Assembly: GCA_017461665.1 (NCBI GenBank)
Contig: JAFTXI010000024.1
Span: forward strand, 85,522 to 149,521
From: Bacteroidales bacterium
GTDB lineage: Bacteria > Bacteroidota > Bacteroidia > Bacteroidales > F082
Reading direction: 5' to 3'
DNA length: 64,000 bases
Part shown: positions 1-64,000 of the stretch, piece by piece
How positions within the stretch are numbered: the first letter of the stretch is position 1
Layout: each line of letters begins with the position of its first letter
Made by a program: the position numbers and the translations under genes
Notes under the pieces: model-generated
Seen by the model: the letters and a program-made list of their open reading frames with translations, nothing else
Databases searched by the model: none
What the model was told of the DNA's origin: nothing

Positions 1-1
1 T

Positions 2-580
2 TCTGAAGTCAATGTTAAGGAAATAGAATATCTCACAGCCGACAAGAATATCTTGGTTAAGAAGGTTAAGCCAAACCTCAGAAACTTAGGTCGTCGTTAC
101 GGCAAGATGATAAAACAGATAACCCAGTTCTTCGCAGAGATAGATCAAGAAACAATCAGAACTCTTGAAAACGTCGGATATTTAGATGTGACATTAGAAG
201 GACAAGAACTTCACTTGGAACTTTCAGATGCTATCATCACAACAGAAGATATTCCAGGTTGGGCAGTCGCTACACAAGAGGACTCAACAGTTGCTTTAGA
301 CATCACCATAACTCCAGAATTGGCAGAAGAAGGCTTGGCAAGAGAAATAGTCAACAGAATCCAAAACATGAGAAAAGACGGTGGATTTGAAGTGACTGAC
401 CATATCGTATTGACAATAGAAAAGAACGACGATATAAATAATGTAGTTGAGAAATACAAAGATTATATCTGTTCAGAGACATTGGCAACATTGAATTTGG
501 TTGAAAATATTGGTGAAGAAATCAAAGCAATCGAACTTATAGAAGGAGTTTCTGTTAAGATTAAGATAGCTAAGAATTAA
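2..580 (+). CDS. ileS: Isoleucyl-tRNA synthetase, C-terminal end (partial)
   Basis: This is the 3' end of a gene that begins before the window; the reading frame is open from base 2 to the stop at 578-580. The visible 190 or so residues match the anticodon-binding and DUF5915-like tail of long Bacteroidetes isoleucyl-tRNA synthetases. They include the stretch around VKPNLRNLGRRYGK and the helical segment GLAREIVNRIQNMRKDGGFEV. The enzyme charges tRNA-Ile in the cytoplasm. The catalytic HIGH and KMSKS parts lie outside the window, so the call rests on the tail alone. A TTG at 53 is internal and not a real start. Confidence 0.9.
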   Translation, partial: SEVNVKEIEYLTADKNILVKKVKPNLRNLGRRYGKMIKQITQFFAEIDQETIRTLENVGYLDVTLEGQELHLELSDAIITTEDIPGWAVATQEDSTVALDITITPELAEEGLAREIVNRIQNMRKDGGFEVTDHIVLTIEKNDDINNVVEKYKDYICSETLATLNLVENIGEEIKAIELIEGVSVKIKIAKN

Positions 581-592
581 TTGAAATAGGTC

Positions 593-623
593 TTGTTTTT
601 TTAGATAAATGTTGTTAACTTTG
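593..623 (+). promoter_or_regulatory. Bacteroidetes-type promoter for the dksA-like/lspA/atpD run
   Basis: TTG at 593-595, then 20 bases, then TAACTTTG at 616-623 fits the Bacteroidetes -33/-7 pattern (TTG, then TAnnTTTG). It lies just after the ileS stop and about 40 bases before the ATG at 665. It would drive the dksA-like, lspA and atpD genes. This is a pattern match only. Confidence 0.6.
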
Positions 624-664
624 ACGACGTATTCTAAGTTTAACATAAAATAAAACAGATTATT

Positions 665-1060
665 ATGGAAGATAACATAAATAATCAAGACAGAGTCAGA
701 TATACTGACGAAGAGCTTGCAGAATTTAAAGAACTCATTTTAGAACGATTGGCAAGAGCTCGTGAAGATCTTGAAATGTTAAATGAGAATGTTTCACGCT
801 CAGGTAACAACGCCAACGACACAGCACCGACTTTCAAGATTTTGGAAGAAGGTTCCAATGTCTTGTCGAAAGAAGAAAACAGTCAGTTAGCGGCTCGTCA
901 ATACAAGTATATCCAGAATTTGGAGAATGCTTTGGTAAGAATAGAAAACAAGACATACGGAGTGTGTCGCGTTACGGGCAAGTTGATTCCTAAGGAGAGA
1001 CTGCGTGCTGTGCCTCACGCTACCTTAAGTGTTGAAGCAAAAATGGGACAAAAGAAATAA
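665..1060 (+). CDS. TraR/DksA-family protein with degenerate zinc finger
   Basis: A 131-residue protein of the TraR/DksA family, whose members bind the RNA polymerase secondary channel and tune transcription. The N-terminal half is a long coiled-coil-like helix (DEELAEFKELILERLARARE and onward). The C-terminal finger reads YGVCRVTGKLIPKERLRAVPHA. A canonical finger has four cysteines (CxxC...CxxC); here only the first remains, and the last pair is replaced by SVEAK. I have seen the same loss in Bacteroidetes relatives, so it is probably a lineage trait and not decay. It is immediately followed by lspA with no gap, a pairing common in Bacteroidetes. Confidence 0.85.
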   Translation: MEDNINNQDRVRYTDEELAEFKELILERLARAREDLEMLNENVSRSGNNANDTAPTFKILEEGSNVLSKEENSQLAARQYKYIQNLENALVRIENKTYGVCRVTGKLIPKERLRAVPHATLSVEAKMGQKK

Positions 1061-3228
<2,168 letters not shown>

Positions 3229-3237
3229 AGTTTTATG

Positions 3238-3261
3238 TGAGACATACGTTCGTGTGTCTCA
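3238..3261 (+). other. Stem-loop between atpD and the TPR gene
   Basis: TGAGACATAC and GTGTGTCTCA form a 10-bp stem with one G-U pair around a GTTC loop. It is followed by A residues and not T residues on the plus strand. It may be an intercistronic RNA processing or stabilising hairpin. Confidence 0.5.
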
Positions 3262-3274
3262 AAAAATTGTAGTA

Positions 3275-4984
3275 ATGAATAAAGTCGGTTTTATATTCAT
3301 ATTGTTATCGATGTTAATGACAAATCCTACCAAGGTTTTTTGTCAGGACACGATACAGCCTAAGGTTAATCTGTCTTTGAATGCCGAATGTTTCTCTAAA
3401 GGCTTAGAAAACAAGTACAACGAAAACTACAATGTGGCGATAGATTATTTCGAGAAAGCTTTGGGAGCCTTTCCGGAAGATCATGCGAGTATGTATGAAC
3501 TCAGCGCACTTTATGCCACAACGGGCTTGTCGGAGAAAGGCTTCGATATGATTAAGAAAGCCGTCGAACTTGACAGCAATAACAAATGGTATAAAATACG
3601 TCTTGCCGATTTCTATAAACAAAAACTCGACTATGATTCTTTCATAAAAATTTATGATGAACTGCTCGCAGCCGATCCTAATAACTTAGAATATCTCGAA
3701 GTCTATATCGACGCTTTGTTACATCTTGAGAGATATGAACAAGTGACAGAAAAGCTTGATGTTTATGAAGAAAATATAGGAGTGAATGAATACATCTCTC
3801 TTCAAAAGATTGAGATTTATAATTACATAGGTAAGAAAGATAAAATCCTGCACGAGATAGAAAAACTCTCAAACGCGTATCCTTATGAAACGCGTTATCT
3901 CTCAATGTTGGCAGAAGCTTATATGCAAAGCAAACGCGAGAAAGACGCCTATCAGATTTATCTTAAAATAAAACAACTCAATCCTGAAGATCCTTACATC
4001 AATATTTCTTTGTTGGAATATTATAAAAATCAAGGCGAGTTAGACAAGGCTTTCGAGGAATTTATTCTCTCCATAAAAAATAAAAACTTGGATTACAACA
4101 CCAAGTCTCAGATTTATGAGTTCTGGTTCTCAGATAAAAGCAATGACGATGACGCTGCTAAAGAAGCAAAAGAAGCAGGCGAAGCTTTCATCGAAACGCA
4201 TCCCGACAGAGAACTCGGCTATTACGTAGTCGGAACAGTATATTTCAACGATGAGATTTACGACAAGGCTCAGAAATATTATTTGGACGCCATCGCTCGA
4301 GACAGCAGCAGCTTTATCTCCTGGTATCAGTTGGTATTCACCGAAGTCGAACTTAACGAAGTAGATTCGTTATATAAACACACTTCAACAGCAATGCGTT
4401 TCTATCCCGAACAACCTATCTTCTACATGTTTAACGGCTTGTCGTTAATCGACATGAAAAGATATGAAGAGGCAATAAAAGTTCTTGAAAAAGGAAGATT
4501 TATGTCGGCTGACAAGAAACTCACGAGTTCATTCGACACTTATATCGCCGATGTTTATCACGAGTTGGGTGACAAGAAAAAGATGTACGAATATTATGAC
4601 AGAGTTCTCAAAAATGACCCAGAGAATGTTTATGTCTTGAACAATTACGCCTACTTCCTTTCATTAGATAACGAACGACTTGAAGACGCTCTGAAGATGT
4701 CTGCAATTACGATAGAGAAAGATCCTAAGAACGTAACTTATTTAGACACATACGCTTGGGTTTTGTATAAATTAGGTCGCTACAAAGAAGCAAAGAAATG
4801 GATGGAGAAAGTATTCTCGTACGACAAAAATCCGCAAGGTGTCAACTACGAACATTATGGCGATATTTTATATCAATTGGGTGACGTTAAAAAAGCTGTT
4901 CAAAATTGGAAGAAAGCCAAAAAGTTAGGCGACACTTCGGAATTGATAGATCAAAAGATTAAGGACGAGAAACTTTATGAGTAG
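3275..4984 (+). CDS. Exported tetratricopeptide-repeat protein
   Basis: A 569-residue protein with an N-terminal signal (MNKVGFIFILLSMLMTNP to about FCQDT) followed by tandem TPR units. Recognisable units include YNVAIDYFEKALGAFPEDHA near residue 50, YDKAQKYYLDAIARD, and YKEAKKWMEKVFSYD near the C-terminus. TPR arrays are protein-interaction scaffolds. The export signal places this one in the periplasm or at the outer membrane. I chose the ATG at 3275 over a GTG at 3254 because it starts directly on the signal peptide and the GTG lies inside a hairpin. Its end overlaps the start of the DUF4292 gene by 8 bases, indicating coupling. No specific partner can be deduced. Confidence 0.85.
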   Translation: MNKVGFIFILLSMLMTNPTKVFCQDTIQPKVNLSLNAECFSKGLENKYNENYNVAIDYFEKALGAFPEDHASMYELSALYATTGLSEKGFDMIKKAVELDSNNKWYKIRLADFYKQKLDYDSFIKIYDELLAADPNNLEYLEVYIDALLHLERYEQVTEKLDVYEENIGVNEYISLQKIEIYNYIGKKDKILHEIEKLSNAYPYETRYLSMLAEAYMQSKREKDAYQIYLKIKQLNPEDPYINISLLEYYKNQGELDKAFEEFILSIKNKNLDYNTKSQIYEFWFSDKSNDDDAAKEAKEAGEAFIETHPDRELGYYVVGTVYFNDEIYDKAQKYYLDAIARDSSSFISWYQLVFTEVELNEVDSLYKHTSTAMRFYPEQPIFYMFNGLSLIDMKRYEEAIKVLEKGRFMSADKKLTSSFDTYIADVYHELGDKKKMYEYYDRVLKNDPENVYVLNNYAYFLSLDNERLEDALKMSAITIEKDPKNVTYLDTYAWVLYKLGRYKEAKKWMEKVFSYDKNPQGVNYEHYGDILYQLGDVKKAVQNWKKAKKLGDTSELIDQKIKDEKLYE

Positions 4985-5810
4985 TCAACGGACAACGGAC
5001 AACAGACGACAGACATTATCCACGATTTATCGAAGGATTTTAACTAATGTATCGTGGATTATCGTTCTTGTCATTATAATAAGTTCTTGTTCTACAAAAA
5101 AAGAGACATCAAATCTTCGTATCTTGTCTGCCAATCATATCGTAAAAGAAGTTGAAGACAACAGATTTGAGTTCGACAATCTTGAAGCTAAATTTGACGT
5201 CAAAATTAAGGATTCCAAAGGAATTAATCCAATGGGATTGAAAGGACAGCTGAGGATGCAGAACGACAGCGTGATATGGGTTTCCATATCGTTGAAACTC
5301 GGCGTTGAGGTGGCAAGGGTGATGATTACAGAAGATTCCTTAAAATTTATCAATAGAACAAACAAGACATATTTCGCTACAAATATTGAAGATTTAGACT
5401 CTATCGTCGAAAACCCGTTGCAGTTTGTACAGGGTCTGTTAGTAGGGAATGACAGTAGAATTAGATACGATAAGCATCAGGTCAAAATAGAAGACAACAA
5501 ATATAAACTTGAAATGAAAGATGAACTTATGACCAAAAGTATTTATATCACACCTGAAATATTTAGGATAAGCAAATACGAAATAAATAATTTTTTTCTG
5601 AATAAAAATATTATTAGTCAGTCAGTTTCAAGTTTGAGTTATAATAATTTTCAAAATATCAACGACAAATTGATTCCATCGAAAATAATTTTTGAAGATT
5701 CTTCGTTAGATGGTATCATTGAAATTAATTATACAGAAGTTAAAGTAGGTGAGAAACTAGAATATCCTTTCAATGTCTCAAAAAAATATAATAAGATAAG
5801 TTTATGGTAA
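4977..5810 (+). CDS. DUF4292 lipoprotein (LolA/LolB-like fold)
   Basis: A 277-residue predicted lipoprotein. The hydrophobic segment VSWIIVLVIIISSC ends in a lipobox cysteine near residue 38, and the rest matches the DUF4292 family of Bacteroidetes. I place that family near LolB-like lipoprotein carriers, but its function is not established. The first 20 or so residues before the signal are encoded by 7-bp repeats (4986-5013) and an inverted repeat, and look like an acquired extension. No other in-frame ATG precedes the signal. The gene overlaps the TPR gene upstream and the EnvC-like gene downstream, so the three probably act in one envelope pathway. Confidence 0.8.
   Translation: MSSQRTTDNRRQTLSTIYRRILTNVSWIIVLVIIISSCSTKKETSNLRILSANHIVKEVEDNRFEFDNLEAKFDVKIKDSKGINPMGLKGQLRMQNDSVIWVSISLKLGVEVARVMITEDSLKFINRTNKTYFATNIEDLDSIVENPLQFVQGLLVGNDSRIRYDKHQVKIEDNKYKLEMKDELMTKSIYITPEIFRISKYEINNFFLNKNIISQSVSSLSYNNFQNINDKLIPSKIIFEDSSLDGIIEINYTEVKVGEKLEYPFNVSKKYNKISLW
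4986..5013 (+). repeat. Short tandem repeat inside the DUF4292 coding start
   Basis: Four 7-bp units: CAACGGA, CAACGGA, CAACAGA, CGACAGA. They encode residues 4 to 13 of the lipoprotein precursor. Directly after it, ATCCACGAT (5018-5026) and ATCGTGGAT (5051-5059) form a perfect 9-bp inverted repeat. Confidence 0.85.
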
Positions 5811-5814
5811 AAAT

Positions 5815-5845
5815 CAGAAACTCAGAAACTCATAAGTTCAGAATG
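5815..5845 (+). repeat. Short tandem repeat, 8-bp units, at the start of the EnvC-like gene
   Basis: Units CAGAAACT, CAGAAACT, CATAAGTT and a partial CAGAATG. The run ends at the ATG of the signal peptide (5843). If translation starts at 5804, the repeat adds about 13 residues before the signal. Confidence 0.75.
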
Positions 5846-7036
5846 TTAAAATTCTGGATTGTTATGATAATTCTTTTCGTGACGACAAAAGCAAATTGTC
5901 AGAGTGTCGAGTCGTTGGAGAAGAAGATTCAATCTATTCAGAAAGACATCAAATTGGCTGAGAAACTTTTGAAAGAGACATCGAAAGACAAAGAGACTTC
6001 TATAAATCAGGTGAATCTGTTACAGACGCAGATTCGTCAGCGCGAGAATCTTATCAAGACGTATCAAAGTCAGATAAACGCCATCAACAAAGACATTCAG
6101 AACAACAAGGATCAGATTAGTGCTTTAGAGAAAAACTTAGAGCTTTATCGTAAGGAATATTCCAATCTTTTGCTTATCAATTATAGAAATAAAGGAAAAG
6201 TCAACAATCTGTTATTTGTCTTTTCTTCAGAAGATTTCAACCAGGCAATAAGGAGAATGCGTTACGTCCAGGAACTTAACGGTTTGGTGAAAGAAAAGAT
6301 TGAAGAGATTGATTCTGCACAGATTAAGATTCAGTTTCAACTTGAGAAGAACGAAAAGAATAGAAAAGACAAGGAGAATATTTTAGGGAAGGAGAAATTG
6401 GAGAAAGCCGATCTGATGAAAGAACGCGACAGACTTAGAAACGACATTGCTTCACTCAGAAAGAAAGAGAAACAGATTCAGAAAGACATCACTGCTAAGG
6501 AGAAGCAGACCAGGGATTTGAAGAAACAGATTGAGAAAATTATTGCCGAGGAAATTAGGAAGGCGAAGGAGAGGGAAGAGGCTGCCAAGAAAAACAACAC
6601 AACATCGATAGATTATAATCTGTCGTCCAATTTTGCGCAGAACAAAGGTAAGCTGCCATATCCTGTCGAGCAAGGAATTATCACGGGAAGATATGGATCG
6701 AGCCAGCATCCTACACAGAAGAAAGTCACTGTCAACAACAACGGCATTGATATAAGTACTACGAAAGGTTCCACGGCGAGATGTGTCTTTGAAGGAAAAG
6801 TCTGTTACGTGATGAGTCAAGGTGCTAACACTGCCGTTTTAGTACGTCACGGACTTTATTTTACGCTTTACTCTAACCTTGAGAAAGTCTTCGTCAAGAA
6901 GGATGACAATGTCGTTACAGGTCAGGAAATTGGGAGAATCCACACTAATGTAAACGACGGTAAAACAATCTTGCACTTTGAGATCTGGCAGGAAAATAGA
7001 ACCACGGTAAATCCTGCATTATGGATTAAGAAATAA
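5843..7036 (+). CDS. EnvC-like murein hydrolase activator, degenerate M23 domain
   Basis: A 397-residue exported protein. It has a signal peptide (MLKFWIVMIILFVTTKANCQ), a long coiled coil over roughly residues 25 to 240, and a C-terminal LytM/M23 domain from about residue 270. The metal-binding residues of active M23 peptidases are lost. The HxGID position reads NNNGIDIS, the HLHFE position reads TILHFEIW, and the YxHL position reads YSNL. This is the pattern of EnvC-type regulators, which activate amidases at the septum and do not cut murein themselves. An alternative ATG at 5804 overlaps the DUF4292 gene but adds only repeat-encoded residues. Confidence 0.87.
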   Translation: MLKFWIVMIILFVTTKANCQSVESLEKKIQSIQKDIKLAEKLLKETSKDKETSINQVNLLQTQIRQRENLIKTYQSQINAINKDIQNNKDQISALEKNLELYRKEYSNLLLINYRNKGKVNNLLFVFSSEDFNQAIRRMRYVQELNGLVKEKIEEIDSAQIKIQFQLEKNEKNRKDKENILGKEKLEKADLMKERDRLRNDIASLRKKEKQIQKDITAKEKQTRDLKKQIEKIIAEEIRKAKEREEAAKKNNTTSIDYNLSSNFAQNKGKLPYPVEQGIITGRYGSSQHPTQKKVTVNNNGIDISTTKGSTARCVFEGKVCYVMSQGANTAVLVRHGLYFTLYSNLEKVFVKKDDNVVTGQEIGRIHTNVNDGKTILHFEIWQENRTTVNPALWIKK

Positions 7037-7040
7037 GAAG

Positions 7041-7175
7041 ATGAGAAGAAGAAGTTCTATAATAATGATATTCATTCTGACGATAGTAATTATTTTGTCG
7101 TCATGTTCAAGAGCCTACGAGCCTGTCAATGTCCAAAAGAAAAAAGGCAGATGCTCAACATGCTCGAGATGGTAA
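7041..7175 (+). CDS. Small lipoprotein, 44 residues
   Basis: A short open frame directly after the EnvC-like gene. It reads MRRRSSIIMIFILTIVII, then LSSCS, which is a lipobox with Cys22, then a short tail containing PVNVQKKKGRCSTCSRW. A basic start, a hydrophobic run, a lipobox and a Cys-x-x-Cys pair near the end make a coherent small outer-membrane lipoprotein. I recall similar very short lipoproteins ending in a cysteine pair in Bacteroidetes, but know no function. It is 4 bases downstream of the EnvC-like stop, so probably in the same operon. Its stop abuts the 3' end of the decayed ATPase on the other strand. Confidence 0.65.
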   Translation: MRRRSSIIMIFILTIVIILSSCSRAYEPVNVQKKKGRCSTCSRW

Positions 7176-7934
7176 TTAATTCTTACCTAACAAGAAATCG
7201 GAAGCTTGAATCACTTTTACTCCACCATCATTGATTATAGAGAGTAATGGATCCATGGTAATGACATATTTCGGATAATTATCTTTGATTCTCTTTAAAT
7301 TTCCAAATTCTCGCTCGTATGTCTCTTCATTAGAAATATGATACGCTACTTGGTAATATATAGTATCGTAAATACTTCCCAAATAATCAATTCTGCTACG
7401 AGTGTCATCTTCTGAGATATTACTGAGAAATGGCAAACCACCCCAGTATAGATACGATTGCAATGATTTATCCGAAGAATCTAATGAATTAACTGAAGAT
7501 ACTCCGAATAACTTAGACTATGAATATGAACTCTAATATATCGTCCCGCAAATATAGAAGCTATATCACTCGACAACATCATCGCATTTGAACCAGTAAC
7601 AACAATATCAATGTCTTGTTGTTTTACCCAGTATCTCAAAGTATTTTCAAAACTTTCAATCTCTTGAACTTCATCGATTAATATGTAATTCCTTTCCTTT
7701 TCTGAAAGATTATTTTTAATCCAATCGTTTAGATGTTCAAAAGATTTTATGCCGACATTATCAGGATCTTCCTTATCGAGATATAGGACGTTACCTCGCG
7801 TAGTAAGTATAGTCTTTAGACACTCTAAGATACAACTCTTTCCTGCTCTTCGATGACCAGTAAGAACTATTACCTCACCTTTCCCTAATAAACCGATGAT
7901 TCGCTCTGTATATAATTTCTATCTATTCTCTCCA
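7176..7934 (-). pseudogene. Decayed AAA ATPase (DUF4143 type)
   Basis: Remnant of a P-loop ATPase of the AAA_14/DUF4143 family. From a start at 7934 the frame stops after 16 codons. In the next frame, residues with a Walker A (GHRRAGKS), a Walker B-like YILIDEVQE and a sensor-like VVTGSNA continue to a stop near 7485. A further frame change leads to SYLYWGGLPF and on to the C-terminus. Between YLGSIYDTI and YQVAYHISNEETYEREFGNL most of the DUF4143 region is missing, so there is also a large internal deletion. It is certainly not functional as an ATPase. An intact relative is at 31347-32543. Confidence 0.85.
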
Positions 7935-8015
7935 TAGATAAAACTTTTTTACAAGAATAAAAATATTTTAAATATAAAGAGAACTTTTAACGGGTTATTT
8001 TATAAATATTATTCC

Positions 8016-9254
8016 TCAATCGCGCCGGAAAATATCGCGTGTATAAACTTTATCCTTTACGTCGTCTAAACAGCTATCGTAACGATTTGCAATGATAGCA
8101 TGACTATCTTTCTTAAATCTTTCCAAATCGTTAACGACTAAGCTACCAAAGAAAGTGCTGCCATCTTCTAAAGAAGGTTCGTAGATGATGACGATCGCGC
8201 CTTTTGCCTTCACCCTTTTCATCACGCCCTGAATAGAACTCTGACGGAAGTTGTCAGAGTTGGATTTCATCGTGAGACGATAGACTCCGATAACACATTG
8301 TTTCTCAGCATTAGCGTCATAATGACTATAGTTATAATAATCGTAATAGCCAGCTTTTTTCAAGACTTGGTCGGCAATAAAATCTTTACGCGTTCTGTTG
8401 CTTTCCACTATTGCCGACATCATATTTTGAGGAACGTCTTCATAATTTGCTAAAAGCTGTTTCGTGTCTTTTGGGAGACAATAGCCGCCATAGCCGAAGC
8501 TCGGGTTGTTATAATGACTTCCGATGCGAGGATCTAAGCAGACGCCTTCTATGATTTGCTGTGTGTCTAATCCTTTCAATTCGGAATAAGTATCTAATTC
8601 GTTGAAATAACTGACGCGCAGTGCGAGATAAGTGTTAGCGAAAAGTTTTACCGCTTCAGCTTCGGTGCTACCCATAAACAAAATAGGCACATCTTGTTTG
8701 ATGGCTCCTTGTTTGATGAGCGTTGCAAAGCGATGTGCTGCGCCTTCCAAACGTTTGTCGTCTTGTTTGTATCCGACGATGATTCTGCTTGGATAAAGAT
8801 TATCGTATAAGGCTTTGCTTTCTCTGAGAAACTCCGGAGAGAAGATTATATTGTTGCTGCCGGTTTTCTTTCTGATGGCTTCGGTATAACCCACCGGAAT
8901 AGTGCTTTTTATCACCATGATAGCATTTGGATTGTAGAGCATCACTTTAGAGATGACGTCTTCCACTGCCGAGGTGTCGAAGAAGTTTCTGACGCTGTCG
9001 TAGTTTGTCGGAGCAGCGATTACCACAAATTCTGCGTTTTTATATCCAGATTCAGCGTCTAAGGTAGCGTGTAGGTTCAGTTTTTTATTTGCTAAATAGT
9101 CTTCTATATAATCGTCTTGTATTGGAGATTTTTTAGCGTTTATCAAATTGACGCGTTCAGGTACAATATCGACGGCTGTCACCTCATTGTGCTGTGCCAA
9201 CAAAGTCGCTATCGAAAGTCCTACATAACCTGTTCCTGCTACTGTGATTCTCAT
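8016..9254 (-). CDS. ugd: UDP-glucose 6-dehydrogenase
   Basis: A 412-residue cytoplasmic enzyme that oxidises UDP-glucose to UDP-glucuronate with two NAD. The N-terminal NAD site is AGTGYVGLS, substrate-binding parts follow (SPEFLRES), and the catalytic cysteine is in [13 protein letters not shown] near residue 260. The short form and the GYCLPKDTK motif favour UDP-glucose over UDP-GlcNAc as substrate. A truncated second copy of the same gene, about 88% identical over its first 55 residues, lies at the other end of the polysaccharide locus (62505-62676). It is followed on the same strand by a decayed ATPase and preceded by wlbA and wlbB homologs. Confidence 0.93.
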
Positions 9255-9275
9255 ATCAATTTAACTTTGAAAACT

Positions 9276-10241
9276 TCATTTCCAACCAAACGGGTGCCTA
9301 CTTAATTCTAATCTCGCGAGTGGATGATAGTCACCTTTGAGTCCTATTGGCTCGGCGTTTCTTATCTCATAAACCATCTCGATGCAGTTTCTTGCCTCAG
9401 AAATTCTGAATCCTTCTCCAGATAATATTTTCTTATAACTCTCGGTATGAAGCTCAGTAAATCCTTGGCTGAACTCGAATTCGTTGTCGTCAATCATGAT
9501 TGTTCTGTAGGTTCTCTTTTCTCCTTGAACGGCATTCTCAGGAAGTGTGTCGACGTTGATACTTAGGAAATAACGCACTCTCGCCTTTTCCAACTCCAAG
9601 TAACCTGCAACTCTGTCATGGCTCGATACATGAACGACGCTCTTCTTGACAGCACCGAAAATCCATTGTAACATATCATAAAAATGAATCCCGATGTTTG
9701 TCGCTACGCCGCCGCTTTTGTTGATGTCGCCTTTCCAGGAAGTGTAATACCAATTTCCTCTCGCCGTGATATATGTGAGGTCAACATCATAAATTTTGTC
9801 TTTCGGTCCTTCGTCGATTTTTTTCTTCAAGGCAACGATTGACTCGTGAAGTCGCAGCTGTAAAATAGTATATGCCTTTCTTCCCGTCGATTGCTCCACC
9901 GCTTCCAAAGCGTCGATGTTCCAAGGATTCAAGACGACAGGTTTCTCGCAAATCACGTCACAGCCTAATCTAAGTCCGTAGCGTGTATGAGCGTCGTGAA
10001 GGTAATTTGGCGTGCAAACCGAAACGAAATCTATCTTCTGACCTTTTTCGATGAGACGCGTGTTATGACGGTCGAAGAGTTCTTGCTCGGTGAAAAACGA
10101 AGCCTGCGGAAAATAGCTGTCCATGATTCCAACGCTGTCGTTTTTATCGTATGCCGATACCAAGACGTTGCCTGTATCTTTTATTGCTTTAAGATGTCGT
10201 GGCGCTATATAACCGCCAACTCCTATTATCGAGAAATTCAT
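9276..10241 (-). CDS. wlbA: UDP-N-acetyl-2-amino-2-deoxyglucuronate dehydrogenase-like (Gfo/Idh/MocA)
   Basis: A 321-residue oxidoreductase of the Gfo/Idh/MocA family closely resembling WlbA/WbpB. Shared features are GYIAPRHLKAIKDTGN near the N-terminal NAD site, FVSVCTPNYLH, CDVICEKP, YNILQLR-like YTILQLRLHES, GGVATNIGIHFYDML and FSQGFTELH. WlbA oxidises C3 of UDP-GlcNAcA on the route to 2,3-diamino-2,3-dideoxy-uronic acids. The start at 10241 fits the family; the upstream extension from 10286 is encoded by repeats. The wlbB homolog is the next gene upstream. The matching aminotransferase (WlbC/WbpE) and a UDP-GlcNAc dehydrogenase are not adjacent. Confidence 0.85.
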   Translation of the reverse strand: MNFSIIGVGGYIAPRHLKAIKDTGNVLVSAYDKNDSVGIMDSYFPQASFFTEQELFDRHNTRLIEKGQKIDFVSVCTPNYLHDAHTRYGLRLGCDVICEKPVVLNPWNIDALEAVEQSTGRKAYTILQLRLHESIVALKKKIDEGPKDKIYDVDLTYITARGNWYYTSWKGDINKSGGVATNIGIHFYDMLQWIFGAVKKSVVHVSSHDRVAGYLELEKARVRYFLSINVDTLPENAVQGEKRTYRTIMIDDNEFEFSQGFTELHTESYKKILSGEGFRISEARNCIEMVYEIRNAEPIGLKGDYHPLARLELSRHPFGWK

Positions 10242-10255
10242 TTTTTTATACTTTG

Positions 10256-10331
10256 GACTCTGAACTCTGAACATATATATACTCACGGCTCGTAGTTCAC
10301 AGCTAATTAATTTTCAACTTTCAATTTTCAA
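10256..10331. repeat. Two short tandem repeat clusters upstream of wlbA
   Basis: 10256-10272 holds two CTCTGAA units. 10311-10331 holds TTTTCAA, CTTTCAA, TTTTCAA. Between them lies a CGGCTCGTAGTTCACAGCT stretch of the same character. They separate wlbA from the genes upstream. Confidence 0.7.
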
Positions 10332-10446
10332 CTAGTACCATCCATTTCCAAACAGGTACAATATTAATTGTCTTTTCTTCTATAATGAGTGTTTTTTCTT
10401 CTTCCTGCATCTTTCTATTAAGATGAAGAAAAACATTATTTTCCAT
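10321..10446 (-). CDS. Possible small protein, 41 residues
   Basis: A short open frame between wlbB and wlbA, beginning MENNVFLHLNRKMQ and ending with INIVPVWKWMVLVEN. Its start is 17 bases after the wlbB stop, and its last two codons and stop fall in the 7-bp repeat at 10311-10331. I do not recognise a family. It could be a real small gene of the wlb operon, a remnant of a longer protein, or chance. No promoter or strong ribosome-binding site is evident. Confidence 0.3.
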   Translation of the reverse strand: MENNVFLHLNRKMQEEEKTLIIEEKTINIVPVWKWMVLVEN

Positions 10447-10463
10447 CAAATCTTTCCTTTATT

Positions 10464-11057
10464 TTAGGAAAGCAACATTCTTCCACATTCACATTTCATA
10501 TCGGCATCTAATTTCTTTCCGCACTCGCACACCCAGCCTATCTGTCGCGCAGGAACGCCAGCCATAAGAGCATGGTCAGGAACGTCTTTTGTCACGACAG
10601 CGCCGGCAGCTATCATAGCGAATCTTCCGATAGTACAGCCACAGACTATGGTACAATTGGCTCCCAATGACGCGCCTTCTTTTACCAACGTCTTCTTATA
10701 AACTCCATGAACAGGATATTTTGAACGCGGTATTGTCACGTTGGTAAAAACGCAACTCGGTCCACAGAAGACGTCGTTTTCAAGTTCGACGCCTTCATAA
10801 ATGGAAACGTTGTTCTGAACCTTGACGCCATCGCCAATCTTGACGTTATTTCCAACATTGACATTCTGCCCAAAAGAACAATTCTTTCCTATCATAGCAC
10901 CTGACTGAATATGACAGAAATGCCAAATCTTTGTTCCTTCGCCTATCGTCACATTGTCGTCAACGTATGACGATTCATGAATGAAAACATTGGGCGTATG
11001 CGATACGCTATTATTGGGCGTATGCGATACGCCCCTACGGGTGTTGTCTGTTGACAT
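10464..11057 (-). CDS. wlbB: WlbB/WbpD-like N-acetyltransferase (left-handed beta-helix)
   Basis: A 197-residue acetyltransferase with hexapeptide repeats. It matches WlbB/WbpD, which acetylate the 3-amino group of UDP-GlcNAc3NA. Diagnostic segments are [49 protein letters not shown] and [10 protein letters not shown]. The C-terminus carries an extra Cys-rich piece ([17 protein letters not shown]) resembling a small zinc ribbon. The first 22 residues ([20 protein letters not shown]) are unusual: they are encoded by a 7-bp repeat and two copies of a GC-rich palindrome, which have been captured as coding sequence. The ATG overlaps the nagB stop by one base (TAATG). Confidence 0.87.
10992..11053. 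repeat. Two palindromic GC-rich repeats plus a heptamer inside wlbB
   Basis: GGGCGTATGCGATACGCCC at 11016-11034 is an 8-bp inverted repeat around GCG. A second copy at 10992-11010 is degraded in its right arm. CTACGGGTGTTGTCTGTTGAC follows in two parts and includes a TGTTGTC-type heptamer. All of it is translated as the N-terminus of the WlbB homolog. The GC content contrasts with the surrounding DNA. Confidence 0.8.
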
Positions 11058-11851
11058 TATAATAAATTGTTCTTTTCAATATCTTTGAAATAATTGACGG
11101 TTCCGACTTTCAATTCGTATGTCGCGAGGTCGTCGCAAACGATGATACCTTTCGGGTGCATCTGTAACGCGCTTACCGTCCATAAATGATTGACGCTGCC
11201 TTCTATCACTTGAGCGAGCGCTCTTGCCTTGCCGTGACCGTTAGCCAAGATCATCACTTCTTTGGAATCCATCACTGTGCCGACGCCGACTGTCAAGGCT
11301 GTCTTTGGAACTTGGTTGATGTTGTTGTTGAAGAATCTCGAGTTGGCGATGATGGTGTCTGTCGTTAACGATTTCACACGTGTTCTCGAAGTCAAGGAGG
11401 AACCTGGTTCGTTGAAAGCGATGTGACCATCAGGGCCGATGCCGCCCATAAACAAATTGATACCGCCATACGATTTAATCTTATCTTCATAACGTTGACA
11501 TTCTGCTTCAAGGTCTTCAGCATTGCCGTTGAGGATGTTCACATTTTCTTTCTTGACATCGACATGGCTGAAGAAGTTGTTCCACATGAAAGTGTGATAA
11601 CTCTCAGGATGATTTTCAGGAATACCGACATATTCGTCCATATTGAATGTCACGACATTTTTGAAAGAGACTTTACCTTCTTGATATAATTTTATCAATG
11701 CCTTATATGTACCGATTGGAGTAGAGCCTGTTGGCAGTCCCAATACGAAAGGTCTTTCTTCTGTAGGATTAAACTCGTTTATTCTTCTCACTATATGATT
11801 GGCTGCCCACTGTGACAACTTCTCATAAGTTGGTTCGATGATAACTCTCAT
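11057..11851 (-). CDS. nagB: Glucosamine-6-phosphate deaminase
   Basis: A 264-residue cytoplasmic enzyme that converts glucosamine-6-phosphate to fructose-6-phosphate and ammonia. Motifs: [15 protein letters not shown] (phosphate loop, near residue 40), FNMDEYVGI with the catalytic aspartate near residue 72, and [17 protein letters not shown] with the catalytic histidine and acidic residues near 135 to 150. Length equals that of typical bacterial NagB. It links amino-sugar breakdown to the amino-sugar precursors used by the neighbouring wlb and capsule genes. A TATATTTG element sits 27 bases upstream of the start. Confidence 0.95.
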
Positions 11852-11877
11852 TTCCGCTTAAATTTTTAACACAAATG

Positions 11878-11885
11878 CAAATATA
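11878..11885 (-). promoter_or_regulatory. Promoter -7 element for nagB
   Basis: The minus-strand reading is TATATTTG followed by C, matching TAnnTTTG. It is 27 bases before the nagB start. A -33 TTG at the usual spacing is not clear. Confidence 0.5.
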
Positions 11886-11937
11886 ATTTATTTTCTTCAA
11901 TGATATAAATGTTGTCGCTTTTTTTGAGACATTTTTC

Positions 11938-11945
11938 TATTTTTG
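11938..11945 (+). promoter_or_regulatory. Promoter -7 element for tsaB
   Basis: TATTTTTG followed by C, 14 bases before the ATG at 11960. It implies a very short leader. It also argues against a start at 11909, which would lie upstream of the promoter. Confidence 0.5.
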
Positions 11946-11959
11946 CAAAAAAAATATTG

Positions 11960-12655
11960 ATGATACTTTGTTTGGAAACATCTACCGCAGTTTGTTCGGT
12001 AGCGCTTGTAGAAGAAGGCAATGTTATTGCTTTGAGAGAAAGTCTTGACGGACAGAATCATGCTGAAAAGATTACGCTTTTCATCGATGAGGTGATGAAA
12101 GAGGCCAATGTGGCATATAAGGATTTAGATGCTGTTGCGGTTAGCAAGGGACCAGGTTCTTACACGGGACTGCGTATCGGCGTGAGTACTGCCAAAGGAT
12201 TATGCTATGCTATGGAGAAACCTCTCATCGCGATAGATACTTTAGAAGCGATGGCGTGGGGTTTCAAAGTCAATAAGTCTATGAGTCAAGAAGTCAATAA
12301 GATTTTATGTCCGATGATTGATGCGAGGAGGATGGAGGTTTATTCGGCTTTCTTTAATGAGAAGTTGGAGAGGACGACAGAGACAGAGGCTCTCATCATC
12401 GATGAAAACTCATTTATGGAGTTGAAACAAAATCATCATCTTTTTCTCTTCGGCGACGGTGCCGACAAGCTCTTCACACTTTTTGAGAAAGAAGAGAATA
12501 TCACTGTGGTAGAGAAGTTCCACTGCTCAGCAGCATATATGGCGACATTAGCAGAGAAAGCACTGAAAGAAAAAGACTTCGTCGATGCAGCATATTTTGA
12601 GCCATTCTATCTCAAAGATTTCGTCCCGGGAATACCGAAGGTGAAAGGACTTTGA
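11960..12655 (+). CDS. tsaB: tRNA threonylcarbamoyladenosine biosynthesis protein TsaB
   Basis: A 231-residue ASKHA-fold protein that partners TsaD and TsaE in making t6A at position 37 of ANN-reading tRNAs. It begins MILCLETSTAVCSVAL, and contains AVSKGPGSYTGLRIGVSTAKG near residue 70 and PMIDARRMEVYSAFF near residue 115. The segment just before PMIDARR (KVNKSMSQEVNKI) is encoded by four 8-bp repeat units at 12268-12301. It replaces a variable loop of the family. The gene directly abuts another repeat at its 3' end. It stands alone between the minus-strand nagB and T9SS genes. Confidence 0.93.
   Translation: MILCLETSTAVCSVALVEEGNVIALRESLDGQNHAEKITLFIDEVMKEANVAYKDLDAVAVSKGPGSYTGLRIGVSTAKGLCYAMEKPLIAIDTLEAMAWGFKVNKSMSQEVNKILCPMIDARRMEVYSAFFNEKLERTTETEALIIDENSFMELKQNHHLFLFGDGADKLFTLFEKEENITVVEKFHCSAAYMATLAEKALKEKDFVDAAYFEPFYLKDFVPGIPKVKGL
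12268..12301 (+). repeat. Short tandem repeat, 8-bp units, inside tsaB
   Basis: AGTCAATA, AGTCTATG, AGTCAAGA, AGTCAATA, AG. Four units in frame with tsaB; the same octamer type recurs after the gene (12658) and in manC (30840, opposite strand). Confidence 0.85.
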
Positions 12656-12657
12656 AG

Positions 12658-12734
12658 AGTCTATAAGTCCATGAGTCTATAAGTAGAGTAGAGACGCGCC
12701 AACGACACCTATGAGAATAAATAAGATGTCGTTG
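12658..12734 (+). repeat. Octamer repeat and inverted repeat after tsaB
   Basis: AGTCTATA, AGTCCATG, AGTCTATA at 12658-12681 start two bases after the tsaB stop. Then CAACGACA (12700-12707) and TGTCGTTG (12727-12734) form a perfect 8-bp inverted repeat with a 19-base loop. There is no T-run, so it is not a clear terminator, though it separates two convergent genes. Confidence 0.65.
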
Positions 12735-12757
12735 ACACGTATCATATTTCTAAGATT

Positions 12758-15700
12758 CTACAATTTCAAAATTCTTCTCACTACGATTCCGTTTTCTGTC
12801 GTCATGCGCAACATATAAACTCCGGATTCATATCGTGAAATATCGATAGTCTCTTTATCGTTGTTGGCATCTCTTTCATAAACTATCTGTCCTAAAGTGT
12901 TAAGTATTGCGATGTGTTCCATGCCGTCGGCTTCAACATTGATAATTCCATCTGTCGGATTAGGATAGATGTTCATATTTTCCTTGCTCACTTCCTTAAC
13001 ATCTACAGGACCTACTGTCACGTATTGCTCGCAAGCCATCGCGTAATGCCAATAGCCATCACCTGGTAACATTTCTTCTGAATCTGGATAATGTTGATAA
13101 ACCACTCTAATACAATATTCCTCTTCTACATTGCTCGGGAACTCTTCGACAAATGAGTTTGCAAAGATAGGTTCAGGAGTCAAGAGTTCATCGCCACGGA
13201 ATACCATCACACCGAGAACTTCTCCATATCTGTTACCTTTCTCACCTGATGTCAAAGTGACGTCGTCTATGTTAAGGATATATTGGTCGGTGCAGTTGAA
13301 ATGACGGAATGCGATATACATTTCACGACCCGCATAGTCGCCGAGGTTGATGGTTCTCTTAGTCCATTTTGTCTGACGTTCTTCTTTGCCATCTGAAGTT
13401 ATCGTCTCTTCCCATACGGTGACGAAGTCTTCAGCAGAGCCGTTACCTGCTACCGACAAGGCGATGCCATAATGTTCGTAAGGATAATTCTCATCTTGAG
13501 CGCAAACGTAGAACGAGAGCTGAGTTCCTTCTTTGATGAGATATTTCTCTGATGTAACGAGATAGTTATCTGGTGTTAAAGCTCCGCCGAAAGAATTGTT
13601 AAACGATTCTGACATAGCATAGTTCTGACTGCCGTTATTACCGTAACCTGGTTCCATATAACCGGCTGAGTTTCTCCATCCTAACATATCGCCGTCAGCA
13701 TCGATGGTTGTCCATCCGTCTAATGTTCCGTCTTCAAAGTCAAAAGAGAATGAGTCGTTTGCTTCAATATCTTCTTGTCCGGGAAGTGACCAATTCAAGA
13801 CTGTCTTACCAAAGAAATTCTCGCCAGTCAAGTCTGTTGCTTGTTCAAACATATCGCAAGGCGAGAACATCCAAGGACATTGCACAGATTCGCTGTCGCC
13901 TGTCGCATAGTTGGCAACGATTTTTGTCACATGATATGGACCTGATTCTAAAAATTCTTCTGAGTCTAAATTCTGATGTTGATAGTAGTTTGTGGTCACT
14001 GTTGCTTCAAAAACTTCGTCTAAATAAATATCATATGAAATAGGAGAGTTATCTTTGGATTTAGATTCGTTAACCAAGACGATGTCGTCCAAGTCGATAT
14101 AGAATTGGTCGGTGCAATTGAAGTGACGGAAAGCGATATAAATCTCTTGTTCTGCATAACTGCTTAAATCAATTTTTTTCTGATACCAAGCACCTTGAGG
14201 TTTAGCATCGCCTTTAGCAGTAAGAGTCTCTTCAAAAATTATTGTGAAATCTTCAGGATTGGTATTTCCTGTTGTCGAGATTGCTACGGCATAATGCTCG
14301 GCAGAATATGTTGCGTCTTGAGCGCAGACGTAGAATGAAAGTTGTGAACCATCTTTGATGAGATATTTATCCGATGTAACCAAATAGTTATCTGGTGTGA
14401 GAGGTCCGAGAGAGTCGTTGTCGAACGACTGAGAAATCACGCAGTAACGACTTCCGTCGTGACCGTAGCCTGGTCCCATGATGTCGGTAGTGATACGCCA
14501 GTTGAAGCCATCACCGTCAGCGTCTATTGTCTGCCAGCCTTCCATCGATCCATCGTCGAAGTTGAAGGAGAACTCACCGCCACCGTTGCTGAAGTCTTTG
14601 TTTTCCCACATCGCCCAACCGGTGGCGGAGACGAAGAGATTTTCAACAGGAGCGAGTATCTCGGTGAGTGTCGCTGTGAGAGTGGTAGCGTCCCATATCT
14701 CAACATAATCGACGTTCAAGGTATCGTAGCCTTTTAATATTACCGAATAAGAATATTCGCCTTTGCGGAAGCTGTCCCAGATATATTTTCCAGAAGCGTC
14801 GATCTTCACTTTGTAGTCGTATCCTGCATCAGGTTCTTTGAGGTTTCTGAAAGATATCTTCGTGCCTTCTGAAGAGTTGCCGCTGTTAGTCTCGACGACA
14901 AATTCCAAAGAAGTGAACATATCTTTATCCAAAGTATTTGACCAAGTTATCTCCGATTCTTCGTTGTTGTTGTATATCGCACTCACGCCCCATTTGTAGG
15001 CACCCATTTCAAGAGCGTTCCATCCGTTGTCGGTCAATGTCGTATCAGACACATTCTCTGCAACACTCACGACTTCTTCAGTATGAACATTAGTTCTAAA
15101 CACATTATAAGAACCTACAAAATCGCGCAAACCCGACTGTTGTCCGTTGTCTGTTGTCTGTTGACCCAACGAAATCATCTCGCCTTTTGCATTTTCCAAA
15201 TAACCTCTGATAATCCATGTATAGATGATGCCATAGTCAGGAGTGTGTCCCCATGAAGTTCCGTTGAATGAAAGCCAGTCGCTGTTGGAGTCACCTACAT
15301 GATAGCAAGCGGTCGCTGGGAAACTACTGGTAGAATAGAAGGTTATCCATAAAGGCTGTGTTCCGTCTATAGCGACAGGAGTGTCGAGTTCCAATTCGAC
15401 CACTTGGTCAGAACCGCTCACAGTAAAATTCTGTTCGTGTACCAATGTTTCAGGAGCAGTCTCGCCACCGAAGAAGATCTTGGCAGTTATATCACCGGCG
15501 TTCTTATCGTAGTAGGCGAGTTTTGTCAAAGAATATCCTTCGTATTCTGTTGTCTCAGGGAAGCTGATACCCCAATAAACTGCTCCGGTTTCAGATCCGA
15601 CAGCATTAGCATATTCGCCTTCATCGTAATGAATCCAGCCGCCTTCAAATGGAGGTATTGGTTTATAAAGCACGATGTTATCTACAAAATAAGCGTCAAG

Positions 15701-16216
15701 ACCTGCAGCGTCAGCCACGTCTTTAGAATATTCCCATTTGTAAGTATGAACACCTTTCTTAACAGTATATTCTCTATAGCTCCAGTCTGTTATACCGGTA
15801 GCGACAGCTTTTTGCACACCGTCGATATAGAACTTACCATTATCGAAGAATTGTTCACATGATGATTTGTGATAGAAGCTCATCTTACCGTCGAAAGGCA
15901 CATCGACGGTGATTTCGATAACCGACTTGCCATCGTTGACACCTTCACAAGACGACTTGATGGCATAGTTGCCTTCGTAAGCATCTTCAGTAATGACCCA
16001 GGGAGCGTTGCCGTCATTATTGAAGTCAGCTTGACTCAGATTCCCCGTTTCAAAGTCAACGATTATCGATTCCGGGACGATTTTGTTCCAACTCCAGATA
16101 AGATCGACATTAGAGTTTTCGTTTATAGTAGCTTTCACATCAGCTACAGGACTTTGCGCGTTAAGACTAAAGAGTCCTAACAGAAAGATAATTGTAGTTA
16201 AAAAAAGTTTCTTCAT
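12758..16216 (-). CDS. T9SS-exported multidomain surface protein with adhesin-like (choice-of-anchor J) modules
   Basis: An 1152-residue secreted protein. It has a signal peptide (MKKLFLTTIIFLLGLFSLNAQ). A first beta-sandwich at about residues 50-185 is followed by two closely related cleaved-adhesin/choice-of-anchor J modules at about 550-715 and 820-990. These share FDDGSMEGW or FEDGTLDGW, TIDADGD, PDNYLVTS, LSFYVCAQD and YIAFRHFNCTDQ. A C-terminal type IX sorting domain begins with NIYPNPTDG near residue 1080 and ends with GVYMLRMTTENG and a basic tail. T9SS cargo crosses the outer membrane and is anchored or released. The adhesin modules suggest glycan or protein binding. A 7-bp repeat (15138-15165) is translated inside the protein near residue 355. 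Confidence 0.88.
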   Translation of the reverse strand: MKKLFLTTIIFLLGLFSLNAQSPVADVKATINENSNVDLIWSWNKIVPESIIVDFETGNLSQADFNNDGNAPWVITEDAYEGNYAIKSSCEGVNDGKSVIEITVDVPFDGKMSFYHKSSCEQFFDNGKFYIDGVQKAVATGITDWSYREYTVKKGVHTYKWEYSKDVADAAGLDAYFVDNIVLYKPIPPFEGGWIHYDEGEYANAVGSETGAVYWGISFPETTEYEGYSLTKLAYYDKNAGDITAKIFFGGETAPETLVHEQNFTVSGSDQVVELELDTPVAIDGTQPLWITFYSTSSFPATACYHVGDSNSDWLSFNGTSWGHTPDYGIIYTWIIRGYLENAKGEMISLGQQTTDNGQQSGLRDFVGSYNVFRTNVHTEEVVSVAENVSDTTLTDNGWNALEMGAYKWGVSAIYNNNEESEITWSNTLDKDMFTSLEFVVETNSGNSSEGTKISFRNLKEPDAGYDYKVKIDASGKYIWDSFRKGEYSYSVILKGYDTLNVDYVEIWDATTLTATLTEILAPVENLFVSATGWAMWENKDFSNGGGEFSFNFDDGSMEGWQTIDADGDGFNWRITTDIMGPGYGHDGSRYCVISQSFDNDSLGPLTPDNYLVTSDKYLIKDGSQLSFYVCAQDATYSAEHYAVAISTTGNTNPEDFTIIFEETLTAKGDAKPQGAWYQKKIDLSSYAEQEIYIAFRHFNCTDQFYIDLDDIVLVNESKSKDNSPISYDIYLDEVFEATVTTNYYQHQNLDSEEFLESGPYHVTKIVANYATGDSESVQCPWMFSPCDMFEQATDLTGENFFGKTVLNWSLPGQEDIEANDSFSFDFEDGTLDGWTTIDADGDMLGWRNSAGYMEPGYGNNGSQNYAMSESFNNSFGGALTPDNYLVTSEKYLIKEGTQLSFYVCAQDENYPYEHYGIALSVAGNGSAEDFVTVWEETITSDGKEERQTKWTKRTINLGDYAGREMYIAFRHFNCTDQYILNIDDVTLTSGEKGNRYGEVLGVMVFRGDELLTPEPIFANSFVEEFPSNVEEEYCIRVVYQHYPDSEEMLPGDGYWHYAMACEQYVTVGPVDVKEVSKENMNIYPNPTDGIINVEADGMEHIAILNTLGQIVYERDANNDKETIDISRYESGVYMLRMTTENGIVVRRILKL
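15138..15165. repeat. Short tandem repeat, 7-bp units, inside the T9SS gene
   Basis: Plus-strand units TGTTGTC, CGTTGTC, TGTTGTC, TGTTGAC. They are translated on the minus strand as a QQTTDNGQQ stretch. The same unit type occurs at 4986, 11041 and 25150. Confidence 0.87.
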
Positions 16217-16222
16217 AATAAA

Positions 16223-16251
16223 TTGTTATGTAAATATTTTGTTTAATTTTG
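16223..16251 (+). promoter_or_regulatory. Promoter for the ROK gene
   Basis: TTG at 16223-16225 (in AATTG), an 18-base spacer, then TAATTTTG at 16244-16251. It is about 40 bases before the ATG at 16291 and overlaps the divergent promoter region of the T9SS gene. Confidence 0.5.
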
Positions 16252-16257
16252 AATGCA

Positions 16258-16265
16258 CAAAAATA
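16258..16265 (-). promoter_or_regulatory. Promoter -7 element for the T9SS gene
   Basis: The minus-strand reading is TATTTTTG followed by TG, about 42 bases before the ATG at 16216. It lies in the 74-base divergent gap shared with the ROK gene. Confidence 0.5.
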
Positions 16266-16290
16266 ATAAATAATAGATAAAAATAAAAGT

Positions 16291-17244
16291 ATGAAAAACA
16301 CATATTCTATAGGCGTTGATATAGGCGGAACAAATACCGATGTCGGCTTGGTCCGCGATGACGGCAAAATCGTTGCACGTCGTAACATTCCAACAAACAA
16401 ATATTTCGATATAGATGTTTATCTTAAAGAAATAACCGAGCTTGTCAAGGATATGATGAAAGAGTATGAACTCGACACTATCGACGGTATCGGTATCTGT
16501 GCTCCAAATGGAAACACTTACAACTGTACTTTCAGTGGAGCTACCAATCTCAATTTCAAAGGTGAGTTTAACGTACAAGAAATCGTCAACAAATATATGG
16601 ACGTTCCTGTCGTTGTCTCCAACGATGCCAATGCTGCTGCTTTCGGAGAGATGGTTTATGGTGGTGGCAGAGGCATGAAACATTTAATCATGTTTACCTT
16701 AGGAACTGGCGTTGGAACAGGTATCATTATCGATGGTAAATTAGTTCTCGGAGCGACTGGTGGCGCAGGTGAGTTAGGTCACTCCATCGTCATACCAGGC
16801 GGACGTCAATGCGGTTGCGGCTTGAAAGGATGCTTAGAAACTTACACATCAGCAACAGGTATCCGTCGTACGGCAATAGAAATGTTGGAAAAGAATCCGT
16901 CATACGACGGCGTTTTATCTAAGATTCCAACAGAAGAACTTACAAGTAAGGCTGTCGGCGACGCTGCTAATGCCGGCGACCCTTTGGCTCTTAAGATATT
17001 TGAAGAGACAGGTTATATCTTAGGTCTCGCAATGGCAAACGCTTGTTCATTCTCATCGCCGGAAGCTGTTTTTCTCATGGGTGGTCCTGTAAAAGCTGGC
17101 GACGTTCTCCTTAACCCAGTACGCAAATCGTTCGCAGAGAATCTCCTATTCGTCTATAAAGATTCTGTCGAAATGAAGGTATCAGAGCTTCCTGATAACG
17201 ACGCAGCAATACTCGGAGCCGCAGCAGTGCTGAAGAACAATTAA
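16291..17244 (+). CDS. ROK-family sugar kinase (glucokinase-like)
   Basis: A 317-residue cytoplasmic kinase of the ROK family. The ATP site near the N-terminus is VDIGGTNTDVGLV, the catalytic region contains VSNDANAAAFGE near residue 112, and a second ATP loop is LGTGVGTGIIIDG. The zinc-binding ROK signature GHSIVIPGGRQCGCGLKGC is near residue 170. Members phosphorylate glucose, N-acetylglucosamine, N-acetylmannosamine or other hexoses. The sequence alone does not fix the substrate, although glucokinase is most likely in Bacteroidetes. It stands alone with its own promoter. Confidence 0.9.
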   Translation: MKNTYSIGVDIGGTNTDVGLVRDDGKIVARRNIPTNKYFDIDVYLKEITELVKDMMKEYELDTIDGIGICAPNGNTYNCTFSGATNLNFKGEFNVQEIVNKYMDVPVVVSNDANAAAFGEMVYGGGRGMKHLIMFTLGTGVGTGIIIDGKLVLGATGGAGELGHSIVIPGGRQCGCGLKGCLETYTSATGIRRTAIEMLEKNPSYDGVLSKIPTEELTSKAVGDAANAGDPLALKIFEETGYILGLAMANACSFSSPEAVFLMGGPVKAGDVLLNPVRKSFAENLLFVYKDSVEMKVSELPDNDAAILGAAAVLKNN

Positions 17245-17307
17245 CAATTGACAGTTAACAATGGCAATAAATAATTGAAAATTGTACATTGTTAATTGTT
17301 AATTTTT
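17243..17307. repeat. Heptamer clusters forming an inverted repeat after the ROK gene
   Basis: 17243-17263 reads AACAATT, GACAGTT, AACAATG. 17280-17307 reads AATTGTA, CATTGTT, AATTGTT, AATTTTT. The two clusters are complementary: TTAACAATG (17255-17263) pairs with CATTGTTAA (17287-17295). The right cluster supplies the -33 TTG of the tRNA-Gln promoter. Confidence 0.75.
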
Positions 17308-17317
17308 ATTATCTTTG
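17289..17317 (+). promoter_or_regulatory. Promoter for tRNA-Gln
   Basis: TTG at 17289-17291, an 18-base spacer, then TATCTTTG at 17310-17317 followed by C. It lies 14 bases before the mature tRNA start. The -33 element is part of a 7-bp repeat. Confidence 0.65.
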
Positions 17318-17331
17318 CGCCATGAAAAAAA

Positions 17332-17404
17332 TGCCCAATGGTGTAATTGGCAACACGACTGACTCTGGATCAGTAAAGTCCAGGTTCGAACCCTGGTTGG
17401 GCAA
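17332..17404 (+). tRNA. tRNA-Gln (CTG anticodon)
   Basis: The acceptor stem TGCCCAA pairs with TTGGGCA. The anticodon stem ACTGA/TCAGT encloses the loop CTCTGGA with anticodon CTG, which reads CAG. The T arm is CCAGG-TTCGAAC-CCTGG. The discriminator is A and CCA is not encoded. A strong terminator follows. Confidence 0.95.
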
Positions 17405-17412
17405 CTTTTTTG

Positions 17413-17445
17413 AGTATCAATCGTTTTAAGATTGATACTTTTTTT
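17413..17445 (+). terminator. Rho-independent terminator after tRNA-Gln
   Basis: AGTATCAATC (17413-17422) and GATTGATACT (17430-17439) form a perfect 10-bp stem with loop GTTTTAA, followed by six T. Confidence 0.9.
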
Positions 17446-17486
17446 ATATATCTTTAATCTATTAACCAACAAAATTTAACCTGATT

Positions 17487-19667
17487 ATGTCAAGAAAAAA
17501 AAATAAAAACAGCCTCAGCACTTTCGTAAATACAATACTGACTATCTTCGGAGAGAATCCTTTCAAACCGATGAATTATAAACAGATTGCCAAAATCATG
17601 TCGGTACGCGACGCTGCCGGAAAAGATGTGATATATCAGATTCTCGTCACGCTTTTCAACGAAGGAAAACTCATCGAAGATCGCCCGTATCGTTATCTCC
17701 TTCACCCCGACTTCATCCATGAATATGGTCCGAAACCTCAATATATTACAGGTACAGTCGATATGAAAAGTACCGGCAAGGCTTACGTCATTCCTGATGA
17801 AGAAGGCGAGGATATTTTCATCGCTGCCAACAACACGGGCAAAGCACTGCACGGCGACAAGGTCAAGGTGGCGATGTTTCCTAAACGTAAGAGCAAGAAA
17901 AACGAAGGCGAGATTATCGAGATTATCGAACGTGCCAAGACAGAGTTCGTCGGAATCTTCAGTCTCTCTCACGGCTTCGCTTTCGTCGTGCCAGACCGTC
18001 AGACTATGCCGCTCAGCATCTTCATCCCGAAAGGAAAATATAAGTCGGCAAAAGACGGACAGAAAGTCATCGTGCATCTCACCGACTGGCCTGATAACGC
18101 GAAGAATCCTTTTGGTGCGATAGTAAAAGTACTTGGCAATCCAGGTGAGAATAACGTCGAGATGCAATCTATTCTTGCCGAATACGATTATCCTTTAGAC
18201 TTCCCTAAAGCCGTTGAGAAAGAGGCTAAATCAATATCCGAGAAAATTCCTTCGTCAGAGATTATGAAACGCCACGACTTCCGCGATGTCTTCACCGTGA
18301 CAATAGACCCTCACGACGCTAAAGACTTCGACGACGCTCTCTCATTGCAATATTTACCTAACGGCAATTATGAAGTCGGTGTTCACATCGCCGACGTATC
18401 TCATTACGTACAACCTGGTTCTGCAATAGACGCGGAAGCTCAGGAACGCGGTACTTCTGTCTATCTCGTCGACAGAACAATTCCTATGTTGCCGGAGAAA
18501 CTATGTAACAACGTTTGCTCGCTTCGTCCCGATGAAGAGAAACTCGCTTTCTCAACAGTGTTCGAACTTAATGAGAATGCAGATATTAAGAATGTGTGGA
18601 TTGGTAAGACCGTAATAAAATCTAATCGTCGTTATGCTTACGAAGAAGTACAAGACATGATTGAAGGTGCCGATGGAGATAATAAGAGAGAGCTGATGAT
18701 ACTCAACGATTTGGCGACGAAGCTACGTGCCAAGAGGATGAAAGACGGCTGTATCAACTTCCATTCTGAAGAGGTGAAATTCATTCTCGATGAAAACGGA
18801 AAACCATTAGATACTTATATCAAGGTGCAGAAGGAAGCCAATATGCTCATTGAAGATTTTATGTTGCTGGCTAATAAGACTATTGCCGAGACTATTGCAA
18901 AACCTGACAGTAAATTCAAAGACTACACCTTCGTATTCAGAATCCACGACGAGCCTAATCCTGAGAAGTTATATAATTTCATACAGTTGGTTTCAAAACT
19001 CGGTTACACGATGAATATCAGTTCGAGAGAGAAATTGGTGAAGTCGTACAATACTTTATTTGACGCCGTCGATGGAAAAGGGGAGAAGAACCTGGTTGAA
19101 ACGGTAGCGATAAGGACTATGGCGAAAGCTGTTTATAGCACCACAAATATTGGTCACTATGGATTGGCGTTTTCTTATTATACGCATTTCACTTCGCCAA
19201 TTCGTCGTTATCCCGACTTGATGGTTCATCGTCTTATAGAACGTTATCTTATTGAGAACCAGCCGAGCGTCGATAAGGAAGAATATGAAGATTTATGTCT
19301 ACACGCGAGCGAGATGGAAAAACGCGCCGCTGAGATGGAACGCGAATCTGTCAAATATAAACAAGCTGAATTTTTACAAGATCAGGTTGGAAAGGTCTTC
19401 GATGGTCTTATCTCCGGCATCAGCAAATGGGGAATCTATGTCGAGTTGAAAGGCAACAAATGCGAAGGTCTCATTCGATATGCCGACCTCAACGACGACT
19501 TTTATTATTTAGACGAGGAGAACTTCCGCGTCATCGGACAAGACTACGGCAACATCTACCAACTTGGCGATGAGGTGAAAGTTCAAATCAAGAGCGTGAA
19601 TCTGATAAAGAAACAATTGGATTTCGCTATGGTAAGCAAAACGAAGAGGAAGAAGAGTCGCTCTTAA
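17487..19667 (+). CDS. rnr: Ribonuclease R
   Basis: A 726-residue 3'-5' exoribonuclease that degrades structured RNA. Domains in order: an N-terminal winged-helix segment (about 10-85, PMNYKQIAKIMSVRDAAGKD), cold-shock/OB domains, and the RNB catalytic domain. The RNB domain carries IDPHDAKDFDDALS with the metal-binding aspartates near residue 273, and FTSPIRRYPDLMVHR near residue 570. A C-terminal S1 domain starts near residue 632 (GKVFDGLISGISKWGIYVEL), and a short basic tail ends the protein. Length is slightly below the 810 of E. coli RNase R and usual for Bacteroidetes. It is the only gene in its transcription unit. Confidence 0.95.
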   Translation: MSRKKNKNSLSTFVNTILTIFGENPFKPMNYKQIAKIMSVRDAAGKDVIYQILVTLFNEGKLIEDRPYRYLLHPDFIHEYGPKPQYITGTVDMKSTGKAYVIPDEEGEDIFIAANNTGKALHGDKVKVAMFPKRKSKKNEGEIIEIIERAKTEFVGIFSLSHGFAFVVPDRQTMPLSIFIPKGKYKSAKDGQKVIVHLTDWPDNAKNPFGAIVKVLGNPGENNVEMQSILAEYDYPLDFPKAVEKEAKSISEKIPSSEIMKRHDFRDVFTVTIDPHDAKDFDDALSLQYLPNGNYEVGVHIADVSHYVQPGSAIDAEAQERGTSVYLVDRTIPMLPEKLCNNVCSLRPDEEKLAFSTVFELNENADIKNVWIGKTVIKSNRRYAYEEVQDMIEGADGDNKRELMILNDLATKLRAKRMKDGCINFHSEEVKFILDENGKPLDTYIKVQKEANMLIEDFMLLANKTIAETIAKPDSKFKDYTFVFRIHDEPNPEKLYNFIQLVSKLGYTMNISSREKLVKSYNTLFDAVDGKGEKNLVETVAIRTMAKAVYSTTNIGHYGLAFSYYTHFTSPIRRYPDLMVHRLIERYLIENQPSVDKEEYEDLCLHASEMEKRAAEMERESVKYKQAEFLQDQVGKVFDGLISGISKWGIYVELKGNKCEGLIRYADLNDDFYYLDEENFRVIGQDYGNIYQLGDEVKVQIKSVNLIKKQLDFAMVSKTKRKKSRS

Positions 19668-19711
19668 GTTTCAGGCAGCCATATTCAATCATCAAATCAG
19701 AGTTGAATATG

Positions 19712-19879
19712 TTAAAGGACAAGTCTTTCCCTTTTCTGAATTTTTTTTAAATGTTCAACGACGACTTGTAAGTCTCGGATGTTCTGATTTTTCCTATTGA
19801 TTTCAAGTTTGATGAAACATCCTCCATAAACACGAATAAAGTGTTCTTTTTCTTGTTTTTTTCTGACATATTCATACAT
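19712..19879 (-). CDS. Small protein, 55 residues, unknown function
   Basis: A short open frame convergent with rnr, starting MYEYVRKKQEKEHFIRVYGG and containing FIKLEINRKNQNIRDLQ and VVVEHLKKIQKRERLVL. The composition is that of a real protein: charged, with an alternating beta-then-helix pattern. I do not recognise the family. The gap of 382 bases between rnr and the EF-G gene is otherwise filled by repeats and a terminator. It could be an intact small gene or the tail of a longer lost gene. Confidence 0.45.
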   Translation of the reverse strand: MYEYVRKKQEKEHFIRVYGGCFIKLEINRKNQNIRDLQVVVEHLKKIQKRERLVL

Positions 19880-19919
19880 TTATTTATTGAGTTGAAACCT
19901 TTTTATAATAATTTCTTCG

Positions 19920-19992
19920 CGTCAATTCGTGCCGATTTGTGGACAAAAAAACCTCAGCAATAGGATTAGAGGATATTCGTGTAAATTCGTGG
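19920..19992. repeat. Related ATTCGTG motifs between rnr and the EF-G gene
   Basis: CAATTCGTGCCGATTTGTGG (19922-19941) and ATTCGTGTAAATTCGTGG (19975-19992) are each two imperfect copies of an ATTCGTGG-like word. They belong to the same class of short repeats but are less regular. Confidence 0.5.
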
Positions 19993-20026
19993 AAAAAAAA
20001 CTCCCGTGATTTCTTCGCGGGAGTTT
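19993..20026 (-). terminator. Rho-independent terminator of the EF-G paralog gene
   Basis: AAACTCCCG (19998-20006) and CGGGAGTTT (20018-20026) pair perfectly over 9 bp. On the minus strand the stem is followed by a run of T. It lies 24 bases after the EF-G stop. Confidence 0.9.
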
Positions 20027-20049
20027 CTGTATTATTAGTGGAGATTTTA

Positions 20050-22185
20050 TCAATCTTCGTCTTTCTTGCTTTCTTCGTAAGCTTTCAAGAGTTTTGTTTG
20101 AACGTCAGTTGGAACTTGAGCGTATTCTGCGTATTCCATTGTGAAAGTACCACGACCTGATGTCAAAGAACTCAATGATGTTGAATATCTATCCATTTCT
20201 GCGAGAGGTACTCTTGCGCGGATGATTTGGTAGTTTCGGTCAGCATCCATACCCATGATGATAGCGCGGCGGCCTTGGAGGTCGGTGTTAACAGCACCCA
20301 TCATATCTTCTGGCATACGAACTGTCAGGTCGTAGATAGGTTCCATGATTTTAGGGCCAGCGTTTTTAAATGCAGCTGAGAATGCCATACGACCGGCGAT
20401 CTTAAATGCCATTTCGTTTGAGTCAACTGGGTGCATCTTACCATCGTAGATGTAGCAGATGATGTCACGAGCGTAAGAACCTGTAAGAGGACCTTCTTCC
20501 AAACGTTCGTTGATACCTTTCAAGATAGCTGGCATGAAACGAGCGTCGATAGAACCACCAACGATACAGTTGCAGAAGATGAGTTTACCGCCCCATGGGA
20601 GATCGTATTCATCTTTACCACGAACTTGGAGGTCTGTTGGGTCTGTATAGCCTTCATAGTAAGGAGCTAATCTCATGTGAACTTCACCGAATTGACCTGA
20701 ACCACCTGATTGTTTCTTGTGGCGGTAGTCAGCATTAGCTGTCTTGGTGATAGTTTCGCGATAAGGAACTTTAGGAGCTGCAAATTCAACAGCGATTTTA
20801 TGTACGTTATCGAGATACCATTTGATTGTGTTGAGGTGATATTCACCTTGACATTGGAGGATATTTTGTTTCAACTCGCGAGACATTGAAGTGATGACTG
20901 TTGGGTCGATTTTGTGGAAATCGGCGAGGATGCCACCAAGTTTTTCGTCTTCTTGTGAGTTGACGGCTTTGATAGCTGTTGAGAAGATTGGTGATGGGAA
21001 TGGAACAGCTTCGAATGCTGTGTCAGCGATCTTAGCATCAACCAAGCTATCGTTAACGCGAACGTCTTTCAATTTGATTGTTGAGATGATATCACCTGCG
21101 CAAGCCTTTTCAACTCTTTCGCGTGTTTTACCGTTTGAAACTAAAAGTTGAGATATACGTTCTTTGTTACCTGTACGTGGGTTAACCAAGTCTTGTGATT
21201 CAGCGATTGTACCGCCATAGATACGTGCCATAGCGACGTCACCAACGTTTTGTTCGTTAGAGATTTTGAAGAAGAACATTGCTGGAGCTTCTTCTGTGCT
21301 GCTATGAAATTCTGTACCGTTTGTAGCTTTTGTAGCTTTAACGTGAGCTGGTGATGGGCAAGCGTTGATGAGGAATTCTAAGAGACGTGTTACGCCAGCG
21401 CCTGATTTAGCAGCGCCGCATAATACTGGATACATATCACGGTTGATGATACCGAGGTGGAGACCTTTTTCCATATCTTCAGCTGAGAGTGTTCCTTCTT
21501 CGAAGAATTTTTCCATGAGAGCGTCGTCGCCTTCAGCAGCGTGCTCGATAAGTTCGTTGTGTAATTCTTCAGCTTTGTCAGCGAGGTTAGCTGGGATGTC
21601 TTGAATTTCAGGAGCGCCGTTACCGTTTTTGAAGACTAACATCTTCATAGTGATAAGGTCGATGACTGAGTTGAATCCTTCGCCTGAGTTTACTGGGAAT
21701 TGAACTGGAGTAACTTTATCGCCGAAATATTCTTTCAATTGGTGGATTGTGTCGTCGAAGTTAGCGTTGTTATGGTCTAACTGGTTCATGAAGAACACGA
21801 CAGGTTTGTTTGTTTTTGTAGCATATTTCCAAGCATTTTCAGATGTTGCTTCGACGCCCGATTGAGCGTTGACTGTGAAGACAGCCATGTCGGCAGCTGT
21901 TAAACAAGCAACGATGTCGCCTGAGAAGTCGCTAAAGCCTGGAGTATCTAAAATATTGATTTTTTTGTCGTTATAGATTGTGTATAACAAACTTGCGTTT
22001 ACAGAGATACCGCGTTCTGTTTCGATTGGACGGTAGTCAGAAATTGTGTTCTTTGATTCTGTAGCGCCTTTTCTGTTGATGAGCTTACCTTCGAAAACCA
22101 TGTTTTCGGCAAGCGTTGTCTTACCGGACTTAGCTGCTCCTATGAGAGCAACATTCCTGATGTCTTCTGTTTGAAATATCTTCAT
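20050..22185 (-). CDS. Elongation factor G paralog (EF-G2 type) with altered GTPase motifs
   Basis: A 711-residue protein with the five-domain layout of EF-G. Domain V ends the protein with GAVNTDLQGRRAIIMGMD. The G-domain motifs differ from a housekeeping EF-G. The P-loop is GAAKSGKT (16-23). The G2 segment is ERGISV, where ERGITI is usual. G3 is DTPGFSDF (80-87), so the catalytic His of DTPGHVDF is Phe. G4 is NQLD, where NKMD is usual. Bacteroidetes carry such EF-G paralogs; in Bacteroides thetaiotaomicron one is reported to act without GTP hydrolysis and to aid gut colonisation. This protein is likely of that kind. It has its own promoter, a 5' hairpin and a terminator. Confidence 0.85.
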   Translation of the reverse strand: MKIFQTEDIRNVALIGAAKSGKTTLAENMVFEGKLINRKGATESKNTISDYRPIETERGISVNASLLYTIYNDKKINILDTPGFSDFSGDIVACLTAADMAVFTVNAQSGVEATSENAWKYATKTNKPVVFFMNQLDHNNANFDDTIHQLKEYFGDKVTPVQFPVNSGEGFNSVIDLITMKMLVFKNGNGAPEIQDIPANLADKAEELHNELIEHAAEGDDALMEKFFEEGTLSAEDMEKGLHLGIINRDMYPVLCGAAKSGAGVTRLLEFLINACPSPAHVKATKATNGTEFHSSTEEAPAMFFFKISNEQNVGDVAMARIYGGTIAESQDLVNPRTGNKERISQLLVSNGKTRERVEKACAGDIISTIKLKDVRVNDSLVDAKIADTAFEAVPFPSPIFSTAIKAVNSQEDEKLGGILADFHKIDPTVITSMSRELKQNILQCQGEYHLNTIKWYLDNVHKIAVEFAAPKVPYRETITKTANADYRHKKQSGGSGQFGEVHMRLAPYYEGYTDPTDLQVRGKDEYDLPWGGKLIFCNCIVGGSIDARFMPAILKGINERLEEGPLTGSYARDIICYIYDGKMHPVDSNEMAFKIAGRMAFSAAFKNAGPKIMEPIYDLTVRMPEDMMGAVNTDLQGRRAIIMGMDADRNYQIIRARVPLAEMDRYSTSLSSLTSGRGTFTMEYAEYAQVPTDVQTKLLKAYEESKKDED

Positions 22186-22217
22186 GTTTTTATTAAATTA
22201 ATTCCTTTAAAAATTAT

Positions 22218-22252
22218 AAATTGGCAGTTTACCAATTTGGAGTGCAAAAATA
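22218..22252 (-). promoter_or_regulatory. Promoter -7 element and 5' stem-loop of the EF-G paralog gene
   Basis: The minus strand reads TATTTTTG (22245-22252) followed by C. A few bases downstream, where the transcript should begin, AAATTGG and CCAATTT (22218-22238) form a perfect 7-bp stem. The hairpin would cap the 5' end of the mRNA. The leader to the ATG is about 50 bases. Confidence 0.5.
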
Positions 22253-22303
22253 CATATTTCAATTAAATAATACAATATTTTTCTTACCTAAAATGAGAAA
22301 AAA

Positions 22304-22408
22304 GTTTAGAGTTTAAAGTTTAGAATCTAATGTAGTTTTATAGTTGATATATTTAGTTTTAAAGATTATAAATACCTTAAACTTTAAACTTTAAACCTTA
22401 AACATTAA
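22304..22408. repeat. Two heptamer clusters after the PfkB gene
   Basis: 22304-22324 reads GTTTAGA, GTTTAAA, GTTTAGA. 22374-22408 reads ACCTTAA, ACTTTAA, ACTTTAA, ACCTTAA, ACATTAA. The two are complementary in type. The second reaches into the stop codon of the PfkB gene. Confidence 0.8.
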
Positions 22409-23376
22409 CCATTTATACTTTTCTTAAACTCGTCCCAGCAATTCTCATCCATTTTTGCACCGACGACTTGTATAATGCTTTCAGCCAGAAGGTTTCCTAT
22501 TGTACCGCATTTTTTCAAATCATAACCATTGATGAGTCCATATAAAAATCCAGCAGCATACATGTCGCCAGCACCTGTAGTGTCAATCACAGTCACTTTG
22601 TTACAACCAATCTGCACAACTTCATCGCCTCTTTTTATGTAGGATCCTTTCTTACCAACTTTAACGACAGCAATATCAACATTATCTGCTATATAATGCA
22701 ACGATTCTTCAGCGTCTTTTTTTGTCAGAGCCTTTGCTTCTTCTTCGTTGGCGAAAACAATATCAATCTGAGGAAGTAATTCATTTAAGAAATCATAGTT
22801 TTCTTTAACCACATTATAACTTGCTAAATCTAAAATCACTTGACAACCACACTCTTTTGCTGTGGAAATAATTTTTAAAAAAACGTTTCTGTTAGCAATA
22901 AGGTAGCCTTCTACATAGCAGTAATCCCAATCTTTGAACAACTCCGGTTTGATGGCATTTTCGTTGAGTTCCAACGAAGCTCCGAGATTTGTTGCAAAAG
23001 TACGTTCTCCGTCAGCTGATATTATAGTGCGTGCTGTGCCTGAGGCTGTTTCTGTGTGGAATAGGAAAGGTTTCACTCCTACCGAGTTCATAGAGTCCTC
23101 GAAGAACTTTCCGGTATTGTCGTTTCCTATGTATGATATAAATCCGGCTTCGATACCTAATTTGGCTAATCCGTGTATTGTGTTTGCTGCTGATCCTCCG
23201 GGCGCCATTGAACTTTCGTATTCTTCAAGTCTTTTTCCTATAAATGCCGATGAGTTCTCGTCAACCAACATCATAGATCCTTTAGGAATATTCAATTCTC
23301 GCAAAATTTCGTCGTTGTCGATGCGTGTTAAAATATCGACCAATGCGCTGCCAATTCCTATAACGTTCTTTTTCAT
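22405..23376 (-). CDS. PfkB-family carbohydrate/nucleoside kinase
   Basis: A 323-residue ribokinase-fold kinase. It opens with NVIGIGSALVDIL, has the substrate lid region and a GGSAANT motif near residue 60 (PfkB signature 1 area), and ends with signature 2, DTTGAGDMYAAGFLYG, near residue 260 with the catalytic Asp. The layout resembles the adenosine-kinase-like group of PfkB proteins common in Bacteroidetes, but ribose, fructose or another sugar cannot be excluded. The same heptamer repeat (ACCTTAA/ACTTTAA) lies at both ends of the gene in the same orientation. No neighbour gives the substrate. Confidence 0.87.
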   Translation of the reverse strand: MKKNVIGIGSALVDILTRIDNDEILRELNIPKGSMMLVDENSSAFIGKRLEEYESSMAPGGSAANTIHGLAKLGIEAGFISYIGNDNTGKFFEDSMNSVGVKPFLFHTETASGTARTIISADGERTFATNLGASLELNENAIKPELFKDWDYCYVEGYLIANRNVFLKIISTAKECGCQVILDLASYNVVKENYDFLNELLPQIDIVFANEEEAKALTKKDAEESLHYIADNVDIAVVKVGKKGSYIKRGDEVVQIGCNKVTVIDTTGAGDMYAAGFLYGLINGYDLKKCGTIGNLLAESIIQVVGAKMDENCWDEFKKSING

Positions 23377-23384
23377 AGTAATAT

Positions 23385-23412
23385 ACCTTAAACTTTAAAC
23401 CTTAATCCTTAA
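23385..23412. repeat. Heptamer repeat before the PfkB gene
   Basis: ACCTTAA, ACTTTAA, ACCTTAA, TCCTTAA, beginning 9 bases before the start codon (minus strand). Same unit and orientation as the cluster at 22374-22408, so the gene is bracketed by direct repeats about 980 bp apart. Confidence 0.85.
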
Positions 23413-23492
23413 ACTAATAATGAACTAACCATATAAAAAGAAAATGATTGCTTGAGCGGCAACCATCTTCTTCAATTAATAACATGAAACAT

Positions 23493-23513
23493 AAAAAAAT
23501 TACACTTTGTAAT
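23493..23513 (-). terminator. Terminator after tRNA-Asn
   Basis: The minus strand reads ATTACA-AAG-TGTAAT followed by a run of T; the plus-strand arms are 23499-23504 and 23508-23513. The stem is short and weak but correctly placed, 11 bases after the tRNA. Confidence 0.55.
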
Positions 23514-23523
23514 CTCTCTCTTG

Positions 23524-23597
23524 CGCCCCCTTCAGGACTTGAACCTGAGACCCCCTGATTAACAGTCAGATGCTCTAACCAACTGAGCTAAGGAGGC
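23524..23597 (-). tRNA. tRNA-Asn (GTT anticodon)
   Basis: The minus strand reads GCCTCCT (acceptor) ... GCTC/GAGC (D stem) ... loop CTGTTAA with anticodon GTT ... TCAGG-TTCAAGT-CCTGA (T arm) ... AGGGGGC, with discriminator G. The acceptor has one T-G pair. CCA is not encoded. It marks the 3' edge of the polysaccharide locus. Confidence 0.95.
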
Positions 23598-23630
23598 GTT
23601 TGCTACGTTTTTATCTCCGTATTGCGAGTG

Positions 23631-23660
23631 CAAAGGTACATCTTTTTTTTATTCTGACAA
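23631..23660 (-). promoter_or_regulatory. Promoter for tRNA-Asn
   Basis: Minus strand: TTG (23658-23660), 19 bases, TACCTTTG (23631-23638) followed by C. It is a near-ideal Bacteroidetes promoter. Confidence 0.75.
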
Positions 23661-23720
23661 GAATTTTTTTTATTTTTTTGAAAAATATTTTTATTGGTTT
23701 TTAAAACATTGAATTTCAAT

Positions 23721-24515
23721 TTATTGAGATTTACGAGAATACTCTTCCATCTTTAAAATTGCCTTTACATTTCTAAATGGAATGACATTTCTGAACGGAA
23801 AAAGCAGTTTTACGACGACACCAACCCACCATTTGTAATGAACCTTGAGTTTGCAGTATGCTTTTCTGAACTTGAAATTATGCATTAAGAAATCCTGAAT
23901 GTTGGAATGTTCGGTGATAGTACGGCTTCCATCAGACACATATTTAAGCTTTTTTTCTCCAAGATAATATTTATTCATAGAGTAAATAAGTCCGTAATAA
24001 GGATAGGTACTATTATGTTTGTATTTTGGCAGTATAGCAGATACTTCATATTGGCAGGCATCTCTCCAAATGTAGTTTATTGAAAAACCAATAAATTCAT
24101 TTGTTTTTTTTTCGAAACATCCCCAACATTCATATTCATTATTGAATAGTGATAAAAAATCATCGTATGTAACCTTTCTATCTTTTATTTGATAATCTCT
24201 CAAAACCTCCTTGTACAGTTCAAAACCTCTTTCCTTAATTATATTTACATCTATAATTCTGTAATCATAGGTTTTTAATGACTTTCTAATTTTTGTTCTT
24301 TCTTTAGTGGTATTTTCGGCCAGTCCATAAAAATTATCTTTAATTATATACCAAAAAGAATTTTCTTCTTTCTTGTCAAAATCGTAGGTGTTCCGAACCA
24401 ACCACCCTCCATTCATAAATAACTTATTAACTTCTTTTTTTGTTAACTCTGTTTCATTATGATGAGTGCCTTTAAATCTCCATGCATGTCTATATAGAAA
24501 ATATTTTGTCATCAT
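23721..24515 (-). CDS. Predicted acyltransferase-like protein of the polysaccharide locus
   Basis: A 264-residue protein of unknown exact role. Segments such as NEFIGFSINYIWRDACQYEVSA and YYGLIYSMNKYYL, followed by FLMHNFKFRKAYCKLKVHY, suggest a GNAT or FemAB-type acyl-CoA/aminoacyl transferase fold. I base this on overall pattern, not a clear motif. It is the last gene of the minus-strand polysaccharide run, 2 bases after the sugar transferase. It may acylate a sugar of the polysaccharide or have no such role. Low GC like its neighbours. Confidence 0.5.
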   Translation of the reverse strand: MMTKYFLYRHAWRFKGTHHNETELTKKEVNKLFMNGGWLVRNTYDFDKKEENSFWYIIKDNFYGLAENTTKERTKIRKSLKTYDYRIIDVNIIKERGFELYKEVLRDYQIKDRKVTYDDFLSLFNNEYECWGCFEKKTNEFIGFSINYIWRDACQYEVSAILPKYKHNSTYPYYGLIYSMNKYYLGEKKLKYVSDGSRTITEHSNIQDFLMHNFKFRKAYCKLKVHYKWWVGVVVKLLFPFRNVIPFRNVKAILKMEEYSRKSQ

Positions 24516-24517
24516 AA

Positions 24518-25120
24518 TTAAAATATAGTCTTAAAAATAATCCCGACATCTCCCCAGAAAGTTCTGTTATGATAATAATCTAAATTTATTTTAACTTTAT
24601 CGGGATAAATTATTTCGTCATTATATTTCTGAGGATTATCGACTTTAGCTAATAATTCTTCCTCGTTGATATATTTTAAAGAAGCGGGGCCTGTTATTCC
24701 TGGACGAAGTTCAAGAATCTTTCTGTCTTCGCCTTCTAAGGCGTCAGCATAACCTTTAACATCTGGACGCGGACCAACAAAACTCATCTCACCTTTTAGA
24801 ACATTTATCAACTCAACGATTTCATCAATCTTGGTTCTTCTCAGCCATCTCCCGAAAGGCGCAATTCTTTCATCATCGGCAGTAGTGACAAACATATCAT
24901 TCCGAATAGAATTATCTTCTCTCATGCTTCTTATCTTATAAATCATGAATGGTCTTCCATATTGCCCGATTCTCTCTTGCATGAATAAGAATTTCCCTTT
25001 TGGCATAACAATCTTATGAACAATAAAAATCACGAGCAATATCGGAGATATAATTATAATCCCCAACAAAGCCGAAATCTTATCGAACATATATTTTATG
25101 AAGAGAGAAAATCTACTCAT
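24518..25120 (-). CDS. Polyprenyl-phosphate sugar-1-phosphate transferase (WcaJ/PglC type)
   Basis: A 200-residue short-form bacterial sugar transferase that loads the first sugar phosphate onto undecaprenyl phosphate. It has one N-terminal hydrophobic helix (ALLGIIIISPILLVIFIVH), then the conserved core with FMQERIGQYGRPFMIYKIRS, SMREDN, LRRTKIDEIVELINVLKGEM, SFVGPRPDV and LRPGITGPASLKY. I chose the start at 25120; an upstream in-frame start at 25189 would add residues encoded by a 7-bp repeat. A second, unrelated initiating enzyme (WecA type) is encoded at 38375. Confidence 0.9.
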   Translation of the reverse strand: MSRFSLFIKYMFDKISALLGIIIISPILLVIFIVHKIVMPKGKFLFMQERIGQYGRPFMIYKIRSMREDNSIRNDMFVTTADDERIAPFGRWLRRTKIDEIVELINVLKGEMSFVGPRPDVKGYADALEGEDRKILELRPGITGPASLKYINEEELLAKVDNPQKYNDEIIYPDKVKINLDYYHNRTFWGDVGIIFKTIF

Positions 25121-25142
25121 ATAATTAATTACTTTTATTCGA

Positions 25143-26609
25143 CTAAGTCTGTTGTTCGTTATCTGTTGTCTGTTGACAAAAAACTCCATGGAACAGTAAC
25201 ATATAGAAGAACACGAAAAACATTATTCCCATCTGACGTTCCAATACCGACTCAAACAATGAGTTAAATGCGATGATTATCAGCAAAGAGAAAAAGACAA
25301 TATCGAAATTCTTGTTTTTTATCCAGAGATAGATAGGGGAGAGGAACATTGATATAAAAAGCAACAAGCCAATCAAACCTACCGCGATTATTGTATCGGA
25401 AAATTGATTGTGGGCGTTACATTCACTGTTTATTGCAACGTTAACATTTATATATGTGGCCAAATTTTCCCTAACCGAATTATAATCACAATTATATTTC
25501 TCTGACATCTCTTTTGCATATTTGAAAGTATTGTTATTTAGAGTACCTCCGTACTTTTTACGAATACTTTCTAAACAATCTTCTCTTTCTTGAACAAATG
25601 TATCTGAATAATAATTGTCTCTTGGCTTAATTCTCTGAACAATTTCTTCCATCTTCTTTATGTAACTTTTTAATGTTTCATCACCACGATCGCCAGCACC
25701 GACTCCAAACCAAAATTTGTCAATGAGCAAATTTTTATATCCAATTGTAATACCTATTCTTCTGTCTTGTTTCTCAATATTTTGTAAATTCGACAATGTT
25801 TCAGTAATTCTTTTAACACTATTTTGGAAGAAAACAAAAGTGAGAACGACAACACTTATCATAATTACTCCTACGCTTAATCCTAATACCTTCTTTTTTT
25901 GTACAAATGTCAGCCAAATCCATAATATAAAGAATGTCATTGCCATGCAAAGTAATCCTGCTCTTGATTTGGATATAATTGTAAATAGGATTAATACAAT
26001 TATTGAGAGAACGTTAAAATATATAGTTCTTCTATTTGTAAATGCTTCTGCAAAACAGAATGCAACACTTATACATGTATAGATGGAAATATATGAATGA
26101 TGAATATAGCCTGTTCCTAATTTTAGAAAATCTGGTTCAAAAAATCTTGTTTTCTTCGCTTCTTCAAACACAACATCATACCCAGCCCAAACCAAATTGA
26201 CAATGTATAACGCAAGTATTCCAAATACAAAGCAATACATTATCGTCCTGACTCTCTCTTTGGTCAGATATGATAAATTGGAAAATAAGAAATAAAGGGG
26301 GAAAAGTAGGAAAGATAGTTTCTTTCCTATCTGAACTCGAGCTTCTGCAGAGTTTTCGGAATATAAGAAACTGATTGCGTAAATAGCCCAAAAGGCTATG
26401 AAAATCAGATATACAAATTTATGCTTTTGTTGTAACTGGTTAGGTTTAAATCCTTCTTCAAAAACTCCTCTTAAAATAACATTGGCGAATAACACCATCA
26501 TAACGTATGTCGCTATTCGCCAAGAAAAAGGAATACTAAAAGCAAATAATGCTAATAGGATATATTCTGATAATTGGAATTTCTTTAAGTTCTTAAATGA
26601 TGTCAGCAT
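25143..26609 (-). CDS. O-antigen ligase/polymerase-type membrane protein
   Basis: A 488-residue inner-membrane protein with about 10 to 12 hydrophobic segments and a large periplasmic loop at about residues 275-395, the layout of the O-antigen ligase (Wzy_C/WaaL) superfamily. Such proteins polymerise repeat units or ligate finished chains to lipid A core or another acceptor. Because a separate Wzy-like protein is encoded at 48650, ligation is a reasonable guess but not shown. The last 10 residues (QQTTDNEQQT) come from a heptamer repeat. A TATTTTTG promoter element lies just upstream. Confidence 0.8.
   Translation of the reverse strand: MLTSFKNLKKFQLSEYILLALFAFSIPFSWRIATYVMMVLFANVILRGVFEEGFKPNQLQQKHKFVYLIFIAFWAIYAISFLYSENSAEARVQIGKKLSFLLFPLYFLFSNLSYLTKERVRTIMYCFVFGILALYIVNLVWAGYDVVFEEAKKTRFFEPDFLKLGTGYIHHSYISIYTCISVAFCFAEAFTNRRTIYFNVLSIIVLILFTIISKSRAGLLCMAMTFFILWIWLTFVQKKKVLGLSVGVIMISVVVLTFVFFQNSVKRITETLSNLQNIEKQDRRIGITIGYKNLLIDKFWFGVGAGDRGDETLKSYIKKMEEIVQRIKPRDNYYSDTFVQEREDCLESIRKKYGGTLNNNTFKYAKEMSEKYNCDYNSVRENLATYINVNVAINSECNAHNQFSDTIIAVGLIGLLLFISMFLSPIYLWIKNKNFDIVFFSLLIIIAFNSLFESVLERQMGIMFFVFFYMLLFHGVFCQQTTDNEQQT
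25150..25177. repeat. Heptamer repeat between the ligase and sugar-transferase genes
   Basis: Units TGTTGTT, CGTTATC, TGTTGTC, TGTTGAC. On the minus strand it encodes the last residues (QQTTDNEQQT) of the ligase-type protein, just before its stop at 25143. Confidence 0.87.
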
Positions 26610-26628
26610 CTCAATTATTTTCGTGCTG

Positions 26629-26636
26629 CAAAAATA
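26629..26636 (-). promoter_or_regulatory. Promoter -7 element for the ligase-sugar transferase operon
   Basis: The minus strand reads TATTTTTG followed by C, 19 bases before the ATG at 26609. It suggests that 26609-23721 can be transcribed separately from the genes upstream. Confidence 0.5.
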
Positions 26637-26686
26637 TGGTTTTTAATTATATGAATTACAACATTAACATATTTTAACATTTATGC

Positions 26687-28336
26687 TTAAAAATCGTAAT
26701 ATTTACGGTCTAATGTTGTTCTTATACCAAAACTAACAATGAAATTATTTATATCATTCATTCCTTCAATCTTCTGATTCCTGTGTGTCACTTCGGCAAA
26801 AACGTTCAAATTGTATGAAGGATTTACCAACCATGACACAACAAAATTATTCATCATCAATGTATTCAACTCTCCGGTTAACATATAATGACCATAGTAT
26901 GGCTTATCATATCCTTCAATCTGATAATAATCGTAGTAGTTATGATAAATGTCGTGACCATAATACTGAAACTCACCTTCTGGTGTTGTAATATCATCGC
27001 CCCATTGACCGAAGTTCATCTTGTATTGGAAGTAGAAACGCTTATAATTATATTGCGCTCTTGCAACAATCTCATAAAAGTTTGCTCCCCATGGATGTGC
27101 AGTTGGCTGATTCAAATGAGCGTAATTGTCTTCTCCGTCATAATGTGAATACATATATGGTCTTACCATATTAAACTCTCCTTGCAAGAACAGATTCTTC
27201 ACATTGAAACAGTTGTAACTCTTCACTCCAAATTGATACGATTGCTTGTTCGCCCAATAACCATTAAATCCAATAAATTCTTTAACAGTCATTTCGTCTA
27301 AGACAAACTGAGCATATAAAGTCGTGTGCTTTCCTAATATGTAACTTGCTGTTGCACCGAGTAATGCGTTGTCTGGAGAATTACCCACGTAATAATCGGT
27401 GGTTCTCAAGAAAATTATTGGATTGATATATTGAAAATCCAAACCTCTTCTGACTCCGTTTTCATCTTGTCCTTTACAAACCATTGCGTCAAACAATCCA
27501 AGGTTGAGTCGCTTGGTGACAGCCCAATCCAAATAATGTATCACCGTGAACTTTCTTGCAAAAGTATCGTCATCAAGAACACGGTTTTTATCAGTCATTT
27601 GAGCATAAAGACAAGAATATTGAATATGCCAAATATCAGCTGTAAGTTTTACGTATGGATAAGCGAAAGCATTGTCCGACAATATCAATGAACGATAACC
27701 ATCCCCAATGAAGTTTTTGCCATAACCGAGAACACCTTGTAGCCAATAAATTGGATGCACGGTTAGATAAGCTGAGGCATTGGCATAATCAAATCCAGTT
27801 TCTTTAAATCTTCTCGCATGACCTTGCCCTGGAACAACTTTATTGTCACTCGCATATTCAGAAATATAATCCGGAAATACAGCCTGATTCTCTCTTAAGT
27901 TTGTATAAAAAGCGAAGTTGTCACCAATTGTTCCTTTAACTTCTGCTCCACGAGTATTGACCCAAGTGCTTTTACTTCCATCTCTACCTACTTGAAAATC
28001 AACGATAGGATTGATGCCGATATAGAAATCATCTGTCTTTGCTCCAATAAAGTCTGTGTTAAAGATTGAATTCCATGCAAGATTCTTCCATTTTCTATTA
28101 TAATTTTTAACAATGAACTGCGATTTATTCAGACTATCCAAATTCAAAATATTGTTGAACTGATATTCCGACCACGATTTCATTGCAGTGTGAAAACGAT
28201 AATCAGAATTATAGGCAGCCGCCTGAACCTCCATCTCATAATCATCGTTGAGAGGAATAAGAAGTTCTTGTGAAAATGAATAACTTGTAGAGAATAAGCT
28301 GATAAGTAGAATAATAATGTAATTCTTTGTTTTCAT
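26687..28336 (-). CDS. Capsule assembly Wzi/RemB-like outer-membrane protein
   Basis: A 549-residue exported protein with signal peptide MKTKNYIIILLISLFSTSYS and many amphipathic beta strands rich in aromatic residues, ending in an aromatic residue (KYYDF) as outer-membrane barrels do. Segments such as LQGVLGYGKNFIGDGYRSLILSD and NPIIFLRTTDYYVGNSPDN match the Wzi family and its gliding-motility relative RemB. In Gram-negative capsule systems Wzi is a surface lectin that holds capsule to the cell. It lies directly between the CapD-type dehydratase (2-base gap) and the ligase gene. Confidence 0.83.
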   Translation of the reverse strand: MKTKNYIIILLISLFSTSYSFSQELLIPLNDDYEMEVQAAAYNSDYRFHTAMKSWSEYQFNNILNLDSLNKSQFIVKNYNRKWKNLAWNSIFNTDFIGAKTDDFYIGINPIVDFQVGRDGSKSTWVNTRGAEVKGTIGDNFAFYTNLRENQAVFPDYISEYASDNKVVPGQGHARRFKETGFDYANASAYLTVHPIYWLQGVLGYGKNFIGDGYRSLILSDNAFAYPYVKLTADIWHIQYSCLYAQMTDKNRVLDDDTFARKFTVIHYLDWAVTKRLNLGLFDAMVCKGQDENGVRRGLDFQYINPIIFLRTTDYYVGNSPDNALLGATASYILGKHTTLYAQFVLDEMTVKEFIGFNGYWANKQSYQFGVKSYNCFNVKNLFLQGEFNMVRPYMYSHYDGEDNYAHLNQPTAHPWGANFYEIVARAQYNYKRFYFQYKMNFGQWGDDITTPEGEFQYYGHDIYHNYYDYYQIEGYDKPYYGHYMLTGELNTLMMNNFVVSWLVNPSYNLNVFAEVTHRNQKIEGMNDINNFIVSFGIRTTLDRKYYDF

Positions 28337-28338
28337 AA

Positions 28339-30273
28339 TTAATAATCTTTTTTATCCAAGCATGAATAAATTGAGTTATTGCTGATAAATTCAGGTACGA
28401 TATTTTTCATCTGAGCCACAATTTTGAAGTCGTCGCTTGTAGGAATCAGGTTGATGAGTTTTTCTATTTCGCGATTAACCTCATCTTGAGTATAACGACG
28501 AACCTTGGCTCTCATAATCTTAGCGTGTTCTGTAGGGATAGTATTTTCTTTTGTAGAAAGAAGTTCTTCATACAATTTTTCTCCTGGACGAAGACCGCTG
28601 ATTTCAATCTCGATACCTTTTCTGCCAGAAAGTTTAATCATTTTTTTTGCAAGATCATAAATTTTGACTGGTTCTCCCATATCAAAAACAAAAATGTCTT
28701 TATTTTCACCCATAACGCCAGCTTCCAAAACCAAACTACAGGCTTCTGGAATTGTCATGAAATAACGGATTATATTTCTGTCGGTCACTGTTAATGGTCC
28801 ACCGTACGCCAATTGTTTCTTGAACAAAGGAATGACGGAACCATTGGAACCGAGAACATTACCGAAACGCGTAGTAACGAACGCTGTTTTCTCGGTAACG
28901 CGACTTTGTGTATAAATTTCCGCAATACGTTTGGTCGCACCCATAACGTTTGTTGGATTGACAGCTTTGTCGGTTGATACCATCACAAACTTTTCAACGC
29001 CAAATTCTATTGCCAAATCGGCGACGTTTTTAGTTCCCAGGACGTTAACAGAAACAGCCTCATACGGGAACTCTTCCATCAAAGGAACGTGCTTGTATGC
29101 GGCTGCATGATAAACTATCTGAGGTTGATGTTTGCTAAAAACCTCTCTCATCTTAACGATGTCTTTCACATTGCCAACGATAAATTCCATAGGAATATTG
29201 AAAGAACGATAAGGTTCGTTGTTCTTAAGTTCAAACTGAATATCGTAAAGTGGCGATTCTGCCTGATCTAAAAGTATGAGTTTCTTTGGTTTATAATGAA
29301 GTACCTGACGGCAAATCTCGCTTCCTATCGAACCGGCAGCTCCTGTCACCATAATAACTTTGCCATGAAGACCTTCTGTGATATTTTCTTTTCCAAGAAC
29401 GATAGGTTCTCTCCCAAGTAAGTCTTCAATCTTAATATCTTCAATCTGATTAGCGGTTAAGTTGTTGTCAATCCATTCGTTAAGATGTGGAACGGATTTT
29501 ATACTTACACCCAAATCGACGATGTTGTTTATAATCTTTGTTTTTTCATCATTGCTCAAACTTGGTATAGCAAAGATGATTGCTCCGATATTATTTTTTT
29601 CAACAAAGTCTTTGTTAAGCTTTGATGGATTTAAAATGGGAACACCGTTTATTGATTTACCTATCTTGTTAGACGAGTTGTCAATAAATGCGATTATATT
29701 GTAATAAGTAGAAGTGTCCTGTTCTAAAGCTCTTTTTGTAATTATTCCAGCGTCACCAGCTCCATAAATAACAGTGTTTACTGGAGTTTGCTTGTGACTT
29801 ATGTTTTCGTTGTATATTCGTCTGATTACTAAACGAGAGACAGTCATTAACGTGAAGACAAGCATTGAAACGAAAACAACCTCTGTATGCGATAAGAAAA
29901 ATTTTTGGATATACTCTATAGGCATGAACCTTGCCAAAATTGTTTTCAGCATAAATGCCATCACAAAAGTACCTAAACTGACGAATCCTATTTTTTTAAT
30001 ATCTCCGAATCCACTATAACGAACAAGTCCTTGGTAAGAACCAAAGATAAATGCATTAATCAAAAATATTACGAAAATAGGTACAAAATGAATAATCTCG
30101 GCTGTAATGCTAAGATGTTTAATATCATACACATATTTTATGAATACGTAAATCCAAAATGAGATGAAGAGGAGAAAGCAGTCGAATAGAAGTACCAACC
30201 ATTTCGAGAAGGCCCTTGGTGCAAATCTTCCGTGGAATAATGCTAATGCAAGATTTTTTAATAGCTTTTTCAT
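28339..30273 (-). CDS. Membrane nucleotide-sugar 4,6-dehydratase (CapD/WbpM/PglF family)
   Basis: A 644-residue protein. Four N-terminal membrane segments (about 20-135) are followed by a Rossmann-like region near 165 (YGAGDAGIITKRALEQD) and then the catalytic SDR domain (VTGAAGSIGSEICRQ near 310, STDKAVNPTNVMGATKRIAE near 440). The long family members convert UDP-GlcNAc to the 4-keto-6-deoxy sugar, the first step to QuiNAc, bacillosamine or FucNAc precursors. The usual catalytic Tyr is replaced by Met in NVMGATK, as in the whole family. It lies between manC and wzi. The substrate is inferred from the family. Confidence 0.92.
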   Translation of the reverse strand: MKKLLKNLALALFHGRFAPRAFSKWLVLLFDCFLLFISFWIYVFIKYVYDIKHLSITAEIIHFVPIFVIFLINAFIFGSYQGLVRYSGFGDIKKIGFVSLGTFVMAFMLKTILARFMPIEYIQKFFLSHTEVVFVSMLVFTLMTVSRLVIRRIYNENISHKQTPVNTVIYGAGDAGIITKRALEQDTSTYYNIIAFIDNSSNKIGKSINGVPILNPSKLNKDFVEKNNIGAIIFAIPSLSNDEKTKIINNIVDLGVSIKSVPHLNEWIDNNLTANQIEDIKIEDLLGREPIVLGKENITEGLHGKVIMVTGAAGSIGSEICRQVLHYKPKKLILLDQAESPLYDIQFELKNNEPYRSFNIPMEFIVGNVKDIVKMREVFSKHQPQIVYHAAAYKHVPLMEEFPYEAVSVNVLGTKNVADLAIEFGVEKFVMVSTDKAVNPTNVMGATKRIAEIYTQSRVTEKTAFVTTRFGNVLGSNGSVIPLFKKQLAYGGPLTVTDRNIIRYFMTIPEACSLVLEAGVMGENKDIFVFDMGEPVKIYDLAKKMIKLSGRKGIEIEISGLRPGEKLYEELLSTKENTIPTEHAKIMRAKVRRYTQDEVNREIEKLINLIPTSDDFKIVAQMKNIVPEFISNNSIYSCLDKKDY

Positions 30274-30285
30274 TTTGTATAGTCT

Positions 30286-31344
30286 TTATTTTTGCCAATC
30301 TTTAATATGTTGTTCCTGTTCTTTTTGACAGATTAATAATGTGTTATCACTCTCGGCGATGATGAAATTGTCCAATCCTTGAATGACGACTTTACGTTCG
30401 GTAGGAGTGTGAACCACACAGTTTTTGCAATCTACAAGATTAACGTTTTGTCCTACAACAGCATTATTGTTTTCATCTTGTTGAAGATGAGTGTAGAGAC
30501 TTCCCCATGTTCCTAAGTCACTCCACCCGAAGTTTGCTGGATAAACATAAACGTCTTCAGATTTTTCCATCACAGCATAGTCGATAGAGATGTTCTGACA
30601 TGTTGGGAAATATTCATTTATAACTTCTTGTTCTTTTTCTGTGTAGAAATAAGGTTCTACTTTATCAAATACGGAGGCGAGATTAGGGACGAGCTTTGCA
30701 ATTGTGTTAACAACCATTTTCGCGTTCCAGATGAAGATACCAGCGTTCCAATAATAACCACCCTCAGCAAGATAAGCCTTCGCAGTCTCCAAATTAGGTT
30801 TCTCTTTAAAAGCCTCAACTTTATGAATTGAATCTTGTTGACTTATAGACTTATAGACTTCTTGACTCTTTATATATCCATATCCCGTTTCAGGACGCGT
30901 TGGCATCATTCCTAATGTCAATATAACTTCGCGATTTTCTGTAAACTCCAATGAATTCTTAATGACATCGCGGAATGTATTTACATCTAAAACGATATGG
31001 TCGGCAGGGGAGAAGACGAGATTAGCTTCCGGATACTTCGCATAGATTTTACGGCTCACATATTCTATACAAGGAGCAGTGTTTCTCATGCAAGGCTCCA
31101 TCAGGATCTGACATTCTGGAATCTCAGGAAGTTGTTCCCTAACGATACTTTTATATTTCTCTGAAGTCACAATCCACACATTCTCGATTGGTATGACAGT
31201 CTTAAAACGTTCCACTGTCAACTGAATAAGAGATTTACCGATGCCGAGAACATCAATAAACTGTTTTGGCTTTTCTGGCGTGCTCATAGGCCAAAAACGA
31301 GAACCTACGCCACCAGCCATTATAATAAGATGATTTTTGTTCAT
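30286..31344 (-). CDS. manC: Mannose-1-phosphate guanylyltransferase
   Basis: A 352-residue nucleotidyltransferase making GDP-mannose from GTP and mannose-1-phosphate. The signature GGVGSRFWPMSTPEKPKQF is at the N-terminus, with FSPADH near 110, VEAFKEKPNLETA, GYYWNAGIFIW and the late motif FGWSDLGTWGSLY. It is the short form without a C-terminal isomerase domain. The stretch IKSQEVYKSISQQDS near residue 165 is encoded by four 8-bp repeat units (30840-30871) and sits in a loop that varies in the family. It starts 2 bases after the ATPase gene upstream. GDP-mannose feeds mannose, fucose or rhamnose donors for the locus. Confidence 0.93.
   Translation of the reverse strand: MNKNHLIIMAGGVGSRFWPMSTPEKPKQFIDVLGIGKSLIQLTVERFKTVIPIENVWIVTSEKYKSIVREQLPEIPECQILMEPCMRNTAPCIEYVSRKIYAKYPEANLVFSPADHIVLDVNTFRDVIKNSLEFTENREVILTLGMMPTRPETGYGYIKSQEVYKSISQQDSIHKVEAFKEKPNLETAKAYLAEGGYYWNAGIFIWNAKMVVNTIAKLVPNLASVFDKVEPYFYTEKEQEVINEYFPTCQNISIDYAVMEKSEDVYVYPANFGWSDLGTWGSLYTHLQQDENNNAVVGQNVNLVDCKNCVVHTPTERKVVIQGLDNFIIAESDNTLLICQKEQEQHIKDWQK
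30840..30871. repeat. Octamer repeat inside manC
   Basis: Plus strand GACTTATA, GACTTATA, GACTTCTT, GACTCTTT. It is in frame within manC and is the reverse complement of the AGTCTATA-type octamers at 12268 and 12658. Confidence 0.85.
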
Positions 31345-31346
31345 GA

Positions 31347-32543
31347 TTAGTATGTTAGTCCAACAATCCAAAGAGGTAGTTTCTTGCCTACGGGATATTC
31401 CATGTTATCTGCTAAAATGTATGAATTTGGTATATCCGCAATTTGATCAAACGACTTATCGTGTCCGCCAACTTCAAACGTTATCTTTCCATCGACTTTA
31501 AAATCACCTGTTTTTTTTCCATATTCAACAGTATGGTTGACAGACAATTGATTTACGACAAAACATTCTCTGATGGTGCCTATATTACTCTGCTGACATA
31601 ATGCATAAAGTATATTTGTATTATGTAGATATATCTTATCTGGTTTCTGCATTTTTGTCACTGATTTATTATCGGCATATAAGAGATGTAGCAATTCTGC
31701 ACGTTGCAGATTAGATAAATAATTAAGAGTTGTCAATTTATTTATCTCCAAGTATGATGATAGTTTTGCAATATTTGTTTCGTATGGCAAATTATCAGAT
31801 AAAAACATCAACAACGCTTTTAGTTTACGAGTATAGGCTGGTTCTATATTACAAAATTGTGTCATTTCTTGTTCTATAATAAATGAAATAACATTTTCAA
31901 TTCTGTTGTAGTATTCCAATTCGTTGCCATCATAGAAAGGATAATAACCGACTTTCAAATATTCTTCAAAATATCTTTGAGGACGACAAACATCGTTGAC
32001 CATAGTACAAACATCGTCGGAATTATCCAATACGTAACTAAGTGTAAATCTTGGTAATCTAATATTTTTATAAAAATGCAGATATTCTCTAAATGACAAA
32101 CCTTCCATCGTATAAGTCAGCACTCTTCTCGATAGGTCGGCATCAGCATTAAGGATTTGTATTAAAGAAGAACCTGTAAATGTTACTTTTAAGTCAGGAT
32201 ATAAGTCAATGATTTCCTTCAGTTCTCTACTCCAATTCGGATATTTATGCACTTCGTCAAGGAAGAGATGTTCACCTCCGAACTGATAAAATCTTTCTGC
32301 CAAATCAAGCAACGAATGATTTGTAAAATACATACTGTCCATCACGCAGTACAGAGCCTTATCAGCATTAACTCTATAATTACGTTTTATGTATTGTCTC
32401 ATCAGAGTTGTTTTCCCGACACCTCCCGAACCACGAATTGCGACAAGCTGTTTTTCCCAAGAAATATCATTCATGACATCGCGAACGATATTCATATTAA
32501 CTTGAGAAATGAACATTTTATGCTTCTTATAAAGACTTTCCAT
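31347..32543 (-). CDS. AAA ATPase with DUF4143-like C-terminal region
   Basis: A 398-residue protein of the AAA_14/DUF4143 family. Walker A is GSGGVGKTT near residue 38, Walker B is HLFLDEVHK near 93, a sensor VTFTGSS is near 120, then YFEEYLKVGYYPFYDG leads into the helical region. The C-terminus (VDGKITFEVGGHDKSFDQI) resembles the nuclease-like end of the family. These proteins are widespread in gut Bacteroidetes and their role is unknown. It is intact, unlike the relative at 7176. It has its own promoter and appears to be an insertion in the polysaccharide locus. Confidence 0.82.
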   Translation of the reverse strand: MESLYKKHKMFISQVNMNIVRDVMNDISWEKQLVAIRGSGGVGKTTLMRQYIKRNYRVNADKALYCVMDSMYFTNHSLLDLAERFYQFGGEHLFLDEVHKYPNWSRELKEIIDLYPDLKVTFTGSSLIQILNADADLSRRVLTYTMEGLSFREYLHFYKNIRLPRFTLSYVLDNSDDVCTMVNDVCRPQRYFEEYLKVGYYPFYDGNELEYYNRIENVISFIIEQEMTQFCNIEPAYTRKLKALLMFLSDNLPYETNIAKLSSYLEINKLTTLNYLSNLQRAELLHLLYADNKSVTKMQKPDKIYLHNTNILYALCQQSNIGTIRECFVVNQLSVNHTVEYGKKTGDFKVDGKITFEVGGHDKSFDQIADIPNSYILADNMEYPVGKKLPLWIVGLTY

Positions 32544-32564
32544 GCGTTTAAGTAAATATTACCG

Positions 32565-32595
32565 CAAAGATACGACAGTTTATCGCAATAACCAA
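32565..32595 (-). promoter_or_regulatory. Promoter for the AAA ATPase gene
   Basis: Minus strand: TTG (32593-32595), 20 bases, TATCTTTG (32565-32572) followed by C. It is 22 bases before the ATG at 32543. Confidence 0.7.
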
Positions 32596-32615
32596 TTTCT
32601 AAACAAAAAAGTTTA

Positions 32616-32939
32616 TCAGAATATTCTTTCCATCATTTGCCATTTCTCATCGGAACGTGCATCAGCACGACATCCCTGAAACTGCGCCACGTATGCCTCC
32701 CATTCTGCCTGACGAGGAAGAGTGGCGAGACGCGCCATGTCGCGTTCCCAATCGAAATCATCGACAGTGTCACAAATCATAAAAAGCAGATTGTCTTTAA
32801 TGAAAATCTGCATATCGAGTATTCCCACCTCACGCTGACCTTCTATAATCTCCGGCCACACATGAGAATGAACCTCCACATATTTCTCTATAAGTTCCTT
32901 GTCATCGACAAGAGTTAAAGTTTGGCAATAGCGTTTCAT
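32616..32939 (-). CDS. L-rhamnose mutarotase-family protein
   Basis: A 107-residue protein of the RhaM family of dimeric ferredoxin-fold sugar mutarotases, which interconvert alpha and beta anomers of 6-deoxyhexoses. Matching segments are MKRYCQTLTLVDD, YVEVHSHVWPEI, GILDMQIFI, FMICDTVDDFDWERDMARL and LPRQAEWE. It is directly downstream of a nucleotidyltransferase-GHMP kinase fusion (1-base gap). The context suggests it supplies the right anomer of a free sugar to that kinase. The actual sugar (fucose, rhamnose or another) cannot be read from the sequence. Confidence 0.85.
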   Translation of the reverse strand: MKRYCQTLTLVDDKELIEKYVEVHSHVWPEIIEGQREVGILDMQIFIKDNLLFMICDTVDDFDWERDMARLATLPRQAEWEAYVAQFQGCRADARSDEKWQMMERIF

Positions 32940-32940
32940 A

Positions 32941-34113
32941 TTAAAACCCCGATCTTCTTATTTTTAACTTAATAGCTTCAGGATGTGTGTCGCAGAAGGC
33001 ATTTGTATCTTTCACTACGCATGCCAAATATCCACCTCCACCTGCACCAGGCATCTTCCATGCCATGACATCTTCCATAGCGGAATATCTGTCGATATAT
33101 TCTTGTACGCAACCTTGAATCATTGCTGGGAACATCGCAACCTGAGCGTTGAATGAGTCTTTATATGCTTTAGCAAATAATTCCAAATCGGTATTCATGA
33201 TGGCATACCAGCAATCATCGGCTGCTTTGGCAAGAGTCTCGACTTTTTTCTTAGTTATGTCCATTCCTTCAATAACTGAACAACCTTGTCTGCGAGCTTC
33301 CATTGGTATCATACAAAGATGATTTTCCAACCAACACAAAACATCTTCATCTTCACATGTTTCGATCTTATCAGGCCAAAAGTGATTGTCATAATAATGA
33401 CGACACAAACCAGGAACGCAGATACCTATTGAATCCTGAGCGCCGCTGATGATACCGTCCTCTCTTTCTGGATGATTCTCGAAACAGAACACGAGACGTG
33501 CCAATGTCTCCGGATCCATATTTGGTAGCTGGTAAGGCCAGATGCGTTTTATTACATTACGTGTCGAAGTACTCAATCCGCATCTGTCGCGAATCTCGAA
33601 TGAAGGCTCGAGACTTATAGTGAGAGCCCATCCTGGAGCATGACAACTCACGTAAGGTTGGTCTATCCAAGTACCGGCTAAATCCAAACGCGTTGGAATC
33701 AAGCAAGGACTCTTCTTGAGTTCGGTGCTGCTGCGTGCTTCCAAACCTTCATGAGGATCACGTTCGAGAACGATATATTCTATACCTCTTTCTTCGCAGA
33801 CCTTGCGTTTTGAGTCAGAGCCGCCGTCACTGTTAACGACGAGAATATCAGGTTTTACAATATCTAACGTAGGAATAAAGTCCAAGATGCCTCTGCCGGC
33901 GTTTATATAAGCGTCTTTAACATATTTGATGCTTTTTACCATGAAAAGACGTTCTTGTTCAGAATAAACAGTCTTATGGTTTTTATAATGCAAAATAGTT
34001 TTGTCGGAACCAATTCCAACATAAAGTTCACCATATTGAGCCGCCTGACGGAAAAACTCAACATGACCACTATGAAGAAGGTCATAGCAACCTGATACGA
34101 ATACTTTTTTCAT
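32941..34113 (-). CDS. Fusion of cytidylyltransferase-like domain and GHMP sugar kinase
   Basis: A 390-residue two-domain protein. Residues 1 to about 130 form a nucleotidyltransferase of the cytidylyltransferase type (SGCYDLLHSGHVEFFRQA, the HxGH motif, and the YSEQERLFMVKSIKYV segment). From about 140 a GHMP-kinase-like domain begins with PTRLDLAGTWIDQP and ends with the C-terminal glycine motif MPGAGGGGYLACV. The middle ATP loop of GHMP kinases, usually PxxGLGSSSA, is diverged (ISGAQDSIGIC). Together the two activities would convert a free sugar, or sugar phosphate, to a nucleotide-sugar, as Fkp or HddA/HddC do in other routes. It overlaps the aminotransferase gene by 4 bases and precedes the mutarotase. 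Confidence 0.8.
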   Translation of the reverse strand: MKKVFVSGCYDLLHSGHVEFFRQAAQYGELYVGIGSDKTILHYKNHKTVYSEQERLFMVKSIKYVKDAYINAGRGILDFIPTLDIVKPDILVVNSDGGSDSKRKVCEERGIEYIVLERDPHEGLEARSSTELKKSPCLIPTRLDLAGTWIDQPYVSCHAPGWALTISLEPSFEIRDRCGLSTSTRNVIKRIWPYQLPNMDPETLARLVFCFENHPEREDGIISGAQDSIGICVPGLCRHYYDNHFWPDKIETCEDEDVLCWLENHLCMIPMEARRQGCSVIEGMDITKKKVETLAKAADDCWYAIMNTDLELFAKAYKDSFNAQVAMFPAMIQGCVQEYIDRYSAMEDVMAWKMPGAGGGGYLACVVKDTNAFCDTHPEAIKLKIRRSGF

Positions 34114-35354
34114 ATAATACTTTCAACTATACACTTTACAATATAACGTACATCCTCCTCTGAAATGCATGGTCCCGATGGAAGACACATTCCTTTTTTG
34201 AACAACTCTTCGCTAACGCCGTTGACGTAGGCAGGATTGTCTTTATAAACAGGCTGTTTGTGCATTGGTTTCCAAAGCGGACGAGCCTCAATATCAGCTT
34301 TATCCAAAGCAATACGTAATGCTTCAACATTGTTATTTGGCTGACAATCTGTTGTTAGGGTAGAAGCAGCATGAGTTACGCTACCTGCACCGCCAACAGC
34401 TCCTTGTACTGCTTCTGCGTATGCGTTTTCTTCACCTTTGACTTTCACCCAAGGCTCGATGATGATAGTGTTGAGCCAATAGTTGCTGTCATAATCTTCA
34501 GAAGGATTTTCTTGAAGTTTAATACCATCAATGTCCTTCAGCAACTCTTTATAAAGTTTGCAGATATGCTGATGATGTGCAATATGTTCATTAGCGACTG
34601 TCATCTGACCGCGACCTATACCGGCACAGATATTAGACATGCGGTAATTGTAACCTATCTTTTCATGTTGGTAGTAAGGATAATTCTCGCGAGCCTGAGT
34701 TGCGTAGAACATAATCTCCTGTTTAGCAGCGTCATTTTCGCAGATGAGAGCACCACCACCGGAAGTGGTAATCATCTTATTACCATTAAAAGAAAGAATA
34801 CCAAACTTACCGAAGGTTCCTAACACCTGACTTTTATATTTAGAACCAAATGCATCAGCAGCATCTTCTATAATAGGAATGTCATATCTATTTGCTATCT
34901 CTGCAATCTCATCTATTTTGTAAGGCATTCCATATATTGAAACTGTTATAATTGCCTTTGGTTTCTTTCCCGTCTTGGCTATTCTGTCTTTGATAGCCTC
35001 ATCGAGAAGTTGAGGATCCATATTCCAGGTGTCTCGTTCCGAATCTACAAACACGGGAATAGCTCCGATATATGTTATAGGATTAGCCGATGCACAAAAT
35101 GTAAAAGACTGTGTTATCACCTCATCACCCGCTTTAACACCTGATGCAACCAAAGCAAGATGGATAGCTGCAGTACCAGATGTCAGAGCTACAACTTTTT
35201 TATTCTCTCCTATATAATTTTCTAATTCAGTCTCAAAAGCATCTACATTGGGACCGAGAGGTACCACCCAGTTGGTATCAAAAGCCTCTTGTATAAATTT
35301 CTGTTCGTTGCCACTTATACGGGCGAGACAGAGGTAAATGCGTTTTTGTGACAT
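34110..35354 (-). CDS. DegT/DnrJ/EryC1 sugar aminotransferase
   Basis: A 414-residue PLP enzyme that transaminates a keto-nucleotide-sugar. Key parts: VVPLGPNVDAFE, ALTSGTAAIHLAL near residue 60, EDAADAFGS near 175, the Lys-containing SFNGNKMITTSGGG near 200 with the Schiff-base lysine, and RPLWKPMHKQPVY near 360. It resembles PglE/LegC-like aminotransferases acting on UDP-4-keto-6-deoxy sugars. Between VQGAVGGAGSVTHA and IEARPLWKP there is an extra low-complexity piece of about 25 residues. The start at 35354 avoids a repeat-encoded extension from 35378. Confidence 0.87.
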   Translation of the reverse strand: MSQKRIYLCLARISGNEQKFIQEAFDTNWVVPLGPNVDAFETELENYIGENKKVVALTSGTAAIHLALVASGVKAGDEVITQSFTFCASANPITYIGAIPVFVDSERDTWNMDPQLLDEAIKDRIAKTGKKPKAIITVSIYGMPYKIDEIAEIANRYDIPIIEDAADAFGSKYKSQVLGTFGKFGILSFNGNKMITTSGGGALICENDAAKQEIMFYATQARENYPYYQHEKIGYNYRMSNICAGIGRGQMTVANEHIAHHQHICKLYKELLKDIDGIKLQENPSEDYDSNYWLNTIIIEPWVKVKGEENAYAEAVQGAVGGAGSVTHAASTLTTDCQPNNNVEALRIALDKADIEARPLWKPMHKQPVYKDNPAYVNGVSEELFKKGMCLPSGPCISEEDVRYIVKCIVESII

Positions 35355-35364
35355 AATTTTATAA

Positions 35365-35392
35365 TTTACAGTTGACAATGTACAATTAACAG
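35365..35392. repeat. Heptamer repeat upstream of the aminotransferase gene
   Basis: TTTACAG, TTGACAA, TGTACAA, TTAACAG. It lies between the aminotransferase and the first RhuM gene. Confidence 0.75.
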
Positions 35393-35403
35393 TTAGTTTA
35401 TTC

Positions 35404-36300
35404 TCAAATTCTTTTCAAAATTTCCTCTGGACTGAATCCAAGTTTGATGATTGTACACAATCCTCTTCCCATATCTTTTACTGAGGCACCTAAAAGCCAT
35501 ACCTCATCGTCTATGATAAGATAACGATCGTGTACTGCTTTTGAAAGTTGGACTATAATGATACGCCTACATTGTTTATCATGTTTCTGAAGATCAAGCT
35601 GTAACTTGGGATTGAAACGAGTATGTATTGTACAATCCACGCCGTCAGCACGTTTATCTAAAATCATCAATGTGCGCTCATCAACGAAGGAATCTATAAG
35701 AATGATTCCTTTTGACGCAGAACGTACAAGATTAGAGACAAAAGTATAAGCATCCCATACACAGCCTGTTGAAAAGAGTTGCTCCGTAACAGGTTGTTCT
35801 TTCTGAATAAGGAAGTCTATTTTCTGCTCGTGATCATCGACACGCGATTCAAGAGAATAGAAACGATTATCAATGTGTTTTTGTAAGAATATTAGATGCT
35901 GATTTACGGAATAGCCCCTGAGCATATAATCTTTCAAAATGCGATTTGCCCATTGACGGAAACGAGTTCCAGCCTTACTTTTCACACGATAACCGACAGA
36001 AATAATCACGTCAAGATTATACATCGTTGTTTCATAGACTTGATCAGCATCTACGCCTATATGTGCAAATTTTGCACATGTGATATTTGGATCAAGTTCT
36101 TCTTCCTTGAAACAATTTTTTATATGACGACCTATTACCGTTCTGTCTCGTCCAAATAAATCCGCAATCTGCTGTTGCGTCAACCAAACCGTCTCGTCTT
36201 CCAATCGCACTTCAATGCGAATGTTTTCATCAGCTTGATAAAGAACTATCTCACCTTTTTGAGACGATGTTGATAAAGTGTGAATGTTATTTGGTTTCAT
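35404..36300 (-). CDS. RhuM-family DNA-binding protein with PLD-like C-terminus, copy 1
   Basis: A 298-residue protein. The N-terminal part (about 1-45, KGEIVLYQADENIRIEVRLE, WLTQQQIADLF) is shared with the two copies upstream. A central part (FGRDRTVIGRHIKNCFKEEE to RFRQWANRILKDYMLRGYSV) is a RhuM-type helix-turn-helix region unlike the other two. A coiled-coil linker (DDHEQKIDFLIQKEQPVTEQ) and a C-terminal domain with HDRYLIIDDEVWLLGASVKD follow. The last resembles a phospholipase-D-like HxKx4D site with R at the K position. RhuM proteins were named from a Salmonella pathogenicity island and their function is unknown. The stop is followed by a heptamer repeat. Confidence 0.82.
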   Translation of the reverse strand: MKPNNIHTLSTSSQKGEIVLYQADENIRIEVRLEDETVWLTQQQIADLFGRDRTVIGRHIKNCFKEEELDPNITCAKFAHIGVDADQVYETTMYNLDVIISVGYRVKSKAGTRFRQWANRILKDYMLRGYSVNQHLIFLQKHIDNRFYSLESRVDDHEQKIDFLIQKEQPVTEQLFSTGCVWDAYTFVSNLVRSASKGIILIDSFVDERTLMILDKRADGVDCTIHTRFNPKLQLDLQKHDKQCRRIIIVQLSKAVHDRYLIIDDEVWLLGASVKDMGRGLCTIIKLGFSPEEILKRI

Positions 36301-36324
36301 TGTTTTGGGGCTTTTTGTTAATTC

Positions 36325-37014
36325 TCAAATTCTTTTCAAAATTTCCTCTGGACTGAATCCAAGCTCATCGACGAATGAATCTATCAAGACGATTCTTTTT
36401 GATGCAGAACGAACAAGATTAGAGACAAAAGTATAAGCATCCCATACACAGCCTGTTGAAAAGAGTTGCTCTGTAACAGGTTGTTCTTTCTGAATGAGAA
36501 AGTCTATTTTTTGTTCATGATTCTGTACACGTTGTTGTAGAAGAAACAATTCCTCTCGCTGGTATTCAATCTGCTTTGAAAGATGATATTCCACCTGTTG
36601 AAGAGTAGGATGAGCTGCATATCCCTTAAGAAGATATTGTTTTAAGACATTGTTAGCCCATGTTCTGAAAAGAATACCTCGACGTGTATTTACTCTAAAA
36701 CCGACAGAGATTATAGTATCAAGATTATAAAATTCAATCTTACGCTTTACATTACGACTACCTTCCTTTTGAACAAGTTCCAAAATGGAACTAGTTGCGT
36801 CTCTATTTAATTCGCCAGTCTCATAAATATTTTTAATATGCTTAGTAATTGCTTGTCTGTTAGTTCCAAACAACTCTGCCATCTGAGCCTGTGTCAGCCA
36901 AACTGTCTCATCTTTCAAGCGCACTTCCAAGCGAATACTTTCATCAGGCTGATAAAGAACTATCTCTCCTTTTTGAGATGATGTTGATAAAGTGTGAATG
37001 TTATTTGGTTTCAT
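36325..37014 (-). CDS. RhuM-family protein, copy 2, C-terminally deleted
   Basis: A 229-residue paralog. The first 40 residues and the linker are nearly identical to copies 1 and 3, but the central part differs (FGTNRQAITKHIKNIYETGE, EGSRNVKRKIEFYNLDTI, RTWANNVLKQYLLKGYAAH). The C-terminal domain is missing 78 residues in frame: SFVDE joins directly to LGFSPEEILKRI, removing the HDRYLIID site. It may be a DNA-binding-only version or a degraded copy; the frame is intact. The 24-base gap to copy 1 is the same as that to copy 3. Confidence 0.82.
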   Translation of the reverse strand: MKPNNIHTLSTSSQKGEIVLYQPDESIRLEVRLKDETVWLTQAQMAELFGTNRQAITKHIKNIYETGELNRDATSSILELVQKEGSRNVKRKIEFYNLDTIISVGFRVNTRRGILFRTWANNVLKQYLLKGYAAHPTLQQVEYHLSKQIEYQREELFLLQQRVQNHEQKIDFLIQKEQPVTEQLFSTGCVWDAYTFVSNLVRSASKRIVLIDSFVDELGFSPEEILKRI

Positions 37015-37038
37015 TGTTTTGGGGCTTTTTGTTAATTC

Positions 37039-37941
37039 TCAAATTCTTTTCAAAATTTCCTCTGGACTGAATCCAAGTTTGATGATTGTACACAATCCTC
37101 TTCCCATATCCTTTACTGAAGCACCTAAAAGCCACACTTCATCGTCAATGATAAGATAACGATCATGAACAGCTTGAGGCAATTGAACGATAATAATATG
37201 ATTACACTGTTGATTATGTTTCTGAAGATCAAGTTGCAATTTGGAGTTGAAACGAGTATGTATTGTACAATCCACGCCGTCAGTACGTTTATCTAAAATC
37301 ATCAATGTGCGCTCATCAACGAATGAATCTATCAAGACGACTCTTTTTGATGCAGAACGAACAAGATTAGAGACAAAAGTATAAGCATCCCAGACACAAC
37401 CCGTTGAGAAGAGTTGCTCTGTAACAGGTTGTTCTTTCTGAATGAGAAAATCTATTTTTTGTTCATGATCATCGACACGCGATTCAATGTTATATAAACG
37501 ATTGTCAATATGTTCTTGTAATGATATAAGATGCTGATTGACGGAATAACCTCTAAGCATAAATTGTTTCAGAACTTCTGAAGACCATCGTCTGAACATT
37601 ATACCTCTAACACTATTCACCCTATAGCCAACAGAAAGTATCATATCAAGGTTATAAAAATCTAACTGCCTGTTAACAGTTCTATTACCTTCTTTTCGAA
37701 CTACTCTAATTTTTCGAGCAGTTGATACGATGTTGAGTTCGTTACTTCTATATATTTCTTTGATGTGATATGTTATGGTATGTTCTTTTACGTCAAACAA
37801 CTCAGCCATCTGAGCCTGTGTCAGCCAAACCGTTTCATCTTCCAATCGCACTTCAATGCGGATGTTTTCGTCAGTTTGGTAAAGAACTATCTCGCCTTTT
37901 TGAGATGATGTTGATAAAGTGTTACTATTGTTAGGTTTCAT
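37039..37941 (-). CDS. RhuM-family DNA-binding protein with PLD-like C-terminus, copy 3
   Basis: A 300-residue paralog with the same N-terminal 40 residues, linker and full C-terminal domain (IHTRFNSKLQLDLQKHNQQC, HDRYLIIDDEVWLLGASVKD). The central part is again different (FDVKEHTITYHIKEIYRSNE, EGNRTVNRQLDFYNLDMILS, RWSSEVLKQFMLRGYSVNQH). It is the first of the three in transcription order and has a distinct upstream region (TGTTTTTGG, then AT-rich DNA), whereas copies 1 and 2 are preceded by identical sequence. The three genes probably arose by tandem duplication and exchange. Confidence 0.82.
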   Translation of the reverse strand: MKPNNSNTLSTSSQKGEIVLYQTDENIRIEVRLEDETVWLTQAQMAELFDVKEHTITYHIKEIYRSNELNIVSTARKIRVVRKEGNRTVNRQLDFYNLDMILSVGYRVNSVRGIMFRRWSSEVLKQFMLRGYSVNQHLISLQEHIDNRLYNIESRVDDHEQKIDFLIQKEQPVTEQLFSTGCVWDAYTFVSNLVRSASKRVVLIDSFVDERTLMILDKRTDGVDCTIHTRFNSKLQLDLQKHNQQCNHIIIVQLPQAVHDRYLIIDDEVWLLGASVKDMGRGLCTIIKLGFSPEEILKRI

Positions 37942-37982
37942 TGTTTTTGGTTTATAGTTATATTCTGATATGTTTTTTAATA

Positions 37983-38378
37983 TTATAGATTCAGTATATC
38001 TTCAGAAACAATTGGTTCATATTCTCCATCTTTAACTTCCATGATTACTGTGCCACTTTCTAAAACCTTTAAAGTGTGCCATTGCATCTTGGGAATATTC
38101 AAAGCAACCACAGATCCATTAGGACAGATCTCAATACTCTCAGTACATTCTCCTAATTCGTTATAGAAATATTCGACAAGTCGGCCTCTAAGACAGACTA
38201 ATGTCTCCGACGATTTCTGATGTCTGTGAATGGGTATAACACTTCCAGGTTCTATTGCATTCAGCATTCGCTGACTTTTATCAGCATCTGAATTTCGCAA
38301 ATCATAATTCATTCGTAATCTCGGCGATGCTTTTGCCAGTTTTGTTAACTCATCTAATAAGTCTTGCGTTATCTTCAT
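37983..38378 (-). CDS. wbuC: WbuC-like cupin metalloprotein
   Basis: A 131-residue cupin. The metal-binding core is PIHRHQKSSETLVCLRGRL (HxH and Glu), with a late histidine in KMQWHTLKVLE. WbuC of E. coli accompanies the fnlABC genes for N-acetyl-L-fucosamine and was named from that cluster; its role is not settled. Here it is downstream of the fnl genes and overlaps the GT4 initiating transferase by 4 bases. Because the FnlB homolog here lacks the cupin half of CapF-type enzymes, a role of this cupin in the same pathway is possible. Confidence 0.82.
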   Translation of the reverse strand: MKITQDLLDELTKLAKASPRLRMNYDLRNSDADKSQRMLNAIEPGSVIPIHRHQKSSETLVCLRGRLVEYFYNELGECTESIEICPNGSVVALNIPKMQWHTLKVLESGTVIMEVKDGEYEPIVSEDILNL

Positions 38379-39391
38379 TTCTCTACCGATTTTAAATATT
38401 CCTCATGCAAATGATAATATTTCTTTTTAAATACGATGTAAGCTACGGCAAGCAAAGCAAATGCACCGAATAGATATATCCAATGAGCAACAATGGTGTT
38501 AGGAATTAAATAAATCATACTAAGAGAAACAACAAGTTGCAGCACCATATATAGCAAACTTACTTTCACATGACTCATCTTCAGTTCATTTGCCATTAAT
38601 TGATATGCATGCTTGCGATGAGCCTCTCCCAAATTTTCATGCAACATGATGCGATGAACAATTGTCAAACAGCCATCAACACCATATACCAATAAAAATA
38701 ACAGCCAGGTTATGTCATTTGTTGCCATAACTAATTTTCCGATAGCAAAAAGCATGATAAAGGCAATTCCCACACTGCCCACATCTCCTGCGAAACATTT
38801 TGCCTTTCCTCTTTCACGGAAGTTGAATATGCTAAATACCAACACAGATAGGATGACGACCACCAAAAAAGAATCTTCCATGAAACCTATCTTATCATTC
38901 ATAATTATCAAAGGTATTAACACTGATAATGAATATCCTGCAGTGATACCATTGATACCATCCATGAAATTAATGACGTTAGATGCCCCTGCACATACAA
39001 TTAGTGCCAATATCACTATCCACCACATATTTATGTGAAGAATATCCAACTGTTGAAACATCAGTCCCACTGCAGTAAACTGAACAACTAATCTTACGCT
39101 ATCTGGTAGTGAGCGAATATCATCTACAAAACTGATACCAGCAGCTAATGTCACAGCAGCCAAGAACCAAGGATATTCGAAACCATAGAAAAACGACCAA
39201 ACCCACACTCCAATAAGGAAGATGATACCACCGCCACGCAATACAATAGTTGAATGTGAACTTCGCTCATTGGGTTTGTCGATGATGCTACATTTGTCTG
39301 CTACTTTGAAATAAACAAATTCTAACACTAACAACAAAGCAAAAATAATAATATAAATTAAACTTGTATCCATAACAAAAACGATCATCAT
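38375..39391 (-). CDS. WecA/WbpL-type polyprenyl-phosphate N-acetylhexosaminyl-1-phosphate transferase
   Basis: A 338-residue membrane protein of the MraY/WecA family with about 10 hydrophobic segments. The family motifs are present: KPNERSSHSTIVLRGGG with the early histidine, GISFVDDIRSLP with the DD motif, NVINFMDGINGITAG near residue 140, and FAGDVGSVGIAF near 215, with HRIMLHENLGEAHRKHAYQL carrying the HIHH-like loop. It starts a glycan chain by transfer of a HexNAc-1-phosphate such as FucNAc or QuiNAc to undecaprenyl phosphate. The start overlaps the SDR gene stop (ATGA), as in WbpV-WbpL pairs. Confidence 0.9.
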   Translation of the reverse strand: MMIVFVMDTSLIYIIIFALLLVLEFVYFKVADKCSIIDKPNERSSHSTIVLRGGGIIFLIGVWVWSFFYGFEYPWFLAAVTLAAGISFVDDIRSLPDSVRLVVQFTAVGLMFQQLDILHINMWWIVILALIVCAGASNVINFMDGINGITAGYSLSVLIPLIIMNDKIGFMEDSFLVVVILSVLVFSIFNFRERGKAKCFAGDVGSVGIAFIMLFAIGKLVMATNDITWLLFLLVYGVDGCLTIVHRIMLHENLGEAHRKHAYQLMANELKMSHVKVSLLYMVLQLVVSLSMIYLIPNTIVAHWIYLFGAFALLAVAYIVFKKKYYHLHEEYLKSVEK

Positions 39392-40248
39392 AGTGACTCA
39401 CTGACAATTTTTAAACTTTTCTCAAAGCTCACGACCTGATAGTCAAAATCCATCTGACTCATAGAAGGATCGTAGTAGTACGTGGCAAACATCTTGTTGA
39501 TAGGCTGCAACACGAACGATCCCAACCACACGAACAGATTTAGCAACTTTGTTATCCACACCTTGTGACCAGCCTCTTTGGCAAAGAAACGAATGATTTC
39601 CACCGTATCGGCCAGCTCACGGTTCTGCGGATAGAACGTACCCGACAATTGACGCAGGATAGCCTGCTTCACAAACTCACCCAAGTTATCGACAAAGAGC
39701 ATCGAACGTTTGTTGTGCCATGCGGGGAAAATGGGCGTCTTCGTTGCCAACTTGGCCAAACGAGGAAAGTTTCCCTTTGAGTTTGGGCCATAAATCATTG
39801 GCGGACGAAGGATGCACACCTTGAATGTATCACACTCCAGCTCCTTCAGTCCTATCTCTGCTTGCAACTTACTATCCCCATAGAACCCGTTCGGATTCGG
39901 TTTAGTATCCCAAGTGAGCACCTCAGCCTTCAACGACTGACTCTCATGAAACACAATCATCGAACTCATGAAGATAAACTGCTTCACTCCCGCTGCCTTC
40001 GCATGGCGAGCAATCTCAATGGTAAGATCGCGGTTCACCTTGTAGTATAAAGCCTCCATCTTCGGGTCCGCATTCACATGTGCGATTCCCGCTACATGAT
40101 ACACCACATCATACTTCGTGTAATCCGCTTTTTTCCAATTATCACCAAAGGTATCTACGGAATCTACCGTAAACTGAGCATCTTTCTTCAGCCAATTCTC
40201 AATGCTGGTGCCCACATAACTACCAGCTCCTGTAATTAGTATATTCAT
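39388..40248 (-). CDS. NAD-dependent sugar epimerase/reductase (WbpV/FnlD-like SDR)
   Basis: A 286-residue SDR enzyme. It starts MNILITGAGSYVGTSIENWL, has YHVAGIAHVNADP, FIFMSSMIVFHES and the catalytic YGDSKLQAE (Tyr-x-x-x-Lys) near residue 140, and RPPMIYGPNSKGNFPRL. The pairing with a WecA/WbpL-type transferase directly downstream matches the common WbpV-WbpL and WbuB-linked pairs, in which the SDR reduces a 4-keto sugar to QuiNAc or FucNAc. The C-terminal part after residue 220 has a hydrophobic stretch (LLNLFVWLGSFVLQPI). I chose 40248 over 40272 because it begins directly at the NAD site. Confidence 0.85.
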   Translation of the reverse strand: MNILITGAGSYVGTSIENWLKKDAQFTVDSVDTFGDNWKKADYTKYDVVYHVAGIAHVNADPKMEALYYKVNRDLTIEIARHAKAAGVKQFIFMSSMIVFHESQSLKAEVLTWDTKPNPNGFYGDSKLQAEIGLKELECDTFKVCILRPPMIYGPNSKGNFPRLAKLATKTPIFPAWHNKRSMLFVDNLGEFVKQAILRQLSGTFYPQNRELADTVEIIRFFAKEAGHKVWITKLLNLFVWLGSFVLQPINKMFATYYYDPSMSQMDFDYQVVSFEKSLKIVSESL

Positions 40249-40280
40249 ATATTGTAATATGTTAACTCGCAAATATTTTC

Positions 40281-41230
40281 TTAGTTTCCTGGATATTTCC
40301 GTCTGTACAATTCATGGATATAGTCAATTTCCATGTCAGTGTATGCAAAAGGCAATTTCTCAACGAAAGTACATCCGTTTTGAATCAATTGATTGCGTAC
40401 ATTGGTTACATCCTTGGTCAATATAGCCACCTTCTCACAAGCTATACGAAATCCCTCTTCACTATATATACGGTATTTCCGCATATTTCGGACCTTCTCG
40501 GCCATCGGGTCATATGGAAACAACTCCATTCCTCCCTTGGTATGCCTCCAAATTTCCAATGATGCCTGAGGAGAATGCCAGAAACGAAAAGCATGTGCAC
40601 CTGAATAATGGTTGAGGTCGTTTCGTTTTTCATTCATTTCAATACCAAACCCACGTTGTTCTCCAGGCCTTCTTAATGCCTCTAAGCCAATAGGCCATAT
40701 CGGAGCTTCATTTCCAAAGTTTAGGAAGCCGCCAGTAGGAAAAAATATATCACTCCACTTGATACGGTATGTAGGATCGGTTTATACACACCCTGTAGTG
40801 CATCGTATGTCGTAGTTGCAAAGAAGGCAGCCACTAAGAAACTGTTCGTCAAATCAAGGATGTTCGTCTCGATACCGTAGTGTTGCGCTAGCCCATTATA
40901 GTTTACCATTAGAGCTGCATCTTCCATCTCCCTAATCTCAGGATTTACCTGCAGCATCAATCTGAACTCTTCCAGTTGGATTTGCCTCTCCAGACTTTCC
41001 AATTCCGTCAACCCATGCCTGTACAAAGACGGAAGACATCGCTCATGAAACTCACTTTCGCCACGAAACAATGGGGACATGGGCATCGGCGCAGCAGCCA
41101 ATCTATTATCATACAACATCATAGCATCGAAGCATTACGGAGTATGAAAAGGGATTCCAGCCCACCCTCGTTCATTCAAGTGATTGAAAACAGCGAACAC
41201 ATCCGAGAAAATTTCATCATTCAGCTTCAT
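40281..41230 (-). pseudogene. FRG-domain gene, disrupted
   Basis: From an ATG at 41230 the frame reads MKLNDEIFSDVFAVFNHLNE and stops at TAA (41135-41137) after 31 codons. The same frame continues as MMLYDNRL, then LFRGESEFHERCLPSLYR and GLAQHYGIETNILDLTNSF, the FRG domain (named for its FRG motif). A one-base shift near 40765 moves the rest to another frame (FFPTGGFLNFGNEAPIWPIG), ending at 40281. FRG-domain proteins are linked to anti-phage and toxin systems, mostly by inference. If translation restarts at 41122 only a truncated piece is made. It lies between the SDR gene and wbuB as an insertion. Confidence 0.8.
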
Positions 41231-41252
41231 GGTTCATTAGTTTAAAGAGACA

Positions 41253-42479
41253 TTAATGTTGATTTATCAAATTTTCAAAATGTTCGACACCTTTTTGTAT
41301 TGTGAACTCATTCTCAAATGCAAGACGTGCATTCTGCCCTTTCACTTTGAGTAATGTTGCATCTTGGTATGTATTCAAGATAATATCAGCCAATCCCTTA
41401 TAATCACCAGAATCCACCACAAAACCGCAATCAGAAGACTCAATCACCTCCCTTGCGCCTGAACCTATCATAGCATAAATAGGTTTACCAGCAGACATAT
41501 ATGACTGCAAACGTGATGGGACAGTCACATCCAGATGTTTGGTTTCTTGTGGCATCAAACTGAGGAGCATTGCATCAGCCTTTTCATAAAACAGAGGCAT
41601 CATCTCAAATGGATGGCGTCCATAAAAATGTGCATTATTCAAACCACGAGAACTAAACATCTGCTCCATCTGTTCCTTGTAAGAGCCTCCCCCGACAAAA
41701 GCAAAATGAATATCTTCAAAATCCTTTAATAGTTCTGCACACCCGCAAAGAGCCTCAGGATCCAACGATTCAACTAGATTTCCCGCCATCATTATAACAA
41801 AACCATCAGGAATCTCTGGTAACTGAGATTCAGAAGGTTTAATATTCATGAAATCATCACACCAATTTGGGACATATACTATTTTGCTAGAGTAGTCTGC
41901 ATTTCTACACACCAATTCCTTCATACCTTTGGATGAAATCAATATTTTATCGGAGTGCCTATAAACAAATTCCGTCACAGCAGTAAGAGGTGGAGTTAAC
42001 AACTTACTCAATTTACCTGAAGAACGATGGGTAATGGAGTCTGGCCATATATCTTGAATCCAACTGAGCACTTTAGTTCCACGAATCATCCCTAACAAGC
42101 AGGCTGGAACAATCAATGTTATTGGAGATGGCTCAAAAGCTATGACTGCATCGTATTTTCTTCTAAGGCTAAAGAAAAACAGAACCCACAAACATGCACA
42201 TATCATGTAAGACATATAGTTAAGTGATAAACGAAAATTGGAAGCCTTCCGTCCTCTTGGGAATTGAAAGCAACGATAAACAGTTACTCCATTTACCTTT
42301 TCTTTTCGCTTTGTGAATAAACCATATCCTTTATAATACTTTCCTTCTGGATAGTTGGGAATACCCACAAGAGCATCTACATGATACCCCTTATCAACAA
42401 GTTCTTTTCCCAGCTCATTAATTCTAAAACTCTCCGGGTAATAATATTGCGTCACTATGAGGATTCTTTTCTGCTCCAT
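41253..42479 (-). CDS. wbuB: WbuB-like glycosyltransferase (family 4)
   Basis: A 408-residue GT-B enzyme of the WbuB group, associated with N-acetyl-L-fucosamine transfer. It opens with QKRILIVTQYYYPESFRINE, has LVGIPNYPEG, WIQDIWPDS and the nucleotide-binding end (VPSRLQSYMSAGKPIYAMI). The start at 42479 overlaps the fnlC stop by one base (TAATG), so the two are coupled. The order fnlA, fnlB, fnlC, wbuB is the same as in the E. coli O26-type FucNAc cluster. The acceptor is not known. Confidence 0.88.
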   Translation of the reverse strand: MEQKRILIVTQYYYPESFRINELGKELVDKGYHVDALVGIPNYPEGKYYKGYGLFTKRKEKVNGVTVYRCFQFPRGRKASNFRLSLNYMSYMICACLWVLFFFSLRRKYDAVIAFEPSPITLIVPACLLGMIRGTKVLSWIQDIWPDSITHRSSGKLSKLLTPPLTAVTEFVYRHSDKILISSKGMKELVCRNADYSSKIVYVPNWCDDFMNIKPSESQLPEIPDGFVIMMAGNLVESLDPEALCGCAELLKDFEDIHFAFVGGGSYKEQMEQMFSSRGLNNAHFYGRHPFEMMPLFYEKADAMLLSLMPQETKHLDVTVPSRLQSYMSAGKPIYAMIGSGAREVIESSDCGFVVDSGDYKGLADIILNTYQDATLLKVKGQNARLAFENEFTIQKGVEHFENLINQH

Positions 42480-43603
42480 TATTTTCTCCAAACCATCTTG
42501 TTAATAATACCCACATAACTCTGGATGAGCTTCACCACCTTAACAGATACATTCTCATCGATATATGCAGGAACTGGATATGGATCGTCACCGTTAGAAT
42601 GCATCTCCGTTGCAAGAGCTACTGCCTGGCATACTGCCTCTGAAGTGATAGAACCAATGGTGAAGACACCCTTATCCATAGCTTCAGGACGTTCCGTTGA
42701 GGTACGAACAGATACAGCTGGGAAGTGGAAAAAAGCACCTTCCTCTGGCACTGTTCCTGAGTCTGACACCACACAGAAGGCATTCTGCTGAAGGTGGTTA
42801 TAGTCAAAGAATCCGAGCGGTTTGTGTTGAATCACACGTTCATCAAACTTGAAACCTCTCTTCTCAATCATCTTCTCAGAACGTGGGTGACAACTGTAGA
42901 GCACTGGCATATCGTAGGTGCGAGCCAGCTCATTCACAGCATTCATCAGTGACATGAAGTTATCTTCAATATCGATATTTTCCTCACGGTGAGCAGAGAG
43001 AAGAATATACCTACCTTTCTCCAATCCAAGATCTGAAAGAATGGTACTGGCTTCAATCTGAGGTAATACCTCACGAAGTACCTCTGCCATGGGAGAGCCC
43101 ACAACATACGTATATTCAGGTTTTACACCACTTTGCAGAATGTATCTACGAGCATGCTCAGAATAACAAAGGTTAACGTCTGATGTAACATCTACAATCC
43201 TGCGGATAACCTCCTCTGGAAGATTCTCATCCTTGCAGCGATTACCAGCCTCCATGTGGAATATAGGAATTTTGAGACGCTTGGCAGCAATAATAGATAG
43301 GCACGAGTTGGTATCACCCAACACGATGACTGCATCAGGTTTCACCTCCACCATCAAGTCATATGCCTTGCTGATGACATTACCCATAGTTTCACCGATA
43401 TTTTTACCGACTACACCTAAATAGTAATCGGGTTCACGAAGTCCAAGATCCTTAAAGAACACTTCATTAAGAGTATAGTCATAATTTTGACCAGTATGTA
43501 CAAGTACTTGATCGAAATATATGTCGGCTTTCTTGATGATGGCAGACATTTTGATAATTTCTGGACGAGTGCCCACAATCGTCATAAGTTTCAGTTTCTT
43601 CAT
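42479..43603 (-). CDS. fnlC: UDP-N-acetylglucosamine 2-epimerase-family enzyme, FnlC type
   Basis: A 374-residue non-hydrolysing 2-epimerase. Motifs: LMTIVGTRPEIIKMSAI at the start, VLVHTGQNYDYTLNE, VIVLGDTNSCLS, HMEAGNRCKDENLPEE and SDSGTVPEEGAFFHFPAVSV. The position within an FnlA-FnlB-FnlC set and the FnlC/WbjD/CapG-like features (NLPEEVIRRIVD) indicate the last step to UDP-N-acetyl-L-fucosamine: C2 epimerisation of UDP-PneNAc. A second member of the family at 46683 is closer to WecB. Confidence 0.9.
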   Translation of the reverse strand: MKKLKLMTIVGTRPEIIKMSAIIKKADIYFDQVLVHTGQNYDYTLNEVFFKDLGLREPDYYLGVVGKNIGETMGNVISKAYDLMVEVKPDAVIVLGDTNSCLSIIAAKRLKIPIFHMEAGNRCKDENLPEEVIRRIVDVTSDVNLCYSEHARRYILQSGVKPEYTYVVGSPMAEVLREVLPQIEASTILSDLGLEKGRYILLSAHREENIDIEDNFMSLMNAVNELARTYDMPVLYSCHPRSEKMIEKRGFKFDERVIQHKPLGFFDYNHLQQNAFCVVSDSGTVPEEGAFFHFPAVSVRTSTERPEAMDKGVFTIGSITSEAVCQAVALATEMHSNGDDPYPVPAYIDENVSVKVVKLIQSYVGIINKMVWRK

Positions 43604-43606
43604 AAC

Positions 43607-44461
43607 CTACAAATTATAATGAGGATACATATCTTTATGCTTCATCACCCACTCTGCCAACTCACGTACCATAGTTTCGTAATCAGGAATGAGATACGAG
43701 AACTCAAAGTTAGTACGTTTGAGAGACTTATCTGCATTCACACCTTCTATGGGATGAATGGCAAGCGCATTGTTGCGGAAATACTTATTGAATAGTCCAC
43801 AAAGGTCATGCTTGCTGATAGAATGTTCAGGTACGGCATTTACCAAACCATGAGCGCGTTCACGGGCAGCCACCTCCATAGTCTTAGCCAACTGAAGAGT
43901 CGTCTGGCCTGTCCACATAGCTTTGGTGTAGCCATTTATTTCACCACTTTGGTGCATAAACCAATTGAGAAGACCTATTCCATTCGGATTGATATCAGGA
44001 CCTACAATACTATTGCGTAGGGTAATATTCTTATCATCGTTCAACTCTCCCAAAGCCTTGCTCCTATCATAGAAGGTTTCACCATCTTGAAAATCACTCT
44101 CGGTATAGTTACCACGTTTACCAGAAAACACACAATCCGTACTCATGTGAATAACCTGTGTATCGGTTCCTTCGGTAGTCTTGGCCAAGAAGTGTGGAAA
44201 ATAACTATTCAAAAAAGCAGCCAAAGCATGATTCTGTTCTGCAAACTGATTGAGAACACCAATACAGTTTATTACACTGTCGTAACAGCCTTCCTTAATT
44301 ACCTTGGCTATAGTTTCAGTATCGAATGCATTACCCGCAAAACTTTTGATATATTGAGATTCACGAAGGTCGAAACCATAGACCTCGTGACCTTGTTCTT
44401 GAAGATACAATCCAATGGTATGACCCGCCATACCATTGCATCCACATATAAAAAATTTCAT
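43607..44461 (-). CDS. fnlB: SDR reductase, FnlB-like, RmlD fold
   Basis: A 284-residue SDR with NAD site FICGCNGMAGHTIGLYL, active-site region FYDRSKALGELND (Tyr-x-x-x-Lys) and HMSTDCVFSGKRG. It lies between fnlA and fnlC. The route to UDP-FucNAc needs C3-epimerisation and C4-reduction by CapF/WbjC enzymes of about 370 residues, which have a C-terminal cupin domain. This protein ends before that domain. It therefore probably carries only the reductase function, and another protein may provide the epimerase step. Alternatively the product differs from FucNAc. Confidence 0.8.
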   Translation of the reverse strand: MKFFICGCNGMAGHTIGLYLQEQGHEVYGFDLRESQYIKSFAGNAFDTETIAKVIKEGCYDSVINCIGVLNQFAEQNHALAAFLNSYFPHFLAKTTEGTDTQVIHMSTDCVFSGKRGNYTESDFQDGETFYDRSKALGELNDDKNITLRNSIVGPDINPNGIGLLNWFMHQSGEINGYTKAMWTGQTTLQLAKTMEVAARERAHGLVNAVPEHSISKHDLCGLFNKYFRNNALAIHPIEGVNADKSLKRTNFEFSYLIPDYETMVRELAEWVMKHKDMYPHYNL

Positions 44462-44479
44462 ATAAATGATAGATTAAAA

Positions 44480-45571
44480 TTATTCACTACGATAGTCACG
44501 TGATTTAGCTCTTGGCTGGAGTCCAAGATCCTCACGTATAAAGTTCAATTTAAGAAGGAGTGCTTTCATTCCCTCAACATCCAAACGATGTGTATTGTGA
44601 GAGTGATACTCTTCTACCTGCTCCACCTTATGGTTGCCCTCTGTGAAGAATTTATCGTAATTCAAGTCACGATTATCACAAGGTATACGGTAATAGCCAC
44701 CCATATCGATAGCTTTGGCCATCTCCTCACGAGTAACGAGGGTCTCATAAAGTTTTTCTCCATGACGAGTTCCAATTACTTTAACTTCTGTATCCCCATA
44801 CTTAGGGTCAATCTTGGTATAAGTCTGTTTAAGTGCTTCAGCCAACACGTCGAGTGTAGCGGCCGGGGCTTTTTGCACGAAGAGGTCGCCATTCTCACCA
44901 TGGGTGAACGCATAGATGACGAGGTCTACAGCATCGTCCAGTGTCATCATGAAGCGAGTCATGTTGGGGTCGGTGATGGTGATAGGCTTGCCTTCCATCA
45001 TCTGCTCCACCCAGAGAGGTATCACTGAACCACGGCTAGCCATCACATTACCATAGCGAGTACAACAGATGGTAGTCTTTGCACCAGGACCGAGTGCACG
45101 ACCTTGTGCGGTAGCCACCTTCTCCATCATGGCCTTAGAGATACCCATGGCATTGATGGGATAAGCCGCCTTGTCGGTAGAGAGTACCACTACATTCTTC
45201 ACTTCGTGGGCAATAGCAGAAAGAAGCACATTATTGGTACCATCTACATTGGTCTGCACAGCCTCCATGGGGAAGAACTCACATGAGGGCACCTGCTTGA
45301 GAGCTGCAGCCGAGAAGATATAATCCACACCGGGCATACAGAAATCCACAGCAGCACGATTACGTACATTACCTATATAAAACTTTACCTTGTGAGCCAC
45401 ATCCGGACGGTTAGCCTGCAAAAAGTGACGCATGTCATCCTGCTTTTTCTCGTCACGCGAAAGAATACGAATCTCTTTGATATCCGAATCGAGAAAACGT
45501 CTCAAAACTGCGTTTCCAAAACTGCCTGTACCTCCAGTTATGAGGAGGATTTTGTCTTTAAATACTGACAT
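44480..45571 (-). CDS. fnlA: UDP-N-acetylglucosamine 4,6-dehydratase/5-epimerase, FnlA/CapE type
   Basis: A 363-residue cytosolic SDR of the CapE/FnlA/WbjB group: LLITGGTGSFGNAVLRRFLD at the N-terminus, SRDEKKQDDMRHFL, IFSAAALKQVPSCEFFPMEA, STDKAAYPINAMGISKAMME near residue 130, and TRYGNVMASRGSVIPLW. The KQVPSCEFFPMEA motif is typical of FnlA enzymes. It converts UDP-GlcNAc to the UDP-4-keto-6-deoxy-L-sugar as the first step to UDP-L-FucNAc. This gene and its neighbours to 47828 have noticeably higher GC than the genes further upstream, suggesting separate origins of the modules. Confidence 0.92.
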   Translation of the reverse strand: MSVFKDKILLITGGTGSFGNAVLRRFLDSDIKEIRILSRDEKKQDDMRHFLQANRPDVAHKVKFYIGNVRNRAAVDFCMPGVDYIFSAAALKQVPSCEFFPMEAVQTNVDGTNNVLLSAIAHEVKNVVVLSTDKAAYPINAMGISKAMMEKVATAQGRALGPGAKTTICCTRYGNVMASRGSVIPLWVEQMMEGKPITITDPNMTRFMMTLDDAVDLVIYAFTHGENGDLFVQKAPAATLDVLAEALKQTYTKIDPKYGDTEVKVIGTRHGEKLYETLVTREEMAKAIDMGGYYRIPCDNRDLNYDKFFTEGNHKVEQVEEYHSHNTHRLDVEGMKALLLKLNFIREDLGLQPRAKSRDYRSE

Positions 45572-45576
45572 AACTA

Positions 45577-46686
45577 TTATATATTTAAATATTCATTTTT
45601 CAAAAAATCTCGAGTATAGTTTTTATAAGTATGCTCCCAACAATCCTTTGCATTCTTTCCTTTTCGAACAATATCTTCTTTTGTTATCTTTTTTATCTCT
45701 TCTGTGATTTCTGAGACAGACTCTCCTGATACATATCCCATACCTCTGTCTAGAACCTTTTTCTCGACGATAGTACCCTTTGTTGTGAATAAGGGTTTAC
45801 CTAAAAACATAGACTCATAATACTTATTGGGAGCTGCATATATATGGTTGGGATTTTCTATTGAATACATTGCATACATCACATCTGAATTATAGGATAT
45901 ATTCAATCCATCTTCATATTTAACCTTACCATAATACCTTATATTAGGACACTCCTCGTTGTCTTTCAGTAGCCTTGTTTCTAAATCAGGCTCACCAAAG
46001 CCTGCTATTTTAAGATTGACAAGTCCTTTTTCCGCTATTTCTACAATCTCGAACAAACAGCGAGAAGTCGCGAAACCTCCTACGTAGGAAATAGTTAAGA
46101 GTTCATTGTCAAACTCACTACTTCCCTCTTCTTTCAGGAAATCTGTACTATTAAAAAATGGGATATTAGGAAGTATGCTTAATTTATGGGATGGTATATC
46201 GTAAGGGATCTGTTCTTTACGTTCCTCTTCACATATGATAATCTTATCAGAGTGCCTTGTTGTAAACTTCTCCATAAACTTAAAAGCAAACAGTACATAC
46301 TTCTTCTGTTCATATAAGGTCGCAGAGAACCAGTCAAAGACATCAAAAATCAGTTTATTGCTTCTATGGAACACCTTGTAACAAGCTGCGGGAAAGGCAG
46401 AATCCACATCACAACCATGGAGGATAGCATTTTTTGGTTTTAGTCGACACAGTTGTCTATACACAAACCACAACCAACCTACCCTATTCTTTACAGCCTT
46501 GAATCCACCCACGTTATATCCAGCCTTTACCTTCCACATTACAGAGTTGGGTAAATCCGGATTAACACCATCACGATCCCATCCTATAAATGTATGCTCA
46601 ATGCCATTTTCTTGTAGGTATTTAACATACTTCATCGCACGTGGGTCAGATAGGACATCGTTACATCTGATTAAAACAACCATCAT
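45577..46686 (-). CDS. Glycosyltransferase, GT-B fold
   Basis: A 369-residue GT4-like glycosyltransferase. Recognisable parts are HTFIGWDRDGVNPDLP, ILHGCDVDSAFPAACY, LIFDVFDWFSATL, TISYVGGFATSRCLFEI and the donor-site region NKYYESMFLGKPLFTTKGT. It probably adds one sugar of the repeat unit at the cytoplasmic face. It overlaps the wecB-like gene by 4 bases and precedes fnlA by 5. Donor and acceptor are not evident. Confidence 0.83.
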   Translation of the reverse strand: MMVVLIRCNDVLSDPRAMKYVKYLQENGIEHTFIGWDRDGVNPDLPNSVMWKVKAGYNVGGFKAVKNRVGWLWFVYRQLCRLKPKNAILHGCDVDSAFPAACYKVFHRSNKLIFDVFDWFSATLYEQKKYVLFAFKFMEKFTTRHSDKIIICEEERKEQIPYDIPSHKLSILPNIPFFNSTDFLKEEGSSEFDNELLTISYVGGFATSRCLFEIVEIAEKGLVNLKIAGFGEPDLETRLLKDNEECPNIRYYGKVKYEDGLNISYNSDVMYAMYSIENPNHIYAAPNKYYESMFLGKPLFTTKGTIVEKKVLDRGMGYVSGESVSEITEEIKKITKEDIVRKGKNAKDCWEHTYKNYTRDFLKNEYLNI

Positions 46687-47828
46687 CTCAACACATTAAC
46701 AATTCTTCCACAAGCCAAACCATCACCATAGGGGTTCACCGCCTTGCTCATCGTGTCGTAGTAAGCAGCATCATCAAGCAAGCATGAAACTTCCGTTACA
46801 ATCTTATCGTAGTCAGTACCTACAAGCTTCACCGTACCTGCATCCAATGCCTCGGGACGCTCCGTGGTATCGCGCATCACAAGCACGGGCTTGCCCAAGC
46901 CAGGAGCCTCCTCCTGAATACCACCCGAATCGGTGAGTACAATGGTGGACTTTGACATCAGGTGAACGAACTCCAAGTACTGGAGTGGCTCGATGAAGAA
47001 GAAGTTGGGACGGGTGAGGTCTTCACCGAACACCTCGTGGATGGGCTTACGCACATTGGGGTTCAGGTGCATGGGGTATACGAAATCAACCTCGGGATAT
47101 TTCTCTGAAAGATCTTTCATTGCTGTCACCATACGAATGAAACCTTCACCAAAATTCTCTCTTCTATGTCCTGTAATGAGTACGAGTTTCTTGCCATCGG
47201 CAAGACGTGTAACGTCATAGCCTGCATTGAGAAGGATGGCATCTTGTTCCTCAGCAAGTACGGCATCTTCCTTGAGTTTATTAACCACAAGGTGTAGGGC
47301 ATCGATAACAGTATTACCTGTCACATAAATCTTACCCATAGCCTTCTCCTCAATGAGGTTCTTCTCAGAGAGTGGGGTGGGGGCAAAGTTATAGGCTGCA
47401 ATACGCCCTGTCACCTGACGGTTCATCTCCTCAGGCCATGGACTATAGATATTGTGTGTGCGGAGTCCGGCCTCTACGTGTCCAACAGGTATCTGCGCAT
47501 AGAATGCTGCAAGAGCAGCTGCTGTAGAAGTGGTGGTATCACCATGTACAAGTACTACATCAGGACGACACTCTTTGAATACGTCACGCATACCGTTGAG
47601 GATACGAACCGTCACGTCGGTCAGGTCCTGACCTTGCTTCATAATGTTGAGGTCGATATCGGGAGTTACCTCAAAAATCTTGAGTACCTGATCCAACATC
47701 TCTCGATGCTGACCTGTTACACATACGATAGTTTCAAACTCATCAGCTCGTTTCTGAAACTCCTTCACGAGCGGACACATCTTGATTGCTTCGGGGCGTG
47801 TACCGAAGACAAGCATTACCTTTTTCAT
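46683..47828 (-). CDS. wecB: UDP-N-acetylglucosamine 2-epimerase (non-hydrolysing)
   Basis: A 381-residue enzyme converting UDP-GlcNAc to UDP-ManNAc. It has MLVFGTRPEAIKMCPLV, VCVTGQHREMLDQVL, LVHGDTTTSTAAALAAF, VGHVEAGLRTHNIYSPWPEE and SDSGGIQEEAPGLGKPVLVM, the canonical WecB set. It would provide ManNAc donors. The ATG is one base after the GT2 gene stop. GC content is higher than in the genes upstream. Confidence 0.94.
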   Translation of the reverse strand: MKKVMLVFGTRPEAIKMCPLVKEFQKRADEFETIVCVTGQHREMLDQVLKIFEVTPDIDLNIMKQGQDLTDVTVRILNGMRDVFKECRPDVVLVHGDTTTSTAAALAAFYAQIPVGHVEAGLRTHNIYSPWPEEMNRQVTGRIAAYNFAPTPLSEKNLIEEKAMGKIYVTGNTVIDALHLVVNKLKEDAVLAEEQDAILLNAGYDVTRLADGKKLVLITGHRRENFGEGFIRMVTAMKDLSEKYPEVDFVYPMHLNPNVRKPIHEVFGEDLTRPNFFFIEPLQYLEFVHLMSKSTIVLTDSGGIQEEAPGLGKPVLVMRDTTERPEALDAGTVKLVGTDYDKIVTEVSCLLDDAAYYDTMSKAVNPYGDGLACGRIVNVLR

Positions 47829-48638
47829 TTATCTTAATTTTTTAGACGTTTTCTTTACCACGACATTATCCACATACAGATGAATCAACTTATTATAAAT
47901 ATTCTGAGGCAGAATCTCCATCAGAAATACTTGTATACGCATCTTGATATGGCCCCAAATCCTCCTGAGACTGCATTTCGACAATCCTTTTATATCAGCG
48001 TATTCATTAAATAGCGTAATCAGCTGCTTTGCAGAAGCGCCATCAACCGCGTCATAGTTTGAAATTACGATTGGCACATATTGAAAGTTTCCCCCATGCT
48101 TATATACCTCGTTAAAGAAATTGGCATCAGCTGCTAGACGGTATTTCAAATCAAACTTTAATGCTCTTATCGTATCTCCATCAGCGAATGTTGATTGATG
48201 ATTAAGATTATACTGAATGGTTCCTCCCTTCAAGTTATCAAATCGTTGAACAGTTGTTCCTTGATCCGAGAAAGTCCTCACTACATCTCCGTATATTACC
48301 TTTACATCATCATTGTAGGATTTGCTGAAAACATTCTCTATCACCTGGTTGTTTACAAATGTGTCGCCAGAATTTATGAAGTTTACCCATTTGCCATGAG
48401 ACATGGCTATGGCCTTATTCATTGCATCATATATTCCCTTGTCTGGCTCAGATACAAAAGCAGAGAGTAAGTCTTTATATCTCTTTATAACTTCAACTGT
48501 TCCATCTGTGCTAGCACCATCAACAATTATATATTCAATATTTGTGTATGTTTGAGAAAGCACAGACATTATAGTCTTTTCTATAGTGTCAATGGAATTG
48601 TAGCAAACTGTAATTACCGTAATCAATGGCTTGTCCAA
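47829..48638 (-). CDS. Glycosyltransferase family 2
   Basis: A 269-residue GT-A glycosyltransferase: PLITVITVCYNSIDTIEKTI, NIEYIIVDGASTDGTVEVI, SEPDKGIYDAMNKAIAMSHG and WVNFINSGDTF, in the WcaA/WcaE-like layout. It adds a sugar to the growing lipid-linked repeat. Located between the Wzy-like gene (11-base gap) and wecB (no gap). Confidence 0.9.
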   Translation of the reverse strand: MDKPLITVITVCYNSIDTIEKTIMSVLSQTYTNIEYIIVDGASTDGTVEVIKRYKDLLSAFVSEPDKGIYDAMNKAIAMSHGKWVNFINSGDTFVNNQVIENVFSKSYNDDVKVIYGDVVRTFSDQGTTVQRFDNLKGGTIQYNLNHQSTFADGDTIRALKFDLKYRLAADANFFNEVYKHGGNFQYVPIVISNYDAVDGASAKQLITLFNEYADIKGLSKCSLRRIWGHIKMRIQVFLMEILPQNIYNKLIHLYVDNVVVKKTSKKLR

Positions 48639-48649
48639 TTTATGTTTTA

Positions 48650-49822
48650 TTATAATAGAGCGTTGTGTTTTTCTTTTCTTGTTCCTAAATATAGAAATGA
48701 GAACAGCATTATGTAATGTAGTATTACTATGTGAAAAGGCCTCTGCAGGTAGCCGGCAGCAATGATAATAATACTCAAGATAATATCCTTACGGTTGAGG
48801 TTCTTCAATAATAATATAATCAGTGGCAGGTAGATGACAATTGTTCCTACTATACCATCCGTAGCCAAAGATTCATATGGATTGTCAGCAATATATTCAC
48901 CCATTTTTTCAATATTCTCAGCGCCATTCCCCCATGTTGGACTCTTCCTGTACATCAATTTCGCTTTCTCCATCAAGACGTCACGATTCGTCTCAAGTTT
49001 GCCGTACTGATCTGTTTCAAAACGCCCGAATGTCAAATCATACAGTGAATCACCTGATCCTCTGACATATACGAACGAACATATTACAACTATTACCACT
49101 ACAAATATTATAGATTTTTTTTCGAACTTAATTTTAAAGAATAATAGATATAAAACTAATTGTATGTAGTATGCCATCGAAAGTGTACTCAACAAACCGA
49201 TAATAAGCACAATCTCTATTTTTCTGTCTTTTATAAATAACTGGTTCAAAATTAGTGCGTATATACCCCAACAGGCGAGAGCTCCTGGCTCATCAAAAAA
49301 ACCAGCTGGACGGATAATATTTCCATATAAAGCATTTGTACACGTCATTCCAAAACAATATGCTGTTCTTCCATCAACGTTTTCAAAAGTAAAGATAGGC
49401 GATAATAGACCCACATACACAAGCAAAAAGGCTAGTAGTCCTAAAATTGCCTGTACTCCAATTAATATATTGTTTTGCTTGACAAAATCTTCTATTTTCC
49501 CAAAATTTGATATTGCTGTTATGATAAAGAATGTGAAGACTATATAGAATATTCTTGTAAAATATGAATAATCATTATGGATATATGCGTATATAACCCA
49601 GCATAAAATTTGTATTATTATGCAAATATTGAATTCTACTGGTGGCAATATGATTTTTTTCTTCATAAGAAAAGGTATTATCAGCAATCCGAACGCCACC
49701 ACTAATATGACTTTCTCACTTGGAACTGGCAAGAATTGTCTAAATACATAAGGAACTGCAAGAAACATAGTCATAAAGACTATGCACCATACATATCTAT
49801 GCCATATTTTACTCTTTCCCAT
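48650..49822 (-). CDS. Polysaccharide polymerase, Wzy-like
   Basis: A 390-residue membrane protein with about 10 hydrophobic segments and a periplasmic loop (VRGSGDSLYDLTFGRFETDQ). Sequence of such polymerases is poorly conserved; the call is from topology and position between a flippase and glycosyltransferases. A motif RPAGFFDEPGALACWG is seen near residue 165. It would join repeat units in the periplasm. A separate O-antigen-ligase-type protein lies at 25143. Very AT-rich, like its upstream neighbours. Confidence 0.78.
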   Translation of the reverse strand: MGKSKIWHRYVWCIVFMTMFLAVPYVFRQFLPVPSEKVILVVAFGLLIIPFLMKKKIILPPVEFNICIIIQILCWVIYAYIHNDYSYFTRIFYIVFTFFIITAISNFGKIEDFVKQNNILIGVQAILGLLAFLLVYVGLLSPIFTFENVDGRTAYCFGMTCTNALYGNIIRPAGFFDEPGALACWGIYALILNQLFIKDRKIEIVLIIGLLSTLSMAYYIQLVLYLLFFKIKFEKKSIIFVVVIVVICSFVYVRGSGDSLYDLTFGRFETDQYGKLETNRDVLMEKAKLMYRKSPTWGNGAENIEKMGEYIADNPYESLATDGIVGTIVIYLPLIILLLKNLNRKDIILSIIIIAAGYLQRPFHIVILHYIMLFSFLYLGTRKEKHNALL

Positions 49823-49855
49823 TATTTTAATACCTGCTATTTATATTTGAAATTA

Positions 49856-51367
49856 TTATCTAAAATAACTGTTGACAATATTATTAATTTTCATTCTCTC
49901 TTCTTTACTCAGAATTATAAAATATCCTGTCAGACCTATTATCGTCGTACTCGTTATCGTTGATGCAACCAACCGTAAAAATGAACTATCAATATTTGAT
50001 ATCAGTAGATACATTATAACCATACAGAATGTAATTGTCAAAAGACTTTGCGGCAATATTGATTTAAGAAAATTCTGGATATTGTATTCGAATGTCTTCT
50101 TTGCAAAATAAAGGTTGGTAATACATTGTAGGAAAGAAATTACGATTGTCACCAAGATCCCGCTGTAGAAACTGTAGCCAAGTTCAAAAACAATGTATAT
50201 GCCTACAATATTGAGCACATACAATGTTGACATAACAATCTGCTGCTTTGTAATATTGCCAGTAGCGTGTACACCCTGATACATAAAGTATGTGAATGAT
50301 GATACGTTAATATTAATGAGAACCAAGCATACAAGTTCATAAGCATATTGCGGTGGCTCCTTCAACCATAATTTGAGTATGTATTCTCCTTCAAAAATTA
50401 TAGGCAGTGTTATGAGCAACATAAGTAAAAACGTAATCTTTGTACCTGTGTTTACAAGCTCGTTCATTCGTGTAAGATCTTTTTTACCGTATGACATCAT
50501 TATCTGTGGTACTACCGACTGCTTGAAATTCATTACAAACGTGCTCACAATGTGCATTACCTGCATCGCCACAGCGTAGGCCGCGTTGACGGCAAGTCCA
50601 AAGAATAGGTTTACAAGAATAATTATACCTTTATCTCTAAATAGTGAAGCCAATACCGTAACAAGCAGCATTGAGACGAACTTTGCAATTTCCTTGACAA
50701 TTTCCTTGTCCCAACACATACGGTGCTTGCATTCTTTGTATCCCCTTGCAACACATACCATAAACACGAAGTATAATATGGTAATAATAAAATTGAGCGC
50801 TCCCAAAGTTATAAGGTGATCGTAATCAATTTGCAACAGTAGATATACAACAACTAACCGTCCTACAGATTGCAATACATCAGCAACTGCAATTTTCGAG
50901 AACTCTTCTCTTGCACGCAATAAGGCAGTATATGGTACACTAATTATGTTAAGAATCAGCGACAGGATTGATATTTGGAATACTATTTGTGCAGCATACA
51001 TCCTCTCTTGAGGAATGTTAAGTTTGTGAAGGAAGAAGATCGCGAATATTTCCATCAGCATAGCTGTAACCAATGCAACAATTATGTGCAGTGCTAAACC
51101 TGAACCAAATACACGTCCCAATTTGTTCTCTTCGCCGCGGCCAATTTCAACACTATAAAAGCGCTGTACTGCTGTTCCCATAGAACCATTAAGAAACGAG
51201 AACAACGCTACAACACTGCTTACAAGGTTGTTCAGTCCATAATCCTCTACACCAAGAACCTCAAGTGTTATTCTTGTCGTAAAGAACGATATAAACATTG
51301 TTATAGCCATGCGGATATACAGGGCTATAGTGTTCTTGGCTATTCTATTGTTTGAATTGTTAGACAT
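49856..51367 (-). CDS. Polysaccharide flippase, Wzx/PST type
   Basis: A 503-residue inner-membrane protein with 12 to 14 hydrophobic segments of the MOP exporter superfamily. N-terminal parts RIAKNTIALYIRMAITMFIS, LGVEDYGLNNLVSSVVALF and GSMGTAVQRFYSVEIGRGEE match the Bacteroidetes Wzx-like group. It moves lipid-linked repeat units across the inner membrane for the Wzy-type polymerase. It sits between a GT4 gene and the polymerase gene. Confidence 0.9.
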   Translation of the reverse strand: MSNNSNNRIAKNTIALYIRMAITMFISFFTTRITLEVLGVEDYGLNNLVSSVVALFSFLNGSMGTAVQRFYSVEIGRGEENKLGRVFGSGLALHIIVALVTAMLMEIFAIFFLHKLNIPQERMYAAQIVFQISILSLILNIISVPYTALLRAREEFSKIAVADVLQSVGRLVVVYLLLQIDYDHLITLGALNFIITILYFVFMVCVARGYKECKHRMCWDKEIVKEIAKFVSMLLVTVLASLFRDKGIIILVNLFFGLAVNAAYAVAMQVMHIVSTFVMNFKQSVVPQIMMSYGKKDLTRMNELVNTGTKITFLLMLLITLPIIFEGEYILKLWLKEPPQYAYELVCLVLININVSSFTYFMYQGVHATGNITKQQIVMSTLYVLNIVGIYIVFELGYSFYSGILVTIVISFLQCITNLYFAKKTFEYNIQNFLKSILPQSLLTITFCMVIMYLLISNIDSSFLRLVASTITSTTIIGLTGYFIILSKEERMKINNIVNSYFR

Positions 51368-51388
51368 CTTTGTGTATGTTATTATGCC

Positions 51389-52666
51389 TTAACGTAACAT
51401 CCTGTTAGGAATAGGTGTTCCATTATTCTTGTTCTCAAGCACCGCATAGTATACATCGCGCCACAGATGGGCACTTGCTTCGTTATCCCTTATTTCCTTG
51501 GTAGTTTTAAAGGCATTGGATCTAATACTTTCTGCAAATTCATTTGAACTAAGCAGGCTAAGCATGTTTTCAGCCATAGCTTCGTGATTTCCCTTTTCAC
51601 TCAGCAAAATGCTTTCTCTTGATTCATTCAATTTGGGTGTAGCAGAAGTAACCGTTGTTACTACAGGTAATCCGTTTGCCATAGCTTCACGTATTGTTCC
51701 TGATATAAGGTCAATTTTTAGCGGTAGCAATGCGAAACGGGATTTTCTAACCTGCTCAATTACGTTGTCGTGTGTTGGCAGTGAACCGCTGAATGATACC
51801 TTATCTGAAATTCCCAACTCTTCAAGCCTTTTATCAAGTGTTCGTTTTGTTTTTACTGCATATCCGCCAACAATGTTTAGAGTGATTCCTGGATATCTCT
51901 CGTGGGCTAACGCAAAAGACTCAATAGCCCAATCTACAGCCTTCTCAATTTCCTTTGCAAAATATACAAAATCATATTCTTTTTCGCACACCGCCATGTC
52001 AATCTTCTCGCCTAATATAAGCGGCATGTCAAGTATTTTTATGTCGGGCCCGTATACTTCTTTAAGTATATTTGTGAACCTCTGTACTCGACAAGAAATA
52101 TAATCGGACCTTTGTAATATCTTTCTTTCTATCCCGCTCCTATAATCGTACATTTTCTTTGAAATAGGATAGTTCATAAAGAATTCTGGGTCAATCATTA
52201 GTGTCTGCAACGCAACAATCAATGGAATATCTTTGGGCATTGATAGGGCAGATTTGCTGTATTCCGGATTCTCAGCTCCAATAACATGAATAATATCCGG
52301 TTTGATAGATTTTACAATCGATAGAATGCCGTTGCAGTTCACCTTATATTCTGGTGTCTCATATCTGCCTTTCAGAAACTTGCGCTTGAGTCTGAACATG
52401 AAATAGTCATCCTCAGATTTGAAGATATGGTAATGGATACCATCCTTTATAAACTCTTCAAGTTTGATAGAAAGTCCTGTATGTGGAGATATAACATGCA
52501 GTTCAATATCATTGAATTTCTTGAATTCATTTATACCATTAGTGTTCCACTGTGAGTAGTCCTTTATCGCCCTTTTACTTGCTCCGTTTCTAAGATGCAG
52601 GTTTCCCCTTATCTCCTCATTCGAAAGATGACATATCCATACAACTTTTATCTTCTTTGCCTCCAT
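51389..52666 (-). CDS. Glycosyltransferase family 4
   Basis: A 425-residue GT-B enzyme with a longer N-terminal half (KVVWICHLSNEEIRGNLHLR, DIIHVIGAENPEYSKSAL) and the usual C-terminal donor part (LGISDKVSFSGSLPTHDNVI, GTIREAMANGLPVVTTVTSA). It presumably adds a sugar of the repeat. The start overlaps the stop of the CBS-domain nucleotidyltransferase by one base. Confidence 0.85.
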   Translation of the reverse strand: MEAKKIKVVWICHLSNEEIRGNLHLRNGASKRAIKDYSQWNTNGINEFKKFNDIELHVISPHTGLSIKLEEFIKDGIHYHIFKSEDDYFMFRLKRKFLKGRYETPEYKVNCNGILSIVKSIKPDIIHVIGAENPEYSKSALSMPKDIPLIVALQTLMIDPEFFMNYPISKKMYDYRSGIERKILQRSDYISCRVQRFTNILKEVYGPDIKILDMPLILGEKIDMAVCEKEYDFVYFAKEIEKAVDWAIESFALAHERYPGITLNIVGGYAVKTKRTLDKRLEELGISDKVSFSGSLPTHDNVIEQVRKSRFALLPLKIDLISGTIREAMANGLPVVTTVTSATPKLNESRESILLSEKGNHEAMAENMLSLLSSNEFAESIRSNAFKTTKEIRDNEASAHLWRDVYYAVLENKNNGTPIPNRMLR

Positions 52667-53727
52667 TATCTCACATTTATCATTTTTAAATATTCATTCC
52701 AATCTCCCATATCTTTCCAGTCGTTTTGGCTTATGGGATAGACACCGACCCTACGACCTTCCGATTTAAGTTTCTCCATAAGATGTGTGATATGATAAAA
52801 CTCATCTGGAATATCATCTAAAAGTGATGGTTCTAATATGTATAAGCCAGTATTGATTTTGAAAGAAAGAGTTGGTTTTTCTTCTATCGATTCTAAAATG
52901 CCATTATCACCAGTAGTAATTGTTCCATACGGAATAGAAAAAGTCTTTAATGCAGCTACAACTGTAAGTTCATTATTATTGCTTCTGTGATAATTCAATA
53001 TTTCTGAGTAATCTTCCTCAATAAGTATATCACAATTTGATACAAAAAATGTAGAATTAATTTTATCTTTGAGTAATCGAAGACTACCAGCAGTTCCTAA
53101 TGGTCTATCTTCTTGAAAATAATGAATATTGTATTCTTTATTGCCAATAAAATCGAAGTAATTTTTTATTGTATCAGCTTTATAATTGACTGACATATAA
53201 AAATCATGACAACCATGACTTACAAATTTATCCATAATGGATTCTACGATTGTTTTTTCACCAACCGGAATAAGCGGTTTGGGATAAACATTGGTAAGCG
53301 GAGCTAAACGTGTTCCTTTGCCTCCAGCCATCACAATTACAGGAAGATTTATACTTTCAATATTCTCTTTTTCCTTTTCTCCAAATAAATCTTTCCAAAA
53401 ATAAACATCAACTAATTTGCCCATTTCATCCACCACTGGCATACATTCGGCACGAAGTCTTAACATTTTTTGACGAACAACATCACTACTTTCATTTGGA
53501 GTTACAAATTTTTTATTCTTATCTATAATATCAATTACAGACTCATTCATATTTAATCCCTTGATAATGGCTCTCTGAATATCACCAATAGTAAGAATAC
53601 TAATAAATTGTTCATCTTTGAATACAAAAAGCATCTTGACCTTTACTTCATCCATCTTTTTTAGTGATTGTAGTATAGTCATTTTACTTTGTATGGATCT
53701 CTTTTGAATCTGTGCTAAAATTGGCAT
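52666..53727 (-). CDS. CBS-domain sugar-phosphate nucleotidyltransferase
   Basis: A 353-residue enzyme. Two CBS domains (about 1-115, with LTIGDIQRAIIKGLNMN and AECMPVVDEMGKLVDVYFW) precede a nucleotidyltransferase domain beginning VIVMAGGKGTRLAPLTNVYP and KPLIPVGEKTIVESIM. The layout equals that of PtmE in Campylobacter, which makes GDP-GlcNAc for legionaminic acid, and of similar proteins in other capsule loci. The sugar is unknown here. It is the last of the gene run before a 176-base AT-rich gap that holds no gene I can see. Confidence 0.87.
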   Translation of the reverse strand: MPILAQIQKRSIQSKMTILQSLKKMDEVKVKMLFVFKDEQFISILTIGDIQRAIIKGLNMNESVIDIIDKNKKFVTPNESSDVVRQKMLRLRAECMPVVDEMGKLVDVYFWKDLFGEKEKENIESINLPVIVMAGGKGTRLAPLTNVYPKPLIPVGEKTIVESIMDKFVSHGCHDFYMSVNYKADTIKNYFDFIGNKEYNIHYFQEDRPLGTAGSLRLLKDKINSTFFVSNCDILIEEDYSEILNYHRSNNNELTVVAALKTFSIPYGTITTGDNGILESIEEKPTLSFKINTGLYILEPSLLDDIPDEFYHITHLMEKLKSEGRRVGVYPISQNDWKDMGDWNEYLKMINVR

Positions 53728-53903
53728 AATATTGTTATTGTTTTATTGTCTTAATAATGTACATTTGCCAAAATATGGTTAATAGACTTTATTTTCTTGT
53801 GAATAATATATACATTCTTGTTTCTTAAAGATATGTCTGTATATATTAGTCAAATGTATGATTTTATAATTGAAATATAGTCTTCTAACATCATCATATT
53901 AAA

Positions 53904-54917
53904 CTATGATTTTGAAATCATTTGTAAAAATACTTCAGTTTCTTCTCTAATACCTACTCTTGTCGCTTCTTGATATAGTGAATGTGGGAAACAATTTACC
54001 TCTACTAAACACCATCCTTTATCAGTCAATGAGAAGTCCATACCACTAATTGTTAATCCTGGTAACTCTTTTGCAATTTCTTTTGCAATTTCGCAAAGCG
54101 AACTCCATTGAGGAATTTGATAACCTGAGAATTCAATATTTGTATCTGGATGTTCTTTTATTATCATAGCATCGCTTGTAATAGCAGAGAGAACAATCCC
54201 TGTAGCTGCATCAATTGCGGCAAATATTCCACCACTATGTGCGTTATCCACAATTGAGTTACCTCTTCCGGTTCTTAGGCAAGGATGCTTTATAAGTACC
54301 TCTTTACCTGTATTGTATGTACAAACTCGAATCGTATTAATAGAATCTGGGTGAAATATTGCTAATTCATCAACCTGACTAATAAGTTCTTCCAGTACAA
54401 AACCACCAGGATAATCTTCAATGAGTTGATCTATCGTCATAGGAGTTTTTACGATTCTTATACCAATACCAGAGTTTCCATCCAAAGGTTTTATAATATA
54501 AGTTGAATGTTTTTGCAAAAAAGTCTGAATATCATTTCTCCAATCATATCCATCATAATAAGCTTTGACGTGATCATTAGGATTTGGATTATATGCAACA
54601 ACTTTTCTTCTATAATATTTCTGTAATTTCAAATAAGAAGCAAATTTATCTAAACAAAGATCTCTTGTTTTTTCCTCATTAACTTTATAATATAACTTTG
54701 CTTGTTCTTTACGAGGTAAAAATTTCATTACATCCACTTCATGTACCCCCCCAAGATTTAGACTAAAAAACTCCATGTGAGCAAAATTATATTTTAATTG
54801 ATATTCGTGTTTTTTTGCAACATAAGCATTTCTTTCATCTGAGGACAAATTTGGATAATATTTTTCCATCAGTTTATAATCCTCTGACCAAAATTCATAA
54901 AATTTATCTGTATTCAT
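53904..54917 (-). CDS. Sugar-transfer-associated ATP-grasp enzyme
   Basis: A 337-residue ATP-grasp-fold protein matching the sugar-transfer-associated group: YIIKPLDGNSGIGIRIVKTP in the ATP site, GGFVLEELISQVDELAIFHP, SINTIRVCTYN, NAHSGGIFAAIDAATGIV and WCLVEVNCFPHS as the metal-binding end. Members occur in polysaccharide loci and are expected to form an amide or similar bond, possibly joining an amino acid to a sugar. It is 11 bases after the cyclodeaminase-like gene. The substrate is unknown. Confidence 0.82.
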   Translation of the reverse strand: MNTDKFYEFWSEDYKLMEKYYPNLSSDERNAYVAKKHEYQLKYNFAHMEFFSLNLGGVHEVDVMKFLPRKEQAKLYYKVNEEKTRDLCLDKFASYLKLQKYYRRKVVAYNPNPNDHVKAYYDGYDWRNDIQTFLQKHSTYIIKPLDGNSGIGIRIVKTPMTIDQLIEDYPGGFVLEELISQVDELAIFHPDSINTIRVCTYNTGKEVLIKHPCLRTGRGNSIVDNAHSGGIFAAIDAATGIVLSAITSDAMIIKEHPDTNIEFSGYQIPQWSSLCEIAKEIAKELPGLTISGMDFSLTDKGWCLVEVNCFPHSLYQEATRVGIREETEVFLQMISKS

Positions 54918-54928
54918 TTATACTCAAA

Positions 54929-55966
54929 TTATATTAGATCTTTATAATTAACGATTGATGATTCTGCAATTGTAACATCATGTCCTAAATTCATTTCCTT
55001 TGCCCTCCTATATATGTAATTTGCGAGATTCAAATCTATATAAGACAGACCAACTGAATTAAAATATATAAATTCATCATCATTATCTCTACCTTTTTTT
55101 CTACCAGATATTAGATCCGATAAGTTTGCGTAGATATCATGATCTTTTAAAATTCCTTCTTTATACATTCTGCAGATTGTTTGTGTACGATGCTTACTCG
55201 CTTCCCAATCATCACAGACAATCTTTTGAGCTTTAAGTGCAACTTCATACTCATCTTCCCATCCCCCTACATGAATGTAAAGACCTCCTTTAGTTACATC
55301 CTTTGCTTTAAGAACAGGAGACTGTCCACTTATTGCAGTTATAATAATATCTGCATTTGATGCACACTTATATGAATCATTATTGCATGCTATAAAAGTT
55401 ACATCAGAAGTAATCTTATTGAAGGTTCTAATAAATGATTCTTCACTTGAGGATGTTCTTGAAGAAACTCTACATTCATTAATTGTTGGAAATAAATGCT
55501 TCAATAAAGCGAAATGCATACGAGCTTCCTCTCCACTTCCAATTATACCAATAGTTTTTACATTTGATGGAGCTAAATACTTAGCAGCCACACAACCAAC
55601 ACCTGATGTACGCATTTTAGTTGTAAGAGTACCATCAATCACTGCAACTGGAAAGCCCGTATTAATTTCTGATAATAACATTACTCCTGTCACATTCTGA
55701 ATACCCTTAGGTGCATTAGTCGGAAAAACAGACACCCATTTCATTCCGCATACCATATCTTCACCGAGTAAAGTTGCAGGCATACAATTTATTCGGTTTT
55801 GGGTTTCCATATCGAATATTTGAGATATTTTATCAGGAAACAACACATCTCCATGGATATATTTTAGAAAAGATTCCTCTATCACTTCAAGAAGAACATC
55901 TGTTTTACCCTTAAATATTTCGGAGACATCCTCTTGAGATATTATCCTTAATTTAATTTCGCTCAT
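54929..55966 (-). CDS. Ornithine cyclodeaminase/mu-crystallin family enzyme
   Basis: A 345-residue NAD-binding enzyme. The mu-crystallin fold is seen in MKWVSVFPTNAPKGIQNVTG, the TGFPVAVIDGTLTTKMRTSG region (K and R of the substrate site), and the Rossmann motif IGIIGSGEEARMHF near residue 140. Members include ornithine cyclodeaminase, alanine dehydrogenases and SbnB, which makes a precursor of 2,3-diaminopropionate. In this run of ATP-grasp genes a role in making an unusual amino acid, to be joined to a sugar, is likely but inferred. Confidence 0.85.
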   Translation of the reverse strand: MSEIKLRIISQEDVSEIFKGKTDVLLEVIEESFLKYIHGDVLFPDKISQIFDMETQNRINCMPATLLGEDMVCGMKWVSVFPTNAPKGIQNVTGVMLLSEINTGFPVAVIDGTLTTKMRTSGVGCVAAKYLAPSNVKTIGIIGSGEEARMHFALLKHLFPTINECRVSSRTSSSEESFIRTFNKITSDVTFIACNNDSYKCASNADIIITAISGQSPVLKAKDVTKGGLYIHVGGWEDEYEVALKAQKIVCDDWEASKHRTQTICRMYKEGILKDHDIYANLSDLISGRKKGRDNDDEFIYFNSVGLSYIDLNLANYIYRRAKEMNLGHDVTIAESSIVNYKDLI

Positions 55967-55974
55967 TGGAAGGT

Positions 55975-57243
55975 TTACAATAAGAGTTTATTATTAACTA
56001 TGTTACATCCGTTCTCATCAATCACTTCGTAAGTATCCTGAATGTACCTTATAATGTTATGACATTCTTCTATTGTAGAATAAACAAAATGGAATAGGCA
56101 AATAACTTGACCAAACGATCCAGTATCGTCAATAGTATCACCAATTTCTTTCTGATGAGGTACAACAACTATTTGATCAGTAAATTTTGATTTTATTATA
56201 TCTACACCTCTTTCTTCTATAATTTTACCACTATTACAATGTACTGGATATATACAATAATTAATTCCTTTACTTATCTCTTTTGGTATTAACGAATGGA
56301 ATCCAAACAATTTACTATCTCCAGATACTGCATAGTAAAGATCTGCGTAGAACTGATTAACCTCACTCATGTAATCAACAGAATAAAAAGAAAAGGAGCC
56401 CCCATAACGATAACCGACCTCGTTAAAATAAAATTCATCACCATCACGAAATACTTCTATCCAAACAGTTCCTTCCTTTATACCAATACTACTAAACAAT
56501 AACGAAAGTTTTGTATCATATCTTTCACGAAATTCTTTCTCTATTATACTCGGACAAGTAAAAAGACCTGCGACATATGACCCTTGTTTTTCGTATTTTA
56601 CAGGTATCTTATCTTCAGAAAGTACGAAATGCATCTTGCCTTCACTAAAAGAATAAAAAACAACTATACCTGAATTATTTACAAATTTTTCACATATTAC
56701 TGATTGTGTTGGTGAAACGTCAGCTGCTATTTTATAACCCTTAATTAGTTCATTTGAGTTATGACAAACAGAAAAGCCATTACTACCACTACCATCTGTT
56801 GGTTTTGTAATAACAGGATAAGAATTTTCAGGAACAGAAGATGCAATATTGTTTATATCTATAACAAAACGAGGAACTACTGGTAAATCGAATTTGATAC
56901 ACAAATCTTTGAATAAATCTTTATTCTGAAGTATTTCCCACTGCTCTTTTCTACAATAACAAGGCAAACCAACCTCATTAATCCATTCACAAGCGTGCGA
57001 AATGATAAATTCACTACCACCCATATAGACTCCTTCAATATTATGTTCCTTTATAAAAGGAATCATAATATCTCTATCTGTAGTATCTACACGATAATAT
57101 TCATCGGCTATATCATCAAGAGGAGCTGGATATAGCCCTGCAAATATTAAATATACTCCATACTCGTCTGCAAATGATCGAATAAGATCTTTCCATACAC
57201 TACTACCAAGTATCAGTAATCGTTTTCCTTTCAAATTTTGCAT
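55975..57243 (-). CDS. ATP-grasp ligase
   Basis: A 422-residue ATP-grasp protein. A Rossmann-like start (QNLKGKRLLILGSSVW), then YPVITKPTDGSGSNGFSVCH in the ATP site, and the metal-binding end FYFNEVGYRYGGSFSFYSVD. The enzyme joins a carboxylate to an amine with ATP use; both substrates are unknown. I placed the start at 57243, just after the preceding gene (4-base gap); an upstream ATG at 57303 would overlap that gene by 56 bases. It is the third of three consecutive ATP-grasp genes and the most divergent. Confidence 0.82.
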   Translation of the reverse strand: MQNLKGKRLLILGSSVWKDLIRSFADEYGVYLIFAGLYPAPLDDIADEYYRVDTTDRDIMIPFIKEHNIEGVYMGGSEFIISHACEWINEVGLPCYCRKEQWEILQNKDLFKDLCIKFDLPVVPRFVIDINNIASSVPENSYPVITKPTDGSGSNGFSVCHNSNELIKGYKIAADVSPTQSVICEKFVNNSGIVVFYSFSEGKMHFVLSEDKIPVKYEKQGSYVAGLFTCPSIIEKEFRERYDTKLSLLFSSIGIKEGTVWIEVFRDGDEFYFNEVGYRYGGSFSFYSVDYMSEVNQFYADLYYAVSGDSKLFGFHSLIPKEISKGINYCIYPVHCNSGKIIEERGVDIIKSKFTDQIVVVPHQKEIGDTIDDTGSFGQVICLFHFVYSTIEECHNIIRYIQDTYEVIDENGCNIVNNKLLL

Positions 57244-57247
57244 AAAA

Positions 57248-58354
57248 TTATATTTTATGATCCGAACAATAAATAAAATATCCAGAATTAGAGGCTTCAA
57301 CATTACCTGAAACTTCTATATATTCATTTTCTTTAATTGTATTTTTTACACACCAGTCGGAAACTTTAGCTTCTTCAAATAATGATTTAAGGTACTCATT
57401 TTGTTTACAATGAAAGTATATTCCAGAAAAACTTTTATGACATATTTCTTGAGGTATATAGTCACCCATAGCACACAATACAGCAGCTTTAATATAGTCA
57501 AAACCAGTACTTAGAGGAGTAAGTATATCAGAAATATGATCACCACCACCTCTTGCCCCAACTTCAATGAAATATAATTCATCATTGATTATTTTCAATT
57601 CAAGATGAGCCATCCCACAAGTTAAACCAAGAACATCTAACACTTCCGATACTGCAAGATTAATTCTCTCTTTGATTTCATTACTAAGATTGGCAGGCTG
57701 ATGATGACCTAATTCCACAAAATGAGGTGGCCCTGATGAATCTTTCTCTGTATATTGTACAATTTGATGTATTTGTTCTATAGATAAACATTCTATAGAA
57801 TATTCTTTACCGCCTTCTAAATATTCTTCAATCAAAACAGAGCCATCTGAAGAATTATCTCTCGCGGTAATAAGTGCATCTTCAAAATCTTCTTCTCTTT
57901 TCACTAAAGAAACTCCACGTTTACCACAAGAATCAACAGATTTTACAATTATCGGTAGAGAATATTCCTTTCCTTCTTGATATAATTCAAAATGAGGTTG
58001 ACAAATAGAGTTGACAGATGCAACCCGTTTGCGCATTTCAAATTTATTTTTACCAGCAAATCCACCTTTTATACTATTTCCAGGAAGATTCAGAACAGCA
58101 GCTAAGTGAGCTGCAACTTCGGTTGTAATCTCACTGGTTGCCATAATTCCATCTACTTCAAATTCACGACATTTGCAAGCCATAAATTCTACATCAAAGT
58201 CGTTTTCCTCAATAAAAAAATCAACTATTTCTTGAGCATAAGACTGCTGACGTGCAAAAGCCAATACTTTTAAACCTAATTCATGTGCCTTTTCTATAAT
58301 AGGAACAGCGGCAAATCCAGCACCAATAATTGCTAAAATTTTCTCTTTCATCAT
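57248..58354 (-). CDS. ATP-grasp ligase
   Basis: A 368-residue ATP-grasp protein. N-terminal KILAIIGAGFAAVPIIEKAH, then LPIIVKSVDSCGKRGVSLVK (ATP site), EEYLEGGKEYSIECLSIE, the FVELGHHQPANLS motif and the metal-binding end LYFIEVGARGGGDHISDI. It shares the ELGHxQPANLS motif and overall plan with the product of the gene directly upstream (58351), so the two are paralogs. They overlap by 4 bases (ATGA). The substrates are unknown. D-Ala-D-Ala ligase and carbamoyl-phosphate-synthase relatives share only the fold. Confidence 0.82.
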   Translation of the reverse strand: MMKEKILAIIGAGFAAVPIIEKAHELGLKVLAFARQQSYAQEIVDFFIEENDFDVEFMACKCREFEVDGIMATSEITTEVAAHLAAVLNLPGNSIKGGFAGKNKFEMRKRVASVNSICQPHFELYQEGKEYSLPIIVKSVDSCGKRGVSLVKREEDFEDALITARDNSSDGSVLIEEYLEGGKEYSIECLSIEQIHQIVQYTEKDSSGPPHFVELGHHQPANLSNEIKERINLAVSEVLDVLGLTCGMAHLELKIINDELYFIEVGARGGGDHISDILTPLSTGFDYIKAAVLCAMGDYIPQEICHKSFSGIYFHCKQNEYLKSLFEEAKVSDWCVKNTIKENEYIEVSGNVEASNSGYFIYCSDHKI

Positions 58355-59538
58355 TGAATTTTTATCAAATGATTTATTCTATTTTCATAAGTACTGATAG
58401 TATCTGCAACTATACTGCTATTCTCACCGAATACAACAAACTGACCATATCTATCTAGCGAACTATTAATCGGTTTTATCCTATCGCCTACATTCAATTT
58501 CATTTCAAAAGAATAAATGTTAGGCCATGACCATACTCCATTGATTGCAATATCAACATATTCTACTACGCCTTGAGGAAAATTAAAGAAACATACCGCG
58601 GATGCCTTATTTACTCTACCGGTAGATATATCTACTTTATTATTTAATGCTATATTCAGTAATTGATCTTCAATATTAATTCCTGTAGAAAGTGGCACTA
58701 ATGTTGATGTTATGTAATCACCTCCCAAGCGAGGGCTTGTCTCTATAATAAATATACCCCGTTCATTTATTTTCAATTCGGTATGAGATGGACAATTCTC
58801 AAAATTCATACACTCTGCAATATTGGAAATAATTTTTCTTATTTCTTCTTTTTGCTCTTCGCTCAAATTTGCAGGTTGTTTGTGTCCTAATTCTACATTG
58901 TATGGGAATGGAGTTGTAGTTTTTTCTGTAAATTGAATTACCTCGGATTTACCATCATAGTGCAATGATTCAATACTATATTCCTGTCCTTCTATAAATT
59001 CTTCAACCAAAACTGTATCCAATTTGGAATATTGCAAAGCTTCGTTCATTGCTTCCTTCAATTCCTCTGTAGAATTGCAGTATATAACACCTCGCGAACC
59101 AGAATTATCACGAGGTTTTACAATCACAGGAAAATGAAAATCCTTAGCCTCTTCTACATTAGAAATTAAACGGCCCTTTGCACACGGAATACCTCCTTCG
59201 ATAAAACGTTGTTTCATCTTAAACTTATCGGTTGACCATATTGCTGTATCTTCGGAAAAGAATTTTAATCCAAGCTCTTTGGCTATGCGGGCCATCATTA
59301 CAAGAGGCTTGTCAGTGGCAGCTGTTACGACTGCAGATATGTTATATTTTTTTGCTACTGCAAGTGTGCCTTCGAAATCTTGTCCGCCTACAATCTCAAA
59401 AGCATCAACTTCCTCTCTACATACAGCATCAGCGCAAGGATCTATACCTACTACAAAAAGCCCCATCAACTTAGCTCTGTTGATTATAGACTTTTGTAAT
59501 TCACCAACACCAAAAATAAGAACAGATTTTTTATCCAT
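58351..59538 (-). CDS. ATP-grasp ligase
   Basis: A 395-residue ATP-grasp protein. It starts KSVLIFGVGELQKSIINRAK, continues with FPVIVKPRDNSGSRGVIYCN (ATP site), EEFIEGQEYSIESLHYD, YNVELGHKQPANLSEEQ and IFIIETSPRLGGDYITSTL (metal-binding end). The start overlaps the aminotransferase gene by 8 bases. It is the first of three consecutive ligase genes and directly follows a sugar aminotransferase, which would provide an amino group for acylation. The amino acid or peptide substrate is not deducible. Confidence 0.83.
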   Translation of the reverse strand: MDKKSVLIFGVGELQKSIINRAKLMGLFVVGIDPCADAVCREEVDAFEIVGGQDFEGTLAVAKKYNISAVVTAATDKPLVMMARIAKELGLKFFSEDTAIWSTDKFKMKQRFIEGGIPCAKGRLISNVEEAKDFHFPVIVKPRDNSGSRGVIYCNSTEELKEAMNEALQYSKLDTVLVEEFIEGQEYSIESLHYDGKSEVIQFTEKTTTPFPYNVELGHKQPANLSEEQKEEIRKIISNIAECMNFENCPSHTELKINERGIFIIETSPRLGGDYITSTLVPLSTGINIEDQLLNIALNNKVDISTGRVNKASAVCFFNFPQGVVEYVDIAINGVWSWPNIYSFEMKLNVGDRIKPINSSLDRYGQFVVFGENSSIVADTISTYENRINHLIKIQ

Positions 59539-60664
59539 TGATAGCTTCGTTTACGACACCTACAATATATTCAACATCCTCAATTGTTAGAGCAGCATAC
59601 ATTGGCAATGTTATTTCGTGGTCTGTTACATATTCTGTTTGAGGTAAGACAGCACCATAATCTTTATAAATTGAAAATCTGTGAATTGCTGGATAATGAA
59701 CACTTGTTTGAACTCCTGCTTCATGTATTTTGTTTCTAATTGAATCACGGTCTTCTACAGTGCCTTTCGTGATAACGATAGGCATGATATAATTAGAAAC
59801 AAATTCTGTGTTATCGGCAAAAGGAATTATAACGTTTTCAACTTTTGATAAAAGTTCGATATAACGATTTCTAACTGCTATTCTTTTTTCGAGATCTTCC
59901 GGCAATTTCTTTAATTGTTCAATGGCTATAGCTGCATGAATATCATCTAAACGGAAATTGTATCCAAGTTCCACAATATCGTATGCAGTTGCATGTCCTC
60001 CGGCACGTTGGTAGCTCATTGTTGTCATGCCATGCGAGCGAAGCAAACGAGCTTTGTCGGCTATCTCCTTATTGTTTGAAATAAACATACCACCTTCACC
60101 TGTACTGATATTTTTGTTGGAGAAGAAACTGAAAGCTGCACAGTCGCCTATAGTGCCAAGTTTCTTTCCTTTGTATTCCGAAAGAGGTCCATGACAAGCA
60201 TCTTCAATAACTTTTAGATTATGTTTTTTAGCAATAGCCATAACCTCATCCATCTTACAAGGGAAACCAGCCATGTGAACAACTAGGATAGCCTTTGTCT
60301 TATTTGTTATCTTCTTTTCAATTTCTTCTGGGTCAATGTTTATGTGTTCAGGACCTACAATATCGCAAAATACGGGAGTAGCACCGGCATAACGAATACA
60401 ATTGGCAGATGCTGCAAAAGTAAGTGACGGACATATAACTTCGTCGCCAGGTTTTACACCTGAAACTAAACAGCATAGATGAAGTGCATCTGTGCAATTA
60501 GACATACTCACAGCATAGTTGACATGAAACATATCAACAAACATTTTTTCAAGTTCTTCACATTTAGGACCAGTTGAGATCCAGCCAGATTGTATGGTGT
60601 CATAAGCAGCTTGCGCTTCTTTACCATCAAAATTAAGATTAAACAAAGGAATTTTATAAGCCAT
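59531..60664 (-). CDS. DegT/DnrJ/EryC1 sugar aminotransferase
   Basis: A 377-residue PLP enzyme: IQSGWISTGPKCEELEKMF, SNCTDALHLCCLVSGVKPGD, LTFAASANCIRYAGATPVFC, VIEDACHGPLSEYKGKKLG, FSFFSNKNISTGEGGMF with the Schiff-base lysine near residue 185, and LGYNFRLDDIHAAIAIEQLK. It belongs to the PseC/LegC/ArnB type that aminates 4-keto-6-deoxy nucleotide sugars. The dehydratase that would make its substrate is the gene just upstream (11-base gap). The product would be a 4-amino-4,6-dideoxy sugar, to be acylated by the ATP-grasp genes. Confidence 0.9.
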   Translation of the reverse strand: MAYKIPLFNLNFDGKEAQAAYDTIQSGWISTGPKCEELEKMFVDMFHVNYAVSMSNCTDALHLCCLVSGVKPGDEVICPSLTFAASANCIRYAGATPVFCDIVGPEHINIDPEEIEKKITNKTKAILVVHMAGFPCKMDEVMAIAKKHNLKVIEDACHGPLSEYKGKKLGTIGDCAAFSFFSNKNISTGEGGMFISNNKEIADKARLLRSHGMTTMSYQRAGGHATAYDIVELGYNFRLDDIHAAIAIEQLKKLPEDLEKRIAVRNRYIELLSKVENVIIPFADNTEFVSNYIMPIVITKGTVEDRDSIRNKIHEAGVQTSVHYPAIHRFSIYKDYGAVLPQTEYVTDHEITLPMYAALTIEDVEYIVGVVNEAING

Positions 60665-60675
60665 ATCGTTTCTTA

Positions 60676-61884
60676 TTACATTTTTTGATCTAAATTCTTT
60701 CCTTTTTCCTCATGGTCGAAGTTAGGAATAAAACGTTTAATAGAAGCTACAACTTCTTCTTTTGTAAAGCATGGATTATTAAAGATTTCTTCCATTTCCG
60801 TAAAGAAATTTTCAATATCAATCATAGGACGATGAGCAGATTCTTCAATAATACCAATTCCGAGGAAACGATTCATGTCCAATTTTTCACCAGGTACAAA
60901 AAACTCTTCGTATGCTTTTTCACCTGTAGTATCGCTTTTGAAATAAACTACAGGATATTTATTGGTCTCAAAAGACATATCGTTGGCTACTTTTTTAGCT
61001 TCTTCATCATTAGCACACTCTATCTTTTCGCAACCTATTGTTTTTACATATTCATCACAAATACTTGAGAAAGTGAGCATTTGGTCTTCACCCAATTTCG
61101 GGAAGAAGATTTCACCATTCTTACCTAAAATACAAGCAAGCATACATATCTGTCCACTCTCATCTAAAGAGACAAAATAACGTTTTACGTCGTTAGGTGC
61201 AGCCAACGGTTGTTTCTTCTTCACACGATTTAGCCAACCATCAGGCAAAGAACCATTGGAAAAAGCTACATTGGCAAAACGCGCAGTTGTTACTTTAAAC
61301 TTTGAAGTATAAGCCATTACCATGTCTTCCATTATTCTTTTGCTAGCACCCATAATATTAACTGGGTTAGCAGCCTTGTCGGTAGATACGCAGAAGAAGT
61401 GTTTAGGAGGATATTCGCAAAGCAAATCCATAAACTTCTTGGCTTTAATGTCGTTGTTCTCTATCAATGCCTGAATACTATATTTATCCTTTTCGCTACG
61501 CACATGCTTATGAGCAGAGAAATTTGCAACAATATCAAAACCTTTCTCTTCACGGAATATACGAGCGAAAATAGGATCTGAGAAATTTAAAGTATATGTG
61601 CGATACTCTTCTGGCACAAACATCCCGTAAGTAGAACGAAGATCACGCGTAAGTTCTGCCAAACCATTTTCATTTAAGTCTATAACAACAAGTTTGGAAG
61701 GTTGAAAAGGAAGCAAAGCTCTAATAAACGATGAACCTATAGTACCAGCACCGCCTATAACACATACACTTTTATCTTTAATTTCTTGTTGTAATTTCTC
61801 TTTGTTGTTTTCAATATCATTAGCAAAGAGACTAATTTGACGCATTGTTATGCTGTCTGATATAAATTTATTTAAATTGAACAT
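60676..61884 (-). CDS. Cytosolic nucleotide-sugar 4,6-dehydratase (CapD/LegB-like SDR)
   Basis: A 402-residue SDR of the CapD clade without membrane segments. NAD site SVCVIGGAGTIGSSFIRALL near residue 40, FSAHKHVRSEKDKYSIQ, CVSTDKAANPVNIMGASKRI near 170 (with M in place of Tyr) and RFANVAFSNGSLPDGWLNRV. Such enzymes make a 4-keto-6-deoxy sugar from a UDP- or GDP-HexNAc. The neighbouring CBS nucleotidyltransferase of the PtmE type raises the possibility of a GDP sugar, as in Campylobacter legionaminic acid synthesis. It is the first gene of the region-4 run, about 70 bases after the pseudogene. Confidence 0.85.
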   Translation of the reverse strand: MFNLNKFISDSITMRQISLFANDIENNKEKLQQEIKDKSVCVIGGAGTIGSSFIRALLPFQPSKLVVIDLNENGLAELTRDLRSTYGMFVPEEYRTYTLNFSDPIFARIFREEKGFDIVANFSAHKHVRSEKDKYSIQALIENNDIKAKKFMDLLCEYPPKHFFCVSTDKAANPVNIMGASKRIMEDMVMAYTSKFKVTTARFANVAFSNGSLPDGWLNRVKKKQPLAAPNDVKRYFVSLDESGQICMLACILGKNGEIFFPKLGEDQMLTFSSICDEYVKTIGCEKIECANDEEAKKVANDMSFETNKYPVVYFKSDTTGEKAYEEFFVPGEKLDMNRFLGIGIIEESAHRPMIDIENFFTEMEEIFNNPCFTKEEVVASIKRFIPNFDHEEKGKNLDQKM

Positions 61885-61954
61885 GAAAATAATTTTTGAT
61901 ATAATTGATTAGCATGAAAGAGATTGCTCAATTCAACAGCCTATATTCATTGTT

Positions 61955-62676
61955 TTACCTTCCCTTATACATCTCCTCATAATATTTCTCATACTCACCA
62001 CTTGTGATGTTATCCATCCATCCATTCTTGGTTATCTAAGTACCAACGGACGGTCTTTTCTATGCCTTCTTCAAATTGAAGTGATGGTTCCCAACCTAAT
62101 TCTTGTTGAAGTTTGGTGGAGTCGATGGCATATCGAGCATCATGGCCTAATCTGTCGGTGACGTAGGTAATGAGATCTAAACTATGTCCTTCCGGGTTAC
62201 CGAGTATTCTGTCAACGGTCTTAATCATAACCTTTATCAAGTCGATGTTTTTCCATTCGTTGAAACCACCATATTGTATGTCTCGGCAATCTTACCGTTA
62301 TGGAAAATGATGTTGATAGCTCTTGCGTGGTCTTCCACATATAACCAGTCGCGGACATTTTCACCCTTACCATAAACAGGCAATGGTTTGCGATGACGTA
62401 TATTATTAATAAATAAAGGTATCAGTTTTTCAGGGAATTGATAAGGTCCATAATTGTTGGAACAGTTGGTCACTATAGTCGGCATTCCGTAAGTGTCGTG
62501 ATATGCCTATTTGCAAGATAATCTTCAATATAGTCATCTTGTATAGGAGATTTTTTGTTGTTTATCAATTCTACGCGTTCTGGCACAATGTCAACAGATG
62601 TCACATCATTATGCTGTGCCAACAATGTCGCAATTGAAAGACCTACATAACCGGTTCCTGCTACTGTGATTTTCAT
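61955..62676 (-). pseudogene. ugd::rfbB deletion fusion, decayed
   Basis: The first 55 residues from 62676 are the N-terminus of a UDP-glucose dehydrogenase ([17 protein letters not shown] to DYIEDYLAN). At about 62505 the sequence jumps into dTDP-glucose 4,6-dehydratase ([54 protein letters not shown]). One base shift after YNMVVS and another at a GGAT duplication near 62015 break the rest. The last piece reads NITSGEYEKYYEEMYKGR to a stop at 61955. The N-terminal half of rfbB and most of ugd are deleted. An intact ugd lies at 8016. Confidence 0.9.
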
Positions 62677-62709
62677 ATTATATGATTTTAGTCTTAGAAT
62701 TCTTTCTAA

Positions 62710-63129
62710 TTATTTAAAAAATTTATTTTTTTCTTGTTCTGAGAAAATCTTTGATTTATTCACATTATTCAGAATGTTTTTGAGATCTTCTTCTATAAGA
62801 TTTCCTTTAATTGTACTTTTACCCTTGCTTATTGACTGAGCTAATGATGTTTTGTCAATTTTTATTAAATCAGAACAACACAAATAGGAATCATAATTTA
62901 GAAATTTATATATAGTGCAATGTAATTTATATTGTAATTCTAGCAATTTTGGTTTTGTACTGATGAAATCATTAATTTTTGAATTAACAAAGAATGCACC
63001 AACCACATTATTATCATCCTCTCCAATAATTGCAAAAAACTTTCCATGATCAATACTCTCAAAAATATTTGAATGCAGGATGGCTCCTCTTTTTAACTCT
63101 TGTTCTAATAATTTTATTGGTAATTGCAT
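62710..63129 (-). CDS. Putative toxin partner of a Panacea antitoxin
   Basis: A 139-residue protein of no family I can name with certainty. It starts MQLPIKLLEQELKRGAILHS, contains FAIIGEDDNNVVGAFFVNSK and YKFLNYDSYLCCSDLIKID, and ends with a charged helical tail. Its start lies one base after the stop of the Panacea-domain gene, an arrangement typical of PanA antitoxin and PanT toxin pairs. The role is inferred from this position alone. The phrase FAIIGEDDNN with VVGAFFVNS could belong to an SH3-like or PemK-like barrel, but no catalytic motif is clear. Confidence 0.6.
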   Translation of the reverse strand: MQLPIKLLEQELKRGAILHSNIFESIDHGKFFAIIGEDDNNVVGAFFVNSKINDFISTKPKLLELQYKLHCTIYKFLNYDSYLCCSDLIKIDKTSLAQSISKGKSTIKGNLIEEDLKNILNNVNKSKIFSEQEKNKFFK

Positions 63130-63675
63130 CTACAAAGAGTTTATTAGTTCTTTAATTTTATTCATATCATCAATAAACTCGATATATTCGTTAGAGTCTC
63201 CTTTTTCTAATAATAAATCTTTCATTGAAATAGGTCTATCTTTGACTGTATTACGCCAAGCGTAATCATGTGATTTTTCTCTAATTTCATCCCATGACAA
63301 ACCACCATATTCTTTTAATGATTCATCAAGATATTCTATATCACTCTCTGAAAGATAACTTAAATCAGCATCTGTTTTAGGATAAACAAAATTCCATTCT
63401 CTAATCTCAAAATATTTGGAAAACTTTTTTGCTTCTTCATAAAAGAAGCCATCTCCACGTACCCCTTTGAGGATATCATACATATTAGATGGCACAGGAC
63501 CATCGTTCATAGCTATGTATGTGTCACCAGTAATCATGCGCCCATAATCAGATAGATGGTTGCGATCGGCAAAATAAATTACTTTAAATATTTTGTGAAA
63601 ATCTTTTCTCTTTAATCTATTCGATACATATAATATCGAATGAATAGCTTTTTCCAGATTGAATAAGGTGTTCAT
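63130..63675 (-). CDS. Panacea-domain (DUF4065/SocA-like) antitoxin
   Basis: A 181-residue protein with the Panacea fold: LEKAIHSILYVSNRLKRKDF, KIFKVIYFADRNHLSDYGRM, ITGDTYIAMNDGPVPSNMYD, then the helical end GGLSWDEIREKSHDYAWRNT. These features (YFAD, GDxYxAMxxGPVP) identify the domain found in SocA and many phage proteins. The Panacea domain is known as an antitoxin that neutralises unrelated toxins encoded next to it. The neighbouring gene (62710) is therefore the presumed toxin. The pair probably forms one operon. Confidence 0.85.
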   Translation of the reverse strand: MNTLFNLEKAIHSILYVSNRLKRKDFHKIFKVIYFADRNHLSDYGRMITGDTYIAMNDGPVPSNMYDILKGVRGDGFFYEEAKKFSKYFEIREWNFVYPKTDADLSYLSESDIEYLDESLKEYGGLSWDEIREKSHDYAWRNTVKDRPISMKDLLLEKGDSNEYIEFIDDMNKIKELINSL

Positions 63676-63711
63676 TATATATGATTTTTTGTTTTCTACA
63701 ATCTTCCGTTT

Positions 63712-64000
63712 TCAAATCTCCACCACCCAGTTTTCGAGATTTCTCTTCTCTCGCGAGACCTCGGCTCCTATTTTTATCAGCTGACGGTTGCCGACTGTGA
63801 ATGGAAGTGCATATTCCTTGTCATTTATCTGCGCCAAGGCTTCCTCTGCCGTTCCATTCAGCTTTATCTCAATGACATAGACGTATTTATCTGTCGTGAT
63901 GAGCAAGTCAATGCGTCCGTATGATGTTCTATATTCTGCCTGTACGTAAAATCCCATCAGCTTTGTCAAGATAAACATCACATTCTGATAGTGACTTTCC
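63712..64000 (-). CDS. AAA-ATPase-like/PD-(D/E)XK nuclease protein, C-terminal end (partial)
   Basis: The frame is open to the end of the window, so this is the 3' end of a longer gene. The visible 95 residues contain GFYVQAEYRTSYGRIDLLI, TTDKYVYVIEIKLNGTAEEA (D of GRIDLLI, and ExK of IEIKL) and LAQINDKEYALPFTVG, the PD-(D/E)XK-like domain that closes the AAA-ATPase-like proteins common in Bacteroidetes. The ATPase part lies outside the window. The function of the family is unknown. Confidence 0.85.
   Translation of the reverse strand, partial: ESHYQNVMFILTKLMGFYVQAEYRTSYGRIDLLITTDKYVYVIEIKLNGTAEEALAQINDKEYALPFTVGNRQLIKIGAEVSREKRNLENWVVEI

Follow-up and report, generated by a model that had tools for sequence, protein, structure and literature searches.

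We describe a locus in a Bacteroidales bacterium that probably (about 0.7 by our own estimate) hangs a short amino-acid-like chain on a capsule-type sugar amine. The locus comprises a dehydratase, a DegT aminotransferase, three ATP-grasp ligases (AG1, AG2 and AG3), an ornithine-cyclodeaminase/mu-crystallin-family protein (OCD), a fourth ATP-grasp protein of family PF14397 and a CBS-domain nucleotidyltransferase. AG3 and OCD form a conserved pair, which is new in this analysis, and the nearest solved chemistry is that of the type B flagellin of Clostridioides difficile.

Gene content of the locus

The window, by which we mean the whole stretch of 64,000 nucleotides analysed, carries the eight genes on its minus strand. 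A preliminary description, made from the sequence alone, had outlined this gene set, and its outline was borne out for the most part: the genes are real and lie where it had placed them, and their families were assigned with Pfam profiles at curated cut-offs, with NCBIfam profiles judged against cut-offs of their own. A nucleotide-sugar 4,6-dehydratase (60676..61884; PF02719, 130.3 bits), related to PseB and FnlA but below both equivalog cut-offs, is followed after 11 nt by a DegT/DnrJ/EryC1 sugar aminotransferase (59531..60664; PF01041, 373.2 bits). The nearest profile to the aminotransferase was PseC (316.0 bits, cut-off 423.5), and the LegC profile gave 250.9 bits against a cut-off of 420. 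The third sugar-nucleotide gene encodes a PtmE-like sugar-1-phosphate nucleotidyltransferase with a CBS domain (52666..53727), and exceeded the cut-offs of both PF00483 (127.3 bits) and PF00571 (32.5 bits). The GDP-legionaminic acid (Ptm/Leg) pathway of Campylobacter is known, and the window matches it in the types of its nucleotidyltransferase, 4,6-dehydratase and aminotransferase, but a synthase-type gene was absent among the eight window proteins scanned.

The ligases lie between these sugar genes. AG1 (58351..59538; PF13535, 90.4 bits, cut-off 27) is an ATP-grasp_4 ligase of the L-amino-acid-ligase type, with matches in the PDB to 4dim and to the L-amino acid ligase BL00235, and AG2 (57248..58354; PF13535, 59.7 bits) is a second ATP-grasp_4 ligase. 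The LAL_C2 domain (PF18603) scored 26.1 bits in AG1, below its cut-off of 29.4, and had no listed match in AG2. The reported overlaps of 8 nt between the aminotransferase and AG1 and of 4 nt between AG1 and AG2 are correct. AG3 (55975..57243) is a divergent ATP-grasp ligase, weak on its own, that was recognised by PF02786 (28.4 bits, cut-off 19.8). Its score with PF13535 was 24.5 bits, short of the cut-off of 27, and its homolog in locus L066 reached 27.9 bits with the same profile. The lysine, glycine-loop and C-terminal motifs are kept across AG3 homologs. The most likely start of AG3 is the ATG at 57243 (422 aa), 4 nt past the AG2 stop; starting at 57303 instead would extend the protein upstream. 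Most AG3 comparisons used 55975-57258, and thus five extra residues at the front. AGST, the sugar-transfer-associated ATP-grasp protein (53904..54917; PF14397, 146.6 bits, cut-off 31.4), is an optional extra ligase that was found also in loci L064 and L092. A 2009 paper on amidoligases reportedly may have predicted such enzymes.

OCD (54929..55966; PF02423, 190.9 bits, cut-off 24) lies 8 nt after AG3 and 11 nt before the PF14397 gene, which in turn is followed by 176 nt before PtmE. This NAD(P)-dependent dehydrogenase had been called an ornithine-cyclodeaminase homolog. The family assignment holds, but the name indicates no function here, as the nearest profiles were the archaeal-type alanine dehydrogenase (TIGR02371; the best match, 199.3 bits, cut-off 409.15) and SbnB (TIGR03944; 194.1 bits, cut-off 326.9), neither of which reached its cut-off, while ornithine cyclodeaminase proper (NF005762) scored 92.7 bits against 350. 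The nearest structures are likewise alanine dehydrogenase and SbnB. A supply of 2,3-diaminopropionate through SbnA and SbnB was considered and set aside: SbnA exceeded its cut-off in none of 13 genomes (the window's own and 12 of the 18 carriers of AG3 and OCD) and likewise in none of 14 control genomes, so that this search lacked a positive control. Weaker SbnA matches were present in 12 of the 13.

Three further genes on the minus strand point to polysaccharide assembly. A GT4-type glycosyltransferase (51389..52666; PF00534, 68.8 bits) is a likely user of the decorated sugar, and is accompanied by a flippase-like (Wzx-type) gene (49856..51367), with weak NCBIfam matches below cut-off, and a polymerase-like (Wzy-type) gene (48650..49822; PF04932, 22 bits, below the cut-off of 31.7).

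Recurrence of the ligases with sugar genes

The same gene order was seen again in other genomes and phyla, above chance; in viral contigs no match was confirmed. Homologs of the dehydratase occupy the equivalent position in loci L031, L065, L067 and L073. In L031, L065 and L073 homologs of the glycosyltransferase come after PtmE and flippase-like homologs adjoin the cassette, and close homologs of AG2 are present in L064, L065 and L067. Locus L066, from Odoribacter laneus YIT 12061, holds a core of aminotransferase, AG1, AG3 and OCD. PtmE was one gene away from AG1 in 6/6 loci (L031-L036). The gene between them varies, being an epimerase, a PglD-like gene, a methyltransferase and, twice, a GNAT gene in the five of these loci that were scanned, which would fit a first residue that is tailored afterwards. 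In 11 of 20 loci the AG1/AG2-like gene had a DegT gene as its immediate neighbour, where 2.6 were expected from the same loci, and in 14 of the 20 the DegT gene was no more than two genes away (5.6 expected). Together with the presence of DegT in most AG3 loci (see below), this supports the earlier view that the ligases and the sugar genes belong together; across these locus sets the ligases were not found to be widespread without sugar genes. However, the suggested lack of parallels for this kind of ligase run was not borne out. At least two ATP-grasp genes were present in 14 of the 18 AG3 loci and at least three in six, one of which (L096) reached this number through a copy located at the far end of its locus, and the run is thus ruled out as a unique feature of the window.

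AG3 and OCD as a conserved pair

Among 80 loci that hold a near relative of OCD, 18 had an AG3-like gene, which adjoined OCD in 17 of these 18. The 18 loci cover Bacteroidota, Bacillota and Spirochaetota. A DegT gene occurred in 16 of the 18, but in only 2 of the 62 other OCD loci (Fisher 8e-13); the two AG3 loci without DegT are L077 and L064, which is cut by a contig end. Glycan-linked OCDs all fell on one side of a single branch (SH-aLRT 96), and none of 500 shuffles gave a value as low. OCD distances correlated weakly with AG3 distances (r 0.19, with 123 of 5000 permutations as high), which weakens the idea that OCD and AG3 are strictly co-evolving. In this comparison the AG1 set had 13 rows, and the L096 row held the best-scoring copy and not the copy beside AG3. 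AG3 types followed the presence of AG1 and AG2, which accompanied the window's type in 14/14 loci and other types in 1/5. This fits a chain.

The surroundings of OCDs outside glycan loci count against the pathway proposed below. Of the 62 non-glycan loci, only three were near an octopine-dehydrogenase homolog, and seven were near a sarcosine-oxidase-like homolog, which was also near one glycan locus, L072. On an Acaryochloris plasmid, the match to a piece of OCD lies amid non-sugar genes. Searching 291 Clostridia genomes with OCD at E 1e-60 gave matches in seven. One of these is the genome of L128, and seven stretches from the other six had no ATP-grasp or DegT label within five genes of OCD. 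Three families (3, 194 and 71 genomes) gave no match at E 1e-50, 1e-50 and 1e-40, respectively.

Comparison with characterised systems

Mutants of C. difficile in 0245 (ATP-grasp) or 0246 (OCD) lose the terminal peptidylamido sugar, according to the available part of the report (PMC5207246). The lost cap is taurine-Ala-Gly on Fuc3N, and the taurine part alkylates the alanine nitrogen, as given in the accessible text of the companion report (PMC5207245). The taurine-alkylated alanine part of this cap has the constitution of the opine tauropine. In C. difficile, to the extent of these sources, an ATP-grasp protein and an OCD are therefore genetically required for a peptidyl amino sugar, the kind of product that the preliminary description had foreseen.

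In the window, as in CDR20291_0244 to 0247, an OCD-family gene comes directly after an ATP-grasp gene of the same orientation, and the run includes a DegT aminotransferase, which in C. difficile comes further on. The C. difficile product, as far as the excerpts describe it, carries a short chain on the amine of an amino sugar. However, C. difficile has a FemAB gene (0244) where the window has AG1 and AG2, and a Pfam scan of the eight proteins of the run identified no FemAB-type acyltransferase among them. The C. difficile sugar is dTDP-Fuc3N and is placed on flagellin, whereas the window is predicted to make a polysaccharide repeat. Four Clostridioides-like loci had identical order and domains, the gene order of type B; when 15 of the 71 genomes of one family were searched with PF02423, all 15 gave a match, and the four that were read all had this order. 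Clostridioides-like OCDs share only 27-28% identity with the window OCD (80-82 bits; 104 bits with a profile set built on the window OCD), which rules out a close homolog, whereas OCDs from outside glycan loci come closer (45-49% identity among the matches listed). OCD may therefore have been recruited to glycan loci on two separate occasions. The Clostridioides ATP-grasp protein was placed next to the AG3 group on the tree (98), but against the tree it scored 213.5 bits with the AG1 profile and 194.5 bits with the AG3 profile.

Two other systems were compared. Deletion of SfmE (SO_3265) in Shewanella oneidensis cuts the mass of the flagellin glycan, and in the available text this ATP-grasp_4 protein is likewise tied to glycan modification, but the five-gene sfm operon, as presented there, has no OCD (PMC3765264). 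Cj1438C of Campylobacter jejuni, a TupA-like ATP-grasp amidoligase, decorates a capsular sugar via an amide; the part of the report at hand indicates that it uses the sugar C6 carboxylate, the reverse polarity to the acylation of a sugar amine proposed here (PMC11800379).

Proposed pathway and alternatives

We infer the reactions, the order of addition and all substrates of the following pathway, against the background of the families, gene order, co-occurrence and phylogeny observed above. PtmE, the dehydratase and the aminotransferase would make a nucleotide-linked amino-dideoxy sugar, most likely a 4-amino-4,6-dideoxy sugar. We propose AG1 for the first residue, whose carboxylate it would activate and couple to the sugar amine, and AG2 for the second. 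OCD with NAD(P)H would make a special alpha-amino acid, possibly N-substituted and opine-type, which AG3 would couple as a further or capping residue, and one additional group may come from the PF14397 ligase. Through the glycosyltransferase, flippase and polymerase genes, the sugar so decorated would then become part of a capsule or O-antigen repeat.

That the OCD product is an opine is a tentative suggestion. Sponge tauropine dehydrogenases are animal enzymes of energy metabolism. They are members of the OCD superfamily in the available portions of two reports (PMC4113996, PMC3840593), and the window OCD has the same PF02423 fold, a likeness at the level of the superfamily. More speculatively, AG3 and OCD might be an opine cassette for surface glycans, in which OCD would condense a keto acid with an amine (giving tauropine in C. 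difficile and another opine here) and AG3 would join the opine carboxylate to the aminoacyl sugar. Such a cassette would have spread over Bacteroidota, Bacillota and Spirochaetota and would combine freely with various sugars and with additional ligases, the latter determining the chain length.

Single alanine or N-acetyl-amino-acid groups are the usual find on amino sugars. This counts for a decoration with one amino acid per sugar, in which the ligases act on different sugars of the repeat or on alternative residues and OCD supplies alanine (or proline or pipecolate), as does the alanine dehydrogenase profile being the best match of OCD, though below cut-off. We consider this unlikely, as the tracking of AG1 and AG2 by AG3 type fits a chain. 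Moreover, although no cell lacks alanine, the OCD mutant of C. difficile is described, in the text available, as losing its cap, which suggests that the C. difficile OCD makes another product (PMC5207246).

It is more doubtful still that the three ligases attach hydroxy acids or other carboxylic acids to the sugar amine, with OCD acting as a reductase in their synthesis. Distant AG3 relatives lie, on our reading of their sequences, beside SDR-type or TPP-type genes, which would agree with such acids, but AG1 and AG2 belong to PF13535, amino-acid ligases are among the solved relatives of AG1, and the substrates of OCD-family enzymes are alpha-amino or imino acids. Such acyl groups do exist, as in the 3,5-dihydroxyhexanoyl group of Flavobacterium psychrophilum, but this organism is said, in the accessible part of the report, to use a PglD-type acyltransferase and an acyl carrier protein (PMC6519341). 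We give very little credence to a free peptide-like metabolite from a small natural-product cluster lying in a capsule locus by chance. Bacilysin and dapdiamide are examples of free dipeptides made by relatives of PF13535 enzymes, and on a Providencia plasmid an AG1-like gene lies beside radical SAM, MFS and PatB-like genes, with sugar genes absent from the stretch shown. However, gene context speaks against this reading: across several genera and phyla the ligases are repeatedly coupled to the dehydratase, the aminotransferase and PtmE, and in Aureibacter an AG1 homolog lies within an operon for pseudaminic acid. The C. difficile precedent also counts against it, as far as its reports were available (PMC5207246, PMC5207245).

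With a short chain on the sugar amine as the preferred reading, our comparison offers a testable role for each gene, and places the AG3-OCD pair in three phyla, including the Gram-negative Bacteroidota. The core genes are found again in distant bacteria and are similar to the locus responsible for a known, unusual flagellum decoration, which makes the chemistry directly testable. The opine suggestion, if true, would explain the need for an OCD-family enzyme. How a bacterium looks to hosts, phages and antibodies is shaped by the amino acids and peptides that its surface sugars carry, and the comparison also provides a sequence signature by which such glycans can be traced in genomes.

Gene run and polysaccharide region

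The head-to-tail run of eight genes claimed in the preliminary description was present on the minus strand from 61884 to 52666. Two joins overlap, by 8 and 4 nt as stated; the other spacings were 4 to 11 nt, except for 176 nt ahead of the gene for PtmE, a PtmE-like nucleotidyltransferase. Pfam bore out the assigned families: a dehydratase, a DegT aminotransferase, the ATP-grasp ligases AG1, AG2 and AG3 (AG3 being the least clear), an ornithine-cyclodeaminase-family protein (OCD), a sugar-transfer-associated ATP-grasp (AGST) and PtmE. PtmE is followed by a GT4 glycosyltransferase, flippase-like and polymerase-like genes with weak profile matches, and more glycosyltransferase-like ORFs. Farther along lie ORFs which we take to be L-FucNAc-type genes, and the whole region looks like a Wzx/Wzy polysaccharide locus. 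The window forms the end of its contig, in a genome of 2.49 Mb.

Three tandem RhuM-family genes (PF13310; 35404-36300, 36325-37014 and 37039-37941) lie within the polysaccharide region, with long repeats in common (169-300 nt, 74-93% alike) and different middles. An AAA_14/DUF4143-type ATPase gene (31347-32543; PF13173, 93.1 bits) lies amid sugar genes. An FRG domain (PF08867, 56.1 bits) is encoded by a short ORF (40721-41122) that separates glycosyltransferase from sugar-nucleotide genes. A SocA/Panacea antitoxin-like gene (63130-63675; PF13274, 85.3 bits), located upstream of the sugar genes, adjoins a small gene matching no Pfam family (62710-63129).

A 4-amino-4,6-dideoxy type is the natural reading of the sugar. 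The dehydratase scored below the cut-offs of both the PseB and FnlA profiles. The closest profile to the window aminotransferase was PseC, and among ten aminotransferases profiled seven were closest to DesI and three to PseC, every score being below cut-off. The product of Campylobacter PtmE is GDP-glucosamine.

Distribution of the ligases and OCD

AG1 relatives occurred in 36 of 393 genomes of the order (E 1e-30 or better); the four listed genomes of the same genus had none. A DegT gene adjoined the AG1/AG2-like gene in 11 of 20 loci examined and lay within two genes of it in 14, against 2.6 and 5.6 expected for a random gene drawn from the same loci. In six comparison loci (L031-L036) PtmE was always one gene from AG1, and the aminotransferase adjoined AG1 in five. 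The intervening gene differed by locus (epimerase, PglD-like, methyltransferase, GNAT and GNAT in the five loci other than L033); in the window this interval holds AG2, AG3, OCD and AGST. Such variability fits a pathway in which AG1 would set the first residue on the sugar and the residue would subsequently be tailored. An AG1 homolog lies within a pseudaminic acid operon in Aureibacter. Two ATP-grasp genes accompany a DegT gene in plasmid loci of Parabacteroides distasonis and Bacteroides finegoldii, and a single one does so in Enterococcus hirae; a Providencia plasmid has the ligase and no sugar genes within the stretch examined.

We scanned one genome per species with the C-terminal part of OCD, confirmed 224 relatives and retained the best 80. 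An AG3-like gene (best BLAST label, >60 bits) was found in 18 of these 80 loci, among them loci of Bacteroidales, Odoribacter laneus, Clostridia and one Treponema, adjoining OCD in 17 and one gene off in the other. A DegT gene was present in 16 of the 18, compared with 2 of the remaining 62, and an AG1/AG2-like gene in 14 compared with none. When the gene set was sought in other genomes, as had been proposed, its order recurred: L065 and L067 have dehydratase, aminotransferase, AG1, AG2, AG3, OCD and PtmE in order, with one additional gene each within the run; the Treponema locus L073 has the same order without AG2, and L064, which starts inside the run, includes AGST. Within the order, the window's own genome was alone among 393 in having an OCD match at E 1e-50. 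Across the phylum, AG3 matched at E 1e-20 in 3 of 395, the window's own genome and two with matches of 26-29% identity, whose loci lack an OCD-like gene and have some genes of sugar type. We found no published account of an AG3-OCD pair in polysaccharide loci, in a search that left most subscription journals outside.

The aminotransferase (79% identical) and AG1 (71%) of L073, a Treponema MAG from roe deer rumen, are closer to those of the window than the corresponding proteins of some Bacteroidales are; AG3 (55%) and OCD (50%) of the same locus are more distant. Cross-phylum transfer, piece by piece, is likely. Plasmid pMB02 of Acaryochloris sp. 'Moss Beach' carries a relative with 47% identity to the window OCD; it is broken over two reading frames and lies next to a transposase gene and 2Fe-2S/FAD oxidoreductase genes.

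In a quick, unrooted tree of 80 OCDs, from the window and 79 of the 80 loci (one was lost to a length filter), the 19 glycan-linked OCDs fell on one side of a single branch (SH-aLRT 96), and 0 of 500 shuffles scored as low. For AG3 distances, r was 0.55 against those of the aminotransferase (17 rows) and 0.69 against those of AG1 (13 rows), 0 of 5000 permutations being as high in either case; the correlation with OCD was weak (r 0.19, 19 rows, 123 of 5000). By eye, AG3 sequences showed three C-terminal motif types. AG1/AG2-like genes accompanied 14 of 14 loci of the window's type, window included, versus 1 of 5 of the others (Fisher 0.0013, uncorrected for relatedness). From these correlations and motif types we infer one free OCD product, which AG3 enzymes adapted to differing acceptors would join.

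The C. difficile relative and the OCD product

CDR20291_0244 to 0247 of the type B flagellin locus encode FemAB, a PF13535 ATP-grasp, OCD and FdtB, and 0245 and 0246 mutants make only the core trisaccharide, as described in the available part of PMC5207246. The cap is taurine-Ala-Gly on the Fuc3N amine, with the alkylated nitrogen placed on the cap alanine by NMR (PMC5207245, available part). We read four Clostridioides-like loci (L174-L177) from 15 genomes searched, and all had the published gene order; L174, the one scanned for domains, had the published domains. On the tree, the Clostridioides-like ATP-grasp was placed next to the AG3 group (98). Contrary to this placement, it scored higher with the AG1 profile (213.5 bits) than with that of AG3 (194.5 bits). 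The OCDs are only 27-28% identical to that of the window and so do not demonstrate descent from one glycan OCD.

An FdtA gene (8936-9364; PF05523, 155.5 bits) lies between OCD and aminotransferase in L174, and L175, L176 and L177 have a small gene at the same place, whereas the R20291 locus apparently lacks an FdtA homolog (PMC5207245, available part). This may reflect strain or species differences.

The HO3S-CH2-CH2-NH-CH(CH3)-CO unit of the cap has, in our own reading, the constitution of tauropine, an opine; OCD might make an opine-like acid for AG3 to attach to the aminoacyl sugar. The word 'opine' is absent from the available text of PMC5207245 and PMC5207246, and in a literature search none of the 20 papers listed, out of 44 matches, tied tauropine, alanopine or opine dehydrogenase to glycans in this way. 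Sponge tauropine dehydrogenases are members of the OCD superfamily (PMC4113996 and PMC3840593, in part). Suggestive, too, are the genes within 4 kb of OCD relatives in the 62 loci outside sugar loci, an octopine/nopaline dehydrogenase homolog in three and a sarcosine-oxidase-alpha-like gene in seven, the latter also being present in the glycan locus L072; most of the 62 have neither type of neighbour. The closest solved relatives of the window OCD were alanine dehydrogenase and SbnB, and that of the Clostridioides-like OCD was SbnB. 2,3-Diaminopropionate is an unlikely product, because no SbnA exceeded the cut-off, although the controls had none above it either.

ATP-grasp enzymes acting on surface glycans have been described in Shewanella (SfmE; PMC3765264, in part) and C. 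jejuni (the C-terminal domain of Cj1438; PMC11800379, in part). The opine step, the length of the chain and the substrates are all putative, and the outline of the predicted pathway to an amino-acid-decorated sugar is well supported by the comparison across genomes and by one relative, in C. difficile, with both genetics and chemistry.
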